The position numbers and the translations under genes are program-made. Positions 1 through 64,000 of a DNA stretch of 64,000 nt are shown piece after piece. The first letter of the stretch is position 1. Every line of letters starts with the position of its first letter. The stretch comes from Cephaloticoccus primus (lineage in GTDB: Bacteria; Verrucomicrobiota; Verrucomicrobiia; Opitutales; Opitutaceae). The notes beneath the pieces were generated by a model. The model worked only from the letters and a program-made list of their open reading frames with translations, searched no databases and was not told the DNA's origin. The stretch covers positions 1 through 64,000 of the forward strand of contig NZ_LSZQ01000057.1 of the NCBI RefSeq assembly GCF_001580015.1. The letters run 5' to 3'.

Positions 1-345
1 CAGTAGCCCCCCGATCAAGTAGTTCGTCGCACTCACGATCAGCGATCCACCCACAGCGGCCCAGAAACCGCTTACGTGAAAGCCCTCCACCAGCCGGCCC
101 ACGAGCAAGAACAGCAGCGCATTAATGATCACCATCCCCAGCCCCAAGGTCGCCACGATGAAAGGCAGTGCGAAGAACACCAGGATCGGCCGCAGGATCG
201 CGTTAAAGAAACTGAGCAGCACCACGACCACGAAAAGGGCCGTACGCGTCTCGCACACGATCCCGGGAATCAAGTGCGTGGCGACCGTTACCCCCACGGC
301 GAGCACCAGCCAACGAATGATGAGTTGCGGTAAAGATGCGCTCAT
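1..345 (-). CDS. YvlD/phage-holin-superfamily-IV type small membrane protein (3' end cut by window)
   Basis: Translating the minus strand from ATG at 345 gives at least 115 residues without a stop before the window edge. The sequence opens MSASLPQLIIRWLVLAVGV and contains NAILRPILVFFALPF and ATLGLGMVIINALLFLLVGR, so three to four hydrophobic helices are visible. The 'N-x-hydrophobic-RP' helix followed by a glycine-rich helix is typical of the small PF04020 four-helix membrane family, whose role is poorly known. It has one of the very few recognisable ribosome sites in the window (GGAG five to six bases before ATG). It is divergent from the glycosyltransferase starting at 385, with 39 bases between them. 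Family assignment is by pattern recall only. Confidence 0.7.
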   Translation of the reverse strand, partial: MSASLPQLIIRWLVLAVGVTVATHLIPGIVCETRTALFVVVVLLSFFNAILRPILVFFALPFIVATLGLGMVIINALLFLLVGRLVEGFHVSGFWAAVGGSLIVSATNYLIGGLL

Positions 346-384
346 TTTTGCTCCGCAAGCTCCCGCCCGCAGCGACACCCCGCA

Positions 385-1461
385 ATGAAAATACTCCTCG
401 TACAAGACTACCTGCGCAGCGGCGGCACCGAGCGACAAAGCGTCCTGCTGGCGAATGCCTTCGCGGCAGCCGGCCACCCGACGCAGCTATTGAGCTTTCG
501 CCCGGGCGGGCCGCTCGCCCCCACCCTCTCGCCCGCAGTCACGCGGCGCACGCTGCAAGCCTTTGATACGCGGCTCGACTTCTTCGCACCGGGCCTGTGC
601 CGCGCGATCCGCCGCACTGCGCCCGACGTCGTCTTGTGCATGGGCCGGATGGCCAACTGCTACGCGGGCCGCATCGCCGCGACCGAGAGCTCTGCCCTCA
701 CGGTCGCCACAATGCGCACGGGGAAGCCGCTGCCGCTGCTCGCGCGACGCTCACTCGCGCGAGTCACCCACATCGTCGCCAACAGCCAAGCCGCGCGCGC
801 GACGCTCCAGAGCCGCTACGCCGTGCCGCCCGAGCGGGTCAGCGTCATCCCCAACGCGCTGGTCTTCCCGCCGCTGCCGCAGCCCGAGGCCGCGCAGGCG
901 CGCGCGGCCCTGCGGCGCGAGCACCGCGCCCCGGCGCAAAGCACCGTGCTGCTCGATTGCGCGATGTTTCGCCCCGAGAAAAACCAACGCGCCCTGATCG
1001 AGATCGCCGCCGGGCTGCGCAGTGATTTCGATTGGCAACTCTGGCTCGCAGGCGATGGCGAAAAACTCGCCGAGTGCCGCGCGCGCGCCGCCCGGCTCGG
1101 TGTCACCGAGCGCGTGCGCTTCCTCGGTTTCGTGAGCGATCCGCGCCCGCTCTACGCCGCTGCCGACCTTGCCGTACATGCCTCGCGCAGCGAGTCGCTG
1201 TGCAACTTCCTGCTCGAAGCCCAGGCCGCTGGACTTCCAGCCGTCGCCGCACGCGCCCAGGGAATCGAGGAATGCTTCACCCGCCCGGGAGAAACCGGCC
1301 TTGTGATCGAGCCGGACGACTACGACAGCTTTCGCCAGGCGATCCTGCACTTCGCTCAACCAAAGACACGGTCGCTCGACCGAGCTCCCATGCATGAGGA
1401 AGCCCACGATCCTGCGGCCGCTTACCTCGCCCTCTTCACCCACCTGCTCTCCAAAAATTGA
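385..1461 (+). CDS. GT4-family glycosyltransferase (GT-B fold)
   Basis: This 358-residue protein is a cytoplasmic nucleotide-sugar-dependent glycosyltransferase, probably for lipopolysaccharide or another surface glycan; the acceptor is unknown. The N-terminus (MKILLVQDYLRSGGTERQS) is the GT-B acceptor-domain start with the glycine-rich 'SGGTERQ' loop. The C-terminal half has the donor-site pattern FRPEKNQ, then FLGFVSDPRPLYAAADL, then the E-x7-E motif in SESLCNFLLEAQAAGLP (about residues 268-280). No signal peptide or membrane segment is seen. Its TGA stop overlaps the TTG start of uvrA (TTGA), so the two may be translationally coupled, although functionally they look unrelated. Confidence 0.85.
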   Translation: MKILLVQDYLRSGGTERQSVLLANAFAAAGHPTQLLSFRPGGPLAPTLSPAVTRRTLQAFDTRLDFFAPGLCRAIRRTAPDVVLCMGRMANCYAGRIAATESSALTVATMRTGKPLPLLARRSLARVTHIVANSQAARATLQSRYAVPPERVSVIPNALVFPPLPQPEAAQARAALRREHRAPAQSTVLLDCAMFRPEKNQRALIEIAAGLRSDFDWQLWLAGDGEKLAECRARAARLGVTERVRFLGFVSDPRPLYAAADLAVHASRSESLCNFLLEAQAAGLPAVAARAQGIEECFTRPGETGLVIEPDDYDSFRQAILHFAQPKTRSLDRAPMHEEAHDPAAAYLALFTHLLSKN

Positions 1462-4400
1462 ACCGCGCCCACACCCCCACCAAGCCCGCTTCGTCTCAAC
1501 GCTCCCCAAAAGGGGCTGCGCCCCTGCGACCATCGGCAGCGCGCGCGAAAAAAGACTCCTCGACCCTAAAGCTGCGCGGCGTCCGGCAAAACAATCTCAA
1601 AGGCTTCGACCTCGACCTGCCGCTCGGGAAATACATCGCCGTCACCGGCCTGAGCGGGTCGGGAAAATCCTCACTCGTCTTCGACACACTGCACGCCGAA
1701 GGCCAACGCCGCTACGTCGAGACCTTTAGTGCCTACACCCGCCAGTTCCTCGAGCTGCTGCCCGCGCCCAAGGTCGACTCGATCGAGAACATCCGCCCCT
1801 CAATCGCCATCGAGCAGACCAATACGGTAAAAACCTCGCGCTCGACCGTCGGGACGATGACGGAGCTCTGCGACTACTTCAAAGTGTGGTTCGCCCAAAA
1901 CGCACACTGCTACGACCCCGACACGGGCGAGGAAGTCGAGGACGATACGCCAGCGAGCATTTGGCAGAAAACCCTCGCCGGCTTCGAGAGCCGCACGCTG
2001 CTGCTGTGCTTCGCCGTCAATCGGCCTGCCGCGCTTGGCTGGGGCGAGATTTTCCAAAACCTGAAAGCCCAAGGCTACACGCGCGTAATCGTGGGCACTC
2101 GTGTGGAAAAAATCGACGCGCTCGCTGACTCGCCTAGCGGTGAGGCCGGAGCGGTTTCAGGCGAAGCCCCAACGGGGGCTTCGCAAAGTAAAACGGTCGA
2201 AGACTGCCGCATTTACGTTATCCAGGACCGGCTCACGATTCAGCCGGAGGCGCGCGCGCGCTTTCTCGAAGCCGCCGAGACCGCGCTGCACTTTGGGCAG
2301 GGCCAGGTGTTCCTCTTCAGCCACGATACAAGCGAGCGCGACGCGGCGAAATCCTGCGAGCAAGTCGCCCACTTCTCCAAAGGGCTGCACTCGCCCGGCA
2401 CGGGCCGCCAGTTTCGCGCGGCGAGCCCCGCGCTCTTCTCCTTCAACTCGCCGCTCGGCGCCTGCCCGCGCTGTCGCGGTTTTGGTCGCGTCATCGAGGT
2501 AGACTACCGCCTCGCGATCCCCGACCACTCGCTCTCAATTGAGGGCGGCGCGATCAAGTGCTGGGAGAGCGACATCTACGGCGAATCAAAGAAAGACCTG
2601 CTCAAAGTCGCGCGGCGCCTGAAGATCCCGACGCGAATTCCCTTTGCCGCGCTCACGCCCGAACAGCGCGACCTCGTGATCTACGGCGAGCCCGACTACA
2701 ACGAAGCCGAGGGCCGCGGCTGGCCGAAGTATTGGTACGGGCTCAAGGGCTTCTTCGATTGGCTGGAGAAGAACACCTACAAGATGCACGTGCGCGTCTT
2801 TCTCTCGCGCTACCGCAGCTACAACACGTGCCCCGATTGCCACGGCGCGCGGCTCCAGCCCGAGGCGCTCTGCTGGCGCTGGCAGGGCCGGACGCTCCCC
2901 GAGCTTTACCAGCTCCCCGTATCCGGGCTGCTCGCCCTCATTGAGGGAAGCGAGCAAGACGCGGCAAATAAACGCGGAGCCGCACAAGCGCGCAGTGCCG
3001 AGGCGGCAGTCGGCGCTGCCACCGTCCAGATTCTCACCCGGCTGCGTTATCTCGAAAAAGTCGGCCTCGGCTACCTCACGCTCGACCGCAGCTCGCGCAC
3101 GCTCTCCGGCGGCGAGGTCGAGCGCGTCAACCTCACGAGCTGCCTGGGCTCCTCGCTCGTCGACACGCTCTTCGTCCTCGACGAGCCCTCCGTCGGCCTG
3201 CACCCGCGCGACATCGACCGGCTCATCGAGATCATCCGCAGCCTCACCGCAGCGGGAAACACCGTCGTCGTCGTCGAGCACGACGAAGCCATGATCCGCG
3301 CCGCCGATCACGTCGTGGAGATCGGCCCCGAGGCCGGAAGCGCGGGCGGGCACGTCGTCTTCCAAGGCAGCGTGCCGCAGATGCTCGCCGCGCCGCAGAG
3401 CCTCACGGGCGCCTACTTCTCGGGCCGCGAGAAAATCGATGCACCGCGCGCGCGGCGCGAGGTCACGCTGCCCCCTCTCCCCGCCAGCCAGAGCACCAGC
3501 AAAGATAGCGACGCCGGCAGCACCTCGTTGGGCCGCCAACACGCGGCCCGCCAAGTAAACGGGTCTGCGCCCCAGCCCCCGACTCCCGCGCTGCACATCG
3601 AGCGGGCGACCAAGCACAACCTGCGCGAGCTCTCGCTGCGCGTGCCGCTCCAGCGCTTCGTCGCACTCAGCGGCGTGTCCGGCTCCGGAAAATCGACCCT
3701 GCTCAACCACGTCATTTACCAAGGGCTCATGGCCACGCGCGGCCAGCACGTCGAGGAGCCCGCCACCATCGGCGCGTTGCACTGCGACTTGTCGCTGGGC
3801 GAGGTCGTCCTCGTCGACCAGTCGCCACTCGCCCGCACGCCACGCTCCAACCCCGCGCTGTATTGCGAGGCCTGGGACGACATCCGCGCGCTCTACGCCG
3901 CCACGCCCGCCGCCCAGGCCGCCGGGCTCACCGCCTCCAGCTTCTCCTTCAACAGCGGCGATGGCCGCTGCGAGCACTGCCAAGGTCGCGGCTACGAAAA
4001 GGTCGAGATGCAGTTTCTCTCCGACGTGTTCGTGCCCTGCCCTGTCTGCGAAGGCCGCCGCTTCAAGCCCGAGACGCTCGCCATCCGCTGGCGCGAGCAC
4101 TCGGTCGCCGACCTGCTGGAAACCAGCGTATCTGCCGCCCTGCCCCTCTTCGCCGATCAGCCCAGGATTTTGGAAAAACTGAGCGCGCTCGATTCGCTCG
4201 GGCTCGGCTACCTCACGCTCGGCCAGCCACTCAATACGCTCTCTGGCGGCGAAGCCCAACGGCTGAAGCTGCTGAAATACCTCTCCGCAAAAACGGAAAC
4301 AAAAGCCGCCGCAAACGCCGCTGCTCCCGCGCAAACCGAAGTGGGCGCACTGCTCCTGCTCGACGAACCCACGACTGGCCTGCACCCGCACGACATCAAG

Positions 4401-7400
4401 CGACTGCTCGGCATCCTCCAAAACCTCGTGGACGGCGGCCACTCCGTCATCGTGATTGAGCACAACCTGGATGTCCTCAAATCGGCGGACTGGCTCATCG
4501 AAGTCGGCCCCGACGCGGGCAGCGCAGGCGGCAGAATCGTCGCAGCGGGTACGCCCGAGCAGATCGCCCAAGCCGCCACCGCGACCTCTCCATTCCTGCG
4601 CAGGCTGCTCCAGCCCGTCCGCTCCGGGCGCCAGCCAGCCGCTGCGCACAGTGTCGAAAGCGCGCCGCACACCCGCACGCCTGCGCAAAGAAACGATGCG
4701 CTGACACTGATCAACGCGCGCGAGAACAACCTCAAAAACCTCTCGCTCACGATCCCGCACCACACGCTCTCGGTCGTCACCGGTGTCTCCGGCTCGGGCA
4801 AGTCCACGCTGGCCTTTGACATCATCTTTGCCGAAGGCCAGCGGCGCTTCATGGAGTCGATGTCCGCCTACGCGCGCCAGTTCGTCGAGCAGCTCCCGCG
4901 CCCCGCCATCGACTCGCTCAGTGGCATCCCGCCCACCGTGGCGATCGAGCAGCGCGTCACGCGCGGCTCGCGCAAGTCCACCGTCGCCACGATCACCGAG
5001 GTCGCCCAGTACCTGCGGCTGCTCTACGCGCGGCTCGGCATGCAGCACCACCCGGAGACCGGCCGCCCCGTCACGCCGCTGAGTCCGGCGCAACTGCGCG
5101 AACTGCTCGCGCGGCTGCTCGACAGCCCCGAAGCCCAGCACACCGAGGCGCTCTACCTGTGCGCGCCACTCATTCGCGGACGCAAGGGCCACCACCAACC
5201 CATCGCCACCTGGATCGACAAGCAGGGCTACACGCTCATGCGCGCCGATGGGCGCGTGCTGCCTGTCGCCGCGTTTGAAAAACTCGACCGCTATCGCGAG
5301 CACGACATCGAGGTCGTCATCGCCGACTTGAAGCGCGCCAGCGTGGGCGAGCGTGAACGCGCACTCGATACCGGCCTCAAGCTGGGTAAGAGCACTTGCC
5401 TGCTCGTCTCTGGGGAAGCCCCCGAAACCGCCGCGAAAAAGAAGCGCACTGGCAAAAAACAGCCAGCGGGCAAAGGCGGCCTGCTCCGCTGGCTCTCCAC
5501 CACGCGCACGGATGCCGAGACGGGCGAGTCCTTCCCCGAGCTCGACCCCAAACACTTCTCGTTCAACTCACCGCGCGGCTGGTGCCCCACCTGTCGCGGC
5601 CACGGTATGGTTTTCCCGTGGATGCTCGAACAGGCGGCCGATGACGATGACGATCCGACCGCTCGGCTCCGCAACTTCGGCATCGAAACCGGCGAAGACA
5701 TTTCCGAAGACGGGCAGCCCTGCCCCGACTGCCACGGCACGCGGCTTAACCGCGTTTCACGCGCGGTGAGGCTCTACTTCAAGGCGCCAGCCGAAATGGG
5801 CCGCGCGCCAGCGGCGGCCAGCACAGCGGCAGCCACTGCGGTCGCGCCCGCGATAAGAGACTCGGCAAGTTTGCCCGAGCTGCTCGCGCTCACACCCGCC
5901 GAATTGCTCGCCCACCTGGCCCGGCTCGACCTCGACGCCCGCGGGCGCGCCATCGCCCAAGACATCATCCCGCAGATCGAAGAGCGGCTAAAGTTCCTCG
6001 ACTCCGTGGGCCTCGGCTACCTCTCGCTCGACCGGCCCACGGCCACCCTTTCCGGCGGCGAAGCGCAGCGCATCCGGCTCGCCGCACAGCTCGGCTCCAA
6101 TCTCTCCGGCGTCCTCTACGTCCTCGACGAACCCTCAATCGGCCTGCACGCGCGCGACAACGACTCCCTCATCGAGACCCTCCAAGCCCTGCGCACAAAG
6201 AACAACACGCTGCTCGTCGTCGAACACGACGATACACTCATGGAGCGCGCCGACCACATCATCGACCTGGGCCCCGCCGCCGGACTCCGCGGCGGCGAAC
6301 TGCTCGCCAGCGGCACGCCCGCGCAGATCAAGCGCAACGCGAAATCGCTCACCGGCCTTTTCCTCAAAAAAGGCATCTCGCACCCCACACGCGGCCACTA
6401 CCGAACGCTCCCCGAAAGCCTGCGCGAACTCATCGCAGCCGACACTGCCGCTGCCGCAGCGGCGACGGCCAAGACACGCCAAGGGCCAGCCGCCCTCCCG
6501 CCCCGCCCGCGCCGCAAAAACAGCGCCGCGGATACCTTGACCTTAAGAGGCGCCACCCTGCGCAACCTGCGCGGCATTGATCTGCACCTGCCGCTCGGGC
6601 GCCTGATCATGGTTGCCGGCCCCAGCGGCGCGGGAAAATCCACGCTCTTTCGCGACATCCTCCACCCCGCCGTCACCCAAGCCATCAAAACCGGGAAAGC
6701 CAAACTCACCCCGCCCAAGCCCAAGCGCAGTCGCACCGCAGCGCTCAGCCAGCAAACAACCAGTCGCCCCGACGGCGCACCAACGGATGCGCGCACAGTA
6801 AAGGAGTCTGCGACTCCCTTTGCTGAGCTCATCAACGGGCACCGCTTCAAATCCGTGATCGAGGTCGACCAATCGCCGATTGGCAAAACGCCGCGCTCCA
6901 CCCCCGCGACCTACCTCGGCATCTTCGACCTGATCCGCCAGTTCTTCGCCTCGCTGCCCGAAGCCAAAATGCGCGGCTACAGCGCCAGCCGCTTTTCCTT
7001 CAACACTGCGGGCGGCCGCTGCGAAACCTGTGCCGGCGCAGGCCGCATCAAACTGGAAATGGCCTTCATGCCCGCGACCTACCTGCCCTGCGAAGACTGC
7101 GGCGGCAGCCGCTACGCACCCGAGATTTCGGAAATCCGCTGGAAGGGGAAGTCTATCGGCGAAGTGCTCCAGATGAGCTTTGAGGAAGCCGCTGCGTTTT
7201 TTGACTTTCACAGCCGCCTCGCCGAAGTCTGCCAACTGATGGTCGACTGCGGCCTCGGCTACCTCTCGCTCGGCCAAAGCTCGCCCACGCTCTCTGGCGG
7301 CGAAGCCCAGCGGCTCAAACTCGTGACCGAGCTCGTGCGCGGGCTCAGCAGCTACCGCGAGAAAACCCGCGGCCAGCTCCCGCACAACCTCTACATCCTC

Positions 7401-7676
7401 GAAGAGCCCTCGATCGGCCTGCACCTCAGCGACTGCGAAAAACTCATCGGCGTGCTCCACTCCCTCGTCGATCAAGGCCACACCGTGATCGTCATCGAGC
7501 ACCACCTCGACCTCCTCGCCGAGGCCGATTACCTCGTCGAGCTCGGCCCCAGTGGCGGCCCCGGCGGCGGCCAACTCCTCTACCAAGGCGAGCTCCCCGG
7601 CCTGCTCGAAAACCCCGAGCTCGCCCCCCAGTCCCCCACCGCCCCCTACCTCCGCGAAAAACTGCAAAGCCGCTGA
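1458..7676 (+). CDS. uvrA: Double-length excinuclease ABC subunit A (four ABC modules)
   Basis: This is the damage-recognition ATPase of nucleotide excision repair. At 2072 residues it is about twice the usual 940 and reads as two UvrA proteins in tandem. Walker A motifs: GLSGSGKS (64-71), GVSGSGKS (739-746), GVSGSGKS (1109-1116), GPSGAGKS (1721-1728). Signature LSGGE motifs lie near 549, 928, 1531 and 1945. Walker B Asp-Glu pairs are at 575, 969 and 1557, but in the fourth module the pair is Glu-Glu (1982-1983). Each half has CxxC zinc pairs (for example [32 protein letters not shown]). Fused UvrAs of this type are known from Chlamydiae and Verrucomicrobia. The start is TTG at 1458 inside the preceding stop; the first ~35 residues are a non-conserved extension. 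Several linkers contain short hairpin repeats (separate entries). Confidence 0.95.
2161..2204 (+). repeat. Hairpin-plus-box repeat module embedded in uvrA (first copy)
   Basis: A perfect 10-bp inverted repeat (GCGAAGCCCC at 2161-2170, GGGGCTTCGC at 2175-2184, AACG between) is followed by AAAGTAAAACGGTCGAAGAC. The 14 bases AAACGGTCGAAGAC (2191-2204) are identical to the end box of intergenic repeat copy A, read on its minus strand. A nested module inside copy A has the same layout: hairpin with a CAACG loop, then GCAAAAT, then the GGTCGAAGAC box. In uvrA the module is read in frame, adding roughly residues 235-249 ([15 protein letters not shown]) to a linker. Confidence 0.7.
3530..3573 (+). 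repeat. Hairpin-plus-box repeat module embedded in uvrA (second copy)
   Basis: GGGCCGC (3530-3536) and GCGGCCC (3543-3549) form a 7-bp stem with loop CAACAC, followed by GCCAAGTAAACGGGTCTGCG and CCCC. The layout matches the module at 2161-2204 (stem, CAAC loop, stem, AAGTAAA, GGTC-type mini-hairpin) with different stem bases. It lies in the linker joining ABC modules 1 and 2 and is translated in frame. Similarity was judged by eye. Confidence 0.55.
6775..6816 (+). repeat. Hairpin-plus-box repeat module embedded in uvrA (third copy)
   Basis: GCGCA (6775-6779) and TGCGC (6788-6792) flank the loop CCAACGGA, followed by GCACAGTAAA and then the mini-hairpin GGAGTC-TGC-GACTCC (6802-6816). It again shows the stem / CAACG loop / AGTAAA / GTC-hairpin order seen at 2161 and 3530, all on the uvrA sense strand. 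It lies in the linker of ABC module 4. A weaker partial match (GGCAAATAAACGCGG, from about 2963) and an isolated GGGGC-TGC-GCCCC hairpin near 1513 may be further remnants. Confidence 0.55.
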
Positions 7677-7790
7677 TCTGCCCTTTCACTCCCCTGCGCC
7701 GCGGTCACGCATCCGCCGACGCCCCCCCAGTGGCAGCGCCATGACTACAAACGGGAAAAACCAAAAGCACCCGGGAGGCAGCGCAGGGCC

Positions 7791-8474
7791 TTAGCCCAGG
7801 ATGGTTTGGAGGAACTCGCTGGGGTCGGATAGATCGGCGAGGGCGAGTGTGGGCGAGTGGGACGCGAGCTCGGCCAGTGTGAATGTCCCCGTTGCCACGG
7901 CGATTGCTTGTGCGCCGATCACACGCGCGCACTCGATGTCGCGCGGTGTATCGCCAATGATGAAGCAGCGCTCCGGCGCAAAGGCGCGGCCTCCGTTGGC
8001 AGCCTGGGCACGGCGCAGCGCATGCGGGCCCAGCTCGTTGCGCAGCGCGCTATCGTCGGCGAATGCCCCAAACGAAAAGTAGTGCCAAGCGTCGTAGCGG
8101 GCGAGTTTGAGCTGCGCGCCTGCGCGGAGGTTGCCCGTGAGCAGCCCTTGGGCGACGCGCGGGTTGGCGTGGAATGTGTCGAGCAGTCCGATCACGCCCG
8201 GGAGCAGCTCGCCCGGGCCGCGCGTGAGCTCTTCGTCGAGCACCTCCAGGTAGGCGTCGAGGTAGCGGGCGATATTTGCCTCGCTGGGCTCGATCTTGAA
8301 ATGCTCCAGGACGGCACGGGTGATCCACTTATCGGTACGGCCCGCCCAATCGACCACACCCAGATCGCAGTCTTGGCCAAAGGCCTTCTGGAAACCGCGC
8401 TCCATCGCGCGAACGCCTGCGCCGCGACCGGCGATAATCGTGCCATCAATGTCCCAGAGTAACAGTGTGTCCAT
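7791..8474 (-). CDS. HAD-superfamily phosphatase (phosphoglycolate-phosphatase-like)
   Basis: This 227-residue protein has the HAD nucleophile motif LLWDIDGTI at residues 5-13 (Asp8 nucleophile, Asp10 acid/base). Motif II is the LLTGN segment, motif III lies near the RAQAAN segment, and the motif IV region is CFIIGDTPRDIECARVIGAQ, the signature of the subfamily with a C1 helical cap. It is probably a cytoplasmic small-molecule phosphatase such as phosphoglycolate or beta-phosphoglucomutase type; the substrate cannot be read from sequence. It converges on uvrA, leaving 114 bases between the stops. No ribosome-binding motif precedes the ATG at 8474. Confidence 0.85.
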   Translation of the reverse strand: MDTLLLWDIDGTIIAGRGAGVRAMERGFQKAFGQDCDLGVVDWAGRTDKWITRAVLEHFKIEPSEANIARYLDAYLEVLDEELTRGPGELLPGVIGLLDTFHANPRVAQGLLTGNLRAGAQLKLARYDAWHYFSFGAFADDSALRNELGPHALRRAQAANGGRAFAPERCFIIGDTPRDIECARVIGAQAIAVATGTFTLAELASHSPTLALADLSDPSEFLQTILG

Positions 8475-8753
8475 GTGCGCGCCGAGCTAGACGGCAATCC
8501 CCCGAGCGGTAAAGCGTGCGGGCGCTGCGGCTACTACTCAGGGAGCCCACTCACGCTCCCGCGGGACCTCTGGCTTCTCCGTCATGCGGCACGGTCGTTG
8601 CCGCCCGCAGCAAGAGGCGAAGAGGAAAAGTACTTACTGAAACTGGCCCAAGCGGTGAGGCGGGGCAGGCCGCATGGCGCGTGCACCTCTGCGCCCCTCC
8701 AACCCGTAGCCCAGAAGTCCGCATAATCCGCGCGTGCGCCGTGCGCGCTCCAC
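8475..8753. other. Intergenic region between the HAD gene and lpdA, nothing recognised
   Basis: These 279 bases separate the HAD gene (5' end at 8474, minus) from the lpdA 3' end (8754, minus). They should hold the lpdA operon terminator and the HAD promoter. I see GC-rich inverted segments (for example around 8724-8752, GCGCGTGCGCCGTGCGCGC) but no hairpin followed by a T tract, no tRNA, and no open frame with protein-like composition. Confidence 0.5.
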
Positions 8754-10133
8754 TCAGAGAGCGTGGAGGGCGGATTTGCCCACGGCGAGTGCGGCCTCCT
8801 TCACGGCTTCACTCATGGTCGGGTGGGCGTGGATGGTCCGCGCGAGGTCTTCGGCGCTGCCGTGGTACTCCATGTGAGTGACGACTTCGCTGATGAGCTC
8901 GCCCGCGTTTTTGCCCAGGATTTGCGCGCCGAGCAGTTGGTCAGTCTCCGCATCGGCGATGATTTTCACAAAGCCCTCGGCCCCGTCGTTGGCGTGGGCG
9001 CGCGCGTTGGCGGCAAAGTTGAATTTGCCGACCTTGACCTTGCGGCCCGCTTTTTTGGCAGCGTCTTCGCCGAGCCCGACGGTCGCCAGCTCGGGGTCGG
9101 TGTAAATGATCGCGGGCATCAGGTCCCAATTAATGTGCCCGCCTTTTCCGGCGATCCATTCGGCGACGGCGGCGCCGTCCTCCTCGGCCTTGTGTGCGAG
9201 CATGGGGCCATCGACCACGTCGCCAATCGCGCGGATGTGCGGCACGCTGCTGCGCAACTGCGCATCGACCTGAATCCGGCCCGAGGGCGTGAGGGCGACG
9301 CCCGCCTTGTCGAGGCCGAGCGAGTCGGTGAAGGGCCGGCGGCCCACGGAGACGAGCACCTTATCCGCAGCAAAACGCAGCGGCTTGCCGTCGCGCTCGG
9401 CGTGCAGCGTGCCCTTTTCCCAGCCGGTGACTTTGGCGCCGACTTCGATTTTGAGCCCCTGTGCCTGGAGCAGGCGCGTGTACTGGCGGACGATATCGGC
9501 ATCGGCCACAGGGCCGCCGATCTGCGGGAGAAACTCCACAACCGTGACCTCCGCGCCGAGCCGCGCCCAGACTAAGCCGAGCTCAAGCCCGATCGCGCCG
9601 CCGCCCACGACAGCGAGTTTTTGCGGCACAGCGGAAAAGCTGAGGGCCTCGGTCGAGGAGACGATGCGCTCGCCATCGAATTTGAGGAAGGGCAGCTCGA
9701 CGGGCGCAGAGCCGGTGGCGACGACGATGTTTGCCGCGCCGAGTTTTTTATCGCCGATGGCCAGCGTCTTCGCGTCGAGGAAGCGGGCCTCGCCGCTGAT
9801 CACCGTGACCTTGCGCGCCTTGGCCAGCGCAGCGAGGCCGCTCGTCATCTTGGCAACGATGCTTTCTTTCTTCTTCAGCATCGCGGGCAGATCGACTTCT
9901 AGTCCGGCGATTTTCAGGCCGTGCTCCGCCGCGTGTTTTTTGGCGAAGACGACGTGCTCGGAGGAGGCGAGCAGCGCCTTGCTCGGGATGCAGCCGACGT
10001 TGAGGCAAGTGCCGCCGAGCGTCGCCCGCTTATCGATGAGGGCGATTTTCCCGAGGCCGAGCTGTGCCGCGCGAAATGCGCACACGTAGCCGCCGGGGCC
10101 CGCGCCGATGACGATGAGGTCGTAAGTTTCCAT
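8754..10133 (-). CDS. lpdA: Dihydrolipoyl dehydrogenase (E3)
   Basis: This 459-residue FAD-dependent disulfide oxidoreductase reoxidises the dihydrolipoyl arm of the 2-oxoglutarate dehydrogenase complex with NAD+. The N-terminal FAD site is GAGPGGYVCAFRAAQLG, and the redox-active disulfide is in GGTCLNVGCIPSKALL (about residues 40-55). The NAD site is VVGGGAIGLELG, and the C-terminal catalytic dyad is in HAHPTMSEAVKEA. Length matches the family. It is the third gene of a minus-strand operon after sucA and sucB, 94 bases downstream of sucB, which points to a dedicated E3 for this complex. Confidence 0.96.
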   Translation of the reverse strand: METYDLIVIGAGPGGYVCAFRAAQLGLGKIALIDKRATLGGTCLNVGCIPSKALLASSEHVVFAKKHAAEHGLKIAGLEVDLPAMLKKKESIVAKMTSGLAALAKARKVTVISGEARFLDAKTLAIGDKKLGAANIVVATGSAPVELPFLKFDGERIVSSTEALSFSAVPQKLAVVGGGAIGLELGLVWARLGAEVTVVEFLPQIGGPVADADIVRQYTRLLQAQGLKIEVGAKVTGWEKGTLHAERDGKPLRFAADKVLVSVGRRPFTDSLGLDKAGVALTPSGRIQVDAQLRSSVPHIRAIGDVVDGPMLAHKAEEDGAAVAEWIAGKGGHINWDLMPAIIYTDPELATVGLGEDAAKKAGRKVKVGKFNFAANARAHANDGAEGFVKIIADAETDQLLGAQILGKNAGELISEVVTHMEYHGSAEDLARTIHAHPTMSEAVKEAALAVGKSALHAL

Positions 10134-10227
10134 GATGCGTAAACGAGTCCAGACGTGGTGGGTGGCGGGCTGGCAGGCGGCGGGGCCGTTGCGGGCAGCA
10201 GGCAGGCAGTGTGCAGTGCACGTGCGC

Positions 10228-11517
10228 TCAAGCGCCGAGGAGCAGCCGCGCGGGGTCTTCTATCGCCTGCTTCACTTTAACCAAAAAGGTGACGGCCTCG
10301 CGGCCATCGACGACGCGGTGATCGTAGCTGAGCGCGAGATACATCATCGGGCGGATGACGACCTGACCGTCGACCGCGACCGGACGCTCGTTGATGGCGT
10401 GCAGGCCGAGGATCGCGCTTTGCGGCGCGTTGAGGATCGGGGTCGAGAGCATCGAGCCGAAGATGCCACCGTTGGTGATCGTGAAGACGCCGCCTTCGAG
10501 ATCGGCGAGCGTGATCTTGCCGTCGCGGGCGCGCGCGGCGCAATCGGCGATCTGCTTTTCAATATCGGCCATCCCAAGCGTGTCGCAGCCGCGGATGACG
10601 GGCACCATGAGGCCCTTGGGCGTGGAGACGGCGACGCCGAGATCGTAGTAGTGATTTTGCACGAGCGAGTCGCCGTCGATCTGCGCGTTGATCGCGGGGA
10701 CTTCCTGAAGCGCGTGGACGACCGCCTTCGCGAAGAAGGACATGAAGCCAAGCTTGATGCCGTGTTTTTTGCTGAAGCTGTCCTGATACTTTTTGCGCAG
10801 TGCCATGACCGCCGACATGTCTACTTCGTTAAAGGTGGTGAGCATGGCGGCCTCGTGCTGGGCCTGCACAAGCCGCTCGGCGATCCGCGCGCGCAGCGGG
10901 CTGAGCTTTTTGCGACTCTGGCGCGGCCCCCTGGAACCGGAAGGATCGCCCGCATGGGGGGTCTCCGCCTTTTCTGGTGGGCGAGCCGCCGTTGTCGGCG
11001 CGGCCGGCTTGACCGGCAGAGCAGATGCGGGCGCGGCGGCCGCGGCGAGCATGTCGGCCTTGGTCACGCGCCCGTCTTTGCCCGTGCCCTTGAGGCTGGC
11101 CGGATCGATTCCGGTCTCGGCAGCGATTCGGCGCACGGCGGGAGAAGCGACAACAGCCGAACCGGCATTCTGCGCAGAGGCCGTGGTCGCTGCGGCCACA
11201 GCGTTTTTGGCCATGCTGGCAGGCGCGGTCGGCGCGGCACTCCCGCCCGCTCCGGTGCCCGCGGCTGCCGCAGCCCCAGCCGCGCTTTCGTCGATCTCGG
11301 CGACGACCTCGCCGATCTTTACCTCCGTGCCTTCGGTGACTTTGAGCGCGACTTTTCCGGCAGCTTCGGCGCTGCCCTCGGCGGTGATTTTATCGGTCTC
11401 AAGCTCGAAGAGCACTTGGTCTTTCTGGACGAAGTCGCCGTCCTGAACGTGCCATTTGGCTAAAATGCCGGAGGTGATCGATTCGCCGAGGTTAGGGATT
11501 TTAACTGCCAAGCTCAT
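10228..11517 (-). CDS. sucB: Dihydrolipoyllysine succinyltransferase (E2 of 2-oxoglutarate dehydrogenase)
   Basis: This 429-residue E2 core enzyme transfers succinyl from lipoyl-lysine to CoA. Domains in order: an N-terminal lipoyl domain with the lipoylated Lys in [11 protein letters not shown]; an Ala/Pro-rich linker; a peripheral-subunit-binding domain ([15 protein letters not shown] to GRVTKADML); a second Ala/Pro linker; and the catalytic domain with [10 protein letters not shown] near the C-terminus, ending in DPARLLLGA. The ATG at 11517 ([13 protein letters not shown]) was chosen because the lipoyl domain begins there; an open frame extends 32 codons further upstream without family similarity. 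It lies 76 bases after sucA. Confidence 0.96.
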
Positions 11518-11593
11518 GGGTGCGGTGCTGCGCGGGCGCGCGGTGTGGTGATGTTTTTTTTGGGGGAGAGGGAAGGGTGCGGGACCTGTGAAG

Positions 11594-14362
<2,769 letters not shown>

Positions 14363-14598
14363 TTACGGGTAAAAAAGAAGCACACCAGCGGGCAACGGCA
14401 GCGAGCCGCGGCCGACCGAGTGTGCCTTCGACAATTGGAGTACAGAGTTCAAAACTGCTGATCGCCCTTATGAGACAGAGCCACGAGGGAGAGGCGAGAT
14501 TGCAATCCCACTTGGGCTTTCTAGCAAAAGAATTAGTAACAACTGAGATAATGACCGAGGCCCTGATAAAAGATTCTCTGATAAGCTTAACTACGGCG

Positions 14599-14931
14599 AT
14601 GGCTGCGCCAAACTCCGCAGCGGCAGGCGCGGCAGCAGCAGCAACCGCGAGTGCGGGCGGCACCGCTGCGCAGGCCGCCCAGGTCGGGCAAATCACCCGC
14701 GCGCTCGAAACGCTCGACACGCTCTTCGCCCGCGAGCGGCGGCACCTGCACCCGCAGCTCGCGCACTTCCTCCAGCACCGCAGCTACGCCAAAGCACTCG
14801 CCTTTCTCGGCGGCCCCGCAGGCGACATCCCGCCAAGTGCGCGCAGACCACAACGGCAGGCAGGCGCACGCGCGGGCGACACTGCCGCAGCGACGGCAAA
14901 CACGCGCGCCAGCGGCTCCCCCACCTCATGA
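14599..14931 (+). CDS. Small conserved-looking protein of unknown function, coupled to the SUI1 gene
   Basis: I do not recognise a named family. The likely product (110 residues from the ATG at 14599) has an Ala-rich N-terminus, a compact helical core (ALETLDTLFARERRHLHP then FLQHRSYAKALAFLGG) and an Ala/Arg-rich tail. The same frame is open upstream to 14422, so the start is uncertain. The TGA stop overlaps the ATG of the next gene (ATGA at 14928-14931), which strongly suggests translational coupling and a linked role with the initiation factor. No signal peptide or membrane segment is seen. Confidence 0.65.
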   Translation: MAAPNSAAAGAAAAATASAGGTAAQAAQVGQITRALETLDTLFARERRHLHPQLAHFLQHRSYAKALAFLGGPAGDIPPSARRPQRQAGARAGDTAAATANTRASGSPTS

Positions 14932-15377
14932 GCCGCCCTGCCAAACCCGGCCGAGTCTCCACGAGCGGTGGCGAGAGCCTCGGCCAAAACCCTTTTGGAA
15001 ATTTAAGCGCAGCGGGCCTCCCGGAAGCCGCCGCGAATGCCGCAGCCTGTAGCAGCAATGAGCGCGATCCGGCAGCGGCCTGCGCGCCGCCATCTTCCGC
15101 GCCACAAAACGCAAAAGCGCAGCGCCCACGCGACCGCGGCCGCGTGGACATTCGCCGAAGCACCGCGGGCCGCGGCGGCAAAACCGTGAGCCTCATCAGC
15201 GGCTTCGTCGGCATCAGCGCCGCCGAAAAAGACGCCCTCTGCAAAACCCTGCGCGGCGCCTGCGGCTGCGGCGGCACCGTCAAAGACGGCGCCATCGAAA
15301 TCCAGGGCGACCAACGCGAAAAAATCGCCGCCCTCCTCCGCGACGCCGGCTTCCGCCCCGTCTTCTCCGGCGGCTAA
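14928..15377 (+). CDS. SUI1/eIF1-family translation initiation factor (YciH-like)
   Basis: The last ~80 of 149 residues are a SUI1 domain: GRGGKTVSLISGF, then LCKTLRGACGCGGTVKDGAI, EIQGDQREKI and the C-terminal hydrophobic turn LRDAGFRPVF. The ACGCGGTVKDG and IQGD blocks are diagnostic. In E. coli the homologue YciH affects start-site fidelity on the 30S subunit. The first ~65 residues are low-complexity and poorly conserved; the true start could be internal, but the ATGA overlap with the preceding gene supports 14928. It is worth noting beside the widespread absence of Shine-Dalgarno motifs in this window. Confidence 0.9.
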   Translation: MSRPAKPGRVSTSGGESLGQNPFGNLSAAGLPEAAANAAACSSNERDPAAACAPPSSAPQNAKAQRPRDRGRVDIRRSTAGRGGKTVSLISGFVGISAAEKDALCKTLRGACGCGGTVKDGAIEIQGDQREKIAALLRDAGFRPVFSGG

Positions 15378-15395
15378 AGCGGACAGGAGGGCGGT

Positions 15396-15830
15396 AACCT
15401 CAGCCACTGCGCGTGGGACTGAGGTTGTGGCCCTACGCGGGCAGCGGTGGCGGGTCGCCACTTCCATTTACTGTGCGGTTCGTGTTTCGCGCGGAACGCG
15501 CGAAACACGAACCGCACAGTAGGAAATGCCCGATCTCCGATCGGGCTGGAGTTTACCGGTGAACCAAAAAAATCGCCCAAACGGGTATCCGCTTCAGCCG
15601 CGCACGGACTGAAGCAGCTGACGAGCCGCCAACGAGCGGCTTGCAAAATGGAAAGGTCGAAGACCGTGTCGCGAAGCGACAGGGGGATGTCCCGTTAAAT
15701 TTGCGATTTTGTTCGGGCGCAAAGCGCCCGTGCAAAATCGCAAATTGAATGGCACGTGGCGCCACGCCACCGCCGCCCGCGCAGGGCGGTCTTCGACCGT
15801 TTCATTGTGCGGCGAGTCGTTGCCTCGCCG
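15396..15830 (-). repeat. Modular hairpin repeat, copy A (with nested element)
   Basis: This fills the gap between the convergent stops of the SUI1 gene and metF. Plus-strand order: AACCTCAG/CTGAGGTT stem (15396-15426) enclosing CCAC-TGCGC-GTGG; a 25-bp perfect stem (15469-15493 with 15497-15521, loop GAA) with outer bases TACTGTGCGG; CCCGATC-TCC-GATCGGG (15529-15545); TGTCGC-GAA-GCGACA (15667-15681); a long stem AATTTGCGATTTTG (15698-15711) with CAAAATCGCAAATT (15733-15746); the constant block GGCACGTGGCGCCACGCC (from 15751); CCGCCC-GCGCA-GGGCGG (15773-15789); and the end box GTCTTCGACCGTTTCAT (15789-15805) with a CGGCGAG/CTCGCCG stem (15810-15830). Relative to copies B and C it has about 90 extra bases (15600-15690) carrying an inverted end box. 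Strand is given as minus because the end box then follows the metF stop. Confidence 0.85.
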
Positions 15831-15848
15831 TCAGCCCGCACAGGGCGC

Positions 15849-16760
15849 TCAGAAACCACAGGCGCCAAATGCGAGGGCGCTCTGCGCCTGGTTGAGCGTG
15901 TAGAGATGGTAGCCTGGTGCGCCGCCGGCGAGCAGCTCCTCCACTTGGCGCAGCGCCCATTGTGTGCCCAGCTCCGCGACCGCATCGGGATTATCCGTGC
16001 CTGCCGCGTCGAGTTGGGAGGCCAGCGCATCCGGCAACACCACCTCGCACATGGCGGTAAAACGGCGCACCTGCGCGAGCGACAGCGCGGGCAAGATCCC
16101 GGGCACGATCGGCACCGTGATCCCCGCCGCGCGGCACTTTTCCACGAAACGGAAGTACAGCGAATTATCGAAAAACAACTGCGTCACCGCGAAGTCCGCC
16201 CCCGCATCTACCTTCGCCTTCAGCGCATCAATGTCCGACTGCGCACTCGCCGCCTGCGGATGTTTTTCCGGATAAGCCGCCACCCCGAGGCAGAAATCGC
16301 TGTGCCGCGCCTTGAGCAGCGCCACCAAGTCCGACGCATAGCGCGGACTATCCGCAGGCGGCGGCGTGGGGCTCGCTGCTGCGCCATCCTGCGCCGGGCC
16401 GCGCGGCAAGTCCCCGCGCAGCGTCATGATGTTGCGCAGCCCGCTCGCGTGGATCGCATCCGCGAGCTCGTAGAGCTCCGCGCGCGAATGGCCGACACAG
16501 GTCAGGTGCGGCATCACCACGCAGCCCAACTCGCACCGCAGCATCTGCGACACCTCCGCCGTGCGCTGCCGCGTGCCGCCACCCGCACCATAAGTCACCG
16601 AAACGAAATCGGGGCGAAACGCACGCAGCGCCACCGCCGTTTTCCTCAACGCCGCCACGCCCGACTCGTCCTTGGGAGGGAAAAACTCAAGCGAGCGAAG
16701 CGGCCGCGGCCTCTCGCCAAACAGCCGACTGATTGCAGGATCTGGAAGCATTCTGCTCAC
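15849..16760 (-). CDS. metF: 5,10-methylenetetrahydrofolate reductase
   Basis: This 303-residue FAD enzyme reduces 5,10-methylene-THF to 5-methyl-THF for methionine synthesis. Visible marks are LEFFPPKDESG near the N-terminus, the barrel segments FVSVTYGAGGGTR and NIMTLRGDLPRG, LGVAAYPEKHP, and DAGADFAVTQLFFDN followed by VPIVPGILP. Length is normal apart from an Ala/Pro-rich loop after LRGDLPRGP. The start may be GTG at 16760 or ATG at 16751 (MLPDPAIS); neither has a clear ribosome site. It is a single-gene unit: the rhamnosidase terminator lies just upstream and repeat copy A lies 3'. metY elsewhere in the window belongs to the same pathway. Confidence 0.95.
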   Translation of the reverse strand: MSRMLPDPAISRLFGERPRPLRSLEFFPPKDESGVAALRKTAVALRAFRPDFVSVTYGAGGGTRQRTAEVSQMLRCELGCVVMPHLTCVGHSRAELYELADAIHASGLRNIMTLRGDLPRGPAQDGAAASPTPPPADSPRYASDLVALLKARHSDFCLGVAAYPEKHPQAASAQSDIDALKAKVDAGADFAVTQLFFDNSLYFRFVEKCRAAGITVPIVPGILPALSLAQVRRFTAMCEVVLPDALASQLDAAGTDNPDAVAELGTQWALRQVEELLAGGAPGYHLYTLNQAQSALAFGACGF

Positions 16761-16790
16761 AACGCATCAACCATCCCTGATGCATTACAA

Positions 16791-16824
16791 ATAAAAAAAA
16801 GCCCCAAAGCCACACTCAGGGGCT
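16791..16824 (-). terminator. Rho-independent terminator of the TonB receptor-rhamnosidase operon
   Basis: On the minus strand AGCCCC (16824-16819) and GGGGCT (16805-16800) form a 6-bp GC-rich stem with loop TGAGTGTGGCTTT, followed by an unbroken run of T (16799-16792). It lies about 120 bases after the rhamnosidase stop and just before metF, insulating metF from read-through. Confidence 0.85.
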
Positions 16825-16947
16825 GAGGCTCATTCTGATCAGCCAACATCGACTTCGACACCGGCGGAGTCAGCCTCCTCTCATCCAATCCGATGGCTCC
16901 CCTCTTCCCCTCAACCTTTTTGCTCGCCCCAATGGTGCTCCTTCCAG

Positions 16948-18903
16948 TCAAAACACCCCAGTGCTCACGGTTACTGCTCCAACCACAGGCTGGAGTACTC
17001 GCCAGTAAGCTCCAACACGCTCCACTTCAACCTGCACACCATCCACCCAAACGACTTCATCGGGGGAGCTAATTGGAACATCCACCTGCGCCGCCACTCC
17101 GTCGGGCAGTGACAGGTTTATCTGGAAGCCAGTTCGTGAATCTGGTGAACGCTCCCAGTGCATGCTTATCCCCCCACGAGGGGTCGGAATCCTCCCTTTT
17201 GCGTAGCTAAGTAACTTCCCCCAGAAAGGGCGCACATGTATCAGCTCCCATCCCGGCTTAGTTGCTCTCACCCCAAGCACAAACCGTGGCAACAAGTTAG
17301 CCGGAGCTGCGCCCCACGCATGGTTCCAATCTTGATTTGGCTTATAATGCTGCGCCCAAGCCTCCCAAGTAATCGTCGTTCCCGAGTTCACCATGTATTT
17401 CCAACTGCGGTCACTATCAGCAGTCATCAATCTAAGAGCCGCATCTGGGTCTCCATAAAGAAAGAGTGCCTCCATCAAATATTGCGCCGCATAAGGGGAG
17501 CAGCGCATCCCACGCTGGGCAAGCCACTGTGCAATCCTCTCTTCGCTCGGACTAGGCCTTTCCTCTTGCAACCCCTTACTATCCAAAGCCAAACCAAAAG
17601 CCAGAGGGAATAGGTTGGCGTGCAAAGACACGTGCTCCGTGCCCACTCCATCACGGAAAAGCCCAAGGTCCTGATCAAAGCAACGCTCCAAAAAAATTCT
17701 GTGTACCTGCGAAAAACGCTCACGATATACTCGCATATCTTCTTCGTATCCGAGCGCGTGGGCGAGCTCCGCCATGAGGGCCAGTGCGCGCAAGTGAAAG
17801 GCATTTACAACTGTATTAACCGAAGTAAAAACGTAGCCATCTCTCTCACCGATTGGCCAATCTACGATATCCCCTTGCTCAATCTGCTCAGGTGTACTGG
17901 TCAATAATCCATCAGGCCCGCTGCGGTCGAATTGCAGCTTACTTTTTAAAATCTCCCAAGTTTGCGATAGTCGCTCGTGATCACCCGTATGCCACCAGTC
18001 GGCATATGCGATGAATATCATATGCGGAGCCCACTCCGTTGGCCAAGTCGGGTGCGTGACCAAATGGTCAAAAGTCGCGCGTGTCATCCTCGGATCAGGA
18101 TTGCAGGCGTAATAGCTAAGCTGGTTGAGGTAGGCGTCGGCCTCATAAGGAATCCGCTCCCGATCCCCATCAACAAACACCCCAGCATAGGTCGTCGCCT
18201 TAATCGAATAATGACACAATTCCCAGATTTGGTTAAGAAGCTCGTCTGAAGCTTCAAAATAGGCTGCTGAGTCATCCCAACTCGCATCAAAAGCCGCTCG
18301 CCGTACGGCCTCGAATAGCGGTTTCACACCGCTCCCCTCAATTAGAGGGGCCTCTTCCTCCAAAGTTTCCCCCAACCGCTCAAGTTCGACCCAACGAAAG
18401 GGCAAAATCACGCCCCACTCCTCGGGTGTGAGCACTGCTGGCGGAGTGAAGCCGCGCTGGCCCGCCGTATTTCGCGCATCAGCCACTGGAGTCACAATTT
18501 GCCAATCGCCACTTTGACTCACCTCGATTTCAACTTGAGCATAGCGCACCGTCCCTGGTGGTTCACGATGAATACGCCCCTCAACAGTGGCCGCCTCGCC
18601 AAAGTGAACACGCCACCGCGCATAAGGCAAAGCTGATGGAAACTTCAGCCCAAGATTACCAAAGGCGACTTTTCCAAAGTCGATCAGCCAAGTCGCCTCA
18701 TCAACTTGGGTCGTCAAAACAGGTTCTTGCTCGACCAGCTCAACTAGGGCCGTAGCCCCACCAGTACTCGTGAGACTTGAGAAAGTCATAACACCAATAA
18801 AAACACGAGTTAAATCAGCCGGTACAAAGAAGTCCAAAAGTCGTACAATAACCATAGGTATAAGGGGATTAAAATTGGGATACGAGAAGATAAAAAACAT
18901 CAC
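16948..18903 (-). CDS. Glycoside hydrolase family 78 (alpha-L-rhamnosidase-like)
   Basis: This protein of up to 651 residues has the GH78 (alpha/alpha)6 catalytic core. DGDRERIPYEADAY occupies the place of the catalytic-acid motif, then come EWAPHMIFIAYADWWHTGD, WPIGERDGYVFTSVNTVVN and the conserved late motif WEAWAQHYKPNQDWNHAWGA, followed by a C-terminal beta domain. The family removes terminal L-rhamnose from plant or bacterial glycans. Start choice is weak: GTG 18903, ATG 18855 (MVIVRLLDFF) or ATG 18789 (MTFSSLTS). The first two give a hydrophobic N-terminus that may be a signal peptide. It lies 41 bases after the TonB receptor with a terminator beyond. G+C is visibly lower than in the housekeeping genes. 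Confidence 0.88.
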   Translation of the reverse strand: MMFFIFSYPNFNPLIPMVIVRLLDFFVPADLTRVFIGVMTFSSLTSTGGATALVELVEQEPVLTTQVDEATWLIDFGKVAFGNLGLKFPSALPYARWRVHFGEAATVEGRIHREPPGTVRYAQVEIEVSQSGDWQIVTPVADARNTAGQRGFTPPAVLTPEEWGVILPFRWVELERLGETLEEEAPLIEGSGVKPLFEAVRRAAFDASWDDSAAYFEASDELLNQIWELCHYSIKATTYAGVFVDGDRERIPYEADAYLNQLSYYACNPDPRMTRATFDHLVTHPTWPTEWAPHMIFIAYADWWHTGDHERLSQTWEILKSKLQFDRSGPDGLLTSTPEQIEQGDIVDWPIGERDGYVFTSVNTVVNAFHLRALALMAELAHALGYEEDMRVYRERFSQVHRIFLERCFDQDLGLFRDGVGTEHVSLHANLFPLAFGLALDSKGLQEERPSPSEERIAQWLAQRGMRCSPYAAQYLMEALFLYGDPDAALRLMTADSDRSWKYMVNSGTTITWEAWAQHYKPNQDWNHAWGAAPANLLPRFVLGVRATKPGWELIHVRPFWGKLLSYAKGRIPTPRGGISMHWERSPDSRTGFQINLSLPDGVAAQVDVPISSPDEVVWVDGVQVEVERVGAYWRVLQPVVGAVTVSTGVF

Positions 18904-18944
18904 AAAAAAATACGATATCCACAGCGCACATAGATCATCAATAA

Positions 18945-21203
18945 CTAGAAATTATAGCTAAGCATCAGTCGTGCGTTGCGCGGAAGGCCAACCCACACAT
19001 TTTGTCGACTGGTTGAAGACTGGAGGTATTCTTTATCGAGCAAGTTATCAATATTGAGTTGAGCTTTCCAAAATTCGCTTAAACGATAGCCAAGCGACAC
19101 ATTTACCAAAGTGCGCTCAGGCAGCCAAAATGAGGGCTGGATACGAATAACCTTATCAACTGTACTCGCTGAAGTTGCACCACCTGGGTTATCACCTGCG
19201 CGCTTGCTTAAATAATCAGCACCAATACCAATCGATAGGCCTTTAAACGGTGTACTTGCCCTGAAATCGTAGTTAACCCACACCGCACCCGATTTCTCGG
19301 CAGTACCACGGAATGGCATGTTGTCCGGATCACGGTTCTTCATGACGGTCGCGTTGCTGACTAGGGCCAAGTTTTGGGTAACGTTGTAGGTCACTTGTAA
19401 CTCAACGCCATCCGCAACACGATCTGAATAGATATCGGGAAAAGGAATAGGAGGAGGAGGCACGGCAGTATTAAGCTGGTTTGGCACTGAGTAATTATCT
19501 TGCTTGATGTCAAAGTAGGCTACGCTCGCGTAAAATCGCCCTTCAAGTAATTGTAACCTCATACCAAACTCATGTTGCTTGCTCGACTGTTTATCAAAGG
19601 CTAGCGGACCAGTAAGGTTAGGCCCAATCGCAGTCGCAACCTCGGAGTAACCGTAGTAGGCAGAAAGGCCGGGTGTAAATTTATAGACCAGCCCGGCAGA
19701 AGGCAACCAAGCATCTGGAGCATTAGCTCCGCGCAGATCGCGCAAAACGTCATAGTTATCAACGTAGTAATTATTGTAAGAAATGCCTGCACTAGCAATT
19801 AAACGCCCCTCAAGCAGGTTAACCACTTGTGAAATATAGAATTGGTACGAGCGAGAGCGCGAGTGCCCATAACCATCAAATCCGGAGCTCGTAAACATAT
19901 AAGGATACCATACATAATCTCTCAACTCCTGCGGAGAAGGAACAGTATAGTTACGACTCCGGTCATCATAGTTTCCGGAAAAGCTGGCTGCCCAACCAGC
20001 AACCGTAGTCGCCTTCCAAGAATCACTGTCGAGCTCGTATACGTAGTCGTTCTGGAGGTTGGTATAAGTTCTAGTTTGCCATACGACACTTGCCCCAAGT
20101 GGGAACTGCGGATTGTCGTTACGCGTAACACCATCCCAAACCGTATTCCCCGTGAGTGGGTCGAGTATCACTGGAGAACTAGTGATAGCACCAATATTAA
20201 GCTGCGATGAGGTTGCATTAGAGTGCACAACGTTAGCCGCAACTCGCATCGACAGATTATCCAATAACGAAGCGGTAAAGAATGCACGATAATGCTGCCC
20301 GCTTTGGTGACGCGAGGCATCTCTTCGCTGAATCACAGTATCGCGTGGGATATTTTCAAGTAGTCGCCAGTTCCCCATCGAAGTCGCGTAGGGCGAAATA
20401 GGGATCCCGCCATAAGTAAGCGCAAGTGCATTGTAAGCTTGCACTTGCAGCGTAATCTCAGCCCCCGAGATAAAGCGGTAAGTGAGCATCGGCATGATCA
20501 AATAGCTTTCATGGTAATTATGTTCACCATAATCCTCGGTATCTTGCGCAGCAGCTACCACACGCACAGCTATCTTTCCAGGAGTCACCACACGACTAAT
20601 ATCAGCTTCAGCACGATTAGAAGCCCAACGCCCGACTTGGGCTGAAAGTGAGCCACGGTTTTGGAATATCGGCTTTTTAGAGACCAGATTGACTGTGCCA
20701 CCGGGCACCCCCTGAGGGGCAATAATTGCATTGGGCCCTTTAACAACCTCTATTCTATCTATCACTGCCGGATCTACATTCAGGAAGGAAAAATGGCTGA
20801 AGCCATCGATTGTGGCTCCGTCGCTTTGGAAGCCGCGAATTGTTGTGCGATCTTGTGCGTTTGGAATCGTAGACTCGTAGACGCCAGAGACATATTTAGC
20901 CGCATCAAGAATACGGCCCGCACCGATGTCTTCAATCAAATCGCGCGTAACGACTGATACACTCTGTGTCGTATCAAAGAGTGAAACACGCACACGTGCC
21001 CCCGAAGTCGCTTCGGCTGCTTGATAGCGGCCTGTCTCCGTAGCTCTCACTGAAAAAGGAGAGAGCACCACAGTTTCTCCACTCACTTGGGTATCAGTAG
21101 GAGCAGGGACTTCGGGTTCCGACTGCGCAGCCAACCATGCAGAAGGAAGAAAAAGCGATAACACAAAAAACGACACGGCAATGCCAATGGAAATAGTCTT
21201 CAT
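18945..21203 (-). CDS. TonB-dependent outer-membrane receptor
   Basis: The 752-residue product from ATG at 21203 begins with a clear signal peptide (MKTISIGIAVSFFVLSLFLP ending in SAWLAAQ). A plug domain follows (SVSVVTRDLIEDIGAGRILD, then TTIRGFQSD, IDRIEVVKGPNAIIAPQGVP, GGTVNLVSKKP), then a 22-strand-type barrel ending in LMLSYNF with the expected terminal aromatic. The plug is of the siderophore-receptor style, but the next gene is a rhamnosidase and a LacI regulator is divergent, so the likelier substrate is an oligosaccharide. The frame is open 63 codons upstream, but only the internal ATG gives a secretion signal. Confidence 0.93.
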   Translation of the reverse strand: MKTISIGIAVSFFVLSLFLPSAWLAAQSEPEVPAPTDTQVSGETVVLSPFSVRATETGRYQAAEATSGARVRVSLFDTTQSVSVVTRDLIEDIGAGRILDAAKYVSGVYESTIPNAQDRTTIRGFQSDGATIDGFSHFSFLNVDPAVIDRIEVVKGPNAIIAPQGVPGGTVNLVSKKPIFQNRGSLSAQVGRWASNRAEADISRVVTPGKIAVRVVAAAQDTEDYGEHNYHESYLIMPMLTYRFISGAEITLQVQAYNALALTYGGIPISPYATSMGNWRLLENIPRDTVIQRRDASRHQSGQHYRAFFTASLLDNLSMRVAANVVHSNATSSQLNIGAITSSPVILDPLTGNTVWDGVTRNDNPQFPLGASVVWQTRTYTNLQNDYVYELDSDSWKATTVAGWAASFSGNYDDRSRNYTVPSPQELRDYVWYPYMFTSSGFDGYGHSRSRSYQFYISQVVNLLEGRLIASAGISYNNYYVDNYDVLRDLRGANAPDAWLPSAGLVYKFTPGLSAYYGYSEVATAIGPNLTGPLAFDKQSSKQHEFGMRLQLLEGRFYASVAYFDIKQDNYSVPNQLNTAVPPPPIPFPDIYSDRVADGVELQVTYNVTQNLALVSNATVMKNRDPDNMPFRGTAEKSGAVWVNYDFRASTPFKGLSIGIGADYLSKRAGDNPGGATSASTVDKVIRIQPSFWLPERTLVNVSLGYRLSEFWKAQLNIDNLLDKEYLQSSTSRQNVWVGLPRNARLMLSYNF

Positions 21204-21303
21204 AATTATTGGGGTAGATGGGGTTGGGGTAGTGAAAGCCCTCCAAAGGAGGTCAACGCCGATGAAGAAAGTAACAAATATGCTCTCGCTCAAATAGCGC
21301 TTG

Positions 21304-21318
21304 GCTTTATCGTAAAGC
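21304..21318. promoter_or_regulatory. Candidate LacI-type operator
   Basis: GCTTTA-TCG-TAAAGC is a 15-bp inverted repeat with 6-bp arms, ending 15 bases before the LacI-family start codon at 21334, in the 130-base divergent gap with the TonB receptor gene. LacI-family repressors usually bind short palindromes in such gaps and often repress their own gene and the neighbouring transport genes. No second copy was noticed upstream of the rhamnosidase or uxuA. Confidence 0.45.
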
Positions 21319-21333
21319 TTCCCCCGCCGCCGT

Positions 21334-22374
21334 ATGAAGAAACCCCAACCTGCTTCGCCAGAGGCTCCCGCCCGCGTCACCCTAAAGGACATCGCTCAGG
21401 CAGCACGCGTTAGTGTTATGACAGTCTCCTACGCGCTGCGAGGCTCACCCCAAATTTCGCAGCCCCAGCGTGAGCGCATCCGTAAACTCGCTGCCGAGCT
21501 CGGGTATCACCCCGACCCGTTACTCACTCACTTAATGACACATCTGCGAGGCGGGCGCGGCTCCCCCAAGACGAGCGAAAACCTCGCGCTGCTAACCATG
21601 TATGAGCCCCCTTTCGTAAGTCGCTTGATCCACGGGGCCAGAGCACGCGCGGCGCAGCTTGGCTACACGCTCGACCGCATTAATCTGAGTCAGATCCCCA
21701 GCAAAGCCGTTCTCACACGCACCCTCCTCGCACGAGGTGTGGCAGGTATCATTCTGACCCCAGCAAAGTGCCCAGACACCTATCGCGAGCTGCTCGATTG
21801 GACGCTGTTTGCGACAACCGCAGTCGGATACTCTTTTACTGAGCTTCCGGTAAACCGCGTTGTCACACACCATTTCGACAATGCACACCGCGTCTTTGCC
21901 CTCCTTCGTGAGCGCGGCTTCAGCCGTATCGGCCTAGCAATGACTCCCGATATGGAATTCCGTGCTAACCACAGCTACAGCGGGGCTTACTGCCGACTCG
22001 ACGCAATCGATAGCGTCAAAACCGTGCCGATCCTCATGATTGAGGAGCAAACACGCCAACAAAGTGTTCCTCGTTGGCTGGCTCGCCACCGTCCCGACGC
22101 TGTCGTTTTGGCCAACTCCAACCATTTCCGCGAATCCATCCTGCCACACACCCCTATTTCCACTTTGCGCAAGACTGCCTTCGCCTGCCTAGACCAACAG
22201 CCGACCGATGGGATTGCGGGGATTGACCAACTCTTCGAGACGATCGGCACCAAGGCCGTTGACGACGTCGTTAACCAAATCCTTCGCAACGAACGTGGCC
22301 TACCAACCAACCCGATAGTGACAATGCTCGAAGGGAAATGGTGCGAAGCCGCTGGGCTTTATCCGCGACTGTAG
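21334..22374 (+). CDS. LacI-family transcriptional regulator
   Basis: This 346-residue regulator has a helix-turn-helix at residues 15-36 (VTLKDIAQAARVSVMTVSYALRG) and the hinge helix region ERIRKLAAELGYHPDP. A periplasmic-binding-like effector domain follows, with LLARGVAGIILTPAKCPDTY, HFDNAHRVFALLRERGFSRIGL and a C-terminal strand near LPTNPIVTMLEGKW. The motif 'PLLTHLMTHLR' after the hinge is common in LacI proteins of Opitutaceae. It is divergent from the TonB receptor-rhamnosidase operon, which it probably controls in response to a sugar. No Shine-Dalgarno motif precedes the ATG, but see the short upstream frame at 21262. Confidence 0.93.
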   Translation: MKKPQPASPEAPARVTLKDIAQAARVSVMTVSYALRGSPQISQPQRERIRKLAAELGYHPDPLLTHLMTHLRGGRGSPKTSENLALLTMYEPPFVSRLIHGARARAAQLGYTLDRINLSQIPSKAVLTRTLLARGVAGIILTPAKCPDTYRELLDWTLFATTAVGYSFTELPVNRVVTHHFDNAHRVFALLRERGFSRIGLAMTPDMEFRANHSYSGAYCRLDAIDSVKTVPILMIEEQTRQQSVPRWLARHRPDAVVLANSNHFRESILPHTPISTLRKTAFACLDQQPTDGIAGIDQLFETIGTKAVDDVVNQILRNERGLPTNPIVTMLEGKWCEAAGLYPRL

Positions 22375-22557
22375 TAGAGCAGCCACTTTTGCCACCCTCT
22401 CCCCCTCCATTTCTAACACCGAAACAGCCTGCAACCCCGCCCCATAAACCGCAGGCTCCGGCAGCGGCGTCCAAGGCTCGTAACTGGCAACTACTTTATG
22501 GTGACCGTAAACGTTTCGAGCATTGCTGCCTACCGTCGAGCTACTGGGCGGACTGGC
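22375..22557. other. Intergenic gap between lacI and the F420-reductase-like gene; unexplained open frame
   Basis: These 183 bases separate two convergent genes. On the minus strand the frame stays open from just after the reductase stop to about 22300 and reads with protein-like composition (for example KVVASYEPWTPLPEPAVYG, then VSVLEMEGERVAKVAAL) but has no start codon. It could be the remnant of a longer C-terminus of the neighbouring gene or a chance open frame. No terminator hairpin with a T tract is evident. Confidence 0.3.
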
Positions 22558-23235
22558 CTATAGAAGCACCTTGCGATTGTATAGCCAGTAGCCATCAGGC
22601 ACGGTAGTCTCACGCGAGGTTGCGGCCAATGTGGCTCTCATCGTGTCCTGATCAAGCGCCACGCAATACACCGGTCTGAATCGCTCAAAACGCCAACTTT
22701 CAGCAAGTCCACCGGCATCTACCGGGTCAAATCCGAGTTTATTGACGAATTCGCAGACGACGGATTTTGCATCGGCATCATCACTTGCAACCGGCATGGC
22801 GCGCCGCTCTGCTGCCCCCGCCGGTCGCGCATCCTTGAGAAGATCCTCTACCGTAATCGAGTTGAGGGCTTTGACAACACGCGCTCCCGGGAGCTGCTGC
22901 GCCAATAGCTCTGAGGTGGTCATTTCGCCACGCTGGAGCGTTCCAATCACCCCGTCCCGGTGCGGAAAGTAGTTGAGAAGGTCCACGACCACCTTCCCTG
23001 CCAGTTCCGTTGACGGCAATGATCGATAGGCGCGCAAGGGAACAGCCAATACCACCAAGTCACCGTAAGAAGCCGCTTCCTGCGCGGAGCCTGCCAGACA
23101 GCCAATCGTTTGGGCAACTGATTCAGCGCCGGACTTCCCGCGGGTATTGCTCAACATGACGCTGTAGCCAGCAGCGACGGCATGTTTGCCTATCGCCCTG
23201 GACATTGCACCTGCTCCAATAATTCCAATTTTCAT
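22558..23235 (-). CDS. NADPH-dependent F420 reductase-like / predicted dinucleotide-binding protein
   Basis: The 225-residue product from the ATG at 23235 has a Rossmann NADP site at its N-terminus (MKIGIIGAGAMSRAIGKHAV, then VMLSNTRGKSG) and the layout of the PF03807 F420-oxidoreductase family: DLVVLAVPLRAYRSLP, GKVVVDLLNYFP, LPGARVVKALNSI and a C-terminal FVNKLGFDPVDAGGLAESWRFERFRP. Members outside actinobacteria and archaea generally use substrates other than F420, so the reaction is unassigned. The start at 23235 is supported by GGAAG five bases upstream, rare in this window. It is divergent from uxuA. Confidence 0.85.
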   Translation of the reverse strand: MKIGIIGAGAMSRAIGKHAVAAGYSVMLSNTRGKSGAESVAQTIGCLAGSAQEAASYGDLVVLAVPLRAYRSLPSTELAGKVVVDLLNYFPHRDGVIGTLQRGEMTTSELLAQQLPGARVVKALNSITVEDLLKDARPAGAAERRAMPVASDDADAKSVVCEFVNKLGFDPVDAGGLAESWRFERFRPVYCVALDQDTMRATLAATSRETTVPDGYWLYNRKVLL

Positions 23236-23420
23236 AAATACTTCCAATAGCTCACATTAAGACTTGGTCAATTGATGTAACGCTATTGCACCAAACTGGG
23301 AAAACTCGGTGTCCACTCTGCCCCGAAATTACGGCTTTCCGAGACTGCTCCCAGTTGCGTTACTCGCACAAACCCGCGCTTCCCACTTTCTCCCCCTTCC
23401 CTTTTCCCCGCTAAAAAAAA

Positions 23421-24683
23421 ATGTCTGCACAGCCACCAAGTCCCGTCGGTGCCGCCGCCACCGTTCCTCAATCGGAATCGCCGCTTTTTCTCGCCGAGGC
23501 GATGCGCTGGTTTGGCCCCAGCGACCCGATTCCGCTCGAAGATATTCGCCAGACGGGCGCGACCGACATTTTCACCGCGCTGCACGAGATCCCCTATGGC
23601 GAGACCTGGGAGCGCGCCGACATTGAGGCGCGGCGCGACCTGATCGCCGCCGCCGGCCTGCGCTGGTCGGTCGTCGAATCCGTCCCCGTGCACGAGAGTA
23701 TCAAGACCCGCACGGGCGACTTCGCTGCGCGGATCGAGAACTACAAGGCCACGCTGCGAAACCTCGCCGCGGCGGGCATCCGCACCGTCATTTACAACTT
23801 CATGCCCGCGCTGGACTGGATCCGCACCGACATGGCGCACACGCTCGACGATGGCGCCGAGGGCCTGCTCTACGATCCGGTAAAGCTCGCCGCCTTCGAC
23901 CTCTACGGGCTCGCGCGCCCGGGGGCGGAGAGCGATTTCAGCGCCGAAGAGCGCGCAGACGCCGCCGCGTTTTGGGAAAAGCTCGGCTCTCAAGGCCAAG
24001 CCGCCTTCATCTGCCAAACGCTCGACTTTTTCCCCGGGCTAAAGGGCCAGGTCTCGCTCGACGATCTGCGTGGCATGCTCGCACCCTACGCGCACATTGA
24101 CTCTGCGAGACTCAAGGAGCACCTGCGCCTTTTCCTCCAGGAAATCGTCCCCGTGGCGACCGAGGTCGGCGTAAACCTCGCGATCCACCCCGACGACCCG
24201 CCCTTCCCCATCCTCGGGCTGCCGCGGATCATCTCCACCGAGCAAGACCTCGCCGATCTGGTCGCAATGGTCGATGCGCCCGCCAACGGCATCTGCTACT
24301 GCAACGGCTCGCTCGGCGCGCGTCCGAGCAACGACCTGCCGCGCATCGCACGCCGCTTCGCGGGCCGCATCCACGCACTGCACTTACGCACCGTCGTGCA
24401 CACCGCAGGCGGCGCCTTCTACGAAGGCCCACACCTCGCTAACAGCGCAAAAATGGCCGCCGTCGTCCGCACGTTTCTGGAGGAGACGCGCCGCCGCCAC
24501 GCCGCGGGCGAGCCGAACTGGCAACTCGTTTTCCGGCCCGACCACGCGCACAAGATTCTCGACGACTTCCGCCGCCCCGAGCCCGCCTGCCCGGGCTACC
24601 CGCTCATCGGCCGCCTGCGCGGCCTCGCCGAGCTGCGCGGCCTCCAACACGGCATCTCCGCCATGCTGGAGCCGGCGAGCTAG
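23421..24683 (+). CDS. uxuA: Mannonate dehydratase
   Basis: This 420-residue enzyme dehydrates D-mannonate to 2-keto-3-deoxy-gluconate in hexuronate catabolism. UxuA marks include MRWFGPSDPIPLEDIRQTGA, VPVHESIKTRTGD, TVIYNFMPALDWIRTD, VNLAIHPDDPPFPILGLPRI, the CNGSLGARPSNDL segment, RIHALHLRTV, and the C-terminal FRPDHAHKILDDF with metal-binding His/Asp. The ATG is preceded by a run of A and a pyrimidine-rich leader, with no Shine-Dalgarno motif. It fits the carbohydrate theme of 16948-24683 (pectin, glucuronan or gellan-type substrates), but no other hexuronate gene is in the window. Confidence 0.96.
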   Translation: MSAQPPSPVGAAATVPQSESPLFLAEAMRWFGPSDPIPLEDIRQTGATDIFTALHEIPYGETWERADIEARRDLIAAAGLRWSVVESVPVHESIKTRTGDFAARIENYKATLRNLAAAGIRTVIYNFMPALDWIRTDMAHTLDDGAEGLLYDPVKLAAFDLYGLARPGAESDFSAEERADAAAFWEKLGSQGQAAFICQTLDFFPGLKGQVSLDDLRGMLAPYAHIDSARLKEHLRLFLQEIVPVATEVGVNLAIHPDDPPFPILGLPRIISTEQDLADLVAMVDAPANGICYCNGSLGARPSNDLPRIARRFAGRIHALHLRTVVHTAGGAFYEGPHLANSAKMAAVVRTFLEETRRRHAAGEPNWQLVFRPDHAHKILDDFRRPEPACPGYPLIGRLRGLAELRGLQHGISAMLEPAS

Positions 24684-24778
24684 CAAAGCAGCGCGTGCCT
24701 TCTCCGCCCACTCACGCGCGCGCAACTTAGGACACACGCGGGCAGCTCTGCTCTGCTATCGCAGGGGCGGAGGGGCGG

Positions 24779-24800
24779 GGGTCACAGACCCTTTTATTTT
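24779..24800 (+). terminator. Probable uxuA terminator, built from a repeat module
   Basis: GGGTC-ACA-GACCC (24779-24791) is followed by TTTTATTTT (24792-24800), a plausible intrinsic terminator about 95 bases after the uxuA stop. Read on the minus strand the same bases are GCAAAATAAAAGGGTC, TGT, GACCC, which resembles the AAAGTAAAACGGTC module found in uvrA and in repeat copy A. Confidence 0.65.
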
Positions 24801-24960
24801 GCGAGCCGCTCGCCCTCCCGCCTGGCGGCTCGTCACTTGCCCACTCCCATTTACGGCATCGCGAGCGCAGAACGAACGGCCGCGCTAGAGCAGTATTTTC
24901 CCGTTAACCCAAAACTCGCCCAAACGGGTTTTTGCTTCATTCACATTTTGATGCCTCACC
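24779..24960. repeat. Degenerate, rearranged copy D of the modular hairpin repeat
   Basis: Beyond the terminator module there is a CGAGCCG/CGGCTCG stem (within 24801-24830) whose loop CTCGCCCTCCCGCCTGG is nearly shared with the right flank of copy C (CTCGCCCTCCCGCTTGG near 52608). CCCATTT (24846-24852) then pairs with AAACGGG (24922-24928), and the following GGGTTTTTGCTTCATTC resembles the block after the CCCAAA element in copies A and B. The 25-bp stem and the AATTTGCGA stem are missing. The remaining bases from 24684 to 25068 show no gene. Confidence 0.6.
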
Positions 24961-25068
24961 TCCTGTCACCACGCATCAGGGGGGGCTCCCTTGACTTGGC
25001 TGGGCGACAGGCATAAACACGCAGAGACTCGACGCCCTTCACGAAACCTCCAGCCAACGCACGACGCC

Positions 25069-25338
25069 ATGATACGCCTCCACATCGGTAAAAGACGGCA
25101 AACGACCTTCCCGAAAATCCTCTGCGACTGGATCGGAGTAGAGCCCGGCGGCGATATTTCCGTGCATCTGGAAAAGGGGAGAATCGTCATAACCCCACCG
25201 ATGGGCGCAGGCATACTCGCCAAGTACGCCAAAAACGCGGTCAACGACAGGCGCACGGATGACGAAATCGCCAGCCAATATGCGGCCGCAAGTGATGAAC
25301 GCGTCCAACGACAAGCCGCCCGCCGACGCCGCGCTTGA
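25069..25338 (+). CDS. AbrB/MazE-type antitoxin of a PIN toxin pair
   Basis: This 89-residue protein starts at ATG 25069 and opens with a swapped-hairpin AbrB domain: MIRLHIGKRRQTTFPKILCD, then WIGVEPGGDISVHLEKGRIV, ITPP. This domain usually binds operator DNA and a toxin partner. The C-terminal half (AKYAKNAVNDRRTDDEIASQ) is a typical toxin-binding tail. The end of the gene overlaps the start of the PIN-domain gene by about 44 bases, the normal layout of a type II toxin-antitoxin pair. The pair is probably autoregulated. Confidence 0.8.
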   Translation: MIRLHIGKRRQTTFPKILCDWIGVEPGGDISVHLEKGRIVITPPMGAGILAKYAKNAVNDRRTDDEIASQYAAASDERVQRQAARRRRA

Positions 25339-25756
25339 TACCAACGTCGCAGTGCGCTACCTCACCGCCGACGATCCGGAACAAACGGCGCAAGCGATCC
25401 AGCTTATTGGAGAGTCCCCGCCCGGGAGCCTCTACTTGGATCATTTGGTAATAATAGAGGTAATTTGGGTGCTGCGAGGGCGCTACAAGATCCCGAGACA
25501 GGAGGTTGCTACCGCCATCCAATCCCTGATGGAAAAGCCCTCAGTCAGAATCAGTGCGCACAGTCGAAATGCGATGGAGCGCTACTCACAAACCAACCTC
25601 GACTTCGTTGATTGTTGGCTTGCCGCGAGGGCCTGCGAAACTGGCCAGTTCATCGCCAGCTTCGACCGCGATTACCGCAAGTTTAAGGACGTCATAGCTC
25701 TGCCGCCGCTGCCGCTTTTGGAGAGACTCAAAGGACGAAGGTTGCGGGGCGTTTGA
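25295..25756 (+). CDS. PIN-domain ribonuclease toxin (VapC-like)
   Basis: This PIN nuclease is predicted to cleave RNA when its antitoxin is lost. Conserved acidic residues are in ALDTNVAVRYL (first Asp), LVIIEVIWVLRG (Glu), NLDFVDCWLAARA (Asp) and FIASFDRDYRKF (Asp). From the ATG at 25295 it has 153 residues; ATGs at 25280 or 25259 are possible. It overlaps the antitoxin gene at its start, and its 3' end overlaps the convergent GHMP kinase gene by 29 bases. Confidence 0.85.
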   Translation: MNASNDKPPADAALDTNVAVRYLTADDPEQTAQAIQLIGESPPGSLYLDHLVIIEVIWVLRGRYKIPRQEVATAIQSLMEKPSVRISAHSRNAMERYSQTNLDFVDCWLAARACETGQFIASFDRDYRKFKDVIALPPLPLLERLKGRRLRGV

Positions 25757-26987
25757 GTTTTTTGGCGAGGCGGGTGAGTGCGGGCAGCGATTCGCGCTCT
25801 AGGAGGACGACGACGGTGCCGCCGCTGCCGCCGCCGCTCACGCGCGCGCCGTAGAGGCCGCGTCTCGCGCCCTGTGCGCGCACGGCTTCGACCATCGCAT
25901 CGGTCTCCGGGCAGCCCAGCCCGATGGATGAGTAGCCCGCGTGCGATTGGTACAGGAGCTCGCCGAGTGCGGCCAGTGACTCGCTGCGATTTTTCGCATT
26001 CACGCCGCGCAACAGTGCCAGCGCCAGTTCGCCGCGGTAGTTTTCCTCAACCGGAAAACTCACTCCCGCGCGCACAGGGTAGCTGCGGCGCGGCTCGACC
26101 ACCGAGAGCGGATCGTCCACGCCGCCGAAACTCGCGAGGAAGGCGCGGCCGCTCATCTTCTCGGGCAAGTCTTCGGGCGACAGGCTGCGCACGACCGATG
26201 GCGCCAGCTCGGTCGCGTAGCCGAGCCGCCGCCCGAGCGCGCGCTCAACGAGTTTTTTCCCCATAAAGGCGGCGGCGCGCGCGGTCGCGTAGGGCGAGTC
26301 GCTCACCGCATGTTTCACGCCGCTGGGCCAGCCCACCGCGACCACGCCCGCGGGCAGCTTTACCGGCGCACCCAGCACATCCGGGCGGCACAGGATCGGC
26401 AGCAGCGCGCGCGGCACCCCGTTGGCCGAGGCGAGCTGATCCATGAGCCCGCAGGGCGCGCCCACGATCTCGTTTTCCACGCGCTGGGCGAGCCGCGCCA
26501 GCGCGGTGCCCTTGAGCCGCGGGCCGAAAAACTTCTCCAGCGCGCGCAGCGTGGCGACCTCCAGAGCCGCGCTGCTCGATACGCCCATCGACCCCGGCAC
26601 GCTCGACGAGATCTCGAAGCGCAGCCCTCCCGAGTCTCCCGCTCCGCCGCCCCTTTGGCTCGCGCTCGACACCAGCTTCTCCACGGGCTTCCCTCGCTCC
26701 TTCGCGTAGAGCCACAGGCAGCCGTAAGGGTAGCGCAGCCACTTGGGCACTTCGGCGGGCGGCGTCCCGGGGGTGACTTGCGTCTCGCCGTAAGTCTCGC
26801 TCGCGAAGACCAGCTTCGGTGAGCCCGACGACTCGCAAGCCCGCGAAATGCGCTTCGGCGGCAGCTCCGTGATCGTCACGCGCGTCGTCAGCGAGAGCGG
26901 CATCTCCAGCACGAGCGAGCCGCTGTAGTCGGCCACTCCGCCCATGAAGTCCAGGCGGCCCGGGGCCTCGGCAGTTACGGTTTTCAT
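25728..26987 (-). CDS. GHMP kinase, probably galactokinase-like
   Basis: This 419-residue sugar kinase has the N-terminal motif APGRLDFMGGVADYSGS, matching the galactokinase signature GRxNxxGxxxDY in a divergent form. The ATP-binding GHMP motif is PGSMGVSSSAALEVATL, with NEIVGAPCGLMDQLASANG following. The C-terminal motif is GARVSGGGSGGTVVVL. In galactokinases the Asp of the MDQ region is the catalytic base. The operon partner galT supports galactose (or a derivative) as substrate. An unusual Gly/Ser-rich insert (SQRGGGAGDSGG) precedes the ATP motif. Its start is 4 bases after the IMPase-like stop, so the two are co-translated. Confidence 0.8.
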   Translation of the reverse strand: MKTVTAEAPGRLDFMGGVADYSGSLVLEMPLSLTTRVTITELPPKRISRACESSGSPKLVFASETYGETQVTPGTPPAEVPKWLRYPYGCLWLYAKERGKPVEKLVSSASQRGGGAGDSGGLRFEISSSVPGSMGVSSSAALEVATLRALEKFFGPRLKGTALARLAQRVENEIVGAPCGLMDQLASANGVPRALLPILCRPDVLGAPVKLPAGVVAVGWPSGVKHAVSDSPYATARAAAFMGKKLVERALGRRLGYATELAPSVVRSLSPEDLPEKMSGRAFLASFGGVDDPLSVVEPRRSYPVRAGVSFPVEENYRGELALALLRGVNAKNRSESLAALGELLYQSHAGYSSIGLGCPETDAMVEAVRAQGARRGLYGARVSGGGSGGTVVVLLERESLPALTRLAKKLKRPATFVL

Positions 26988-26991
26988 GTGT

Positions 26992-28005
26992 TCAGCAATA
27001 CTCCTTGATCAGGCGCTTGAGGATGGGGCGCACTTTCCGCGCGAGCGTGGGGTTGGCGTAGCCCATCCACGCAATCGGAGTCGTGGTGTCGAGCGGCGCG
27101 CGCAGCGGCCGGCCCTCGGGCGTCTCCACCACGCCGCCCGCCTCCTCCAGAATCAGTGCCGCGCACACGTCGTAGGGGTGGCAGCACAGCGTCGCACTGC
27201 CGAGCCCGAGCTTGGCGTAAACGAGCGGGCGCAGGTCACCGAGCATCCGGTCGTGCCCGATCAGCAGCTCATACATCTGGCCGCCGGAGCAGATGTACTG
27301 ATCATCAAAAACGAGCTGCCCGCCGTTCTTGCCCAAGATGCCGAGCTCGCGCCACAGCGCCTCCTCAATCGTGCCGAGCAGCCCTTTACCCTCGGGGAAA
27401 AAACGCGAGATCGAGGCAAAGCCATGCTCGAAATCCGTCGCGCGCGAAGGCCGCGGGCTCAGCCGCGACCAGCGCCGCTCGCGCAGGTCAAAGGCGCGCG
27501 CCACCACGCCCTTTCCGCGCACGGCGCTGAGCTGGTCGCTGCGCCACATCTTGCTGGTCGACAGCTCGGTCATCGCCGCGACGACGATGTCGCCGAGCGT
27601 GTTTTTACTGCCGCGCTGCGGCGCGAGGCCGGCGATCGCCCACGCGCTGCGCTTGTCGTACATCAGGTTTCGCGTGCCGTCGATCGGGTCGAGGATGCAC
27701 CTGAACAGCGTCTGCCCGGCGCGCAGCCCGCGCGGGAAAGTCACGACCTCGCTGTCCTCGATTCCCTCCATGACCAGTTGCACGGGCCACTTGCGCGGCC
27801 AGTGCGCCTCGAACCACTCGAAGATCGCGTCCTCGGTGATCTTGTCGACTTCGTAGATCGTATCGGCTGCGGTGACTGCGGCGATCCGCGCAAAGGTCGC
27901 ACCGCGCTTGGCGCGGGCGGCGACGAGCGTGTCGCGGATGTGGTCTTGCAGGGCGCAGAGTAGCTTGCGCGCGGTGTCGAGGTTGGGCGTCGTTGTCGTG
28001 CTCAA
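26992..28005 (-). CDS. Inositol-monophosphatase-family sugar phosphatase in the galactose operon
   Basis: This 337-residue protein (from TTG at 28005) has the FIG/IMPase metal sites: Glu in VMEGIEDSEVV, DPIDGTRNLMYD, and the late Asp in CCHPYDVCAALILEEAGG. The family hydrolyses inositol, fructose-1,6- or galactose-1-phosphates using Mg2+. No ATG exists before the conserved domain, and the frame runs upstream into galT, so TTG is the best of poor choices. It is the middle gene of galT / IMPase / GHMP kinase, which suggests control of galactose-1-phosphate or a related sugar phosphate. A second IMPase is at 58295. Confidence 0.8.
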   Translation of the reverse strand: MSTTTTPNLDTARKLLCALQDHIRDTLVAARAKRGATFARIAAVTAADTIYEVDKITEDAIFEWFEAHWPRKWPVQLVMEGIEDSEVVTFPRGLRAGQTLFRCILDPIDGTRNLMYDKRSAWAIAGLAPQRGSKNTLGDIVVAAMTELSTSKMWRSDQLSAVRGKGVVARAFDLRERRWSRLSPRPSRATDFEHGFASISRFFPEGKGLLGTIEEALWRELGILGKNGGQLVFDDQYICSGGQMYELLIGHDRMLGDLRPLVYAKLGLGSATLCCHPYDVCAALILEEAGGVVETPEGRPLRAPLDTTTPIAWMGYANPTLARKVRPILKRLIKEYC

Positions 28006-28144
28006 AATGTGGGTGAGGTAGAGGAACCGTTTTTGGGGAGTGGGGGGGAAAGCGGCAGTGCGAGAAAAAGTGTGAGGTGCCCGCAGGCAGGGAACAAGCC
28101 ACGCGTGCGTGCACCCCTCGGCGCGCGCGCGCACGCGTTTCTCC

Positions 28145-29314
28145 TCAAGCGGAGGCCGAAGCGGTCTCGCGCGCGAGCCGATAGTGCCGCGTGCCTGAGA
28201 CGGCGCGCAGCTCGGCGGCCTTGGCATCGGGGTCAGACTCGTTGGTCATCGAGCCACCGCCGACCTCGGGGCCCGCCAGATACTTGAGCGTGTCGGGTTT
28301 TCGCAGCGGCGGGTGAAACTCGATGTGAAACGGATAGGCCGCGTAGTCGCCGCCGTCCGTCGGCGCCTGGTGGATCGCCATCACATACGGCATCGGCATC
28401 TGCCAGAGATTATCGTAGCGGGTGGTGACCTCGCGGATCATGAGCCCGAGCGCGCGCTGCTCGTCCGCGCTCAGTTCGGCCAGCGAGGCGAGCTGCCGCC
28501 GCGGCAGGATAAACACCTCGTACGCGTAGCGCGCAAACCACGGCACGCAGGCCACGAAGTGCGCGTTTTGCCCGATCACGCGCGGGCCCGCGAGCTCGCG
28601 CCACAAGATCTCCTGGCCGATAAAGCCGCCGCCCGTTTTTGCATAAAAACGGCGGCTGCTCTCCACCTCGCGCACGGTGTGACCGTAAATCATGTTGCCC
28701 GCGTAAATCTGGCAGTGCGGGTGCGGGTTGGAAGTGCCGACGAGCGCGCCTTTGTTCTCAAAAATCAGCACGTGATCGACGTCCGCGCGCGCGCCCAGCT
28801 CGCGGTAGCGCTCGGCCCAGAGCGCGACCACCGCCGCGCACTCGTCGTCGCGCAGATCGACAAAGGTCTTCCCGTGATCGGGGCTGTAGCAGACGACCTC
28901 CGCCGTGCCGGTGGCCTGCCTAGTCTGGTAAAACGCATCGCCCGCGCTGGGCACGCCACCACCGAAACAGGGCAGGTCGTTGGTAAAACAGTACACGCCC
29001 GTGTAGTCGGGGTTGCGCCGTCCCTCCAGCCGCAGGTTTCCCGGGCACAGCGCGCAGGTCGGGTCGTAGCTCGGCGGGCGTGCATCCGCATCGGCAGGCT
29101 TATGCGTGTCGCCGATCCACGGGCGCCCACCGCGGTGCGCCGTGTAGAGCACCCACTCTTCGCGCAGCGGGTGCCAGCGCTGCTCCCAAAGAGGACTCGC
29201 GGGCGGCGCCACCGCCGCTGCCGTTTTATCGGCGGGCTCGGGCGCAGGGGAGCGCGGAGCAGGGGATGGGGGCTCGGAAACAGGCGGGGCAGCGGGAGCG
29301 GGTGAAGCGTTCAT
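28145..29314 (-). CDS. galT: Galactose-1-phosphate uridylyltransferase
   Basis: This 389-residue histidine-triad-fold enzyme exchanges UMP between UDP-glucose and galactose-1-phosphate. The active-site motif is in TSNPHPHCQIY (HPHCQ; catalytic His between Pro and Cys). Zinc-site Cys residues are in the DPTCALCPGN segment. HEWVLYTAHRGGRPW-type N-terminal and PYVMAIHQAPTDGG C-terminal segments are also present. The first ~30 residues are Pro/Ala-rich and not conserved; ATG 29314 (MNASPAPAAPP) was preferred to ATG 29332. It is first of the three-gene galactose operon, with repeat copy B just upstream. Confidence 0.93.
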   Translation of the reverse strand: MNASPAPAAPPVSEPPSPAPRSPAPEPADKTAAAVAPPASPLWEQRWHPLREEWVLYTAHRGGRPWIGDTHKPADADARPPSYDPTCALCPGNLRLEGRRNPDYTGVYCFTNDLPCFGGGVPSAGDAFYQTRQATGTAEVVCYSPDHGKTFVDLRDDECAAVVALWAERYRELGARADVDHVLIFENKGALVGTSNPHPHCQIYAGNMIYGHTVREVESSRRFYAKTGGGFIGQEILWRELAGPRVIGQNAHFVACVPWFARYAYEVFILPRRQLASLAELSADEQRALGLMIREVTTRYDNLWQMPMPYVMAIHQAPTDGGDYAAYPFHIEFHPPLRKPDTLKYLAGPEVGGGSMTNESDPDAKAAELRAVSGTRHYRLARETASASA

Positions 29315-29391
29315 TCGGAGCCGTTGCGGCAACAGCGTAGCGGGCGCAAGGTCAAGCCACGATCAGTCGTGGCGCCAACACAGACCTCGAT

Positions 29392-29722
29392 CCCACTGCG
29401 CGTGGGGCGGCAGGCAGTGCCTGCTCCCATTTACTGTGCGGTTTGCTGGGCGGGCGTTCCGCCCGCCCAGCAAACCGCACAGTAAGGGACTCCCGACCTC
29501 CGGTCGGGTCGGAGATTTAACCCGTCAACTTTTTCGCCGCGCCCAAATGGGTTCCCGCTTCATTCGCATTTGATGCCTCCCCCCTGTTGCTTCGCAACAG
29601 GGAGAGGCCTTTAAATTCGGGAATCGCGCTTCGTCGCTTAGCGACGGAGCCGATTCCCAAATTAAACGGCACGTGGCGCCACGCCACCGCCCCCCGCGCA
29701 GGGGAGTCTTCGACTGTTTCAT
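29392..29722 (-). repeat. Modular hairpin repeat, copy B
   Basis: Plus-strand order: CCCAC-TGCGC-GTGGG (29392-29406); GCAGGC-AGT-GCCTGC (29410-29424); CCCATTT (29426); a 26-bp perfect stem (29431-29456 with 29460-29485, loop TTC) whose outer 10 bp match copy A but whose inner stem is entirely different; CCCGACC-TCC-GGTCGGG (29492-29508); AAATGGG (29545) complementary to CCCATTT; CCTGTTGC-TTC-GCAACAGG (29583-29601); GGGAATCG (29619) with CGATTCCC (29651); the constant block GGCACGTGGCGCCACGCC (from 29668); CCCC-GCGCA-GGGG (29692-29704); and the end box GTCTTCGACTGTTTCAT (29706-29722). It lies 17 bases after the ilvA stop and 78 bases before the galT start. Confidence 0.88.
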
Positions 29723-29738
29723 CTGGCGAACCACGCGG

Positions 29739-31247
29739 CTACCGCAGGAAGAGTTTGTAGGCGGGGTTTTCGGTTTCGTCCCAGTAGCGGTAGCCGAGTT
29801 TTTCCAGAAAACGCCGCAATGCGGGTTTGTCTTTGGCGGGGACTTGCAGGCCAGCGAGCACGCGCCCGTAGTCTGCGCCGTGGTTGCGGTAGTGGAAGAG
29901 GCTGATGTTCCAGTTGGGCGACATCGCCGTGAGGAATCCCATCAGTGCCCCGGGCCGCTCGGGAAACTCGAAGCGGTAGAGCACCTCGTCGTGTGCGAGC
30001 GGCGAGTGCCCGCCGACCAGGTGGCGGATGTGTGTCTTGGCCATCTCGTCGTTCGTGAGGTCGAGCGTGCAAAAGCCGTGCCGCTCGAAGTACGCCGCGA
30101 TCTTCTCGCTCTCCTCGCGCCCGCCCACGCGGATTCCCGCGTAGATGTGCGCCTCCTTTTCGTCGGCGATCCGGTAGTTAAACTCGGTCACGCTGCGCTT
30201 GCCCACCAGTTTGCAAAAGCGCTTCAGGTTGCCCGGCCCCTCGGGGATCGTGACCGCAAACACCGCCTCGCGGTGCTCGCCGATCTCCGCGCGCTCGGCG
30301 ATGTAGCGCAGTCGGTCGAAGTTCAGGTTCGCCCCGCTCGCCACCGCCACGAGCGTATTCCCGCGCAGGCGCTCGCGCTCCACATACGCCTTTGCTCCGG
30401 CCACCGCGAGCGCGCCCGCGGGCTCCAGCACCGCGCGCGTGTCCTCAAACACGTCCTTGGTTGCCGCGCAGATGTCGTCGTTTTCCACGAGGATCACCTC
30501 GTCCACGTGCCGGCGGCACAGCCGAAACGTCTCCTCGCCGATCTGCTTCACCGAGACCCCGTCGGCAAACAGCCCCGCATGCTCCAGCCGCACCCGCCGC
30601 CCCACCTCCAGCGAGCGCGCCAGCGCGGCCGAGTCTGCCGGCTCCACGCCGATCACCTTTACCTCGGGGCGCACGCGCTTCAGGCACGCCGCGATCCCCG
30701 CCACCAGCCCGCCGCCGCCCACCGCCACAAACACCGCATCCAGCGGCCCCTGATGCTGGTGCAGGATCTCCAGGCCGATCGTTCCCTGCCCGGCGATCAC
30801 CTCCGGATCGTCAAACGGATGCACAAAAGTCAGCCCCTGCCGCTTCTCCAGGGCGCGCGCGTGCGCATCGGCCTCGTCAAACGAATCGCCAAAGAGCACC
30901 ACCTCGCTGCCGCGCGAGCGCACTGCCTGCACCTTCACCTGCGGTGTCGTCAGCGGCATCACGATCACCGCGCGCGCGCCCAGCCGCTTGGCCGCCAGTG
31001 CCACGCCCTGCGCATGGTTCCCCGCCGAGGCGCAGACCACGCCGCGCGCGAGTGCCTCCTCCGACAGGTGTGCCATCTTGTTGTACGCCCCGCGCAGCTT
31101 AAACGAGAACACGCTCTGCATGTCCTCACGCTTGAGCAGCAAGGTATTGTTCAGGCGCGCCGAAAGCTGCGCCGCCTTTTCCAAAGGCGTCTGCCGGGCC
31201 ACATCGTAAACCCGCGCCGTCAGTATTTTTTGTAAATAGTCAGTCAT
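29739..31247 (-). CDS. ilvA: Threonine ammonia-lyase (biosynthetic type)
   Basis: This 502-residue PLP enzyme deaminates threonine to 2-oxobutanoate, the first step of isoleucine synthesis. The PLP lysine is Lys50 in VFSFKLRGAYNKM; the phosphate-binding glycine loop is in AVGGGGLVAGIAACL. The C-terminal ~170 residues hold two ACT-like regulatory domains (AVFAVTIPEGPGNLKRFCKL and RFEFPERPGALMGFLTAM), so it is the isoleucine-feedback-regulated long form. Repeat copy B starts 17 bases after its stop. It is divergent from metY with a 293-base gap. Confidence 0.96.
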   Translation of the reverse strand: MTDYLQKILTARVYDVARQTPLEKAAQLSARLNNTLLLKREDMQSVFSFKLRGAYNKMAHLSEEALARGVVCASAGNHAQGVALAAKRLGARAVIVMPLTTPQVKVQAVRSRGSEVVLFGDSFDEADAHARALEKRQGLTFVHPFDDPEVIAGQGTIGLEILHQHQGPLDAVFVAVGGGGLVAGIAACLKRVRPEVKVIGVEPADSAALARSLEVGRRVRLEHAGLFADGVSVKQIGEETFRLCRRHVDEVILVENDDICAATKDVFEDTRAVLEPAGALAVAGAKAYVERERLRGNTLVAVASGANLNFDRLRYIAERAEIGEHREAVFAVTIPEGPGNLKRFCKLVGKRSVTEFNYRIADEKEAHIYAGIRVGGREESEKIAAYFERHGFCTLDLTNDEMAKTHIRHLVGGHSPLAHDEVLYRFEFPERPGALMGFLTAMSPNWNISLFHYRNHGADYGRVLAGLQVPAKDKPALRRFLEKLGYRYWDETENPAYKLFLR

Positions 31248-31540
31248 CGAAACAGTCCCGGAGGATACCCCCTCTGGAGGGGTGCATTTCTCCCAAGCCC
31301 CCCAAACGCTGTCGATGCCAAAGGGGATTTTTCCGCGCCATTCGCCCCATTATAAGACGCACTTGGAGCGCACACACGCGGGCCGCCCAACCGGGATGCG
31401 CACGCAGCCACGACGGGCCAACGGGCGATGTGCGGCAGCGGCGCCCCGCCCGACAAAAGGCGCGGCAACCCGATAAAAGCGACTATGCCTGCGAAGCCCC
31501 CTTGCGCTCGGGGCCACCGCCCCGATAGTCGCCAGCCATT
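31248..31540 (+). promoter_or_regulatory. Divergent ilvA-metY control region with a structured metY leader
   Basis: The last ~60 bases before metY can fold: GCGACTAT (31479-31486) pairs perfectly with ATAGTCGC (31525-31532), enclosing CGGGG-CCACCG-CCCCG (31509-31524) stacked directly on the outer stem, and the start codon follows eight bases later. At the ilvA side, ACCCCCTC and GAGGGGT (31267-31284) form another hairpin. Further GC-rich segments with GGCAACC (31465) lie between. Methionine genes are often controlled by SAM-sensing leaders, but I cannot match this to a known SAM riboswitch class. Confidence 0.4.
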
Positions 31541-32842
31541 ATGCAACTCCAAGGACTCGGAACCAAGGCCCTGCACGCTGGACAGCAGGCCGACCCCACC
31601 ACCGGCTCGCGCGCCGTCCCCATCTACCAAACCACCAGCTACGTGTTTCGCGACACCGAGCACGCCGCCAGCCTCTTCGGGCTAAAGGAGCTGGGCAACA
31701 TCTACACGCGGATGATGAACCCCACTACCGATGTGCTTGAGCAGCGCATCGCCGCACTCGAAGGCGGCACGGGCGCCCTCGCCCACAGCTCCGGCCAGGC
31801 CGCCATCACCAACGCCATCCTCAACATCGCAGGCGCGGGCGACCACATCGTCTCCGTCGCCCAACTCTACGGCGGCACCTACAACCTCTTTCACTACACC
31901 CTCGCGCGCTTGGGGATCGAGATCTCCTTCGTCGACGCCGCCGAGCCCGACGCCTTTCGCCGCGCGCTGCGCCCCAACACCAAGGCCTTCTACGCCGAGG
32001 GCCTCGGCAACCCCGCGCTCAACATCTTCCCCATAGAGGAGGTTGCGAAAATCGCGCGCGAAGCGGGCGTCCCCCTCATCATCGACAACACCGCGCTGAG
32101 CCCCTACCTCAACCGCCCCGCCGAGTGGGGCGCCAACATCGTCATCCACTCCACCACCAAGTACCTCGGCGGTCACGGCACCTCCATCGGCGGCGTGGTC
32201 GTCGACTGCGGAAACTTCGACTGGAGCACGGGCGGGCGCTTCCCCGGCTTCACCCAGCCCGACCCCAGCTACCACGGCCTCGTTTACTGGGACGCGTTTA
32301 AAGCCTTCCCGCCGACCGGTGGCACCAACGTCGCCTACATCTTCAAAATGCGCGTGCAGCTCCTGCGCGACATCGGCGCCTGCCTCTCGCCCTTCAACGC
32401 CTTCCTCACGCTCCAGGGCATCGAGACCCTGCACCTGCGCATGCCGCGCATCTGCGAAAACGCGCTCAAGACCGCCGAGCTGCTTGCCGCGCACGACAAG
32501 GTCGCCTGGGTAAACTACCCCGGCCTCAAAGACAGCCCCAACCACGCCGCCGCCAGGAAGTACCTCAGCGGTGGCTTCGGCGGGCTCCTCGGCTTCGGCC
32601 TCAAAGGCGGCTACGAGGCAGGGCGCAAATTCATCGAATCGCTCAAACTGTTCTCCCACGTGGCCAATATCGGCGACGCCCGCTCGCTCGCGATCCACCC
32701 CGCCAGCACCACGCACAGCCAGCTCAGCCCCGCAGAGCAACTCGCCTCCGGCACCCCGCCCGACTACGTGCGCCTCTCGCTCGGCACCGAAGACTTCACC
32801 GACATCCAGACCGACCTCGAACAAGCCCTCGCCCTGGCCTGA
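31541..32842 (+). CDS. metY: O-acetylhomoserine sulfhydrylase (Cys/Met metabolism PLP enzyme)
   Basis: This 433-residue PLP enzyme makes homocysteine from O-acetylhomoserine and sulfide. Marks are [22 protein letters not shown] at the start, the Y-x-R-like site [20 protein letters not shown], the PLP lysine in [18 protein letters not shown], and the C-terminal [16 protein letters not shown] with [14 protein letters not shown]. The extra ~50-residue segment after the lysine ([19 protein letters not shown]) separates the OAH sulfhydrylase class from shorter cystathionine synthases. It begins close to a structured leader and ends facing the ABC ATPase gene. Confidence 0.95.
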
Positions 32843-32854
32843 CAAGCTACCAAC

Positions 32855-32902
32855 GAGACTCCCGCTACGCGCGGGGCTGCCCCACGCGCAGTGGAGTCTT
32901 CG
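32855..32902 (-). repeat. Partial modular repeat E (end hairpin and box)
   Basis: GACTCCCGCTACGCGCGGGGC and GCCCCACGCGCAGTGGAGTC form an imperfect inverted repeat. The right half contains CCAC-GCGCA-GTGG (32882-32894) followed by AGTCTTCG (32895-32902), matching the end hairpin and box of copies A-C. It occupies nearly the whole gap between the convergent metY and ABC ATPase stops. Its box starts five bases after the ATPase stop on the minus strand. Confidence 0.6.
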
Positions 32903-32906
32903 GCGT

Positions 32907-33692
<786 letters not shown>

Positions 33693-33708
33693 TTGCGGCG
33701 GTGGTGCG

Positions 33709-34953
33709 TTACTGAGCGGTGCCGCGGATCACGTCGCCGGGCTCAAGCTTGGCGGCGCGGCGCGCGGGGATGAGGCTGGCGACCATCACCATGACAATCG
33801 CCGTCAGGCTGGCCGCCACGTAGTGCCACTTGTTCCACGAGACGACGAAGGTCTCCGTCTTGAAAATCCCCGAGATCGAGATCGGAATTTTCGAGACGGC
33901 GTAGGTGACGCCCGCGCCAAAGCCCATCCCGAGCAGGCAGCCAATCGCCAGCACGATCCCGGCCTGCCACAGGAAGATCCGGGAGATGTCTTCGCGGGTG
34001 TAGCCCATCGAGCGCAGGATCGCGATTTCCTTGGTCTTCTCCATGACGAGCATCGCCAGCGTGTTAAACATGGCCAGCCCCGCGATGAGCGTGAAGACGG
34101 AGACGGTGATCGCCGACGAGTAGCTCAGCGCGGCAAAGGCCTGGAGCCAGGAGCGCTCGCGCTCTTGCCACGATTTCGCGCTGTGGCCGAGCACCTCGCG
34201 CATGTGCTCGGCCTCCGCCGGAGCGCGGTCTTTATCGACGAGGTTGACTTGCAGGTAGGACGCGCCCGTGGGGCGGGCGAGCAGCGAGCGCGCTTCGGTC
34301 AGGTTGAGATAGAGCGCGACGCGGTCGATGTCGCTGACGCCGGTTTCGTAAAGCGCGGTGACGCGGTAGCGGCGGCTCTGGCCGCCCGTCTCCAGCACGA
34401 AGGAATCGCCGAGGTCGAGCTGGAGCCTCTGCGCCATTTCGAGGCCGAGGATCGCGCCGCGCGGGCTGGCGCGAAACTCGTTGAGGTCACCGCGCACGAT
34501 CTGGCTACCCAGCTCGGAGACGCGCATGTGGTCTTCGAGGTTGATGCCGTAGAGCTTCACGGTCGCATCCTGGTAGATGCTCTTCATTGTGAGGTTGCCG
34601 GTAACGACCTCGGAGACGGCAAGCACGCTCGGGAACTGTGCCAGCGCCTCGCGCAACAGCTTCGGTTCGCGGATGCCCTGGATGTATTTGCGCCCTTCCT
34701 TTTGTTTAACCTCAAAGCCCGAGCCAGCCCCGCCCGCGCTCATGCTGCGCAGCGTGTCCTGGATCTGGTCTTCGATCACGACCGCGCCGCGCGTGCCCAA
34801 GATCGTGCGGATGAAAAACTCCTCGAAGCCCTTGGTCGTCGCCTGCGTAACGATAAACAGCCCGACGCCGAGCACGATACACGAGAGGCTCATCAACATG
34901 GCGCGCTTCTTCGCGGTGAGGAAGCGGTAGGCGATGCGCAGATTGGGCGACAT
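33709..34953 (-). CDS. FtsX/LolC-type ABC permease
   Basis: This 414-residue protein has one N-terminal transmembrane helix (AMLMSLSCIVLGVGLFIVT), a ~230-residue periplasmic MacB-like domain, and three C-terminal helices (AITVSVFTLIAGLAMFNTLA, IFLWQAGIVLAIGCLLGMGF, YVAASLTAIVMVMVASLIPA), ending in the conserved ARRAAKLEPGDVIRG. The coupling segment MEKTKEIAILRSMGYT matches LolC/E and MacB. It exports a lipoprotein-like or amphiphilic substrate, or works as a mechanotransmission exporter with the adaptor and TolC. Confidence 0.92.
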   Translation of the reverse strand: MSPNLRIAYRFLTAKKRAMLMSLSCIVLGVGLFIVTQATTKGFEEFFIRTILGTRGAVVIEDQIQDTLRSMSAGGAGSGFEVKQKEGRKYIQGIREPKLLREALAQFPSVLAVSEVVTGNLTMKSIYQDATVKLYGINLEDHMRVSELGSQIVRGDLNEFRASPRGAILGLEMAQRLQLDLGDSFVLETGGQSRRYRVTALYETGVSDIDRVALYLNLTEARSLLARPTGASYLQVNLVDKDRAPAEAEHMREVLGHSAKSWQERERSWLQAFAALSYSSAITVSVFTLIAGLAMFNTLAMLVMEKTKEIAILRSMGYTREDISRIFLWQAGIVLAIGCLLGMGFGAGVTYAVSKIPISISGIFKTETFVVSWNKWHYVAASLTAIVMVMVASLIPARRAAKLEPGDVIRGTAQ

Positions 34954-35075
34954 GGAACGTAGCGAAAGAGGAGTCGGCGGATGAGCGGAAAAGGTAGTGG
35001 AGGCAGCGAGTGCGATCGACGCGAGGGACGCGAGAAATCTGGGCGCAGTTTACGAGATGTCGGGGGCGGAAATAA

Positions 35076-36185
35076 TCAGGAGCGCGCGCCATCGGGTGCG
35101 GCCCGCACGCGCTGCCCCTCGCGGAACTGGTCAAGCGAATCGACAATGACCTGCTCGCCCGCGCTGAGGCCCTTGGTGATTTCCACAGTCGTCAAGCTCA
35201 CGTAGCCGACCTGCACCCGGCGCAGCTCGACCCGCCCGGCGCGCACCACGTAGACCGAGCTACCGAAAAGCGCGCGCCGCGGGATCAGCGTCTGCTCGTC
35301 GCGCTCGCCGACGACAACCGTCACCTCGCCCGTGATTCCCGGCACGAGCCGCGCGGCGTCGATCTCGACCGCCAGCTCGATGACGTAGCGCTGGGTCGCC
35401 GGATCGGCCGTCGGCAGGATCTTGCTCACCGTGCCGTTGAAGAGCCCATTGCCGTAAGGCAAGAAACGTACCGAGACTTTTTGGCCGACGCGGATGTCCG
35501 CAAAATCCTCCTCACTGATCTTTGCCTCAACGATGCGGCTCGTGGAGATCAGCGTGGCAATGGGGGCGCCGCCGCCGATCAAGTCGCCCGGGCGCGCGTA
35601 GATCTGCGAGACGACGCCGTCGAAAGGCGCGCGCAGCGTCATCTTTTCGAGCTGGCGCTGCTGCTGGCGCAGGGTGGTCTCGTAGGAAGAAAGCGTCTGC
35701 GCGTTGTTCACCTTTTCGAGGGCCGCACGCTGCTCCACCTGCTCGTGCTCGCGGCGGCGCTTGGTGAGCTCCGCATCGGCGTAGCGGCCCGCGCGGTTCA
35801 GCCGCTCGTACTCGGCGAGGTTTTCCGCAGAAGTCGCGAGCTGGAGCTCGACTGCCGAGCCCACCGCGAGCCGCTGCTTCGCCGTCTCGTACTCGGCGCG
35901 CGTGCGCTCCATGTTGAGGAGCAGGTCACCCGCATCGAGCTCGCAGAGGATATCGCCCTCGCTCACGTGCTGCCCCTTTTCGAGCGAGCTGCGCAAGATG
36001 CGCCCGCCCATCTCGCTGCGGATCTGCATCTCGTACTCCGCCTGCACGGTGACGCTGCCCGGGACGGCCTTGATCGCGCGTCCGGCCCGCACCTCTGCCA
36101 CCACAGCCGCAGGCGGCGAGAAGTAGATCCAGACACCGAGAGCGAGGAGCGCTACCAGCGCGACGAGTAGGATTTTCTTACCCAT
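35076..36185 (-). CDS. Periplasmic adaptor (HlyD/MacA family)
   Basis: This 369-residue membrane-fusion protein has an N-terminal membrane anchor (KKILLVALVALLALGVWIYF), a lipoyl-like half (IRSEMGGRILRSSLEKGQHV), a central coiled-coil hairpin (about residues 95-175, heptad-like with ERTRAEYETAKQRL and REHEQVEQRAALEKV), the second lipoyl half (RAPFDGVVSQIYARPGDLIG) and a beta-barrel region. It joins the TolC outer-membrane channel to the inner-membrane permease. Its start is 13 bases after the TolC gene stop, and 122 bases separate it from the permease gene. Confidence 0.92.
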   Translation of the reverse strand: MGKKILLVALVALLALGVWIYFSPPAAVVAEVRAGRAIKAVPGSVTVQAEYEMQIRSEMGGRILRSSLEKGQHVSEGDILCELDAGDLLLNMERTRAEYETAKQRLAVGSAVELQLATSAENLAEYERLNRAGRYADAELTKRRREHEQVEQRAALEKVNNAQTLSSYETTLRQQQRQLEKMTLRAPFDGVVSQIYARPGDLIGGGAPIATLISTSRIVEAKISEEDFADIRVGQKVSVRFLPYGNGLFNGTVSKILPTADPATQRYVIELAVEIDAARLVPGITGEVTVVVGERDEQTLIPRRALFGSSVYVVRAGRVELRRVQVGYVSLTTVEITKGLSAGEQVIVDSLDQFREGQRVRAAPDGARS

Positions 36186-36198
36186 GAGTTTTCGGGAG

Positions 36199-37623
36199 CT
36201 AAGGGCGAGGCAGGTTCTCGATTAGCGGGTCACGGTCGATCTGCGAAACAAGATCAACCTGCCCCATCAGGAAATTAAGGCGCGCGGCGTTGGCACTGGC
36301 ACGCGCTTGATAATAGCCCGCGCGCGCCTGCGCCACAGCGTCACTGGCAGTGCGGCCCGCTGCGAAATCCGCCTCGTGGATCCGCAACCCATCGGCACTG
36401 GCGACGAGGAGCCGGTCGTTGATCTGCATCTGCCGCTGGGCGAGCCCGAGGGCGCGGGCCGAGGCTTGGGCGGCGCGCGGGGCAGTAGATCGAGCCTGAG
36501 CGTAACGGGCTTGCGCCTGCCGCAGTCGCGCGAGCGAGCTGCGCACCGCGCCGCGCGTGGCCCAACCGTCGAAAATCGACCAGCTCACCTGCAGGCCCAC
36601 GTAGCGCGAGGTGACGCCATAGCGCTGGGCGTTATTCAGCGTATAGCTCTGCTCGTCCTGGCTCACGCCGAGTACGAAACTGAGCTTCGGGCGCAGGCGC
36701 GTTTTCTGGTTTTTGTAAGTGAGCTGGGCGACCTCGACCTGCTCGCGCAGCGTTTCCAGCGCGGGTGTGGATGGCTCCGGCTCGGCAAGAAACTCGGCGA
36801 GCAGGCCGTCGGATGCCGCAGCATTTGAAGTCTCGATTTTCGGAAGCTCATCGGGGAGCTCGGCTTCTGCCGGCGCGGGTTTTCCCGTGAGTGCCTCAAG
36901 TTGATCGCGCGCCGTAATAAACGCCAACTCGGCAGAGCCCTCGCCCAAGGTCGCCTGCTCAAGCGCAATCTGCGGGCCAAAGAGCTCGCCCTCCGCAATC
37001 GCGCCGACCTTGGCGCGCGCCTCGGCTGCCTTTAGTGCCTCCTCGGCCTGCCCGCGCATGAAGCGCGCGCCTGCGAGCCGGGATTTCAGCACGATGAGGT
37101 CGAGGTAGCCTTGGCGGATTTCGCGGGCGAGCAGCCGGTAGCCTTCCGCATAATCGCGCTCGGCAATCGCCGAGCGGATATCCCCGATTCGGGCGGTGTT
37201 GCGCTTTTCGCCCCAGTGGAAAACCGGCTGCGAGAGGCCCACATCGTAATACGTCTTGGTCGCCTCAGTGCTGCCCGGCAGGTCGCGGCGGATGTCGCTC
37301 GTAAACACACCTCGCACGGTACTGCTCACGCTGGGGTAGAGCCCGGAGCGCGCCTGGGTACGCTCGCCCGCGGCGGCATCGAGGTCGAGCCGCGCGAGGA
37401 GCATCCGCGGGGACTCGCGCAGCGCAGCGGCGAGGAGTTCGCGCAGTTGCGGGAAATAGTCCTCCGGAAGCGAGAGGACGGGCGCAGGGGCGAAGACGAC
37501 TGCCCCCGCCTGCCCCGCTTGAGCCGACAAGCCCTGAGCCAACGCAGAGGGCACGAGTGATGAGGTGGCGAAACCTAGTAGAGTGAAAAGATGGGCCAGG
37601 CAGGGTCTCACAGGCAGAGTCAC
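36199..37623 (-). CDS. TolC-family outer-membrane efflux protein
   Basis: This 474-residue protein begins with a signal peptide (LAHLFTLLGFATSSLVPSAL, AQG) and contains two long alpha-helical repeats of the outer-membrane efflux family (LLAAALRESPRMLLARLDLD near residue 65, and LRPKLSFVLGVSQDEQSY in the second half). It should form a trimeric channel. It is the first gene of the export operon and divergent from wzm; the 160-base gap holds both promoters. Confidence 0.92.
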   Translation of the reverse strand: MTLPVRPCLAHLFTLLGFATSSLVPSALAQGLSAQAGQAGAVVFAPAPVLSLPEDYFPQLRELLAAALRESPRMLLARLDLDAAAGERTQARSGLYPSVSSTVRGVFTSDIRRDLPGSTEATKTYYDVGLSQPVFHWGEKRNTARIGDIRSAIAERDYAEGYRLLAREIRQGYLDLIVLKSRLAGARFMRGQAEEALKAAEARAKVGAIAEGELFGPQIALEQATLGEGSAELAFITARDQLEALTGKPAPAEAELPDELPKIETSNAAASDGLLAEFLAEPEPSTPALETLREQVEVAQLTYKNQKTRLRPKLSFVLGVSQDEQSYTLNNAQRYGVTSRYVGLQVSWSIFDGWATRGAVRSSLARLRQAQARYAQARSTAPRAAQASARALGLAQRQMQINDRLLVASADGLRIHEADFAAGRTASDAVAQARAGYYQARASANAARLNFLMGQVDLVSQIDRDPLIENLPRP

Positions 37624-37783
37624 AGGCGGGAAAAGCCGCGAGGCAGAAAGCGCAGCTTAGGAATTGCAAGAGTGATCGGGCGCGGGCTGTAGTCGCCGCT
37701 TCGTTGTTCTACCGTGCACAGCGCAGGCGGCGCGGCGCTTCGCCAACAGCAGCTCCTCCCCCTGTACTACGTACACCCTACTA

Positions 37784-38596
37784 ATGCGCCGTATTTTCCG
37801 CCCCCCCTTCATCGCCGACCTCTGGCAACACCGCGAGCTGCTCTGGCAGTTTACCCTGCGCAATGTGGAGCTGCGCCACAGGGGCAGCTACCTCGGCCTC
37901 GTCTGGTCCTTCCTCAACCCGCTGCTCATGCTCGGGCTCTACGTAATGGTCTTTGGCTACATCTTCAGCGGCCGCTTTGGCGTAATCGAAGGCGAATCGC
38001 GCATCGACTACGGGCTGGGGATTTTTCTGGGGCTGACCCTCTTTCACTTCATCTCGGAGACGCTCGGGACGGCACCGAACATTATTTTGGGAAACCCGAA
38101 CTTTGTTAAAAAAGTGGTCTTCCCGCTCGAAGTCCTCCCCGCCGCCAATGTCGGCAGCGCTGCGGTGCACCTCGTCATCAGCCTGATCCTGACCCTGATC
38201 GGCATCCTCTGGCTCGGTCCCGGGCTGCATCTCGGGCTCCTCTGGCTGCCCGTTATCCTGCTGCCAATCATCCTGATGGCGCTCGGGCTCGGCTGGCTGC
38301 TCTCCGCACTGGGCACCTTCTTTCGCGATATTTCCCAAATCATCGGCTTCATCAATATGGTCCTGCTCTGGGCCAGTGGCGTATTTTTCACCGCGCACAA
38401 GTACCCCGCTGCATGGACCTGGCTGCGCTTCAACCCGCTACTGCTGGCGATCGACCTCGCACGCAACGCCGCCCTCTGGGAGCAGCCGCTCTCAATGGCC
38501 CACCTCGCCTACTTGTACGCTTGGGGCCTGGGGCTGTGCGTCTTCGGCAATTACGTATTCCGTAAGCTAAAACCGGTATTTGCCGACGTATTGTAA
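37784..38596 (+). CDS. wzm: Polysaccharide ABC exporter permease
   Basis: This 270-residue ABC-2 permease has six hydrophobic helices: WSFLNPLLMLGLYVMVFGYI, FLGLTLFHFISETLG, VHLVISLILTLIGILWL, LLWLPVILLPIILMALGLGW, FINMVLLWASGVFF and YLYAWGLGLCVFGNYVF. The N-terminal ELLWQFTLRNVELRHRGSYL and the 'LGxxWxxxxPLL' motif are typical of O-antigen/teichoic exporters. Its ATPase partner is the Wzt gene at 47576, at the other end of the same + strand cluster. Together they should export a lipid-linked glycan across the inner membrane. Confidence 0.93.
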   Translation: MRRIFRPPFIADLWQHRELLWQFTLRNVELRHRGSYLGLVWSFLNPLLMLGLYVMVFGYIFSGRFGVIEGESRIDYGLGIFLGLTLFHFISETLGTAPNIILGNPNFVKKVVFPLEVLPAANVGSAAVHLVISLILTLIGILWLGPGLHLGLLWLPVILLPIILMALGLGWLLSALGTFFRDISQIIGFINMVLLWASGVFFTAHKYPAAWTWLRFNPLLLAIDLARNAALWEQPLSMAHLAYLYAWGLGLCVFGNYVFRKLKPVFADVL

Positions 38597-38696
38597 GTAA
38601 CCGCGCGCCGACTTTGCGTATTCGTATCCCCCGCGGCTGGGGGACGGTACGACTCGGAACTACTCCACACTACCCACCTTTTACTTTTTTCATTTC

Positions 38697-39671
38697 ATGC
38701 GCGCCTTTATTACAGGAATCACCGGTCAGGACGGCTCTTATCTTGCGGAGCTTCTGCTGGAGAAAGGCTACGAAGTGCACGGGCTCGTGCACCGGCCCGA
38801 CACCGTGGCCCGCAGCAACATCGGCCATTTGGCGCGCAATGACGCGCTACTCGGCAAGCGGCTCTTCCTCCACAACGGCGCCTTTGAGGACGCTACGCAC
38901 TTGCGCCGGATCATCAGCAAGGCGCAGCCCGATGAGTTCTACCACCTCGCGGGTCAATCCAGCCCGCGACTCAGCCTGGAGCTACCCGAAAGCACGGTCG
39001 ATAGCATCGGCATGGCAACGCTGCGCCTGCTCGAAATCCTGCGCGACCTGCCCAAGCCCACCAAGTTTCTCTACGCCTCCTCCAGCGAAGTCTTCGGCTC
39101 GCCCAGCCACTCGCCGCAAGACGAGCTCACCCCGCTGGTGCCCACGACGCCCTACGGCGCGGCCAAAGCCTTTTCGCAACAGGTGGCCCGCATCTACCGC
39201 ACGGCCTACGGGATGCCCACCTGTGCCGCGATTCTCTACAACCACGAATCGCCGCGGCGCAGCGGCAGCTTTGTCACGATGAAAATCGCCCGCGCGGTCG
39301 CCCACATCAAGCGCGGGCTGCAAGACTCGCTCCCCCTCGGCAGTCTGGAGGGCCGCCGCGACTGGGGCTGGGCCCCCGACTACGTGCGCGGCATGTGGCT
39401 GATGCTCCAACAGCCGGCGGTCGACGACTACGTCCTCGCCACCGGCCAGCTCCACTCGGTCAAAGATTTCGTCGAGGCCGCCTTTGCCCGTGTCGGGCTC
39501 GATTGGCGCGATTACGTGCGGCACGACGAAGTACTGCTCACCACGGTTGAGCCCGTCGCCTCATGCGGGAACCCCGCCAAAGCGCACACCGCACTGGGCT
39601 GGGAAAACACTGTCCCCTTTGCCGAAATCGTCGCCCGCCTGGTCGATAGCGAACTCGCCAAACTTTCCTGA
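38697..39671 (+). CDS. GDP-mannose 4,6-dehydratase-like SDR enzyme (paralogue 1)
   Basis: This 324-residue extended SDR protein has an N-terminal NADP motif [20 protein letters not shown], the serine/glutamate site [10 protein letters not shown], the catalytic YxxxK in [10 protein letters not shown], and the Gmd-type substrate loop [17 protein letters not shown]. It closely resembles the next gene but is more divergent in the middle ([14 protein letters not shown]) and lacks the usual C-terminal length. It may be a dehydratase with altered specificity or act later on GDP-4-keto-6-deoxymannose. A TCCCCC/GGGGGA hairpin lies upstream at 38626-38643. Confidence 0.85.
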
Positions 39672-39745
39672 AGTGCGCGGGTCACACCGGCCCAGCGGCG
39701 CTTCGCCGCTCACCGACTCTCCACTTTACCTACTTCAATAAGCAC

Positions 39746-40744
39746 ATGCCCAAAAAAGCACTCATTACGGGAGTCACTGGCCAAGACGGCTCCTACCTTG
39801 CCGAACTCCTCCTGGAAAAAGGCTACGAAGTCCACGGACTCGTGCGGCGCGCCAGCACGCTGAATCGTGCGCGAATTGATCACTTGCACTCCTTTGAGCA
39901 TGGTGACTCGCCGCGCCTCATCCTGCACTACGGCGACTTGGCCGACAGCGTCTCGCTCGTGAAGCTGCTCTACTCGCTCCAGCCCGACGAGATCTACAAC
40001 CTCGCCGCGCAAAGCCACGTGCGCGTAAGCTTCGACATCCCCGAGTACACCAGCGACATCACCGGAGTCGGCGCAGGCCGCATCCTCGAAGCCATCATCG
40101 AGTCCGGCATCGGCAAAAAAGTGCGCTACTACCAGGCCTCCTCCTCCGAGATGTTCGGCAAAGTCCAGGCCGTACCGCAGACCGAGACCACGCCCTTTTA
40201 CCCGCGCTCGCCCTACGGCTGCGCCAAGGTCTTCGCCCACTGGCTGACCGTAAACTACCGCGAGTCCTACGGCCTCTTCGCATGCAGCGGCATCCTCTTT
40301 AACCACGAGTCCCCGCGGCGCGGCGAAAGCTTCGTCACGCGCAAGATTTCGCTCGCCGCCGCCCGCATCAAGAAAGGCCTCCAGAAGGAGCTCTACCTCG
40401 GCAGCCTCGACGCCAAGCGCGACTGGGGCTACGCCAAGGAGTACGTCGAGGGCATGTGGCGGATGCTCCAGCAGGACAAGCCCGACGACTACGTGCTGGC
40501 GACCAACGAGACGCACACGATTGAGGACTTCCTCGAAGCCGCCTTTGGACATGCGGACCTCGATTGGCGCGACTACGTAAAGTTCGACTCCCGCTACCTG
40601 CGCCCCGCCGAAGTCGACCTGCTCATCGGCGACTACTCGAAAGCCAGGCGCGAGCTCGGCTGGGAACCGCAAACCCGCATGCACGGCCTCGCCCGCCTCA
40701 TGGTCGACGCCGACCTCGCCACCCTGACACGCAGCCAAGGCTGA
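39746..40744 (+). CDS. gmd: GDP-mannose 4,6-dehydratase (paralogue 2)
   Basis: This 332-residue enzyme makes GDP-4-dehydro-6-deoxy-D-mannose, the precursor of GDP-rhamnose, fucose or perosamine. It has [20 protein letters not shown] at the NADP site, the family landmark [46 protein letters not shown], the catalytic YGCAK, and [17 protein letters not shown]. The usual sequence in Gmd is 'TSE-L/MFG', here SSEMFG. It is 74 bases after paralogue 1, separated by an AGCGGCG-CTT-CGCCGCT hairpin (39692-39708). No reductase or aminotransferase for the next step is in the window. Confidence 0.93.
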
Positions 40745-40798
40745 CCCATAGCCCGAGCTGTCCCCATTAAAAAAAGAACTCTCCGCGCTCCCCACTTT

Positions 40799-41737
40799 AT
40801 GAGCACTCCCCCGGATGCGCCCTACTTCTTTTATCCGGCTAATGCCTGGCCGCACAAAAACCACAAAGCACTCCTCGTCGCCTACGCCCTCTACCTCGAC
40901 GAAGTCGGCCCCGTACAGGCTTGGCGACTCGTCCTCACCGGGCACGACAACGCGCAGATGCAGCGCATCCGGCAGCTCTCCCAGACGCTTGACCTCGGCG
41001 ACTACGTCACGTTCTGCGGCTACGTGGAGGAGCCCGAGCTCGTCAGCCTCTGGATCGGGGCGGGGGCCATGCTCTTCCTCTCCCAACATGAGGGGACAGG
41101 AGTCACGCTGCTGGAGTCGATGGAGCGCGGCATTCCGATCCTCGCCAACAACCAGTCCGCCATCCCCGATCTATGCGCGGACGCCGCACTCCTGGTCGAT
41201 GCCCGCGCACCGCTAACCCTTGCCAAAGCCATGCAAGAAATCGCCAGCAGCCACGAGCTGCGCCGCTCGCTCGTCAAACGCGGCAGGGCGCGCGTCGCCG
41301 GGTTTCGGCCCGTCATCCTTCCCGGCAAACTACGCCCGACATTTGAAAACCTCAGCGCGCTGCCTCCCCAGGCCACGCACAGCGTAGGCTTCCACCCGGC
41401 CGACGGCTTTATCGAGCAACTCGCCACATTTGCGCTTCCCGGGAAAGAGCCCGTCACACTCCACTACGCCACCATCCCCGTCGGCGCACCGCGCCGAGTC
41501 GAAGTCTACGCCGACGACCATTTCCTTGAGACGCTGAGCCCGCCTCCGCGCAAACCGCTCACCGGCCAGCTCCGCATCCCGGCGGGCACACGCAGACTGC
41601 GGCTAAACTGCCCCGATGCCGCCCGCCTCAGCGAAGACGACCCGCGCATCCACGGCATCCGGCTTGGCAAGCTGGAGATCCACACCTCGGGCAAACCCGT
41701 CATCGACCTTCGCCAACAACCGCCCCTGCTGCTATGA
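40799..41737 (+). CDS. Half-size GT4 glycosyltransferase with C-terminal beta domain
   Basis: These 312 residues contain only the donor half of a GT-B enzyme: FFYPANAWPHKNHKALLVAY, LVLTGHDN, VTFCGYVEEPELVSLWIGA and the E-x7-E site in HEGTGVTLLESMERGIPIL. The N-terminal acceptor domain is absent. From about residue 200 comes a beta-rich domain (PVTLHYATIPVGAPRRVEVY, then IPAGTRRLRLNCPDAARLSE, RIHGIRLGKLEI) resembling domains in the proteins at 43438 and 47576. It may need a partner, perhaps the next glycosyltransferase, to which it is coupled by an ATGA overlap (41734-41737). Confidence 0.8.
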   Translation: MSTPPDAPYFFYPANAWPHKNHKALLVAYALYLDEVGPVQAWRLVLTGHDNAQMQRIRQLSQTLDLGDYVTFCGYVEEPELVSLWIGAGAMLFLSQHEGTGVTLLESMERGIPILANNQSAIPDLCADAALLVDARAPLTLAKAMQEIASSHELRRSLVKRGRARVAGFRPVILPGKLRPTFENLSALPPQATHSVGFHPADGFIEQLATFALPGKEPVTLHYATIPVGAPRRVEVYADDHFLETLSPPPRKPLTGQLRIPAGTRRLRLNCPDAARLSEDDPRIHGIRLGKLEIHTSGKPVIDLRQQPPLLL

Positions 41738-43344
41738 AGATCGGCTACGACTACGTGCAACCCTCCGTCACCCCCGCAGGCTGCGGCTGGCATGCGCACT
41801 CACTTTTCGTGGAGATGGCAAAACTCGCTCCGCAGCACCAGTTCCTCGGCTATCGACATTTTGGCGGAATCTTCGTCCCCGATGAAAAACTGGTGCCCCT
41901 GCCCGCACTCCCAAACGTCGTAAACCCCCTCCCCGGGCAGCCACAACGCACCACCCGCAAAGCGTGGCGCAAGCACCTCGCCCAAGGCCGTGCCCCGGGA
42001 GCCCCCGACATCGTTCACTCGCTCTCCTTTCAAGCCCCCCAGTTCACCAGTTCGAAACTCGTCGTCACAATCTTCGACGTCGGCTTCTGGGCTCACCCCG
42101 AATACACCACCGATGCGACACGCCTCGGCTGCCAACGCGGAGTTCTCGACTCGCTCGACTATGCCGATGGCCTCATCTTCAGCTCCGAGCACTCGCGACG
42201 GGAGTTCGACCGCTACCTGCCCCGCTACGCCCGGCGCGGGCAGATCCCCTCCATCGTCACCCTGCTGGCCTGCCGCTACGCGCCGATTTCCCAAGAACAA
42301 GCCGTGCGCAATATCGCCCATGACGGCGACTACTGGCTCTTCGTCGGCTCTCTTGAACCGCGCAAAAACCTGGTCGCGCTCCTCGAAGCCTACGAGGCCT
42401 ACGCCCACGCGCACCCCGCCCCCAAGCCCCTATGCTTCGTCGGCGGCAGCGGCTGGAAGAACGAGCAGATAAAAGCCAAACTCCGCCCGCTCGAAGAGCG
42501 CGGGCTCGCCCGCCACCTGGGCTTCGTCTCTGACGAAGAGCTGCCCAAGGTCTACCAACGGGCCGCCGCCTTTATCTTCCCCTCCTGGTACGAAGGCTTC
42601 GGCCTGCCCGTCCTCGAAGCCATGAGCCAAGGCTGCCCCGTCATCAGCTCCGACCGCAGCTCGCTCCCCGAAGTCGGCGGCAGCGCAGCTCTGTACATCG
42701 ACCCCGCCGCGCCGCAGACAATCACCGCCGCCATGCACCGGATAGAAAGTGAAGCGGGGCTGCGCGAAGGCCTCATCCGCGAAGGCCTCATCCAGGTCGC
42801 CAAATTCAGCTGGGAGAAAACCGCACAGCAGACCCTGGCTTTCTATGAAGAAGTCCTCAAAGCCCCCTTCACCCGGACTACGGAACTTACCAAAATACGC
42901 AAAGAGCCACGCTTCGGCTTGCGCAACACACTGAAACGCTCCCTCCGCCAAGCTTGGGATAAATGCTTCCCCACCCGTAGCCGGCTCGAAGCACAGACGG
43001 CCCAGCTAAACGCCCAGATTATCGCTCTCAGACAAACACTTGAAGACCTGCAAAACGGCCTGTCTAGAGTCGAGAGCCACTCGGAAACCCTGGCTCAAAA
43101 AACACAAATCCAGCTCAGCAAAGTCGAAGCCGAGTTGGCGGAGAACGCCCTGAAACTCGCGGCATATGCAGCCCCCCCTCCCTTCGCGACTTCCGGACTG
43201 GAAAATCATCACTCAACAGGCACTCATCCCCAACCTGCAGTAACACCCTCTTTGATCGCACTGGGAGCACTCCACAAAGCCATAGAAGTCATGGATTATA
43301 TCCCTACCGACACCTTCTGCACCGCGCTCGAAATGGGCTTATAA
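41734..43344 (+). CDS. GT4 glycosyltransferase with C-terminal coiled coil
   Basis: This 536-residue protein has a full GT-B fold. The N-terminal acceptor domain (MKIGYDYVQPSVTPAGCGWH, then VHSLSFQAPQF) is followed by the donor domain with FVGSLEPRKNLVALLEAYEA, the E-x7-E site in YEGFGLPVLEAMSQGCPVIS, and SSLPEVGGSAALYIDP. Residues ~400-470 are a predicted coiled coil (QTAQLNAQIIALRQTLEDLQ, LAQKTQIQLSKVEAELAENA), which may dock the enzyme to the polysaccharide assembly complex. No membrane segment is seen. It is translated in overlap with the half-size GT upstream. Confidence 0.88.
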   Translation: MKIGYDYVQPSVTPAGCGWHAHSLFVEMAKLAPQHQFLGYRHFGGIFVPDEKLVPLPALPNVVNPLPGQPQRTTRKAWRKHLAQGRAPGAPDIVHSLSFQAPQFTSSKLVVTIFDVGFWAHPEYTTDATRLGCQRGVLDSLDYADGLIFSSEHSRREFDRYLPRYARRGQIPSIVTLLACRYAPISQEQAVRNIAHDGDYWLFVGSLEPRKNLVALLEAYEAYAHAHPAPKPLCFVGGSGWKNEQIKAKLRPLEERGLARHLGFVSDEELPKVYQRAAAFIFPSWYEGFGLPVLEAMSQGCPVISSDRSSLPEVGGSAALYIDPAAPQTITAAMHRIESEAGLREGLIREGLIQVAKFSWEKTAQQTLAFYEEVLKAPFTRTTELTKIRKEPRFGLRNTLKRSLRQAWDKCFPTRSRLEAQTAQLNAQIIALRQTLEDLQNGLSRVESHSETLAQKTQIQLSKVEAELAENALKLAAYAAPPPFATSGLENHHSTGTHPQPAVTPSLIALGALHKAIEVMDYIPTDTFCTALEMGL

Positions 43345-43437
43345 CGCGTACCTGTTTTATTTCCACATACACTTTGGCCATACACTGAACACGCTGTCCA
43401 TCAGTCAAAAAGCCCCCCCCCTCAATAAAGCCTCACC

Positions 43438-46323
43438 ATGCCCCCTTCATCCCACTCCACCACACCCCGCAACCAAATGCTGCGACGTATTGCTACACTC
43501 TCCGCGCTCGCGCTTACTGTGGCAGTTTTATGGGGTATTATCTTCGACCGCTGGCGCCCCTCCGACTGGAGCGTCCCAATCACTTACGATGGTGACGGGC
43601 TTTTTTACCTGGCTTGCACCAAACTTGCCGAGAGAGGCGAGCTAAGCATTGCAGGGCATATCTTTACGGAAGCTCTGGGTGCTCCCTTCGTAGGAAATCT
43701 AAATGATTTCCCCTATACCGACCGCGCGATGTCCTGGGTCGCTGGTTTTTTCAGTCGTATTAGCGGTCCATTTTTTGCAAATAACCTGATGGGGGTCTGC
43801 GCGCATATTCTAGCCGCTTTCTCTTTTTATTTGGCAGCACGACTCTGGCGAATCTCCCAACCAGTCGCATGGGGCCTCTCCATCCCCTATGCGTTTATCC
43901 ACTACGGACTACTTTGGCACACCAAGGTTCTTGGAATTCTCTTTTTCGGTCTACTCCCCCTTCAACTTTATGTCTGTTGGTATTTATCGGCAGCACCCAA
44001 GCTTGGTTGGAGATCTCCGAGGTTTAAGCTAGCGGTTGCCATCTCCTTCCTTTCCGGGTTTAATAATATATATTTCGTAGTCTCCTTTGCCCTATTCTAC
44101 TTCTTTGCATTATTGCGCCGCATTTGCGCAAGGCACTGCGACTTTAGGCTGGCTATCATCCCATCTCTATTTACGGCCCTTGCCTTAACTATCGTATTAA
44201 GCAGTTTCATTATCTATGGTATAACTAATGGGAAAAACCCGGGAGCAGTTATCCGCCACTACGCCAACCTGGAGTGGGGATCTCTTAAGCCTTTCGACCT
44301 GGTCATCCCAAACCTGGGTCAAGCCTTTGGTTTATTTAATTGGCTATATAAAAAATATAGTACCGTAACATCCCTGATGTTTCCCGAACAGATGACAGTC
44401 TATGTCGGGCTTATTGGAATAGCAGGACTATCACTATTAATATGGAATTTTATAACAAGAAGTCTCGCCCGTAAGCCGATCCCCCTCCCCGCGCTCTGCA
44501 CTATCTGGACACTCGCTTTTATAAGCTTCGGAGGACTGGTCGGACTCTTTGCTTTGATAAGCGACTTTTATATGATCAGGGCGATCCAGCGTTACGCGAC
44601 GATTATTTCTACAATCTCATTCCTATACTTCGCTTTGGGGCTAAGCCGCTGGAGCAGGGATTGGCATAATATTCCCAAAATCGCTTTAATTTCCGCAATA
44701 GGCATAGGCGGTTTAGCCGACCAAGCGTGGCCACACTTCAAAAAGTGGCAAGGGTCAGCGGAGTCTATGACTAGACAACTAGAAGAAGACGCTACCTTGG
44801 TTACCAAGCTAGAGACCGAGCTTCCCGCCAAGAGCATGTTATTCATGCTGCCCATTGTTCCCTTTCCTGAGGGCCCACAACAATTGTATGGCATGCAGGA
44901 TTATGAGTTATTCAGACCCTTTCTTCACTCCAAGACCTTGCGATACTCTTATGGGAGTCATAAGGGCCGCCCAACGACAGAGTGGCAAAAACACACCGCC
45001 TACCTACCTGCGAATAAAATGGTAACAGAGCTCGAATCCTATGGATTCAGAGGAATTCTGATTAATCGTCATGGATACGAAGACAATGCCAACTCACTAC
45101 TCGAAGAGCTAGCTAGCGCAGGCCACAAACCCACTATTGAACAAGGTGATGAGTGGGTCTTTATTCCGCTCAACCCGTCTCCGACACCTAAACTTCCGCA
45201 CCTCCCTTACTCCTTCCCGGACAAGTGGTTTTCTTCAGAAGGTACACCTGACAACTGGTGGAGGTGGACGTCTACCAGCAAAAACAATATCATCCACCTC
45301 TATACGCGAGAGTCAGGGAGACACCACCTCACATTCGACATCTCGGCAGTCTCCGCCAGAAATATCTATCTAACACTGGATGGCAAACCCTTGGATACAA
45401 TAAATCTCTCCACAAGTAACCTGCACCGTGCCATTTCTTTGATTCTGGATTTACCTAAAGGGAAAAATATACTTACACTATCCACCGATCAACCGCCAAC
45501 CATCCCGATTGGAGATAATAGGGCACTCTCCCTATGTGTCGCGAATCTCAACCTCGTCCCTATAGGAAGTCTCTCTCTAAATTTCGGCCAAAACTGGTTT
45601 CCTAGAGAAGGCACAGCGGATAATTGGTGGCGATGGACGGGCACCATCACGGGAAGCGAGCTCAGCATCTATAGCAAAGAGGCAGGAAAGTATCAACTCA
45701 CTGCTTCCTTGGGTGTCATATCCCCACGACAAGTATACTTCATGAGAGAAGGGGAGCTCATCCAGAAAGTAGAATTCCAGCATCAAGGGGAACAGGCCAT
45801 ATCATTTACTCTCAAGCTAAAACAAGGTGACAACACTATCCTCCTCTCTACAGATCAAATGGGGCTCAGCCCCGTCGGCGATCCAAGACATCTGGCTTTC
45901 TACATCAAAAATGCACAAATAGCCGCCCTTCCTCCTCAGGTGGTATCCTTTGACAATAACTGGTTCCCGAAAGAGAGGGGCGGCGATAACTGGTGGCACT
46001 GGACAGGAAAGCGCACGGGAAGCAAGGTCTCAATCGATAATCATGGTGAAGAGGGCACCTATGAGCTCTTCGCCCTGGTCGGTGCCATTAATCAACGAAA
46101 AGTAGATGTCATGGTAAATGGAGAGCTCGCTGCGATTCTGGAATTCGATCAGGCAGGAGAGCAGGAGTTATCAATCCCATTGAGACTAAAACAGGGTAAC
46201 AACAGCCTTATCTTATCCACAGACCAAGACCCGATCCAGCCCGACACACGCGACACTCGTGAGCTCGCATTTTATATAAAGAACTTAACTATAAAATCGA
46301 CAGTAGATAATGAAAAACAATAG
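43438..46323 (+). CDS. GT-C-like polytopic membrane protein with three C-terminal beta repeats
   Basis: Residues 1-450 contain about ten membrane helices (from IATLSALALTVAVLWGIIF to IPKIALISAIGIGGL), with the motif PITYDGDGLFYL in the first outer loop, as in GT-C membrane glycosyltransferases using lipid-phosphate sugars. Residues ~590-955 are three ~120-residue repeats, each starting W(F)-x2-E-x4-(D)NWWRWT or NWWHWT (about 45219, 45588 and 45951) and ending in LxFxIxN. They look like carbohydrate-binding beta sandwiches, predicted extracytoplasmic. G+C is clearly lower than in flanking genes, suggesting separate acquisition. The function is inferred: glycan modification or polymer capping. 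Confidence 0.75.
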   Translation: MPPSSHSTTPRNQMLRRIATLSALALTVAVLWGIIFDRWRPSDWSVPITYDGDGLFYLACTKLAERGELSIAGHIFTEALGAPFVGNLNDFPYTDRAMSWVAGFFSRISGPFFANNLMGVCAHILAAFSFYLAARLWRISQPVAWGLSIPYAFIHYGLLWHTKVLGILFFGLLPLQLYVCWYLSAAPKLGWRSPRFKLAVAISFLSGFNNIYFVVSFALFYFFALLRRICARHCDFRLAIIPSLFTALALTIVLSSFIIYGITNGKNPGAVIRHYANLEWGSLKPFDLVIPNLGQAFGLFNWLYKKYSTVTSLMFPEQMTVYVGLIGIAGLSLLIWNFITRSLARKPIPLPALCTIWTLAFISFGGLVGLFALISDFYMIRAIQRYATIISTISFLYFALGLSRWSRDWHNIPKIALISAIGIGGLADQAWPHFKKWQGSAESMTRQLEEDATLVTKLETELPAKSMLFMLPIVPFPEGPQQLYGMQDYELFRPFLHSKTLRYSYGSHKGRPTTEWQKHTAYLPANKMVTELESYGFRGILINRHGYEDNANSLLEELASAGHKPTIEQGDEWVFIPLNPSPTPKLPHLPYSFPDKWFSSEGTPDNWWRWTSTSKNNIIHLYTRESGRHHLTFDISAVSARNIYLTLDGKPLDTINLSTSNLHRAISLILDLPKGKNILTLSTDQPPTIPIGDNRALSLCVANLNLVPIGSLSLNFGQNWFPREGTADNWWRWTGTITGSELSIYSKEAGKYQLTASLGVISPRQVYFMREGELIQKVEFQHQGEQAISFTLKLKQGDNTILLSTDQMGLSPVGDPRHLAFYIKNAQIAALPPQVVSFDNNWFPKERGGDNWWHWTGKRTGSKVSIDNHGEEGTYELFALVGAINQRKVDVMVNGELAAILEFDQAGEQELSIPLRLKQGNNSLILSTDQDPIQPDTRDTRELAFYIKNLTIKSTVDNEKQ

Positions 46324-46370
46324 GGCCACCCGCCCCCCGACAGACCCTTAAGTTTTACAAGCCAGCCCTC

Positions 46371-47540
46371 ATGCCATCCGCCTCCAAACAAAGCAGTTTC
46401 TGGAAAAACTGGTTCCCCTCTCCAAAAAAAATCCAGCAAAGGCTTAGGCAGCTGGAGGCCGATTCGGTAGCCAAGCAGCAGCGCCTGTCGAAGCTGGCAG
46501 CGAATGCGACCGAGACGGCCGCTGTCTGGGAGCAAAGGCTCAGGCAGCTGGAGACCGATTCGGTGGCCAAGCAGCAGCGTCTGTCGAAGCTGGCAGCGAA
46601 TGCGACCGAGACGGCCGCTGTCTGGGAGCAAAGACTCAGGCAGCTGGAGACCGATTCGGTGGCCCTCAAACTCGCCTCCGGCGAGCTTCTACGCGACCTT
46701 GAAAAGCACCTAAGGGCGCTCGTCTCAGCTCAATCATTTCCCCTCAAACAGCCGAATACCGCAGAGTCGGCACTCGCGAGTCTGGATGAGCTAAAAGCCT
46801 TGGAGGAAGATAGCTTCTACTCTGACCTCGAAGCCCGCTGGCGCGGATCACGCGAACTCATTCGTGAGCGCCAGTCGTACTACCTGCCAATGATTGCCGA
46901 AGTACGCCAGGCAGTCGCGACCGCCGCCCCATCCTCAGGATTGCCCGGAGGCGAAATTGCCCACTCAGCACTTTGGGAACGCCTCTGCAAAGAACAAGGG
47001 GTGCTCGACCTCGCCTCTGGCCGCGGCGAATGGCTTGGCCTGCTCCAGGAACAGGGTGTGCCGGCCGTCGGAGTGGATCTTAACCGGATTTTCCTAAAAG
47101 AATGCCGCGAGCGCGGGCTCAATGTCATCGACTCCGACGTTATCGACTTCCTCACCAATGCACCGTCCGACTCCGTCGCAGCCATCACTGGTTTTCATAT
47201 CATTGAGCACCTCCCCTTCCCTGTTCTTCAAAAATTTGTGCGCGAAAGCCTTCGCGTGCTTCGCCCTGGCGGCATAGCCATCTTTGAGACACCTAACCCG
47301 CGCAACATCCTCGTCAGCACGCTGAACTTCCGGCTCGACCCGACCCACATTCACCCGGTTAACCCCGAATTTATCCAATTCCTCCTGGAGCACTCAGGGT
47401 TTAGAAAAGTACGCTGCGAGTTCCTGACGCCCTGCTCTGAGGAGTGCCACGTCGGTGCCAAAGACGACCCGCTCGCGCAGCGATTTAATGAACTCTTCTA
47501 CGGCCCGCAAGACTTCGCCGTCATCGGCACCAAAGGCTAG
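46371..47540 (+). CDS. SAM-dependent methyltransferase with repeated N-terminal coiled coil
   Basis: This 389-residue protein has an N-terminal coiled coil (about residues 18-115) built from 32-residue repeats (RQLEADSVAKQQRLSKLAAN, ATETAAVWEQRL). A class I methyltransferase domain follows: VLDLASGRGEWLGLL (motif I, near 210), PAVGVDLNRIF (motif II), ITGFHIIEHLPF and VLRPGGIAIFETPNP. In E. coli WbdD a methyltransferase ends O-antigen chains and its coiled coil sets their length; this gene sits directly before wzt in an ABC-type locus and has the same combination, minus the kinase domain. The role as terminator/ruler is inferred. Confidence 0.85.
   Translation: MPSASKQSSFWKNWFPSPKKIQQRLRQLEADSVAKQQRLSKLAANATETAAVWEQRLRQLETDSVAKQQRLSKLAANATETAAVWEQRLRQLETDSVALKLASGELLRDLEKHLRALVSAQSFPLKQPNTAESALASLDELKALEEDSFYSDLEARWRGSRELIRERQSYYLPMIAEVRQAVATAAPSSGLPGGEIAHSALWERLCKEQGVLDLASGRGEWLGLLQEQGVPAVGVDLNRIFLKECRERGLNVIDSDVIDFLTNAPSDSVAAITGFHIIEHLPFPVLQKFVRESLRVLRPGGIAIFETPNPRNILVSTLNFRLDPTHIHPVNPEFIQFLLEHSGFRKVRCEFLTPCSEECHVGAKDDPLAQRFNELFYGPQDFAVIGTKG
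46446..46664 (+). repeat. 96-bp tandem repeat in the coiled-coil coding region
   Basis: Two nearly identical 96-bp units (46446-46541 and 46542-46637) and a third partial unit (46638-46664) each begin AGGCAGCTGGAG. The units differ at only a handful of bases (for example GAGGCCGATTCGGTAGCC against GAGACCGATTCGGTGGCC). Ninety-six bases encode exactly 32 residues, so gain or loss of a unit keeps the frame and changes the coiled-coil length by about 4.8 nm per unit (32 residues at 0.15 nm rise). Confidence 0.95.
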
Positions 47541-47575
47541 AGAGCTGGCTACGTCTCACCTCCCGCACACCGCTT

Positions 47576-49351
47576 ATGCCGCCCTCCAGTCCACAAGAAC
47601 GCAGTATCAGTGCCCAGCACCCGATCGCCATAGAGGCGGATCGGGTCGGGAAAAGTTACCGCGTGTGGGATAGCCCCTTTGCACGCTTGCGCGCCAGCGT
47701 TCTGGAAAAATTGGCGAGCCTTTTTCGGCGATTGCCCGGAGCCGAAAACACCTTGGCCGCGCGGTTCCAGGCCGCCGCGCAGCGCGGCTTTCGCGAGATC
47801 CAGGCGCTGCGCTCCATCTCGCTCCAAATTGGCCGCGGGGAAGTCGTGGGCCTCATCGGCTACAACGGCGCGGGCAAGTCCACCCTATTGCAGATCATTG
47901 CGGGTACGCTCTCGCCCTCCAGTGGGCAAATCGCCGTGCGCGGGCGGGTCGCCGCACTCCTCGAGTTGGGCTCCGGCATGAATCCCGATTTCACGGGACG
48001 GGAAAACGCCTACCTGTACGGCTCGATCCTCGGCGTCTCGCGCCAGTTCCTCGACTCGCGCATGCACGCCATCGAAGCCTTTGCCGAGATTGGCCAATTC
48101 TTCGACGACCCCGTCCGCACTTACTCCACCGGCATGGCCGCTCGACTCGCCTTCGCCGTGCTCACCCAGCTCGATCCGGACATCCTCATCGTCGATGAGG
48201 CACTCTCCGTCGGCGACGCCTACTTTCAGCACAAGTCGATCAACCTGATCCGCCAGTTTCAGGAAGCAGGAAAAACCATGCTCGTCGTCAGCCACGACGC
48301 CGCGACGATTAAAACGATGTGCTCGCGCGCGGTCATCCTGGAGCGCGGCCTGGTCATCCGCGAAGGCCCCGCAGGCGCCGTCTGCGATTACTACAACGCG
48401 CTCGTCGCCAAGAAGCAGAAGGACCTCGAAATCCGCCAGATCGAGCGCGAGAAGGGCCAGATCATCACCCGCTCTGGCGACCGCCGCGCCATCATCAGTG
48501 ATGTGGAGCTGCTCAATACCGCTGGTGCCCCCAGCCGCGCGTTCACCATCGGCGAAGAAGCCCGTATCGTCTGCCTGATTGATGCCAACAGCGCGCTCGA
48601 TGACCCGACCGTCGGCATCATCCTGCGCGACCGGCTCGGCAACGACGTCTTCGGCTCCAACACCCACTACCACAAAATGCCCCTCGGCCACTTCGAGCCC
48701 GGCCAGCGCGCACAAGTCACCTTCAGCCTGCCGCTGCGGATCGGTGTCGGCCAATACTTGCTGACGACCTCGCTGCACTCCGGTAAAGACCACCTCGCCG
48801 ATAACTACGACTGGCAGGATAATGCCATCGCCTTCTCTGTACTACCCAGCACCGAGCCTCACTTTGTCGGCAGCGCACAACTCCCGCTCCAGATTGAAGT
48901 CAGCCGCGAGCAAATCGCCCCCCTGCGCTCCTACGAGTGGGGGCAAGAACTCGACTTTGGCGTCTACGGCAATGCCGCTCGCCACAAACTCGACGGCTGG
49001 TCGACTCCCGAAGACGACTTTACGTGGAGCCAAGAACCGGAAGCGGCCTTGCACTTTGATTTCCCCGCATCGGCCAAAGCCCGTCAACTACACCTGCAGG
49101 CTGCGGCATTCTGCCATGAAACCCTACCCCGGCAGCGCGTCTGCGTATCGCTTGGTGAGCACACAATTGGCGAGCTCGCAGTCTCGGACATCGGCGACTA
49201 CTCCCTACGAATCCCGGCCAAGCTCCTGGCCGCGCCCAGCCATCATAAACTCACCTTTGCGCTGCCCGACGCTGCCCAGCCTTCGGCCCTCGGTATCTCC
49301 AACGACGCCCGCCTGCTGGGCATCCGCCTTTTCCGGCTGCGAATCGAGTAA
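47576..49351 (+). CDS. wzt: Polysaccharide ABC exporter ATPase with Wzt-type C-terminal domain
   Basis: This 591-residue protein has an ABC domain at residues ~20-265 (Walker A GYNGAGKST near 97, signature YSTGMAARLAFAV, Walker B ILIVDEALSVGD, switch His in VVSHDAATIKTM). A Wzt-C-like domain follows (~residues 300-425: VELLNTAGAPSRAFTIGEEA, then VGIILRDRLGNDVFGSNTHY), which in O9a-type systems binds the modified end of the glycan. A further ~140-residue beta domain (LDGWSTPEDDFTWSQEPEAA to ARLLGIRLFRLRIE) is not part of standard Wzt and resembles the repeats of the protein at 43438. Its permease partner is wzm at 37784. Confidence 0.93.
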   Translation: MPPSSPQERSISAQHPIAIEADRVGKSYRVWDSPFARLRASVLEKLASLFRRLPGAENTLAARFQAAAQRGFREIQALRSISLQIGRGEVVGLIGYNGAGKSTLLQIIAGTLSPSSGQIAVRGRVAALLELGSGMNPDFTGRENAYLYGSILGVSRQFLDSRMHAIEAFAEIGQFFDDPVRTYSTGMAARLAFAVLTQLDPDILIVDEALSVGDAYFQHKSINLIRQFQEAGKTMLVVSHDAATIKTMCSRAVILERGLVIREGPAGAVCDYYNALVAKKQKDLEIRQIEREKGQIITRSGDRRAIISDVELLNTAGAPSRAFTIGEEARIVCLIDANSALDDPTVGIILRDRLGNDVFGSNTHYHKMPLGHFEPGQRAQVTFSLPLRIGVGQYLLTTSLHSGKDHLADNYDWQDNAIAFSVLPSTEPHFVGSAQLPLQIEVSREQIAPLRSYEWGQELDFGVYGNAARHKLDGWSTPEDDFTWSQEPEAALHFDFPASAKARQLHLQAAAFCHETLPRQRVCVSLGEHTIGELAVSDIGDYSLRIPAKLLAAPSHHKLTFALPDAAQPSALGISNDARLLGIRLFRLRIE

Positions 49352-49383
49352 ATACAATTAACTGCCCCCCTGCGGAGCCTTAC

Positions 49384-50622
49384 TTAAAACAAAATAGTAT
49401 AGAGCTCCGTAAGTAGTGAAAGATTTCCCATGACCAGAACGGGCCACCAACGCCGTGAGTAGGGAACAAGTACATTAAACGCCAGTTGCATGGGCAGGAG
49501 CACTCGAAAGGCAGCAATATTGGCATCGCCCTCCCAAACCGCATCTCCGATTACTGCCATCAGTAGAGCAAAAGTAATACCCACCCGCCACCAAGCACTC
49601 TCCCACTGGGGGCGGACAACTAAATAGATAAACTGCACGGTGAGTGCCAAAACGCCTAACAAACAACGAAACGGAGTAAGCTGAAAAGAAAAATCAGAAG
49701 CTTCATTAAAAAAAGCACCGCACCACAATGCCACGACCTGCTTTGCCCAGCCCACAAATGGCCAACTAAAGTTCCCGCCCCCCCCACTGCCAGCAAGCCC
49801 AACCACCTTTTCAATATAGAGAAGCCACAGTACGAGCGGAGCCAATATTAAAGCCCCACGCAGGATCAGTACGGGCCACTGGCGCGGAGAGAGCACCGAC
49901 TCACGCCGGGCAAAAAGAGTGGCTCCCAAAATATTGGTTTCCTTCGCCAGACCACTCACCGCCAAAACCAATGTAGCAAGAAACGGCCTCCTCCTTTCAA
50001 ACAAAAATACGCCAATCGCCACCAGCAATAAACTAGGACAATCGCTTAACGCTCTCAACACACTTGTCCACATCCCGGACGTAAACAAAACTCCAGACCA
50101 CCTGAACCAGTTACTCCACGAGGTAGGGGGAAACCAGAAAAGCAATAAGGCAGCTAATGCAAACCACGCAATAGGGCTCAACAATGTATAAGCGTGGAGT
50201 ATCCGTTCAGGTTTCCCGCCTCCCATCACATAAGCGATACCGCTCGTCAATATACGCCGCGCACGGTAGGGAAGGTTATCTATCGATGTGCGAAGCTCAG
50301 GATTTCGCAACGTGGGGTCGATTGCTATTTGAACATAAAACTGACCATCATAACCGGGGTCCTCCCTGACATAATGATCCACTTTCTGCAAGTCAGAGAT
50401 AACGGGAGGTTGTTTATCCCCAAAAAATACAAAATAAGTAAAACCTTTCCCGGGTATATAGAAGGATGAGAGTACCCAAAGGAAAACGCCCACAATCATC
50501 AGGTAAGCCAAAAGCACCAAGGGCTTCGAGCCCTTAAGCCCCCCCTTTCCGCCGGAAGGACCAAACCCCTTCCGAAAAAAAGCCCGGAGCGACGAAAGTC
50601 GGAAGAGTCTTAATGGAGACAT
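49384..50622 (-). CDS. Polytopic membrane protein, GT-C-like surface-glycan gene
   Basis: This 412-residue protein has 8-10 membrane helices (PLVLLAYLMIVGVFLWVL, SPIAWFALAALLLFWF, ILRGALILAPLVLWLLYI, CLLGVLALTVQFIYLVV, WWRVGITFALLMAVIGDAVW). After the first helix an outer loop carries YVREDPGYDGQFYVQIAIDP; 'GYDGQFY' is a recurrent motif of membrane proteins needed for cell-surface glycopolymer formation. It converges on wzt with 32 bases between the stops. G+C is lower than average. The enzymatic role is inferred from fold type only. Confidence 0.7.
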   Translation of the reverse strand: MSPLRLFRLSSLRAFFRKGFGPSGGKGGLKGSKPLVLLAYLMIVGVFLWVLSSFYIPGKGFTYFVFFGDKQPPVISDLQKVDHYVREDPGYDGQFYVQIAIDPTLRNPELRTSIDNLPYRARRILTSGIAYVMGGGKPERILHAYTLLSPIAWFALAALLLFWFPPTSWSNWFRWSGVLFTSGMWTSVLRALSDCPSLLLVAIGVFLFERRRPFLATLVLAVSGLAKETNILGATLFARRESVLSPRQWPVLILRGALILAPLVLWLLYIEKVVGLAGSGGGGNFSWPFVGWAKQVVALWCGAFFNEASDFSFQLTPFRCLLGVLALTVQFIYLVVRPQWESAWWRVGITFALLMAVIGDAVWEGDANIAAFRVLLPMQLAFNVLVPYSRRWWPVLVMGNLSLLTELYTILF

Positions 50623-50763
50623 ATTAAGCGAACAACCCGAGTGGAACAGCCACTTAAAGGAGCGCGACTCATGAAGGCGCAGCAGAGACTGCGATCAACG
50701 GCAAAAACCGCAGTCGCAGCTTCCGGCGGGTGCGCGCTCTTACCAAGTCGCAAGGCTCGCGGC

Positions 50764-52149
50764 TCAGCGGCCCGCCATGGCGCGCAGGGCGGCTTCGATT
50801 GTGTCGATGCCTTTTTGCAGGATGCCGAGGTCGAAGCCTTCGTTGGGCGCGTGCAGGTTGTCTTGCGGCAGGAAGAGCCCGAGCATGATCGCATCGAGCC
50901 CGAGCTCGCTTTTCAGGTCGGCGATCAGCCCCACGGAGCCACCTTCGCGCAGATAAAAGGGACGGCTGCCCCAGACTTGCTTCACTGCGGCTTCGACAGC
51001 GCGAAATCCCGCCGCCAGCGCGGGCGATTGATCGGCGGGCGTATTGCTGCGGCCGGGCGGCACCACCCTATAGGGCGTCGCATCGTGCTGCGAGATGAGC
51101 TCCATCTTGAGCCCCGCTGGAGCCCGCTCGCGCAGCGCCTTAAAAATCCGCTCCTTGATCACCACTGGATCCTGGTTGGCCACGAGGCGGCAGGTGACCT
51201 TGGCCCGCGCCTTGCTCGGGATGATGGTCTTGCTGCCCTCGCCTTGGTAGCCACCGCTGATGCCATTAAACTCCAGCGTCGGCAAAAACCGGATCGCCTC
51301 AAAGGGCGTGTAGCCCGGGGGCGTATGAAACTGCGAGACGCCGAGAAACTTCGCGTAGTCGGCTTCGTTTAAATTGAGCGCGCGCAGCTCATCCCGCTCC
51401 CAGTCCTCGACTTCGCACACTTCGTCGTAAAACCCGGGGATGTTTACGCGGCCATCGGGCGTGTGCAGCGTGGCGCAGAGCTCGGCCAGCGCCTGGATGG
51501 GGTTGAGAATCGCACCGCCGTGCGCACCCGAGTGCAGGTCCATCGCAGCGTTGGAGAGCTCGATCTCGAAGGAGGCGAGCCCGCGCAGGCCGACGGTGAT
51601 CACCATCTGCTCGGGACTGGGGATCCCCGTGTCGGACATGAAGATAAAGTCCGCGCCCGCGAGCTTGTCGCGGTGCTCTTTGAGGAAGGTCCTGAAGTTC
51701 ACGCTGCCGACTTCCTCTTCGCCCTCAATCACGAAGGTGAGGTTGAGCGGCAGATCGGGCTCCTTCTCCAGCAGCCGCGCCACCGCGGCAATGTGCGCCA
51801 TGAGTGGGCCTTTGTTGTCGGCAGTGCCGCGGCCGTAGATCCGCCCGTCGCGAATCTCGGCCTCAAAGGGCGGGCTGTCCCACAGCTCCAGCGGATCGGC
51901 GGGCTGCACGTCGTAGTGACCGTAAATGATGATGTGCGGCGCAGTCGCCGCCGCCGGCCCGCGCGCGGGGCGCTTCGCCACGACGATGGCATGCAGCGCA
52001 GTCGGCACGTACTCGACGGCAAAACCGATCTCGCCCAACAGCCCTCCCACAAACTCGCGCGCGCCCACCATGTGTGGCGCAAACTCCGGATCTGCCGAGA
52101 CACTCGCATGCGCCACGTAGGCTTTCAGTTTTTCAATCGGGTCAAACAT
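50764..52149 (-). CDS. M20-family dipeptidase/deacylase
   Basis: This 461-residue zinc peptidase has metal-site motifs IIIYGHYDVQPADPLELWDS (His, catalytic Asp), GRGTADNKGPLMAH (bridging Asp), VIEGEEEVGSVNF (catalytic Glu and Glu ligand), DFIFMSDTGIPSP and a late His near the C-terminus. A dimerisation lid is inserted between (GLRGLASFEIELSNAAMDLH, SGAHGG). It resembles the dipeptidase group of M20 (carnosinase-like). It is cytoplasmic, with no signal peptide. Repeat copy C lies 92 bases upstream of its ATG. Confidence 0.93.
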   Translation of the reverse strand: MFDPIEKLKAYVAHASVSADPEFAPHMVGAREFVGGLLGEIGFAVEYVPTALHAIVVAKRPARGPAAATAPHIIIYGHYDVQPADPLELWDSPPFEAEIRDGRIYGRGTADNKGPLMAHIAAVARLLEKEPDLPLNLTFVIEGEEEVGSVNFRTFLKEHRDKLAGADFIFMSDTGIPSPEQMVITVGLRGLASFEIELSNAAMDLHSGAHGGAILNPIQALAELCATLHTPDGRVNIPGFYDEVCEVEDWERDELRALNLNEADYAKFLGVSQFHTPPGYTPFEAIRFLPTLEFNGISGGYQGEGSKTIIPSKARAKVTCRLVANQDPVVIKERIFKALRERAPAGLKMELISQHDATPYRVVPPGRSNTPADQSPALAAGFRAVEAAVKQVWGSRPFYLREGGSVGLIADLKSELGLDAIMLGLFLPQDNLHAPNEGFDLGILQKGIDTIEAALRAMAGR

Positions 52150-52725
52150 GCGCCGTAGCTTGGGCTACATATCCGCACCGCCACGAGTTCTTTTCTTGGG
52201 CAGTATCGGCAGATCCCTCTGCGCGCAGCTCTTTCTCTTCCCACTACGCGTGGGGCGGCAGGCGGTGCCTGCACCCATTTACTGTGCGGCTTGCGGGCCG
52301 TGCGTTCCGCACAACCCGCAAGCCGCACAGTAGAAAGGTCCCGATCATTAATCGGTGATTCACCGGTAAATCGTTTCTCCGCGCCCAAATGGGTAAGCGC
52401 TCCATCCGCGATTCAGGCTCCTTCCCCTGTCGTGAAACGATTGGGGGGAGTCCCGTTAAATTTGCGATTTTGCTTGGGCGCGTAGCGCACGCGGCAAAAT
52501 CGCAAATTGAATGACACGTGGCGCCACGCCACCGCTGCACGCGTAGTGCCGCCCTCACGCCCCACGCGTAGTGGTAGTCTTCGACTGTTTCATTATGCGC
52601 GCGGCTCGCCCTCCCGCTTGGCCTCGCATCTTAGACCGTTTCACAGGCCCTCGTCAGGGCCTCGTCCGGCAGCGGGCCAATGCCTCAATCAATTGGGTGC
52701 TCGCCCAATAAGACAGCCTAAGCTG
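52150..52725. other. Long non-coding gap containing repeat copy C
   Basis: These 576 bases lie between the M48 gene 3' end and the M20 gene 5' end. The centre is repeat copy C. To its right, CTCGCCCTCCCGCTTGGC (52608-52625) is nearly shared with degenerate copy D, and GGCCCT-CGTC-AGGGCC (52646-52661) is a further hairpin. The 91 bases to the left show nothing recognisable and should carry the M20 promoter. No gene is evident. Confidence 0.6.
52241..52593 (-). repeat. Modular hairpin repeat, copy C, with perfect 15-bp terminal inverted repeats
   Basis: CCACTACGCGTGGGG (52241-52255) and CCCCACGCGTAGTGG (52560-52574) are exact inverted repeats at the two ends. Inside are GCAGGC-GGT-GCCTGC (52258-52272); ACCCATTT (52273) complementary to AAATGGGT (52387); a 25-bp stem (52280-52304 with 52308-52332) with CC opposite AA at 52298-52299/52313-52314; CCGAT-CATTA-ATCGG (52341-52355); a CCCC..GGGG stem with GAA loop (52424-52446); AATTTGCGATTTTG (52459) with CAAAATCGCAAATT (52495); the constant block ACGTGGCGCCACGCCACC; GCAC-GCGTA-GTGC (52537-52549); and the end box GTCTTCGACTGTTTCAT (52577-52593). 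Confidence 0.88.
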
Positions 52726-53541
52726 CTACGAGTTCTCGCGCTCCTGCTCCGCAAACCGGTCTTTATTCGCGAGGTAAACGTCGCGGTAGCGCGGCGCGGC
52801 CTCGCTCAAGTCGGCGATCCGCTGCGCATTGGTCGGGTGAGTCGAGAGCCACGCGGGCGGGCGATCCTCCGGCTTGGAGACTTCGTCCATTTTTTGCCAG
52901 ACGCGCACCGCCGCTTCGGGATCGTAGCCTGCGAGTGCTGCGAAGTGCAGGCCCATCATGTCGGCCTCCTGTTCGTCTTTGCGCGAGTGCGGCAGCACGA
53001 AGGCCGCGTTGGTGATGCCTCCATAGGCTTGTCTAAAGAGCTCGGCATTTTCGACCATCGCGCCGCCCACCGCACCGATGACGCCGACGAGAATCCCCTG
53101 CGACATCCGCTTGCCGCCGTGGCGCGCGACCACGTGGCCGATCTCGTGGCCGATCACCGCGGCCAGCTCGTCATCATCGTCGAGCAGGTCGATCAGCCCC
53201 GCATAGACGCCGACCTTTCCGCCGGGCAGCGCAAAGGCGTTTAACGTTTCCGAGTCGAAGACCACGAACTCCCAGTTCGCCTCGGGTACCCCCTCGCCCA
53301 CGACTTCCGCGAGGCGGCTGGCGATCCGCCGCACGCGCGCATTGGCCTCCTGGTCAGCGCTGACCTTCTCCTCTTTTTTAATCTCCTCAAAAGCCTGCGC
53401 GCCCATCCTCACTTCCTGCCCCACGCTGGTCAGCACCGTGTAGGAGCGGCCGGTCACCGGATTGACGTAGCAGCCGGCGAGAATCGCCAGCGCTACGGAG
53501 ATGATGCAGGGCAGAATGGGGAAACGACTGCGCTTTTTCAT
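52726..53541 (-). CDS. M48-family metalloprotease lipoprotein
   Basis: This 271-residue protein has a lipoprotein signal (PCIISVALAILAGC; LAGC lipobox with Cys near residue 23) and the zinc motif HEIGH in AAVIGHEIGHVVARHGG. The third ligand Glu is in DEQEADMMGLHFAALAGYDP. This matches BepA/LoiP-like periplasmic proteases that act in outer-membrane protein quality control. Its ATG lies 12 bases after the purH stop, so the genes are co-transcribed. Repeat copy C begins 133 bases after its stop. Confidence 0.93.
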   Translation of the reverse strand: MKKRSRFPILPCIISVALAILAGCYVNPVTGRSYTVLTSVGQEVRMGAQAFEEIKKEEKVSADQEANARVRRIASRLAEVVGEGVPEANWEFVVFDSETLNAFALPGGKVGVYAGLIDLLDDDDELAAVIGHEIGHVVARHGGKRMSQGILVGVIGAVGGAMVENAELFRQAYGGITNAAFVLPHSRKDEQEADMMGLHFAALAGYDPEAAVRVWQKMDEVSKPEDRPPAWLSTHPTNAQRIADLSEAAPRYRDVYLANKDRFAEQERENS

Positions 53542-53553
53542 TTGTGGGAAACC

Positions 53554-55332
53554 TTAGTGGCGGAAATGCCGGATGCCAGTAAAGACCATCGCCATGCCGC
53601 GCGCATCGGCGGCGGCGATCACCTCGGCATCGCGCACCGAGCCGCCCGGCTGAATCGCGCAAGTCGCGCCCGCATCGGCGGCAGCGACCAGCCCATCGGC
53701 AAAGGGGAACAACGCCTCGCTCGCTACGACCGAGCCGCGCAGGTCGAGCCCCGCCTCGCCCGCCTTCCACACGGCGATGCGCGAGCTATCCACGCGCGCC
53801 ATCTGGCCCGCACCGACGCCCAGCGTTTGCTCGCCGCGGCAGTACACGATCGAGTTCGACTTCACGTGCTTGCAGATCTTCCACGCGAAGAGCATCGACG
53901 CCCACTCCTCCGCACTCGGCTGCCGCCGGGTGACGACCTTAAACTCGCTGGGCCGCCCGAGCGTTTTATCGCGATCTTGCAGCAACACACCGCCCACCAC
54001 CGAGCGCAGCTCCTGGAGCGAGTCCGCGCCCAGCCCCTCCTTGGCGACGAGCAGGCGCAGGTTTTTCTTTTTGGAGAAAATCGCGAGCGCCTCCTCGCTG
54101 AAGCGCGGTGCGATGATCACCTCCGTAAAAATCTCCGCAATCGTCCGCGCCAGCTCCGCACCGAGCGTGTGGTTTACCACGATGATCCCGCCAAACGGTG
54201 CCTGCCGGTCAGTCGCGTAGGCCGCCTCCCAAGCCACCTCCAGCGTGTCCGCGCTGGCGACGCCGCAGGGGTTTGTGTGCTTGAGGATCGCCACCGTGGG
54301 CCGCTCAAACTCGCCGATCAGGTAAGTCGCCGAGCTGATGTCCAGGATGTTGTTATACGACAGCTCCTTGCCCTGAAGCTGCTCGTAGTGCTCGTGGAAG
54401 GTTCCGTAGAGCGCCGCTTGCTGGTGCGGGTTTTCGCCATAGCGCAGCGCCTGCGCCTTGCGGTAGCTCAGCGTGAGTTGCTCGGGGAAACCGCTCAACG
54501 CCGCGAGGTCGGGCTCGTCCACCGAAGCCGCCGAGCCCGGCGCAGCGGACGCCGCCGCTTCGGTACCGCCCGCCACGGATGCGCTGGCCACGCCGCACGC
54601 AGCGCCTGCCGCTGAGTCTGCTCCCGCTGCGCCGGCAGGTTTGCTGTCTTTGCTGCCGTGGCCGCCAAGCTGCCCCTCCCGCCCCGCCAGATAACGCGCA
54701 ATCGCCGCATCGTAGCCGCCTGTGCGCTGAAACACTTTTAGCGCGAGCCGCTGCCGCAGCGCCGCGAGTACAGCGCTGCCACTGGCTGCCGATCTCCCCA
54801 CATCACCACGGCCGCCCGCCGCACCTGAACTCGCGCCTTCTGTTTCTTTTGCCGCCGCCAACGCATCGAGCACCGCGCGATAGTCCGCCGGATCGCAGAC
54901 CACCGTCACACTCGCATGATTCTTGGCCGCACTGCGCAGCATCGAAGGCCCGCCGATATCGATATTCTCAATCGCCTCCTCAAAACTCACACCGGGCCGC
55001 GCCACCGTCTCCTCAAACGGGTAGAGATTCACCACCACCAGATCAATCAGCTCGATCCCGTTGGCGGCGGCCTGTGCAAGGTGCGCCTCGCTATCGCGGC
55101 GGCACAGCAACCCGCCGTGAATCTTCGGGTGCAGCGTCTTTACCCGCCCCTCCATGATCTCGGGAAAGCCCGTGTGCGCACCGACCTCCGTCACCGGCAG
55201 CCCCGCTTCGGCGAGTGCCCTGGCCGTCCCGCCGGTCGAAAGCAGCGTGTAGCCGTGCTGCTCGACGAGTGCCGTAGCAAAGTCTGCCAGGCCAGTTTTG
55301 TCGCTGACGGAAAGAAGGGCGAGTTTAGCCAT
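53554..55332 (-). CDS. purH: Bifunctional AICAR transformylase / IMP cyclohydrolase with low-complexity inserts
   Basis: This enzyme performs the last two steps of purine synthesis. The N-terminal MGS-like cyclohydrolase domain has [37 protein letters not shown] and [17 protein letters not shown]. The transformylase domain has [14 protein letters not shown] with the catalytic Lys-His, then the late [16 protein letters not shown] and the C-terminal TGIRHFRH. At 592 residues it is about 70 longer than usual; the excess is two Ala/Gly/Ser-rich inserts (about residues 163-187 and 219-275) that leave the conserved blocks intact. It is first in an operon with the M48 protease. Confidence 0.96.
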
Positions 55333-55452
55333 AGGCCGCCGATTTGGAGGCAGCCCCTCCCCCGCCGCAAGGGGTCTTCAGCCCTTTTTTTCACAACCCC
55401 GGCACAAGCAAACCGCCAAACGACAGCTTCCCGATAAAGAAGAGAGAGAGCC

Positions 55453-55845
55453 CTACACTTTGCCTTCGGGGATTTTTAGTGCGAAGGGGGGCAGGAGTGT
55501 GTGGATCTTGTTGCCGCTAGAATCGACACCGTGGAAGGCGCCACGTACGACTGCGTTGCAACCGGTGACGTGGTAGCTGTTGTAAGAAAACGCTTCGCCG
55601 GGCGCGAGCCGCGGGGTCTCGCCGACGATGCCGTCGCCTTCGAGGACTGAGCGACTGCCGTCTTCGTATTCGAGAATCCATTTGCGCGCGAGCAGTGTCA
55701 CGCTGCGGTCGGAGCCGTTGCTCAGCGTGATGTAGTAGACGAAGGCGTGCGGCTTATCCTCGGGCAGGCTGGCCCCGCCGTGATGGTGGCAGAGCCGATC
55801 AAGGCGGGCGGTCAGGCCGGGGAGTTCGCAAGAAGGGGCGGTCAC
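55453..55845 (-). CDS. apaG: ApaG-domain protein
   Basis: The ApaG beta-sandwich domain fills this 130-residue protein: HAFVYYITLSNGSDRSVTLL, ARKWILEYEDGS, GDGIVGETPRLAPGEAFSYN, SYHVTGCNAVVRGAFHG and the C-terminal IHTLLPPFALKIPEG. ApaG proteins are small cytoplasmic proteins linked genetically to cation resistance and Ap4A metabolism; the biochemical role is unsettled. Length is standard. It is on the minus strand upstream of purH (120 bases apart), so it may share its transcript. Confidence 0.92.
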   Translation of the reverse strand: MTAPSCELPGLTARLDRLCHHHGGASLPEDKPHAFVYYITLSNGSDRSVTLLARKWILEYEDGSRSVLEGDGIVGETPRLAPGEAFSYNSYHVTGCNAVVRGAFHGVDSSGNKIHTLLPPFALKIPEGKV

Positions 55846-56166
55846 AGCGCGGGAAGTTGGGCGGGAAAACTTTCAGTGCAAAAGCATTCCCAAGCCTCAG
55901 GGGTTTTTACCCACCTACATCCGCGATCCGCGCAGAATCAAAAGTCCTCCGGCGCACTGATGGCGGCCCTGTGCACAAGTAGCGGGGGGGGCGACATGCG
56001 GCTGTTTCGTATCGCACCAGCGCAAAATGGAAAAGGGCAGTTTCCCTTTCCCCCACCCTCTCCCACGCGCCGGCGGCCTGATCAGTAGAAGAACGCACTG
56101 GCTCCGCAGCGGCCCTACCCTCGAAGAAGCTGGCATGTCATAGTAATTCTGCTGCTTTTCGGCGCG
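55846..56166. other. Divergent intergenic region between apaG and the beta-CASP nuclease gene
   Basis: These 321 bases separate two divergent genes and must hold both promoters. An A/T-richer stretch lies near 55870-55950, and GGAAAAGGG with CCCTTTCC (about 56029-56050) can form a hairpin. I see no tRNA, no repeat-family box and no protein-like open frame. Confidence 0.4.
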
Positions 56167-57531
56167 ATGAAGTTAACTGACCTGAATCGCGAAGGCGGCA
56201 TCGGCGCCAATTGTCTACTGCTTGAGCTGGGCGGCCTGCGCATCCTCGTGGACTGCGGGCTAAACCCCAAGCAGGTCGGCCGCGCCGCGACTCCCGACCT
56301 CGCACGGCTGCGCGAGCAGCCGCTCGACTTGATCATCATCACCCACTGCCACCTCGACCACATCGGCAGCCTCCCCGTCGCCATGCGCGAGCAGCCCGAG
56401 GTGCCCGTGATCATGACCTCCTCCAGTCGCCTATTGATAGAGCGCATGCTGCGCAACTCCGCCAGCGTCATGAAGCGCCAGAAAGAGGAGGAAAACATCC
56501 CCGACTACCCGCTCTTCTCGCATGGCGAAATCGAGCGACTGCGCGGGCGGATGACCGGGCTGGCCTTTGCCCACCCGAAGCGATTTCGCGGACGCGGACG
56601 CGGCGAAGAGGTCGAAATCATCTTTCACCCCGCCGGACACGTCGCGGGGGCCGCAGGCGTCGAGCTCGTCCACAAGCACCGCCACATCTTCATCACCGGC
56701 GATGTCCTCTTTGAGGATCAGCGCACCATCCCCGGCGCCAAGTTTCCCAGCGGCCACTTCGACACGCTCATCATGGAGACCACGCGCGGCGATACCGACA
56801 GCCTCGACGCGGCCAACCGCGGCGACGAGTTCGCGCGGCTCGTCAAATCCATCAACGACGCCATCCAGCGCGGCGGCTCTTTCCTGATCCCCGTCTTCGC
56901 GCTCGGGCGTATGCAGGAGATCCTCACAGTCATCAACGACGCGCGCAAGTTCGGCCGCTTGGTCGATTGCCCTATCTATGCCTCCGGCCTTGGTATGGAT
57001 CTCGTAGATTATTTCGACGAAATCGCCCGCAAGACCCAGCACATCCAGTTTAGCCGCAGCATCGTCAAGGAGCTCGGGATCCGCCCCCTGCCCCGCAAGC
57101 TCGAAGCCGGAAAAGACCCGCAGCAGAACGCCCTCTACATCCTGAGCTCCGGCATGATGGTGGAGAAAACTCCCAGCCACACCCTCGCCTCGGGCATGCT
57201 CGGCCATGCGCGCAACACCATCGGCTTCGTCGGCTACTGCGACCCCGATACGCCCGGCGGGCAACTGCTCGCCACCAAGCCCGGCGACAGCTTCCTGTTC
57301 GAAAAAGCGGGTGTAAAAACCAAGGTCAAAGCCCGCGTCGAACGCTTCGAGCTCAGCGGCCATGCCGACCGCGACCACCTCCTCCAATTCGCCGTCCAGG
57401 CCGCCCCGCGCGCCATCGTCCTCACCCACGGCGACCAACCCGCCCGCGACTGGTTCGCCCAACAGCTCGCCGAGCAGCTCCCCAAAACCAAAGTCCTCGA
57501 TCCCCAGCCCGGCAAAGAGTACCAAGTCTAG
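56167..57531 (+). CDS. Metallo-beta-lactamase / beta-CASP RNA nuclease
   Basis: This 454-residue protein has the zinc motif HCHLDHIG in IIITHCHLDHIGSLP, a second His in FHPAGHVAGAAG, the metal-bridging Asp in FITGDVLFEDQ, the beta-CASP insert (RGGSFLIPVFALGRMQEIL, ILSSGMMVEK) and the C-terminal RMMBL domain with ELSGHADRDHLL and IVLTHGDQPA. It belongs with the CPSF73/YSH1-like bacterial nucleases that process RNA endo- or exonucleolytically. It is monocistronic or reads into the VapBC pair 84 bases downstream. Confidence 0.92.
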   Translation: MKLTDLNREGGIGANCLLLELGGLRILVDCGLNPKQVGRAATPDLARLREQPLDLIIITHCHLDHIGSLPVAMREQPEVPVIMTSSSRLLIERMLRNSASVMKRQKEEENIPDYPLFSHGEIERLRGRMTGLAFAHPKRFRGRGRGEEVEIIFHPAGHVAGAAGVELVHKHRHIFITGDVLFEDQRTIPGAKFPSGHFDTLIMETTRGDTDSLDAANRGDEFARLVKSINDAIQRGGSFLIPVFALGRMQEILTVINDARKFGRLVDCPIYASGLGMDLVDYFDEIARKTQHIQFSRSIVKELGIRPLPRKLEAGKDPQQNALYILSSGMMVEKTPSHTLASGMLGHARNTIGFVGYCDPDTPGGQLLATKPGDSFLFEKAGVKTKVKARVERFELSGHADRDHLLQFAVQAAPRAIVLTHGDQPARDWFAQQLAEQLPKTKVLDPQPGKEYQV

Positions 57532-57615
57532 CCCAAGACGCTCCGGCCAGCGAGAGCCCCTTTCCCCCTCTCCCCGCGGTTGCCAAGTCGACGCAGCACT
57601 ACCACTATCCGTCCC

Positions 57616-57864
57616 ATGAAACTGACAGTCGATGTTGATGAGAAACTCTTCTCTCGGGTGATGGACATTACTTCGGCCAAGACGGAAGCCGAAGCCGTGA
57701 AGATGGCATTCGAAGAAGTTGTCTCCACGGACTGGATGAAAGACTTCTTCAGCCGCCCTCGCCCCCCGGCGGAGGAGCTCGCGGCAGCGATTGCTCCCGA
57801 CTACACACCTGACGATCATGGATGGAGGCCTCAACACCGCGACACCGTAACGGCGCATCCATGA
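57616..57864 (+). CDS. vapB: VapB-type antitoxin
   Basis: This 82-residue protein from ATG 57616 begins with a ribbon-helix-helix-like segment (MKLTVDVDEKLFSRVMDITS, AKTEAEAVKMAFEEVV) typical of VapB antitoxins that neutralise PIN toxins and repress their own operon. The C-terminal tail is acidic then His/Asp-rich. Its stop overlaps the toxin start by ATGA (57861-57864). A start further upstream (57580) is possible but lacks similarity. Confidence 0.82.
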   Translation: MKLTVDVDEKLFSRVMDITSAKTEAEAVKMAFEEVVSTDWMKDFFSRPRPPAEELAAAIAPDYTPDDHGWRPQHRDTVTAHP

Positions 57865-58256
57865 GAACTCTGATCCTGGCGGATAGTAACATCTATATCG
57901 CAGCCCTCCGCTCAGGAAAAGCCGCGCCATTCTGGCTATTTGATAAGCATCAAGATCGTTACGAATTCGCGACCTGTGAGGTTGTCATGCTGGAAGTACT
58001 GCGGGGAATCAGGGAGCCTCAAGTTTACGACTACGTGGAAAGGGAAATGGAGAGACTCATTTACCTGCCCGTAAGAAAGACAACCGGTCTGATTGCGCGG
58101 AGCTTGGCTTGGGATCTTGAGCGTGCGGGACGTAGAGTAGTAGTGCCCGATATCCTGATCGCGGCTTGCGCCAAAGAAGCAGGCGCAAAGGTACTGGCAC
58201 GAGACCAGCACTTCCTCCAGATGCCCGGAGTAGAAGTCATCCAGTCATTACTGTAA
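57861..58256 (+). CDS. vapC: VapC PIN-domain toxin
   Basis: This 131-residue PIN ribonuclease has its conserved acids in LILADSNIYIAALRSG (Asp), EVVMLEVLRGI (Glu), VVVPDILIAACAKEAG (Asp) and KVLARDQHFLQMPG (Asp). The ATG at 57861 overlaps the antitoxin stop, fixing the start. Substrates of such toxins are usually tRNA or rRNA sites. The pair is unlike the AbrB/PIN pair at 25069 in its antitoxin type. It converges on the IMPase gene with 38 bases between the stops. Confidence 0.9.
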   Translation: MRTLILADSNIYIAALRSGKAAPFWLFDKHQDRYEFATCEVVMLEVLRGIREPQVYDYVEREMERLIYLPVRKTTGLIARSLAWDLERAGRRVVVPDILIAACAKEAGAKVLARDQHFLQMPGVEVIQSLL

Positions 58257-58294
58257 AGGCGACGCGGCCCGTCTCTCTTCGCAAAAGCGTGACC

Positions 58295-59185
58295 TTACAC
58301 CCCCAAAAGCTCGCGCAGGCGAGTGACGGCACTTCGGCTGCCGGCCATGCAAAACGTGCGGCCCATAGTCACGTCGAAGTGTTTCAGGGGGAAAGGCGAC
58401 TCGCTCACGTAGTCCACCACCCGCCCGCTCGCGACTACCAGCGGCACGGCCGCCGCGATGTCCCAGACCTTTACGTTGTGATCGACCACCGCGTCGAGCA
58501 GCCCCACGCCCACGTAGGCCATGTGTAGCGCGCTCGCGCCCAGCGCCCGCAGCTTCGCGTGCTCAGCCAGCACTGCCGCGTGAGGCGCATACCTCGGCTC
58601 ATGCGGACTGTGAAACCCCACAAAACTGTGCACGCCAAACGGCGCCTCCACCAGCGCCACACGCCGCTCGCCATCCCACACGCCGAAACCCGGCCCACCG
58701 TGCATCACCAGCCGCCGCGACGCATCGTAGATGATCCCATAAACCGGCAGCCCGCCCCGCAGCAACGCCAACGAGATCGCACAGTACGGGACGCCCAACG
58801 CGTAATTATTCGTCCCATCAATCGGGTCGAGCACCCACGCAAACTCAGCTTGTGCGCGGAGCGGTTCGCCCCCGTCTTCGAGCTCCTCGCTAAAAAAATC
58901 ATCCTCCGGGAAACGCGCACCCAGCTCGGCAAAAATGTTTTTTGAAATTGCAATGTCAGCCTCGGTCACCCGCGAGCCATCGGCCTTCCACGCACTCTTC
59001 GCGCGCCCCAGCCCACGATGAAAAAACGTCACCTGCCCAAGCACCGCAGCCCGCCCTGCCTCGACTCGTGCGAGGAGCTCAGCAGGCGCGCCAGAAGGCA
59101 TCACAGCTCCCTGATCTGAGGAGTCAGTCGAGTTGATCGAAGCATTTGAATCCGGGGCGAGCATGACCACCGACACCACTCCCAT
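58295..59185 (-). CDS. Inositol monophosphatase-family phosphatase
   Basis: This Mg2+-dependent sugar phosphatase has Glu in FFSEELEDGGEP, the core motif WVLDPIDGTNNYALG, and the late Asp in NVKVWDIAAAVPLVVASG. It resembles IMPase, histidinol-phosphatase and CysQ relatives; the substrate is not deducible. The start is uncertain: ATG 59185 (MGVVSVVMLAPDS), ATG 59164 or ATG 59101 (MPSGAPAELL). The last gives a typical family N-terminus of 267 residues, and the upstream part is Ser/Asp-rich. It is a single gene, convergent with vapC. Confidence 0.9.
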   Translation of the reverse strand: MGVVSVVMLAPDSNASINSTDSSDQGAVMPSGAPAELLARVEAGRAAVLGQVTFFHRGLGRAKSAWKADGSRVTEADIAISKNIFAELGARFPEDDFFSEELEDGGEPLRAQAEFAWVLDPIDGTNNYALGVPYCAISLALLRGGLPVYGIIYDASRRLVMHGGPGFGVWDGERRVALVEAPFGVHSFVGFHSPHEPRYAPHAAVLAEHAKLRALGASALHMAYVGVGLLDAVVDHNVKVWDIAAAVPLVVASGRVVDYVSESPFPLKHFDVTMGRTFCMAGSRSAVTRLRELLGV

Positions 59186-59343
59186 CTGCCCCGACTTGTC
59201 AAAACCCCACCCGCGCCCCCCTGCCCACTTACCAGAGCTGTGACGTGCGCACGCGCGCCAAGAACAGGACTGCGCACGCCTGCCCTACGGGCAACCGCCG
59301 CCGCCACTCAACCGCGATAAGGGCGGACTCGGGCGGGGCCCGC

Positions 59344-60453
59344 TTAAAACGAGTAGCCCACGGAACTGGTTATCCGCTTATCGCGACGCGCGGCAGGTAC
59401 GATGATCGAGTTGTCGTACTCGTACTCAAAGCGCAGTGAGAGCGAAATGTGGTCGGTCATCTGTCCCTGCAACGCGCTGTTGAAGCGAATCTTGTAGTGG
59501 GCGTTATCCGTACTGCTGCCGACGACGCGCCCATCCGGGGAGTACAGCGTGTTGAGCCCTTCGCTGATCGTAATCCGCTTGTTGAACTTGTAGCGGTACT
59601 CTTGGAACGCCTCGGCAAGGTAGAGGCTGCTCCGCGCAGGCCCGACAGTATCGCGGTAAAGCCCCGTGCCTCCCGCCCCCACACTGAAATCGTGGCGCTG
59701 GTTCTTCAGCACTTGGTAGCCCAAACTCAAGTTCTGCTCTGCGCTGAGATCGATTCGGGCGAGGCGATCACGCTGGTAACTCGTTTGGCTCTGCGTAAAA
59801 ATGCGCGGTGAAAGCTCACGCCGCCAACGCAAGTCCACACTGAGCTTATCATTGGCCACCCGGCCATTGCTCTTGCCATAGAGGTAGCGGCTGCGGAAGC
59901 GGTAGTTGTTACGGCGGCTGACCCGATCCGCCTCAACGCGCAGTGAGGTATTATTGTTCTCGCTGCGGCCCGTCTGCATAAAGAGAGCGACCTCGAATCG
60001 CCCACTCCACTTGACCCTGGGGGGGACCTTGACGCCCTCTGCGGCTTCCGCGGCGTCGCCGGCCGCTTCAGCGGGGGACGCCGCTTCGGCAGACTCGCTG
60101 GCAGCGGTCACCGGGCTGGCTGGAGCCTCCGCCTCCACCCCAGCCTCGATCGCGGCCTCCGCCTGCGCCACCTGAGGAGGCACAGGGGCCGCTTCCTCGT
60201 CAGCGGGAGCCGGCTCCGGCTCTTCTACCAAAGTGGCCGCCGACTCGTCGATTACCAAGTCGCCCAGAAGGGCAGACCGGAAGTGCAACTTCCCCTCCCG
60301 GCGCTCAATGAGTGTCCCCGTAAGGCGGTCGCCATTATTGAGGTGCAGCTCCGCCGCAGCCAAATGCGGGGAGCCCGCCAGTACCCCGAGGGCAAGGGCG
60401 AGTGCACAGCCAGAGCCCAACAAGGAAGAAAAATACGAGACACGATGAAGCAT
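59344..60453 (-). CDS. DUF481-type outer-membrane protein with long Ala/Glu/Pro linker
   Basis: The 369-residue protein from ATG 60453 has a signal peptide (LLGSGCALALALGVLAGSPH, LAAA), then a short N-terminal domain (LHLNNGDRLTGTLIERREGK, LHFRSALLGDLVIDESAATL) common in verrucomicrobial DUF481 proteins. Next comes a ~75-residue low-complexity linker rich in Ala, Glu and Pro, and then a beta-barrel region with alternating strands (VEADRVSRRNNYRFRSRYLY, DLRWRRELSPRIFTQSQTSY) ending in KRITSSVGYSF. The family includes YdiY, an acid-inducible outer-membrane protein. The physiological role is unknown. Confidence 0.85.
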   Translation of the reverse strand: MLHRVSYFSSLLGSGCALALALGVLAGSPHLAAAELHLNNGDRLTGTLIERREGKLHFRSALLGDLVIDESAATLVEEPEPAPADEEAAPVPPQVAQAEAAIEAGVEAEAPASPVTAASESAEAASPAEAAGDAAEAAEGVKVPPRVKWSGRFEVALFMQTGRSENNNTSLRVEADRVSRRNNYRFRSRYLYGKSNGRVANDKLSVDLRWRRELSPRIFTQSQTSYQRDRLARIDLSAEQNLSLGYQVLKNQRHDFSVGAGGTGLYRDTVGPARSSLYLAEAFQEYRYKFNKRITISEGLNTLYSPDGRVVGSSTDNAHYKIRFNSALQGQMTDHISLSLRFEYEYDNSIIVPAARRDKRITSSVGYSF

Positions 60454-60593
60454 GGGAAAAACGCGGCGTAAGGGAGCGGAGCAGCAGGAAACTGCGAGCA
60501 ACAACCGTGCCGTACTCTCAATTAGATCAAAGCCGGAGCTGGCTACCCATTTGGGCTGCGCGATTTTACTGAGCGGGAGATACTGCTCCCCCC

Positions 60594-60968
60594 TCACTGC
60601 CCGGAGCGACGCAAGGTGATCACCTTGCCCTTTTTGACTTTCGGCGCGGTGATGCTGAGCTCAGCCAAGTCAGCGTCAAACGAGAGCTTGGAGTAGTCCT
60701 CCCCCGCAACTGGGGTCAGTTGCTCGATGTACTTATCGGGGCCGACCAGTGCCTCATAAGGCGCACTGCTCACACCATGCTCCAGGTAGTATTGCTGAGC
60801 CGCAGCATCGAGACGGCGCAAGTTTTCGAGAACCCCCTTTTCCAGTGCCGAATTACGCACCATCGCAAAGACGGGCAGCGCCATGGCGGTCATCAACCCG
60901 ATGACGATCAGGACGATCAGGATCTCGATCAGGCTAAAAGGCTTGGGCTCGGTGACTTGAGTACTCAT
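60594..60968 (-). CDS. Type IV pilin-like / pseudopilin protein
   Basis: The 124-residue product from ATG 60968 has a prepilin N-terminus: a short leader (MSTQVTEPKP) followed by FSLIEILIVLIVIGLMTAMA, with Glu at +5 as required for pilus assembly. The residue before Phe is Pro instead of the usual Gly, so processing by the standard prepilin peptidase is doubtful. The C-terminal part is a small globular domain (LENLRRLDAAAQQYYLEHGV). The tRNA gene lies 110 bases upstream and the DUF481 gene 140 bases downstream. Confidence 0.85.
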   Translation of the reverse strand: MSTQVTEPKPFSLIEILIVLIVIGLMTAMALPVFAMVRNSALEKGVLENLRRLDAAAQQYYLEHGVSSAPYEALVGPDKYIEQLTPVAGEDYSKLSFDADLAELSITAPKVKKGKVITLRRSGQ

Positions 60969-61077
60969 GGGAGGGCAGGCAGGACGGGTTGGTTGATGAA
61001 AAGGTGGCCGCCAACGGTGAGAAAAAAACCGCCGCACACAACCGCCCTTTCTCTTTTACCCCTCACAAGCGACCCGG

Positions 61078-61153
61078 TGGTGGGCCCGCAGGGATTCGAA
61101 CCCTGAACCAAAGGATTATGAGTCCTCTGCTCTAACCGTTGAGCTACAGGCCC
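61078..61153 (-). tRNA. tRNA with CAU anticodon (probably Ile2; elongator Met possible)
   Basis: The minus strand folds into a complete cloverleaf. Acceptor GGGCCTG pairs with CGGGCCC (one T-G pair); the D arm is in TAGCTCAACGGTTAGAGC; the anticodon stem AGGA/TCCT has loop CTCATAA (anticodon CAT); the T arm is CAGGGTTCGAATCCCTG; the discriminator is A; and CCA is encoded (61080-61078). The short D loop and overall pattern resemble tRNA-Ile with lysidine-modified CAU more than elongator tRNA-Met. A terminator of bglX lies upstream. Confidence 0.9.
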
Positions 61154-61261
61154 GCGACGCGCACGTCTCGCGGAGACGGGCCGAACACGAAGAACGCCCT
61201 CACGCTGTAGGCGCAAACGCCATGGCGACAAGCGCTTTCCCTCCACTCGTCCTTCCCCCCC

Positions 61262-61307
61262 AAAAAAGCCTGCACGGTACCGGGGAAACCAAGCACCAAA
61301 GCAGGCT
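61262..61307 (-). terminator. Rho-independent terminator of the GH3 glucosidase gene
   Basis: On the minus strand AGCCTGC (61307-61301) pairs with GCAGGCT (61273-61267), followed by a T run (61266-61262). The 27-base interior can form a smaller hairpin around the CCCCGGTACCG segment. It lies 23 bases after the glucosidase stop. Confidence 0.8.
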
Positions 61308-61329
61308 AAATTAGAGGAAACCACAGTAC

Positions 61330-63642
61330 CTACCTTTTAGATGGAGCAAGCAACTCAAACTGGACAGGCTCACCCGTATCTGAGGCTGAGCTCACCCACA
61401 AGTCGAATAGTCCAGGTTCGGCAGTGTAATCGCCATTCTGTGTGGTAAACTCCAAGTCGTGCCGACTGAGACCGAAGCTGACCTGCTGCGACTCACCGGG
61501 CTGTAGCCCGATCTTGGTGAACTTCTTCAGCTCGCGCACGGGGCGCACGCGACTGGCTACCCGGTCGCGAATGTACAGCTGCACAACCTCTTCTCCGAAG
61601 ACCTTGCCAGTGTTGGTAATCGTCGTGGTAATCTGCAGTTCCTCATCCCACCCCAACTTCTCCTTACTTAACCGCGGGGTGCCATAGCCGAAAGTCGTGT
61701 AGCTAAGCCCGTGACCAAAGGCGTACAGTGGAGCATTCGGGTACTCGCGCCAACGACTCCCCCCGACGTGTTGACCTGTAGGCAGGTGGTTATAGAAAAA
61801 GGGCTGTTGGCCAGAATGTTGCGGAAAACTGACCGGCAGTTTGCCCGAGGGGTTATAGTCTCCGAATAACACATCCGCAATCGAGTGGCCATTCTGCGTG
61901 CCTAGAAACCACGTCACCACGATTGCTTGTGCATCACGTACCGCGCCTTCCAGAGCCAATGCCCGACCATTGCGTAGCAGTATAACAACGGGCTTTCCAG
62001 TAGCCGCCACTGCCTCCACCAAGGCCTGTTGAGGAGCGGGCACAGTAAGCTCAACCCTCGACTGTCCTTCGCCGCTGTGAAACTTATGCTCACCCACGGC
62101 TAGTACTACCACATCCGCACGGCGAGCCGCAGCTACAGCGGCTTCGATACCTCCCTCTATGGGGCTTTCGATATCTGAGCCTGTCACAATTTCTAACAAA
62201 CTCTGATCACGAACAGCAGCACGCACTCCTGCCTCCAACGTAACAAACCGAGACTCGACTCCAGAAGCCCATGGTCCAGCAATGTTTTCAATATCCTGAG
62301 CAAAAGGCCCTATCAACGCGATACGCTGACCACTCTTTCGCAGCGGGAGCAGGCTGCCTTCGTTTTTCAGAAGTACGATAGAGCGCCGCCCGGCCTCGCG
62401 AGACAACGCGTCTTGTGAGGCGATGAGTGCCGCGTATGCTGGACGCTTAGGATCTAAGAAATCTGCTTCGCGATCAGGATCCAACGAACGATAAGGGTTG
62501 TCGAACAGGCCAATCTTTTCCTTTAGGGTCAAAACCCGACGCACCGCATTATCGACTACAGACTCAGGGACTTGGCCGCTACGCACCAAGGCGGGAAGGT
62601 GTTCAACATACGCATTTCCGCGTAAAGCCACATCCAAGCCAGCCAATATCGCCTTGCGTACCGCGTCTTCATCATCGGCTGCGTAGCCATGCATGACCAT
62701 TTTGGCTACTGAGTTCCAGTCGGAAACAATAACGCCTTGGAACCCCCATTCGTCACGTAGCACATCATTCAGTAAAAGGCGACTGCCCGTCGCCGGAATG
62801 CCATTGAGGGAGTTAAATGCACTCATAACTGAGAGAGCCCCAGCGTCCACTCCTCCTTTGTGCGGGGGGAAATGTAGATCACGCAAAGCCTCTAGGGAAA
62901 TATCAACTTGCGCGTAGTCCCTCCCCCCCATTGAAGCACCGTAGCCGGCAAAGTGCTTCATTGTAGCAATCTGGCTATCGGGAGCACGTATATCGTCGCC
63001 CTGGAATCCACGCACTCGGGCAGCTGCAAAAGCACTACCCAGAACAGGGTCCTCACCCGAACCCTCGACCACTCGGCCCCAGCGCTGGTCACGAGCAAGG
63101 TCCACCATCGGTGAATAGTTCCAGTGGATCCCTGTAGCTGTAGCTTCAACAGCAGTAGCACGCGCCGTACGACGGGCCAGCTCCGGTTCAAAACTGGATG
63201 CTTCGCCAAGGGGAATAGGCCAAATCGTTCGGCTCCCATGCAGCACATCTGCAGCAAAAAGAAGCGGTATACCGAGACGGGTTTCCTCTACCGCAATACG
63301 CTGGAGCTGAAGGGCGCTAGCGACCCCCCCACCACCATAGAACGAACCTATCAGGCCATCTTTGAGCCACGTAAAAGTCCTCTCAGCAGCGGGGTACTTA
63401 GACCTAAGAGATGCTATATCGAGTGGTTCTTCACCTTGCAAGCCTGAACGAGAAGCGGTATTCAACTGCCCGACCTTTTCTTCCAAGGTCATCTGCGCGA
63501 GCAAAGCCTCAACTCGGTCAGAAGCCCTAAAGGGAGAGGCCCGGGTCTGAGCTCGAGGGCTGGCAGTGTAGGAGCTCGTCGGGAAAGCAAATACCAAACA
63601 AGCCGCAAGTACGCAAAGGAACGCAGGGGGTGTATTTCTCAT
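61330..63642 (-). CDS. bglX: Glycoside hydrolase family 3 beta-glucosidase
   Basis: This 770-residue secreted enzyme has a signal peptide (FLCVLAACLVFAFPTSSYTA). The GH3 N-terminal barrel has MTLEEKVGQLN, GIPLLFAADVLHG, WNYSPMVDLARDQRWGRVVE, IATMKHFAGYG and the nucleophile Asp in GVIVSDWNSV. The C-terminal sandwich domain has LLKNEGSLLPL and VVVLAVGEHKFHSGEGQSR. A fibronectin-III-like domain ends the protein (GKVFGEEVVQLYIRD, LQPGESQQVSFGLSRHDLEF). It cleaves terminal beta-glucosyl residues from oligosaccharides in the periplasm. A TonB receptor gene lies just upstream on the same strand, giving a receptor plus hydrolase pair like that at 16948-21203. Confidence 0.94.
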   Translation of the reverse strand: MRNTPPAFLCVLAACLVFAFPTSSYTASPRAQTRASPFRASDRVEALLAQMTLEEKVGQLNTASRSGLQGEEPLDIASLRSKYPAAERTFTWLKDGLIGSFYGGGGVASALQLQRIAVEETRLGIPLLFAADVLHGSRTIWPIPLGEASSFEPELARRTARATAVEATATGIHWNYSPMVDLARDQRWGRVVEGSGEDPVLGSAFAAARVRGFQGDDIRAPDSQIATMKHFAGYGASMGGRDYAQVDISLEALRDLHFPPHKGGVDAGALSVMSAFNSLNGIPATGSRLLLNDVLRDEWGFQGVIVSDWNSVAKMVMHGYAADDEDAVRKAILAGLDVALRGNAYVEHLPALVRSGQVPESVVDNAVRRVLTLKEKIGLFDNPYRSLDPDREADFLDPKRPAYAALIASQDALSREAGRRSIVLLKNEGSLLPLRKSGQRIALIGPFAQDIENIAGPWASGVESRFVTLEAGVRAAVRDQSLLEIVTGSDIESPIEGGIEAAVAAARRADVVVLAVGEHKFHSGEGQSRVELTVPAPQQALVEAVAATGKPVVILLRNGRALALEGAVRDAQAIVVTWFLGTQNGHSIADVLFGDYNPSGKLPVSFPQHSGQQPFFYNHLPTGQHVGGSRWREYPNAPLYAFGHGLSYTTFGYGTPRLSKEKLGWDEELQITTTITNTGKVFGEEVVQLYIRDRVASRVRPVRELKKFTKIGLQPGESQQVSFGLSRHDLEFTTQNGDYTAEPGLFDLWVSSASDTGEPVQFELLAPSKR

Positions 63643-63782
63643 AACGGCGACAGCGGAGGAGGGACTTGGAAATACCGCAACCCCTAACTGGGTAATAAAT
63701 CACGCGGTAAGTTGCCTCAAAACGCCCCCCGCCTCCGTGGAAAGGGCAGCGCTTCTTGTCGCAATTTATTCGCGTCTGCCCC

Positions 63783-64000
63783 TCAGAAGCTCAGGGTGTT
63801 GACGAGGGTCCAGCTTTGGCCGCTGACGATGCGGTAGGCGGCGGGGCGGCCGTTGGGGTTGTAGGTGATCGGGATCAGGCCTTTCTTCTCAAAGGCGTCT
63901 TTGATGTTGAGCTGGATGCGCCAGTGGATCTTGCGCGTGAGCTGGCGCGTGTAGCCGATCCACAGGTCTACGTTGGTCTCGGCGGGGCCTTTGTAGGGGC
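63783..64000 (-). CDS. C-terminal end of a TonB-dependent receptor (5' part outside window)
   Basis: The minus-strand frame reads NVDLWIGYTRQLTRKIHWRI, QLNIKDAFEKKGLIPI, TYNPNGRPAAYRIVSG and ends SWTLVNTLSF. This is the last strands of an outer-membrane receptor barrel with the expected terminal Phe. The 'N-I-KDAF...R..PG..W.L..T..F' ending is typical of large verrucomicrobial SusC/TonB-like receptors. It lies 140 bases upstream of bglX on the same strand, so the two probably form a sugar-uptake and -degradation unit. Confidence 0.85.
   Translation of the reverse strand, partial: PYKGPAETNVDLWIGYTRQLTRKIHWRIQLNIKDAFEKKGLIPITYNPNGRPAAYRIVSGQSWTLVNTLSF

Follow-up and report, generated by a model that had tools for sequence, protein, structure and literature searches.

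A repeat-built coiled-coil methyltransferase in a Cephaloticoccus primus ABC export locus: a candidate chain terminator and length ruler for a surface glycan

Introduction

How might the length of a bacterial surface glycan change in steps over evolution? This length influences phage adsorption, host contact and immune recognition. Ruler proteins account for length within a strain. The locus examined here raises, in a concrete form, the question of how that length evolves. In the window (the 64,000-nucleotide stretch of C. primus contig NZ_LSZQ01000057.1 that was analysed), a methyltransferase gene beside wzt encodes an N-terminal coil built from 96-bp repeats. A first-pass annotation had read this gene as a candidate chain-length ruler by comparison with E. 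coli O9a WbdD, and had proposed that recombination between repeat units would resize it.

Results

Repeat array and protein architecture

An ATG-started open reading frame spans exactly positions 46371-47540 and encodes 389 aa. The gene and its parts are as follows.

46371..47540, plus strand: coiled-coil methyltransferase, candidate chain terminator and ruler, 389 aa (PF13489, AlphaFold2, O8-type homology)
46389..46427, plus strand: probable N-terminal membrane anchor or recruitment motif, around SSFWKNWFPSPKK (model helix 7-14 and motif conservation)
46422..46727, plus strand: continuous coil helix, residues 18-119, about 15 nm (AlphaFold2)
46435..46664, plus strand: in-frame tandem repeat, 96-bp (32-aa) unit, 2.4 copies
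46809..47537, plus strand: methyltransferase domain of O8-WbdD/3DLI type (homology, fold)

TRF assigned the array a period of 96 with 2.4 copies, 96% matches and zero indels, and it was the sole strong long-period tandem array in the window. Copies start at 46435 and 46531, with a partial copy at 46627; the first-pass annotation had placed 96-bp, 32-codon units at 46446, 46542 and 46638, and both the period and the spacing were recovered. The unit corresponds to 32 codons in frame, reading QRLRQLE[A/T]DSVAKQQRLSKLAANATETAAVWE. The two full units differ at just four codons, three of them synonymous, which argues for a recent duplication, and the partial third unit differs from the second by one synonymous codon. 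Convergent heptads were ruled out as the origin of the array by these near-identical codons and mostly synonymous changes. The hydrophobic positions, as read from the unit sequence, resolve into three heptads plus one hendecad instead of a pure heptad pattern; since 32 is the sum of these, the phase of the coil would be kept with each unit added. The array of this species was read from one genome.

The Pfam scan confirmed the methyltransferase domain (PF13489, 5.3e-14) and found no kinase family in the 389-aa protein, as the earlier reading of the sequence had indicated. The AlphaFold2 model (15 sequences, mean pLDDT 84) contained a short helix at residues 7-14, one unbroken helix at residues 18-119 (102 residues) and, starting near residue 199, a class I methyltransferase fold, so that the N-terminal coil proposed at first pass is also seen in the model, as a continuous helix predicted for a single chain. 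Coil length was computed at 0.1485 nm per residue. The nearest solved structure to the methyltransferase, by sequence and by fold, was 3DLI from Archaeoglobus fulgidus, whose entry names only a SAM-dependent methyltransferase and describes no function or coil. The motif FWQKWFPSPKK, located before the coil, is common to the window protein and its homologue in Cephaloticoccus capnophilus, and W..LFP+K-like motifs are present in other Opitutaceae homologues; we consider this N-terminal motif to be putatively membrane-binding.

The ABC export locus

The genes surrounding the methyltransferase gene are listed below.

37784..38596, plus strand: Wzm, ABC exporter permease (PF01061)
38697..39671, plus strand: second GDP-mannose dehydratase-family enzyme (PF16363; under the gmd equivalog cut-off)
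39746..40744, plus strand: GDP-mannose 4,6-dehydratase (TIGR01472, above cut-off)
40799..41737, plus strand: GT4 glycosyltransferase, N-terminally short, 312 aa (against a 503-aa C. capnophilus homologue)
41734..43344, plus strand: GT4 glycosyltransferase with a probable C-terminal coil of its own (helices 415-442 and 447-478, low-confidence model)
43438..46323, plus strand: probable membrane protein, 961 aa, low GC, between the second GT4 and the methyltransferase gene
47576..49351, plus strand: Wzt, ABC exporter ATPase with a Wzt_C glycan-binding domain (PF00005, PF14524)

The locus therefore encodes Wzm and a Wzt with a C-terminal glycan-binding domain (PF01061, PF00005, PF14524). The wzt gene starts 36 bp downstream of the methyltransferase gene, and together with wzm at 37784 it bears out the ABC-export setting suggested at first pass. 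The product of 38697..39671 is probably an RMD-type reductase, which would yield GDP-D-rhamnose. The GT4 at 40799-41737 is without about 190 N-terminal residues of its 503-aa C. capnophilus homologue, and reads EGTG where that homologue reads EGFG; judging from its sequence it is possibly decayed, and given this N-terminal loss the pathway may be altered in this strain.

The 961-aa gene has a GC content of 48%, against 58-61% in its neighbours, and no Pfam family was found for its product. The first ~590 residues of the product place it in a family of paralogues, three of them in this genome and at least six in C. capnophilus, and its C-terminus apparently comprises three tandem domains of ~115 aa (WFP.E...DNWWRWT). 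We also observed a second low-GC island at window positions 17000-23000 (48-57% against about 65%), with long minus-strand ORFs at 16948-18903 and 18945-21392.

Comparison with Cephaloticoccus capnophilus

We searched eight genus relatives for a close homologue of the methyltransferase and found one in a single genome, that of the ant symbiont C. capnophilus CV41. In that genome the ORF of the GT4 homologous to the one at 41734..43344 continues past FWQKWFPSPKK, enters a coil made of 18-aa (54-bp) units and runs off the contig end. The contig that carries the methyltransferase starts inside the 54-bp repeat in the same frame, and overlaps the GT4 contig by 47 bp. A search of the whole C. capnophilus genome found the 54-bp repeat at these two contig ends and nowhere else. 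Because no other contig carries the repeat, one GT4-coil-methyltransferase ORF is the simplest reading, and we strongly infer from the sequence that in C. capnophilus a polymerase-type GT4, the coil and the methyltransferase form one fused protein. The alternative of two separate repeat-bearing genes with another gene between them was set aside for the same reason. On the simplest reading the assembler was unable to bridge the array, and the contig overlap gives no unit count.

The window protein bears the same N-terminal motif and therefore looks like the terminator half of such a fusion, parted from its GT4 by the inserted low-GC gene. The putative membrane-end polymerase would thus be covalently joined to the coil in C. 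capnophilus, and polymerase and coil are separate proteins in the window. The repeat units differ between the two species (32 aa in the window protein and 18 aa in C. capnophilus), which means that each array arose, or was replaced, independently.

Relationship to the E. coli O8-type terminator

When plasmids were searched with the window protein, matches came from enterobacterial ones; the matching gene lies between a wzt annotated as O8 family and a large glycosyltransferase gene, that is, in the wbdD position. Over 199 aa, the window methyltransferase shares 45% identity with the protein encoded there in an E. coli O8-type locus. O8 WbdD has been described as a simple methyltransferase (PMC3482155); this identity, with the lack of a kinase family, favours the first-pass suggestion that the chemistry would be methyl and not methyl-phosphate.

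The O8-type terminator is normally 425 aa long; in a 477-aa allele, 156 bp within the coil region are duplicated exactly, in tandem and in frame. This allele (WP_064179390.1) occurs in separately deposited IncX5 plasmids of E. coli and Serratia marcescens; as one accession is found in two plasmids, the allele is real and probably reflects one event. The 52-aa unit of the duplication falls off the heptad-hendecad rule. We compared 302 E. coli genomes with the O8 coil region: the region was found in one place in each of the 301 chromosomal copies and in three places in the duplicated plasmid. Each chromosomal copy thus appears to have just one unit, and among the E. coli O8 coils compared the duplication was confined to the plasmid. 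An O8-type coil can lengthen naturally, and where the coil lacks a repeat array there is hardly any variation. In both conjugative IncX5 plasmids (L206 and L210, from E. coli ECONIH4 and S. marcescens 95) the allele lies in an O8-type locus for O-antigen export.

Survey of the family

When the methyltransferase alignment was used to scan GTDB genomes, it recovered 80 loci, distributed over Cyanobacteria, Proteobacteria, Desulfobacterota, Acidobacteria, Verrucomicrobia and further groups. Almost all of the proteins are extended at the N-terminus by 40 to >400 residues, largely coiled-coil in appearance, and wzt lies at most 3 kb away in 45 of the 80 loci, with many contigs stopping nearby. Ahead of the coil, cyanobacterial homologues have a conserved PEINVDELMEKIREEVAKR segment and an amphipathic stretch whose last residues are FLFKDQR. 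Other arrangements were also seen: several homologues (L088-L092) have, before the coil, an additional N-terminal segment (YHVNDLLRYHDRTFIQNAYRAILKR) similar to DUF4214; in other Opitutaceae the domain order is the opposite one, with an N-terminal methyltransferase followed by a linker and a GT4 in L126 and by a coil-like region in L125 and L127. No homologues were found in phage records. Pseudosulfitobacter plasmids gave near-identical matches across many strains and were set aside as uninformative.

We defined a strong repeat as one with a TRF score of at least 100 and examined 118 distinct family coils. Strong tandem repeats were present in 48 of these coils, in none of the 118 methyltransferase domains and in none of the 118 codon-shuffled coils. 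All periods in the 48 repeat-bearing coils are divisible by 3. Unit sizes of 7, 14, 18, 22, 32, 33, 35, 39 and 57 aa can be made up from heptads and hendecads, and those of 10, 26 and 27 aa cannot. Counted by clade, 15 of the 18 units fit 7a+11b, i.e. they keep phase (p about 0.013 under a simple null), a figure that a pure spacer would fit as well.

Coil length in close relatives

Close pairs were those with methyltransferase domains at least 90% identical, and coil indels of at least 7 aa were counted. Most of these indels were whole units. A Brasilonema-type pair with 99.5% identical methyltransferases differs by 14 aa in the coil, several Microcystis pairs by 22 aa, a Nostoc pair by 14 aa and Brasilonema by 7 aa; L163 and L069 show coil differences of 28 and 7 aa, and L077 and L179 one of 28 aa. 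The largest difference, 112 aa or 8 x 14 (5 against 13 units), separates Anabaenopsis from a Nodularia metagenome assembly, and the array of one side (L056, the metagenome assembly) may be collapsed. Exceptions that are not whole units measured 37 aa (L044/L050) and 11 or 10 aa. Over the same close pairs the methyltransferase domain had a single 3-aa internal difference. Several of the varying arrays come from very long contigs, for which assembly collapse is unlikely. In the Limnofasciculus homologue (L049), a run of N lies within a 7-aa repeat array, a sign that the array was not assembled through. The first-pass annotation had held that an invariant repeat number would speak against a resizable ruler; in these relatives, and in the natural O8-type plasmid allele, coil length shifts by whole units, the window's species itself being represented by one genome.

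Discussion

We favour, with a probability of roughly two in three (about 0.66), the reading that the 389-aa protein is a chain-terminating methyltransferase with a ruler altered stepwise by repeat recombination. The protein would be an O8 WbdD-type terminator acting on a glycan, probably D-rhamnose-rich, whose chains are polymerised in the cytoplasm before Wzm/Wzt exports them. Its N-terminal amphipathic motif would keep it at the membrane beside the polymerase, and the coil would hold the methyltransferase about 15 nm out. The chain would be capped once its tip reaches the methyltransferase, so that coil length would set chain length. Unequal recombination or slippage could then gain or lose whole in-frame units, about 4.8 nm each, with no frameshift; by analogy with engineered WbdD coils, unit number would alter glycan length.

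Among known systems, the WbdD of E. coli O8 and K. pneumoniae O5, the methyl-only chain terminator of an ABC-exported O-polysaccharide, shares with the window protein the methyltransferase family, the absence of a kinase, the position next to wzt and an extended coil, which is a predicted one in the window protein. It has the methyltransferase at the N-terminus and the coil at the C-terminus, whereas the window protein begins with the putative anchor and the coil; the WbdD order of catalytic domain, coil and membrane helix is thus reversed here. The O8 coil normally has no repeat array, except for the plasmid allele, while the window coil is built of repeats. In E. coli O9a and K. pneumoniae O3, the coil of WbdD keeps the terminator off the membrane, as proposed for the window protein, but that WbdD is a methyl-phosphate terminator and tested ruler with a kinase, and the window protein is kinase-free and of reversed order. 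The O9a WbdD structure was not found among the PDB sequence matches to the family profile (E<=0.001); we therefore take O9a as an analogue and O8 as a relative.

Polymerase and terminator are joined in one polypeptide with a coil between them in K. pneumoniae O7 ORF6 and O12 WbbB (PMC11231755), as in the very probable C. capnophilus GT4-coil-methyltransferase protein. O7 ORF6 comprises a methyltransferase-kinase, a coil and two GT2 modules in one chain. Both K. pneumoniae proteins have the opposite module order and other GT families; O7 ORF6 has a kinase and O12 WbbB a Kdo terminator, in contrast to the methyltransferase of C. capnophilus. NeuO, the O-acetyltransferase of the E. coli K1 capsule, is, like the window protein, a glycan-modifying enzyme with an N-terminal tandem repeat, and its variable number of heptads tunes activity (PMC3046976). 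Its 7-nt unit also gives on/off frameshifts, unlike the in-frame 96-bp unit, and its repeat domain, which forms no coiled coil in the crystal, acts on catalytic efficiency and not on the length of the chain.

The main rival to the stepwise ruler treats the coil as a mere scaffold or spacer at the polymerase, of loosely constrained length, in which repeat gain and loss are neutral drift of low-complexity coding DNA. Coils tolerate in-phase insertions, N-terminal regions range from 42 to >400 aa, and the coil diverges fast beside a conserved methyltransferase (60% against 97% identity between L163 and L069), all of which speaks for such drift. It is set against the finding that coil length sets chain length in the WbdD systems tested (PMC11231755; PMC5082667), and the prevalence of phase-keeping units leans the same way, though a spacer alone could account for it; we regard drift as unlikely, at something over one chance in five.

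Less probable again is that the locus is decaying in this strain and the ruler has little effect. The truncated GT4 at 40799 and the low-GC gene that splits the presumed ancestral fusion speak for such decay, but the ORFs of the methyltransferase, wzt, wzm, gmd and the GT at 41734 are all intact, and three of the four codon differences between the full units are synonymous. We give still less weight to a role other than chain ending, in which the enzyme would methylate sugars inside the chain or produce a methylated sugar precursor. Methyl sugars are common within O-polysaccharides; homology and gene position nevertheless match the O8 terminator, and the enzyme co-occurs with a Wzt bearing Wzt_C. 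Short-read assemblies handle tandem repeats poorly, but an assembly artefact is very improbable for an array whose units differ at four codons, given that assemblers usually collapse units and do not invent them, and that similar arrays occur in genomes with very long contigs.

Several points count against the preferred reading of a stepwise ruler: the domain order is reversed relative to WbdD, and a search for measurements of glycan length or of termination in a coil-first protein found none; the one genus relative with a close homologue has another unit; the non-array O8 coil is almost invariant in 301 chromosomal copies; the GT4 at 40799 is truncated, so that the pathway may be altered; and L056, in the pair with 5 against 13 units, may have a collapsed array. 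The ruler principle, polymerase-terminator fusions and repeat-tuned glycan enzymes such as NeuO (PMC3046976) are already known separately. Their combination, a repeat-built ruler that varies stepwise among relatives, was not reported in the literature searched, with most subscription papers lying outside that search.

Tentatively, and at somewhat less than even odds, repeat coils in O8-type terminators may be a widespread evolvability device that tunes glycan length by whole units, resembling contingency loci without the on/off frameshift, with alleles already segregating, including on conjugative plasmids. A ruler of identical units that changes by whole units offers a concrete, testable mechanism for the evolution of glycan length, and the natural one-unit and two-unit O8-type alleles provide a ready comparison.
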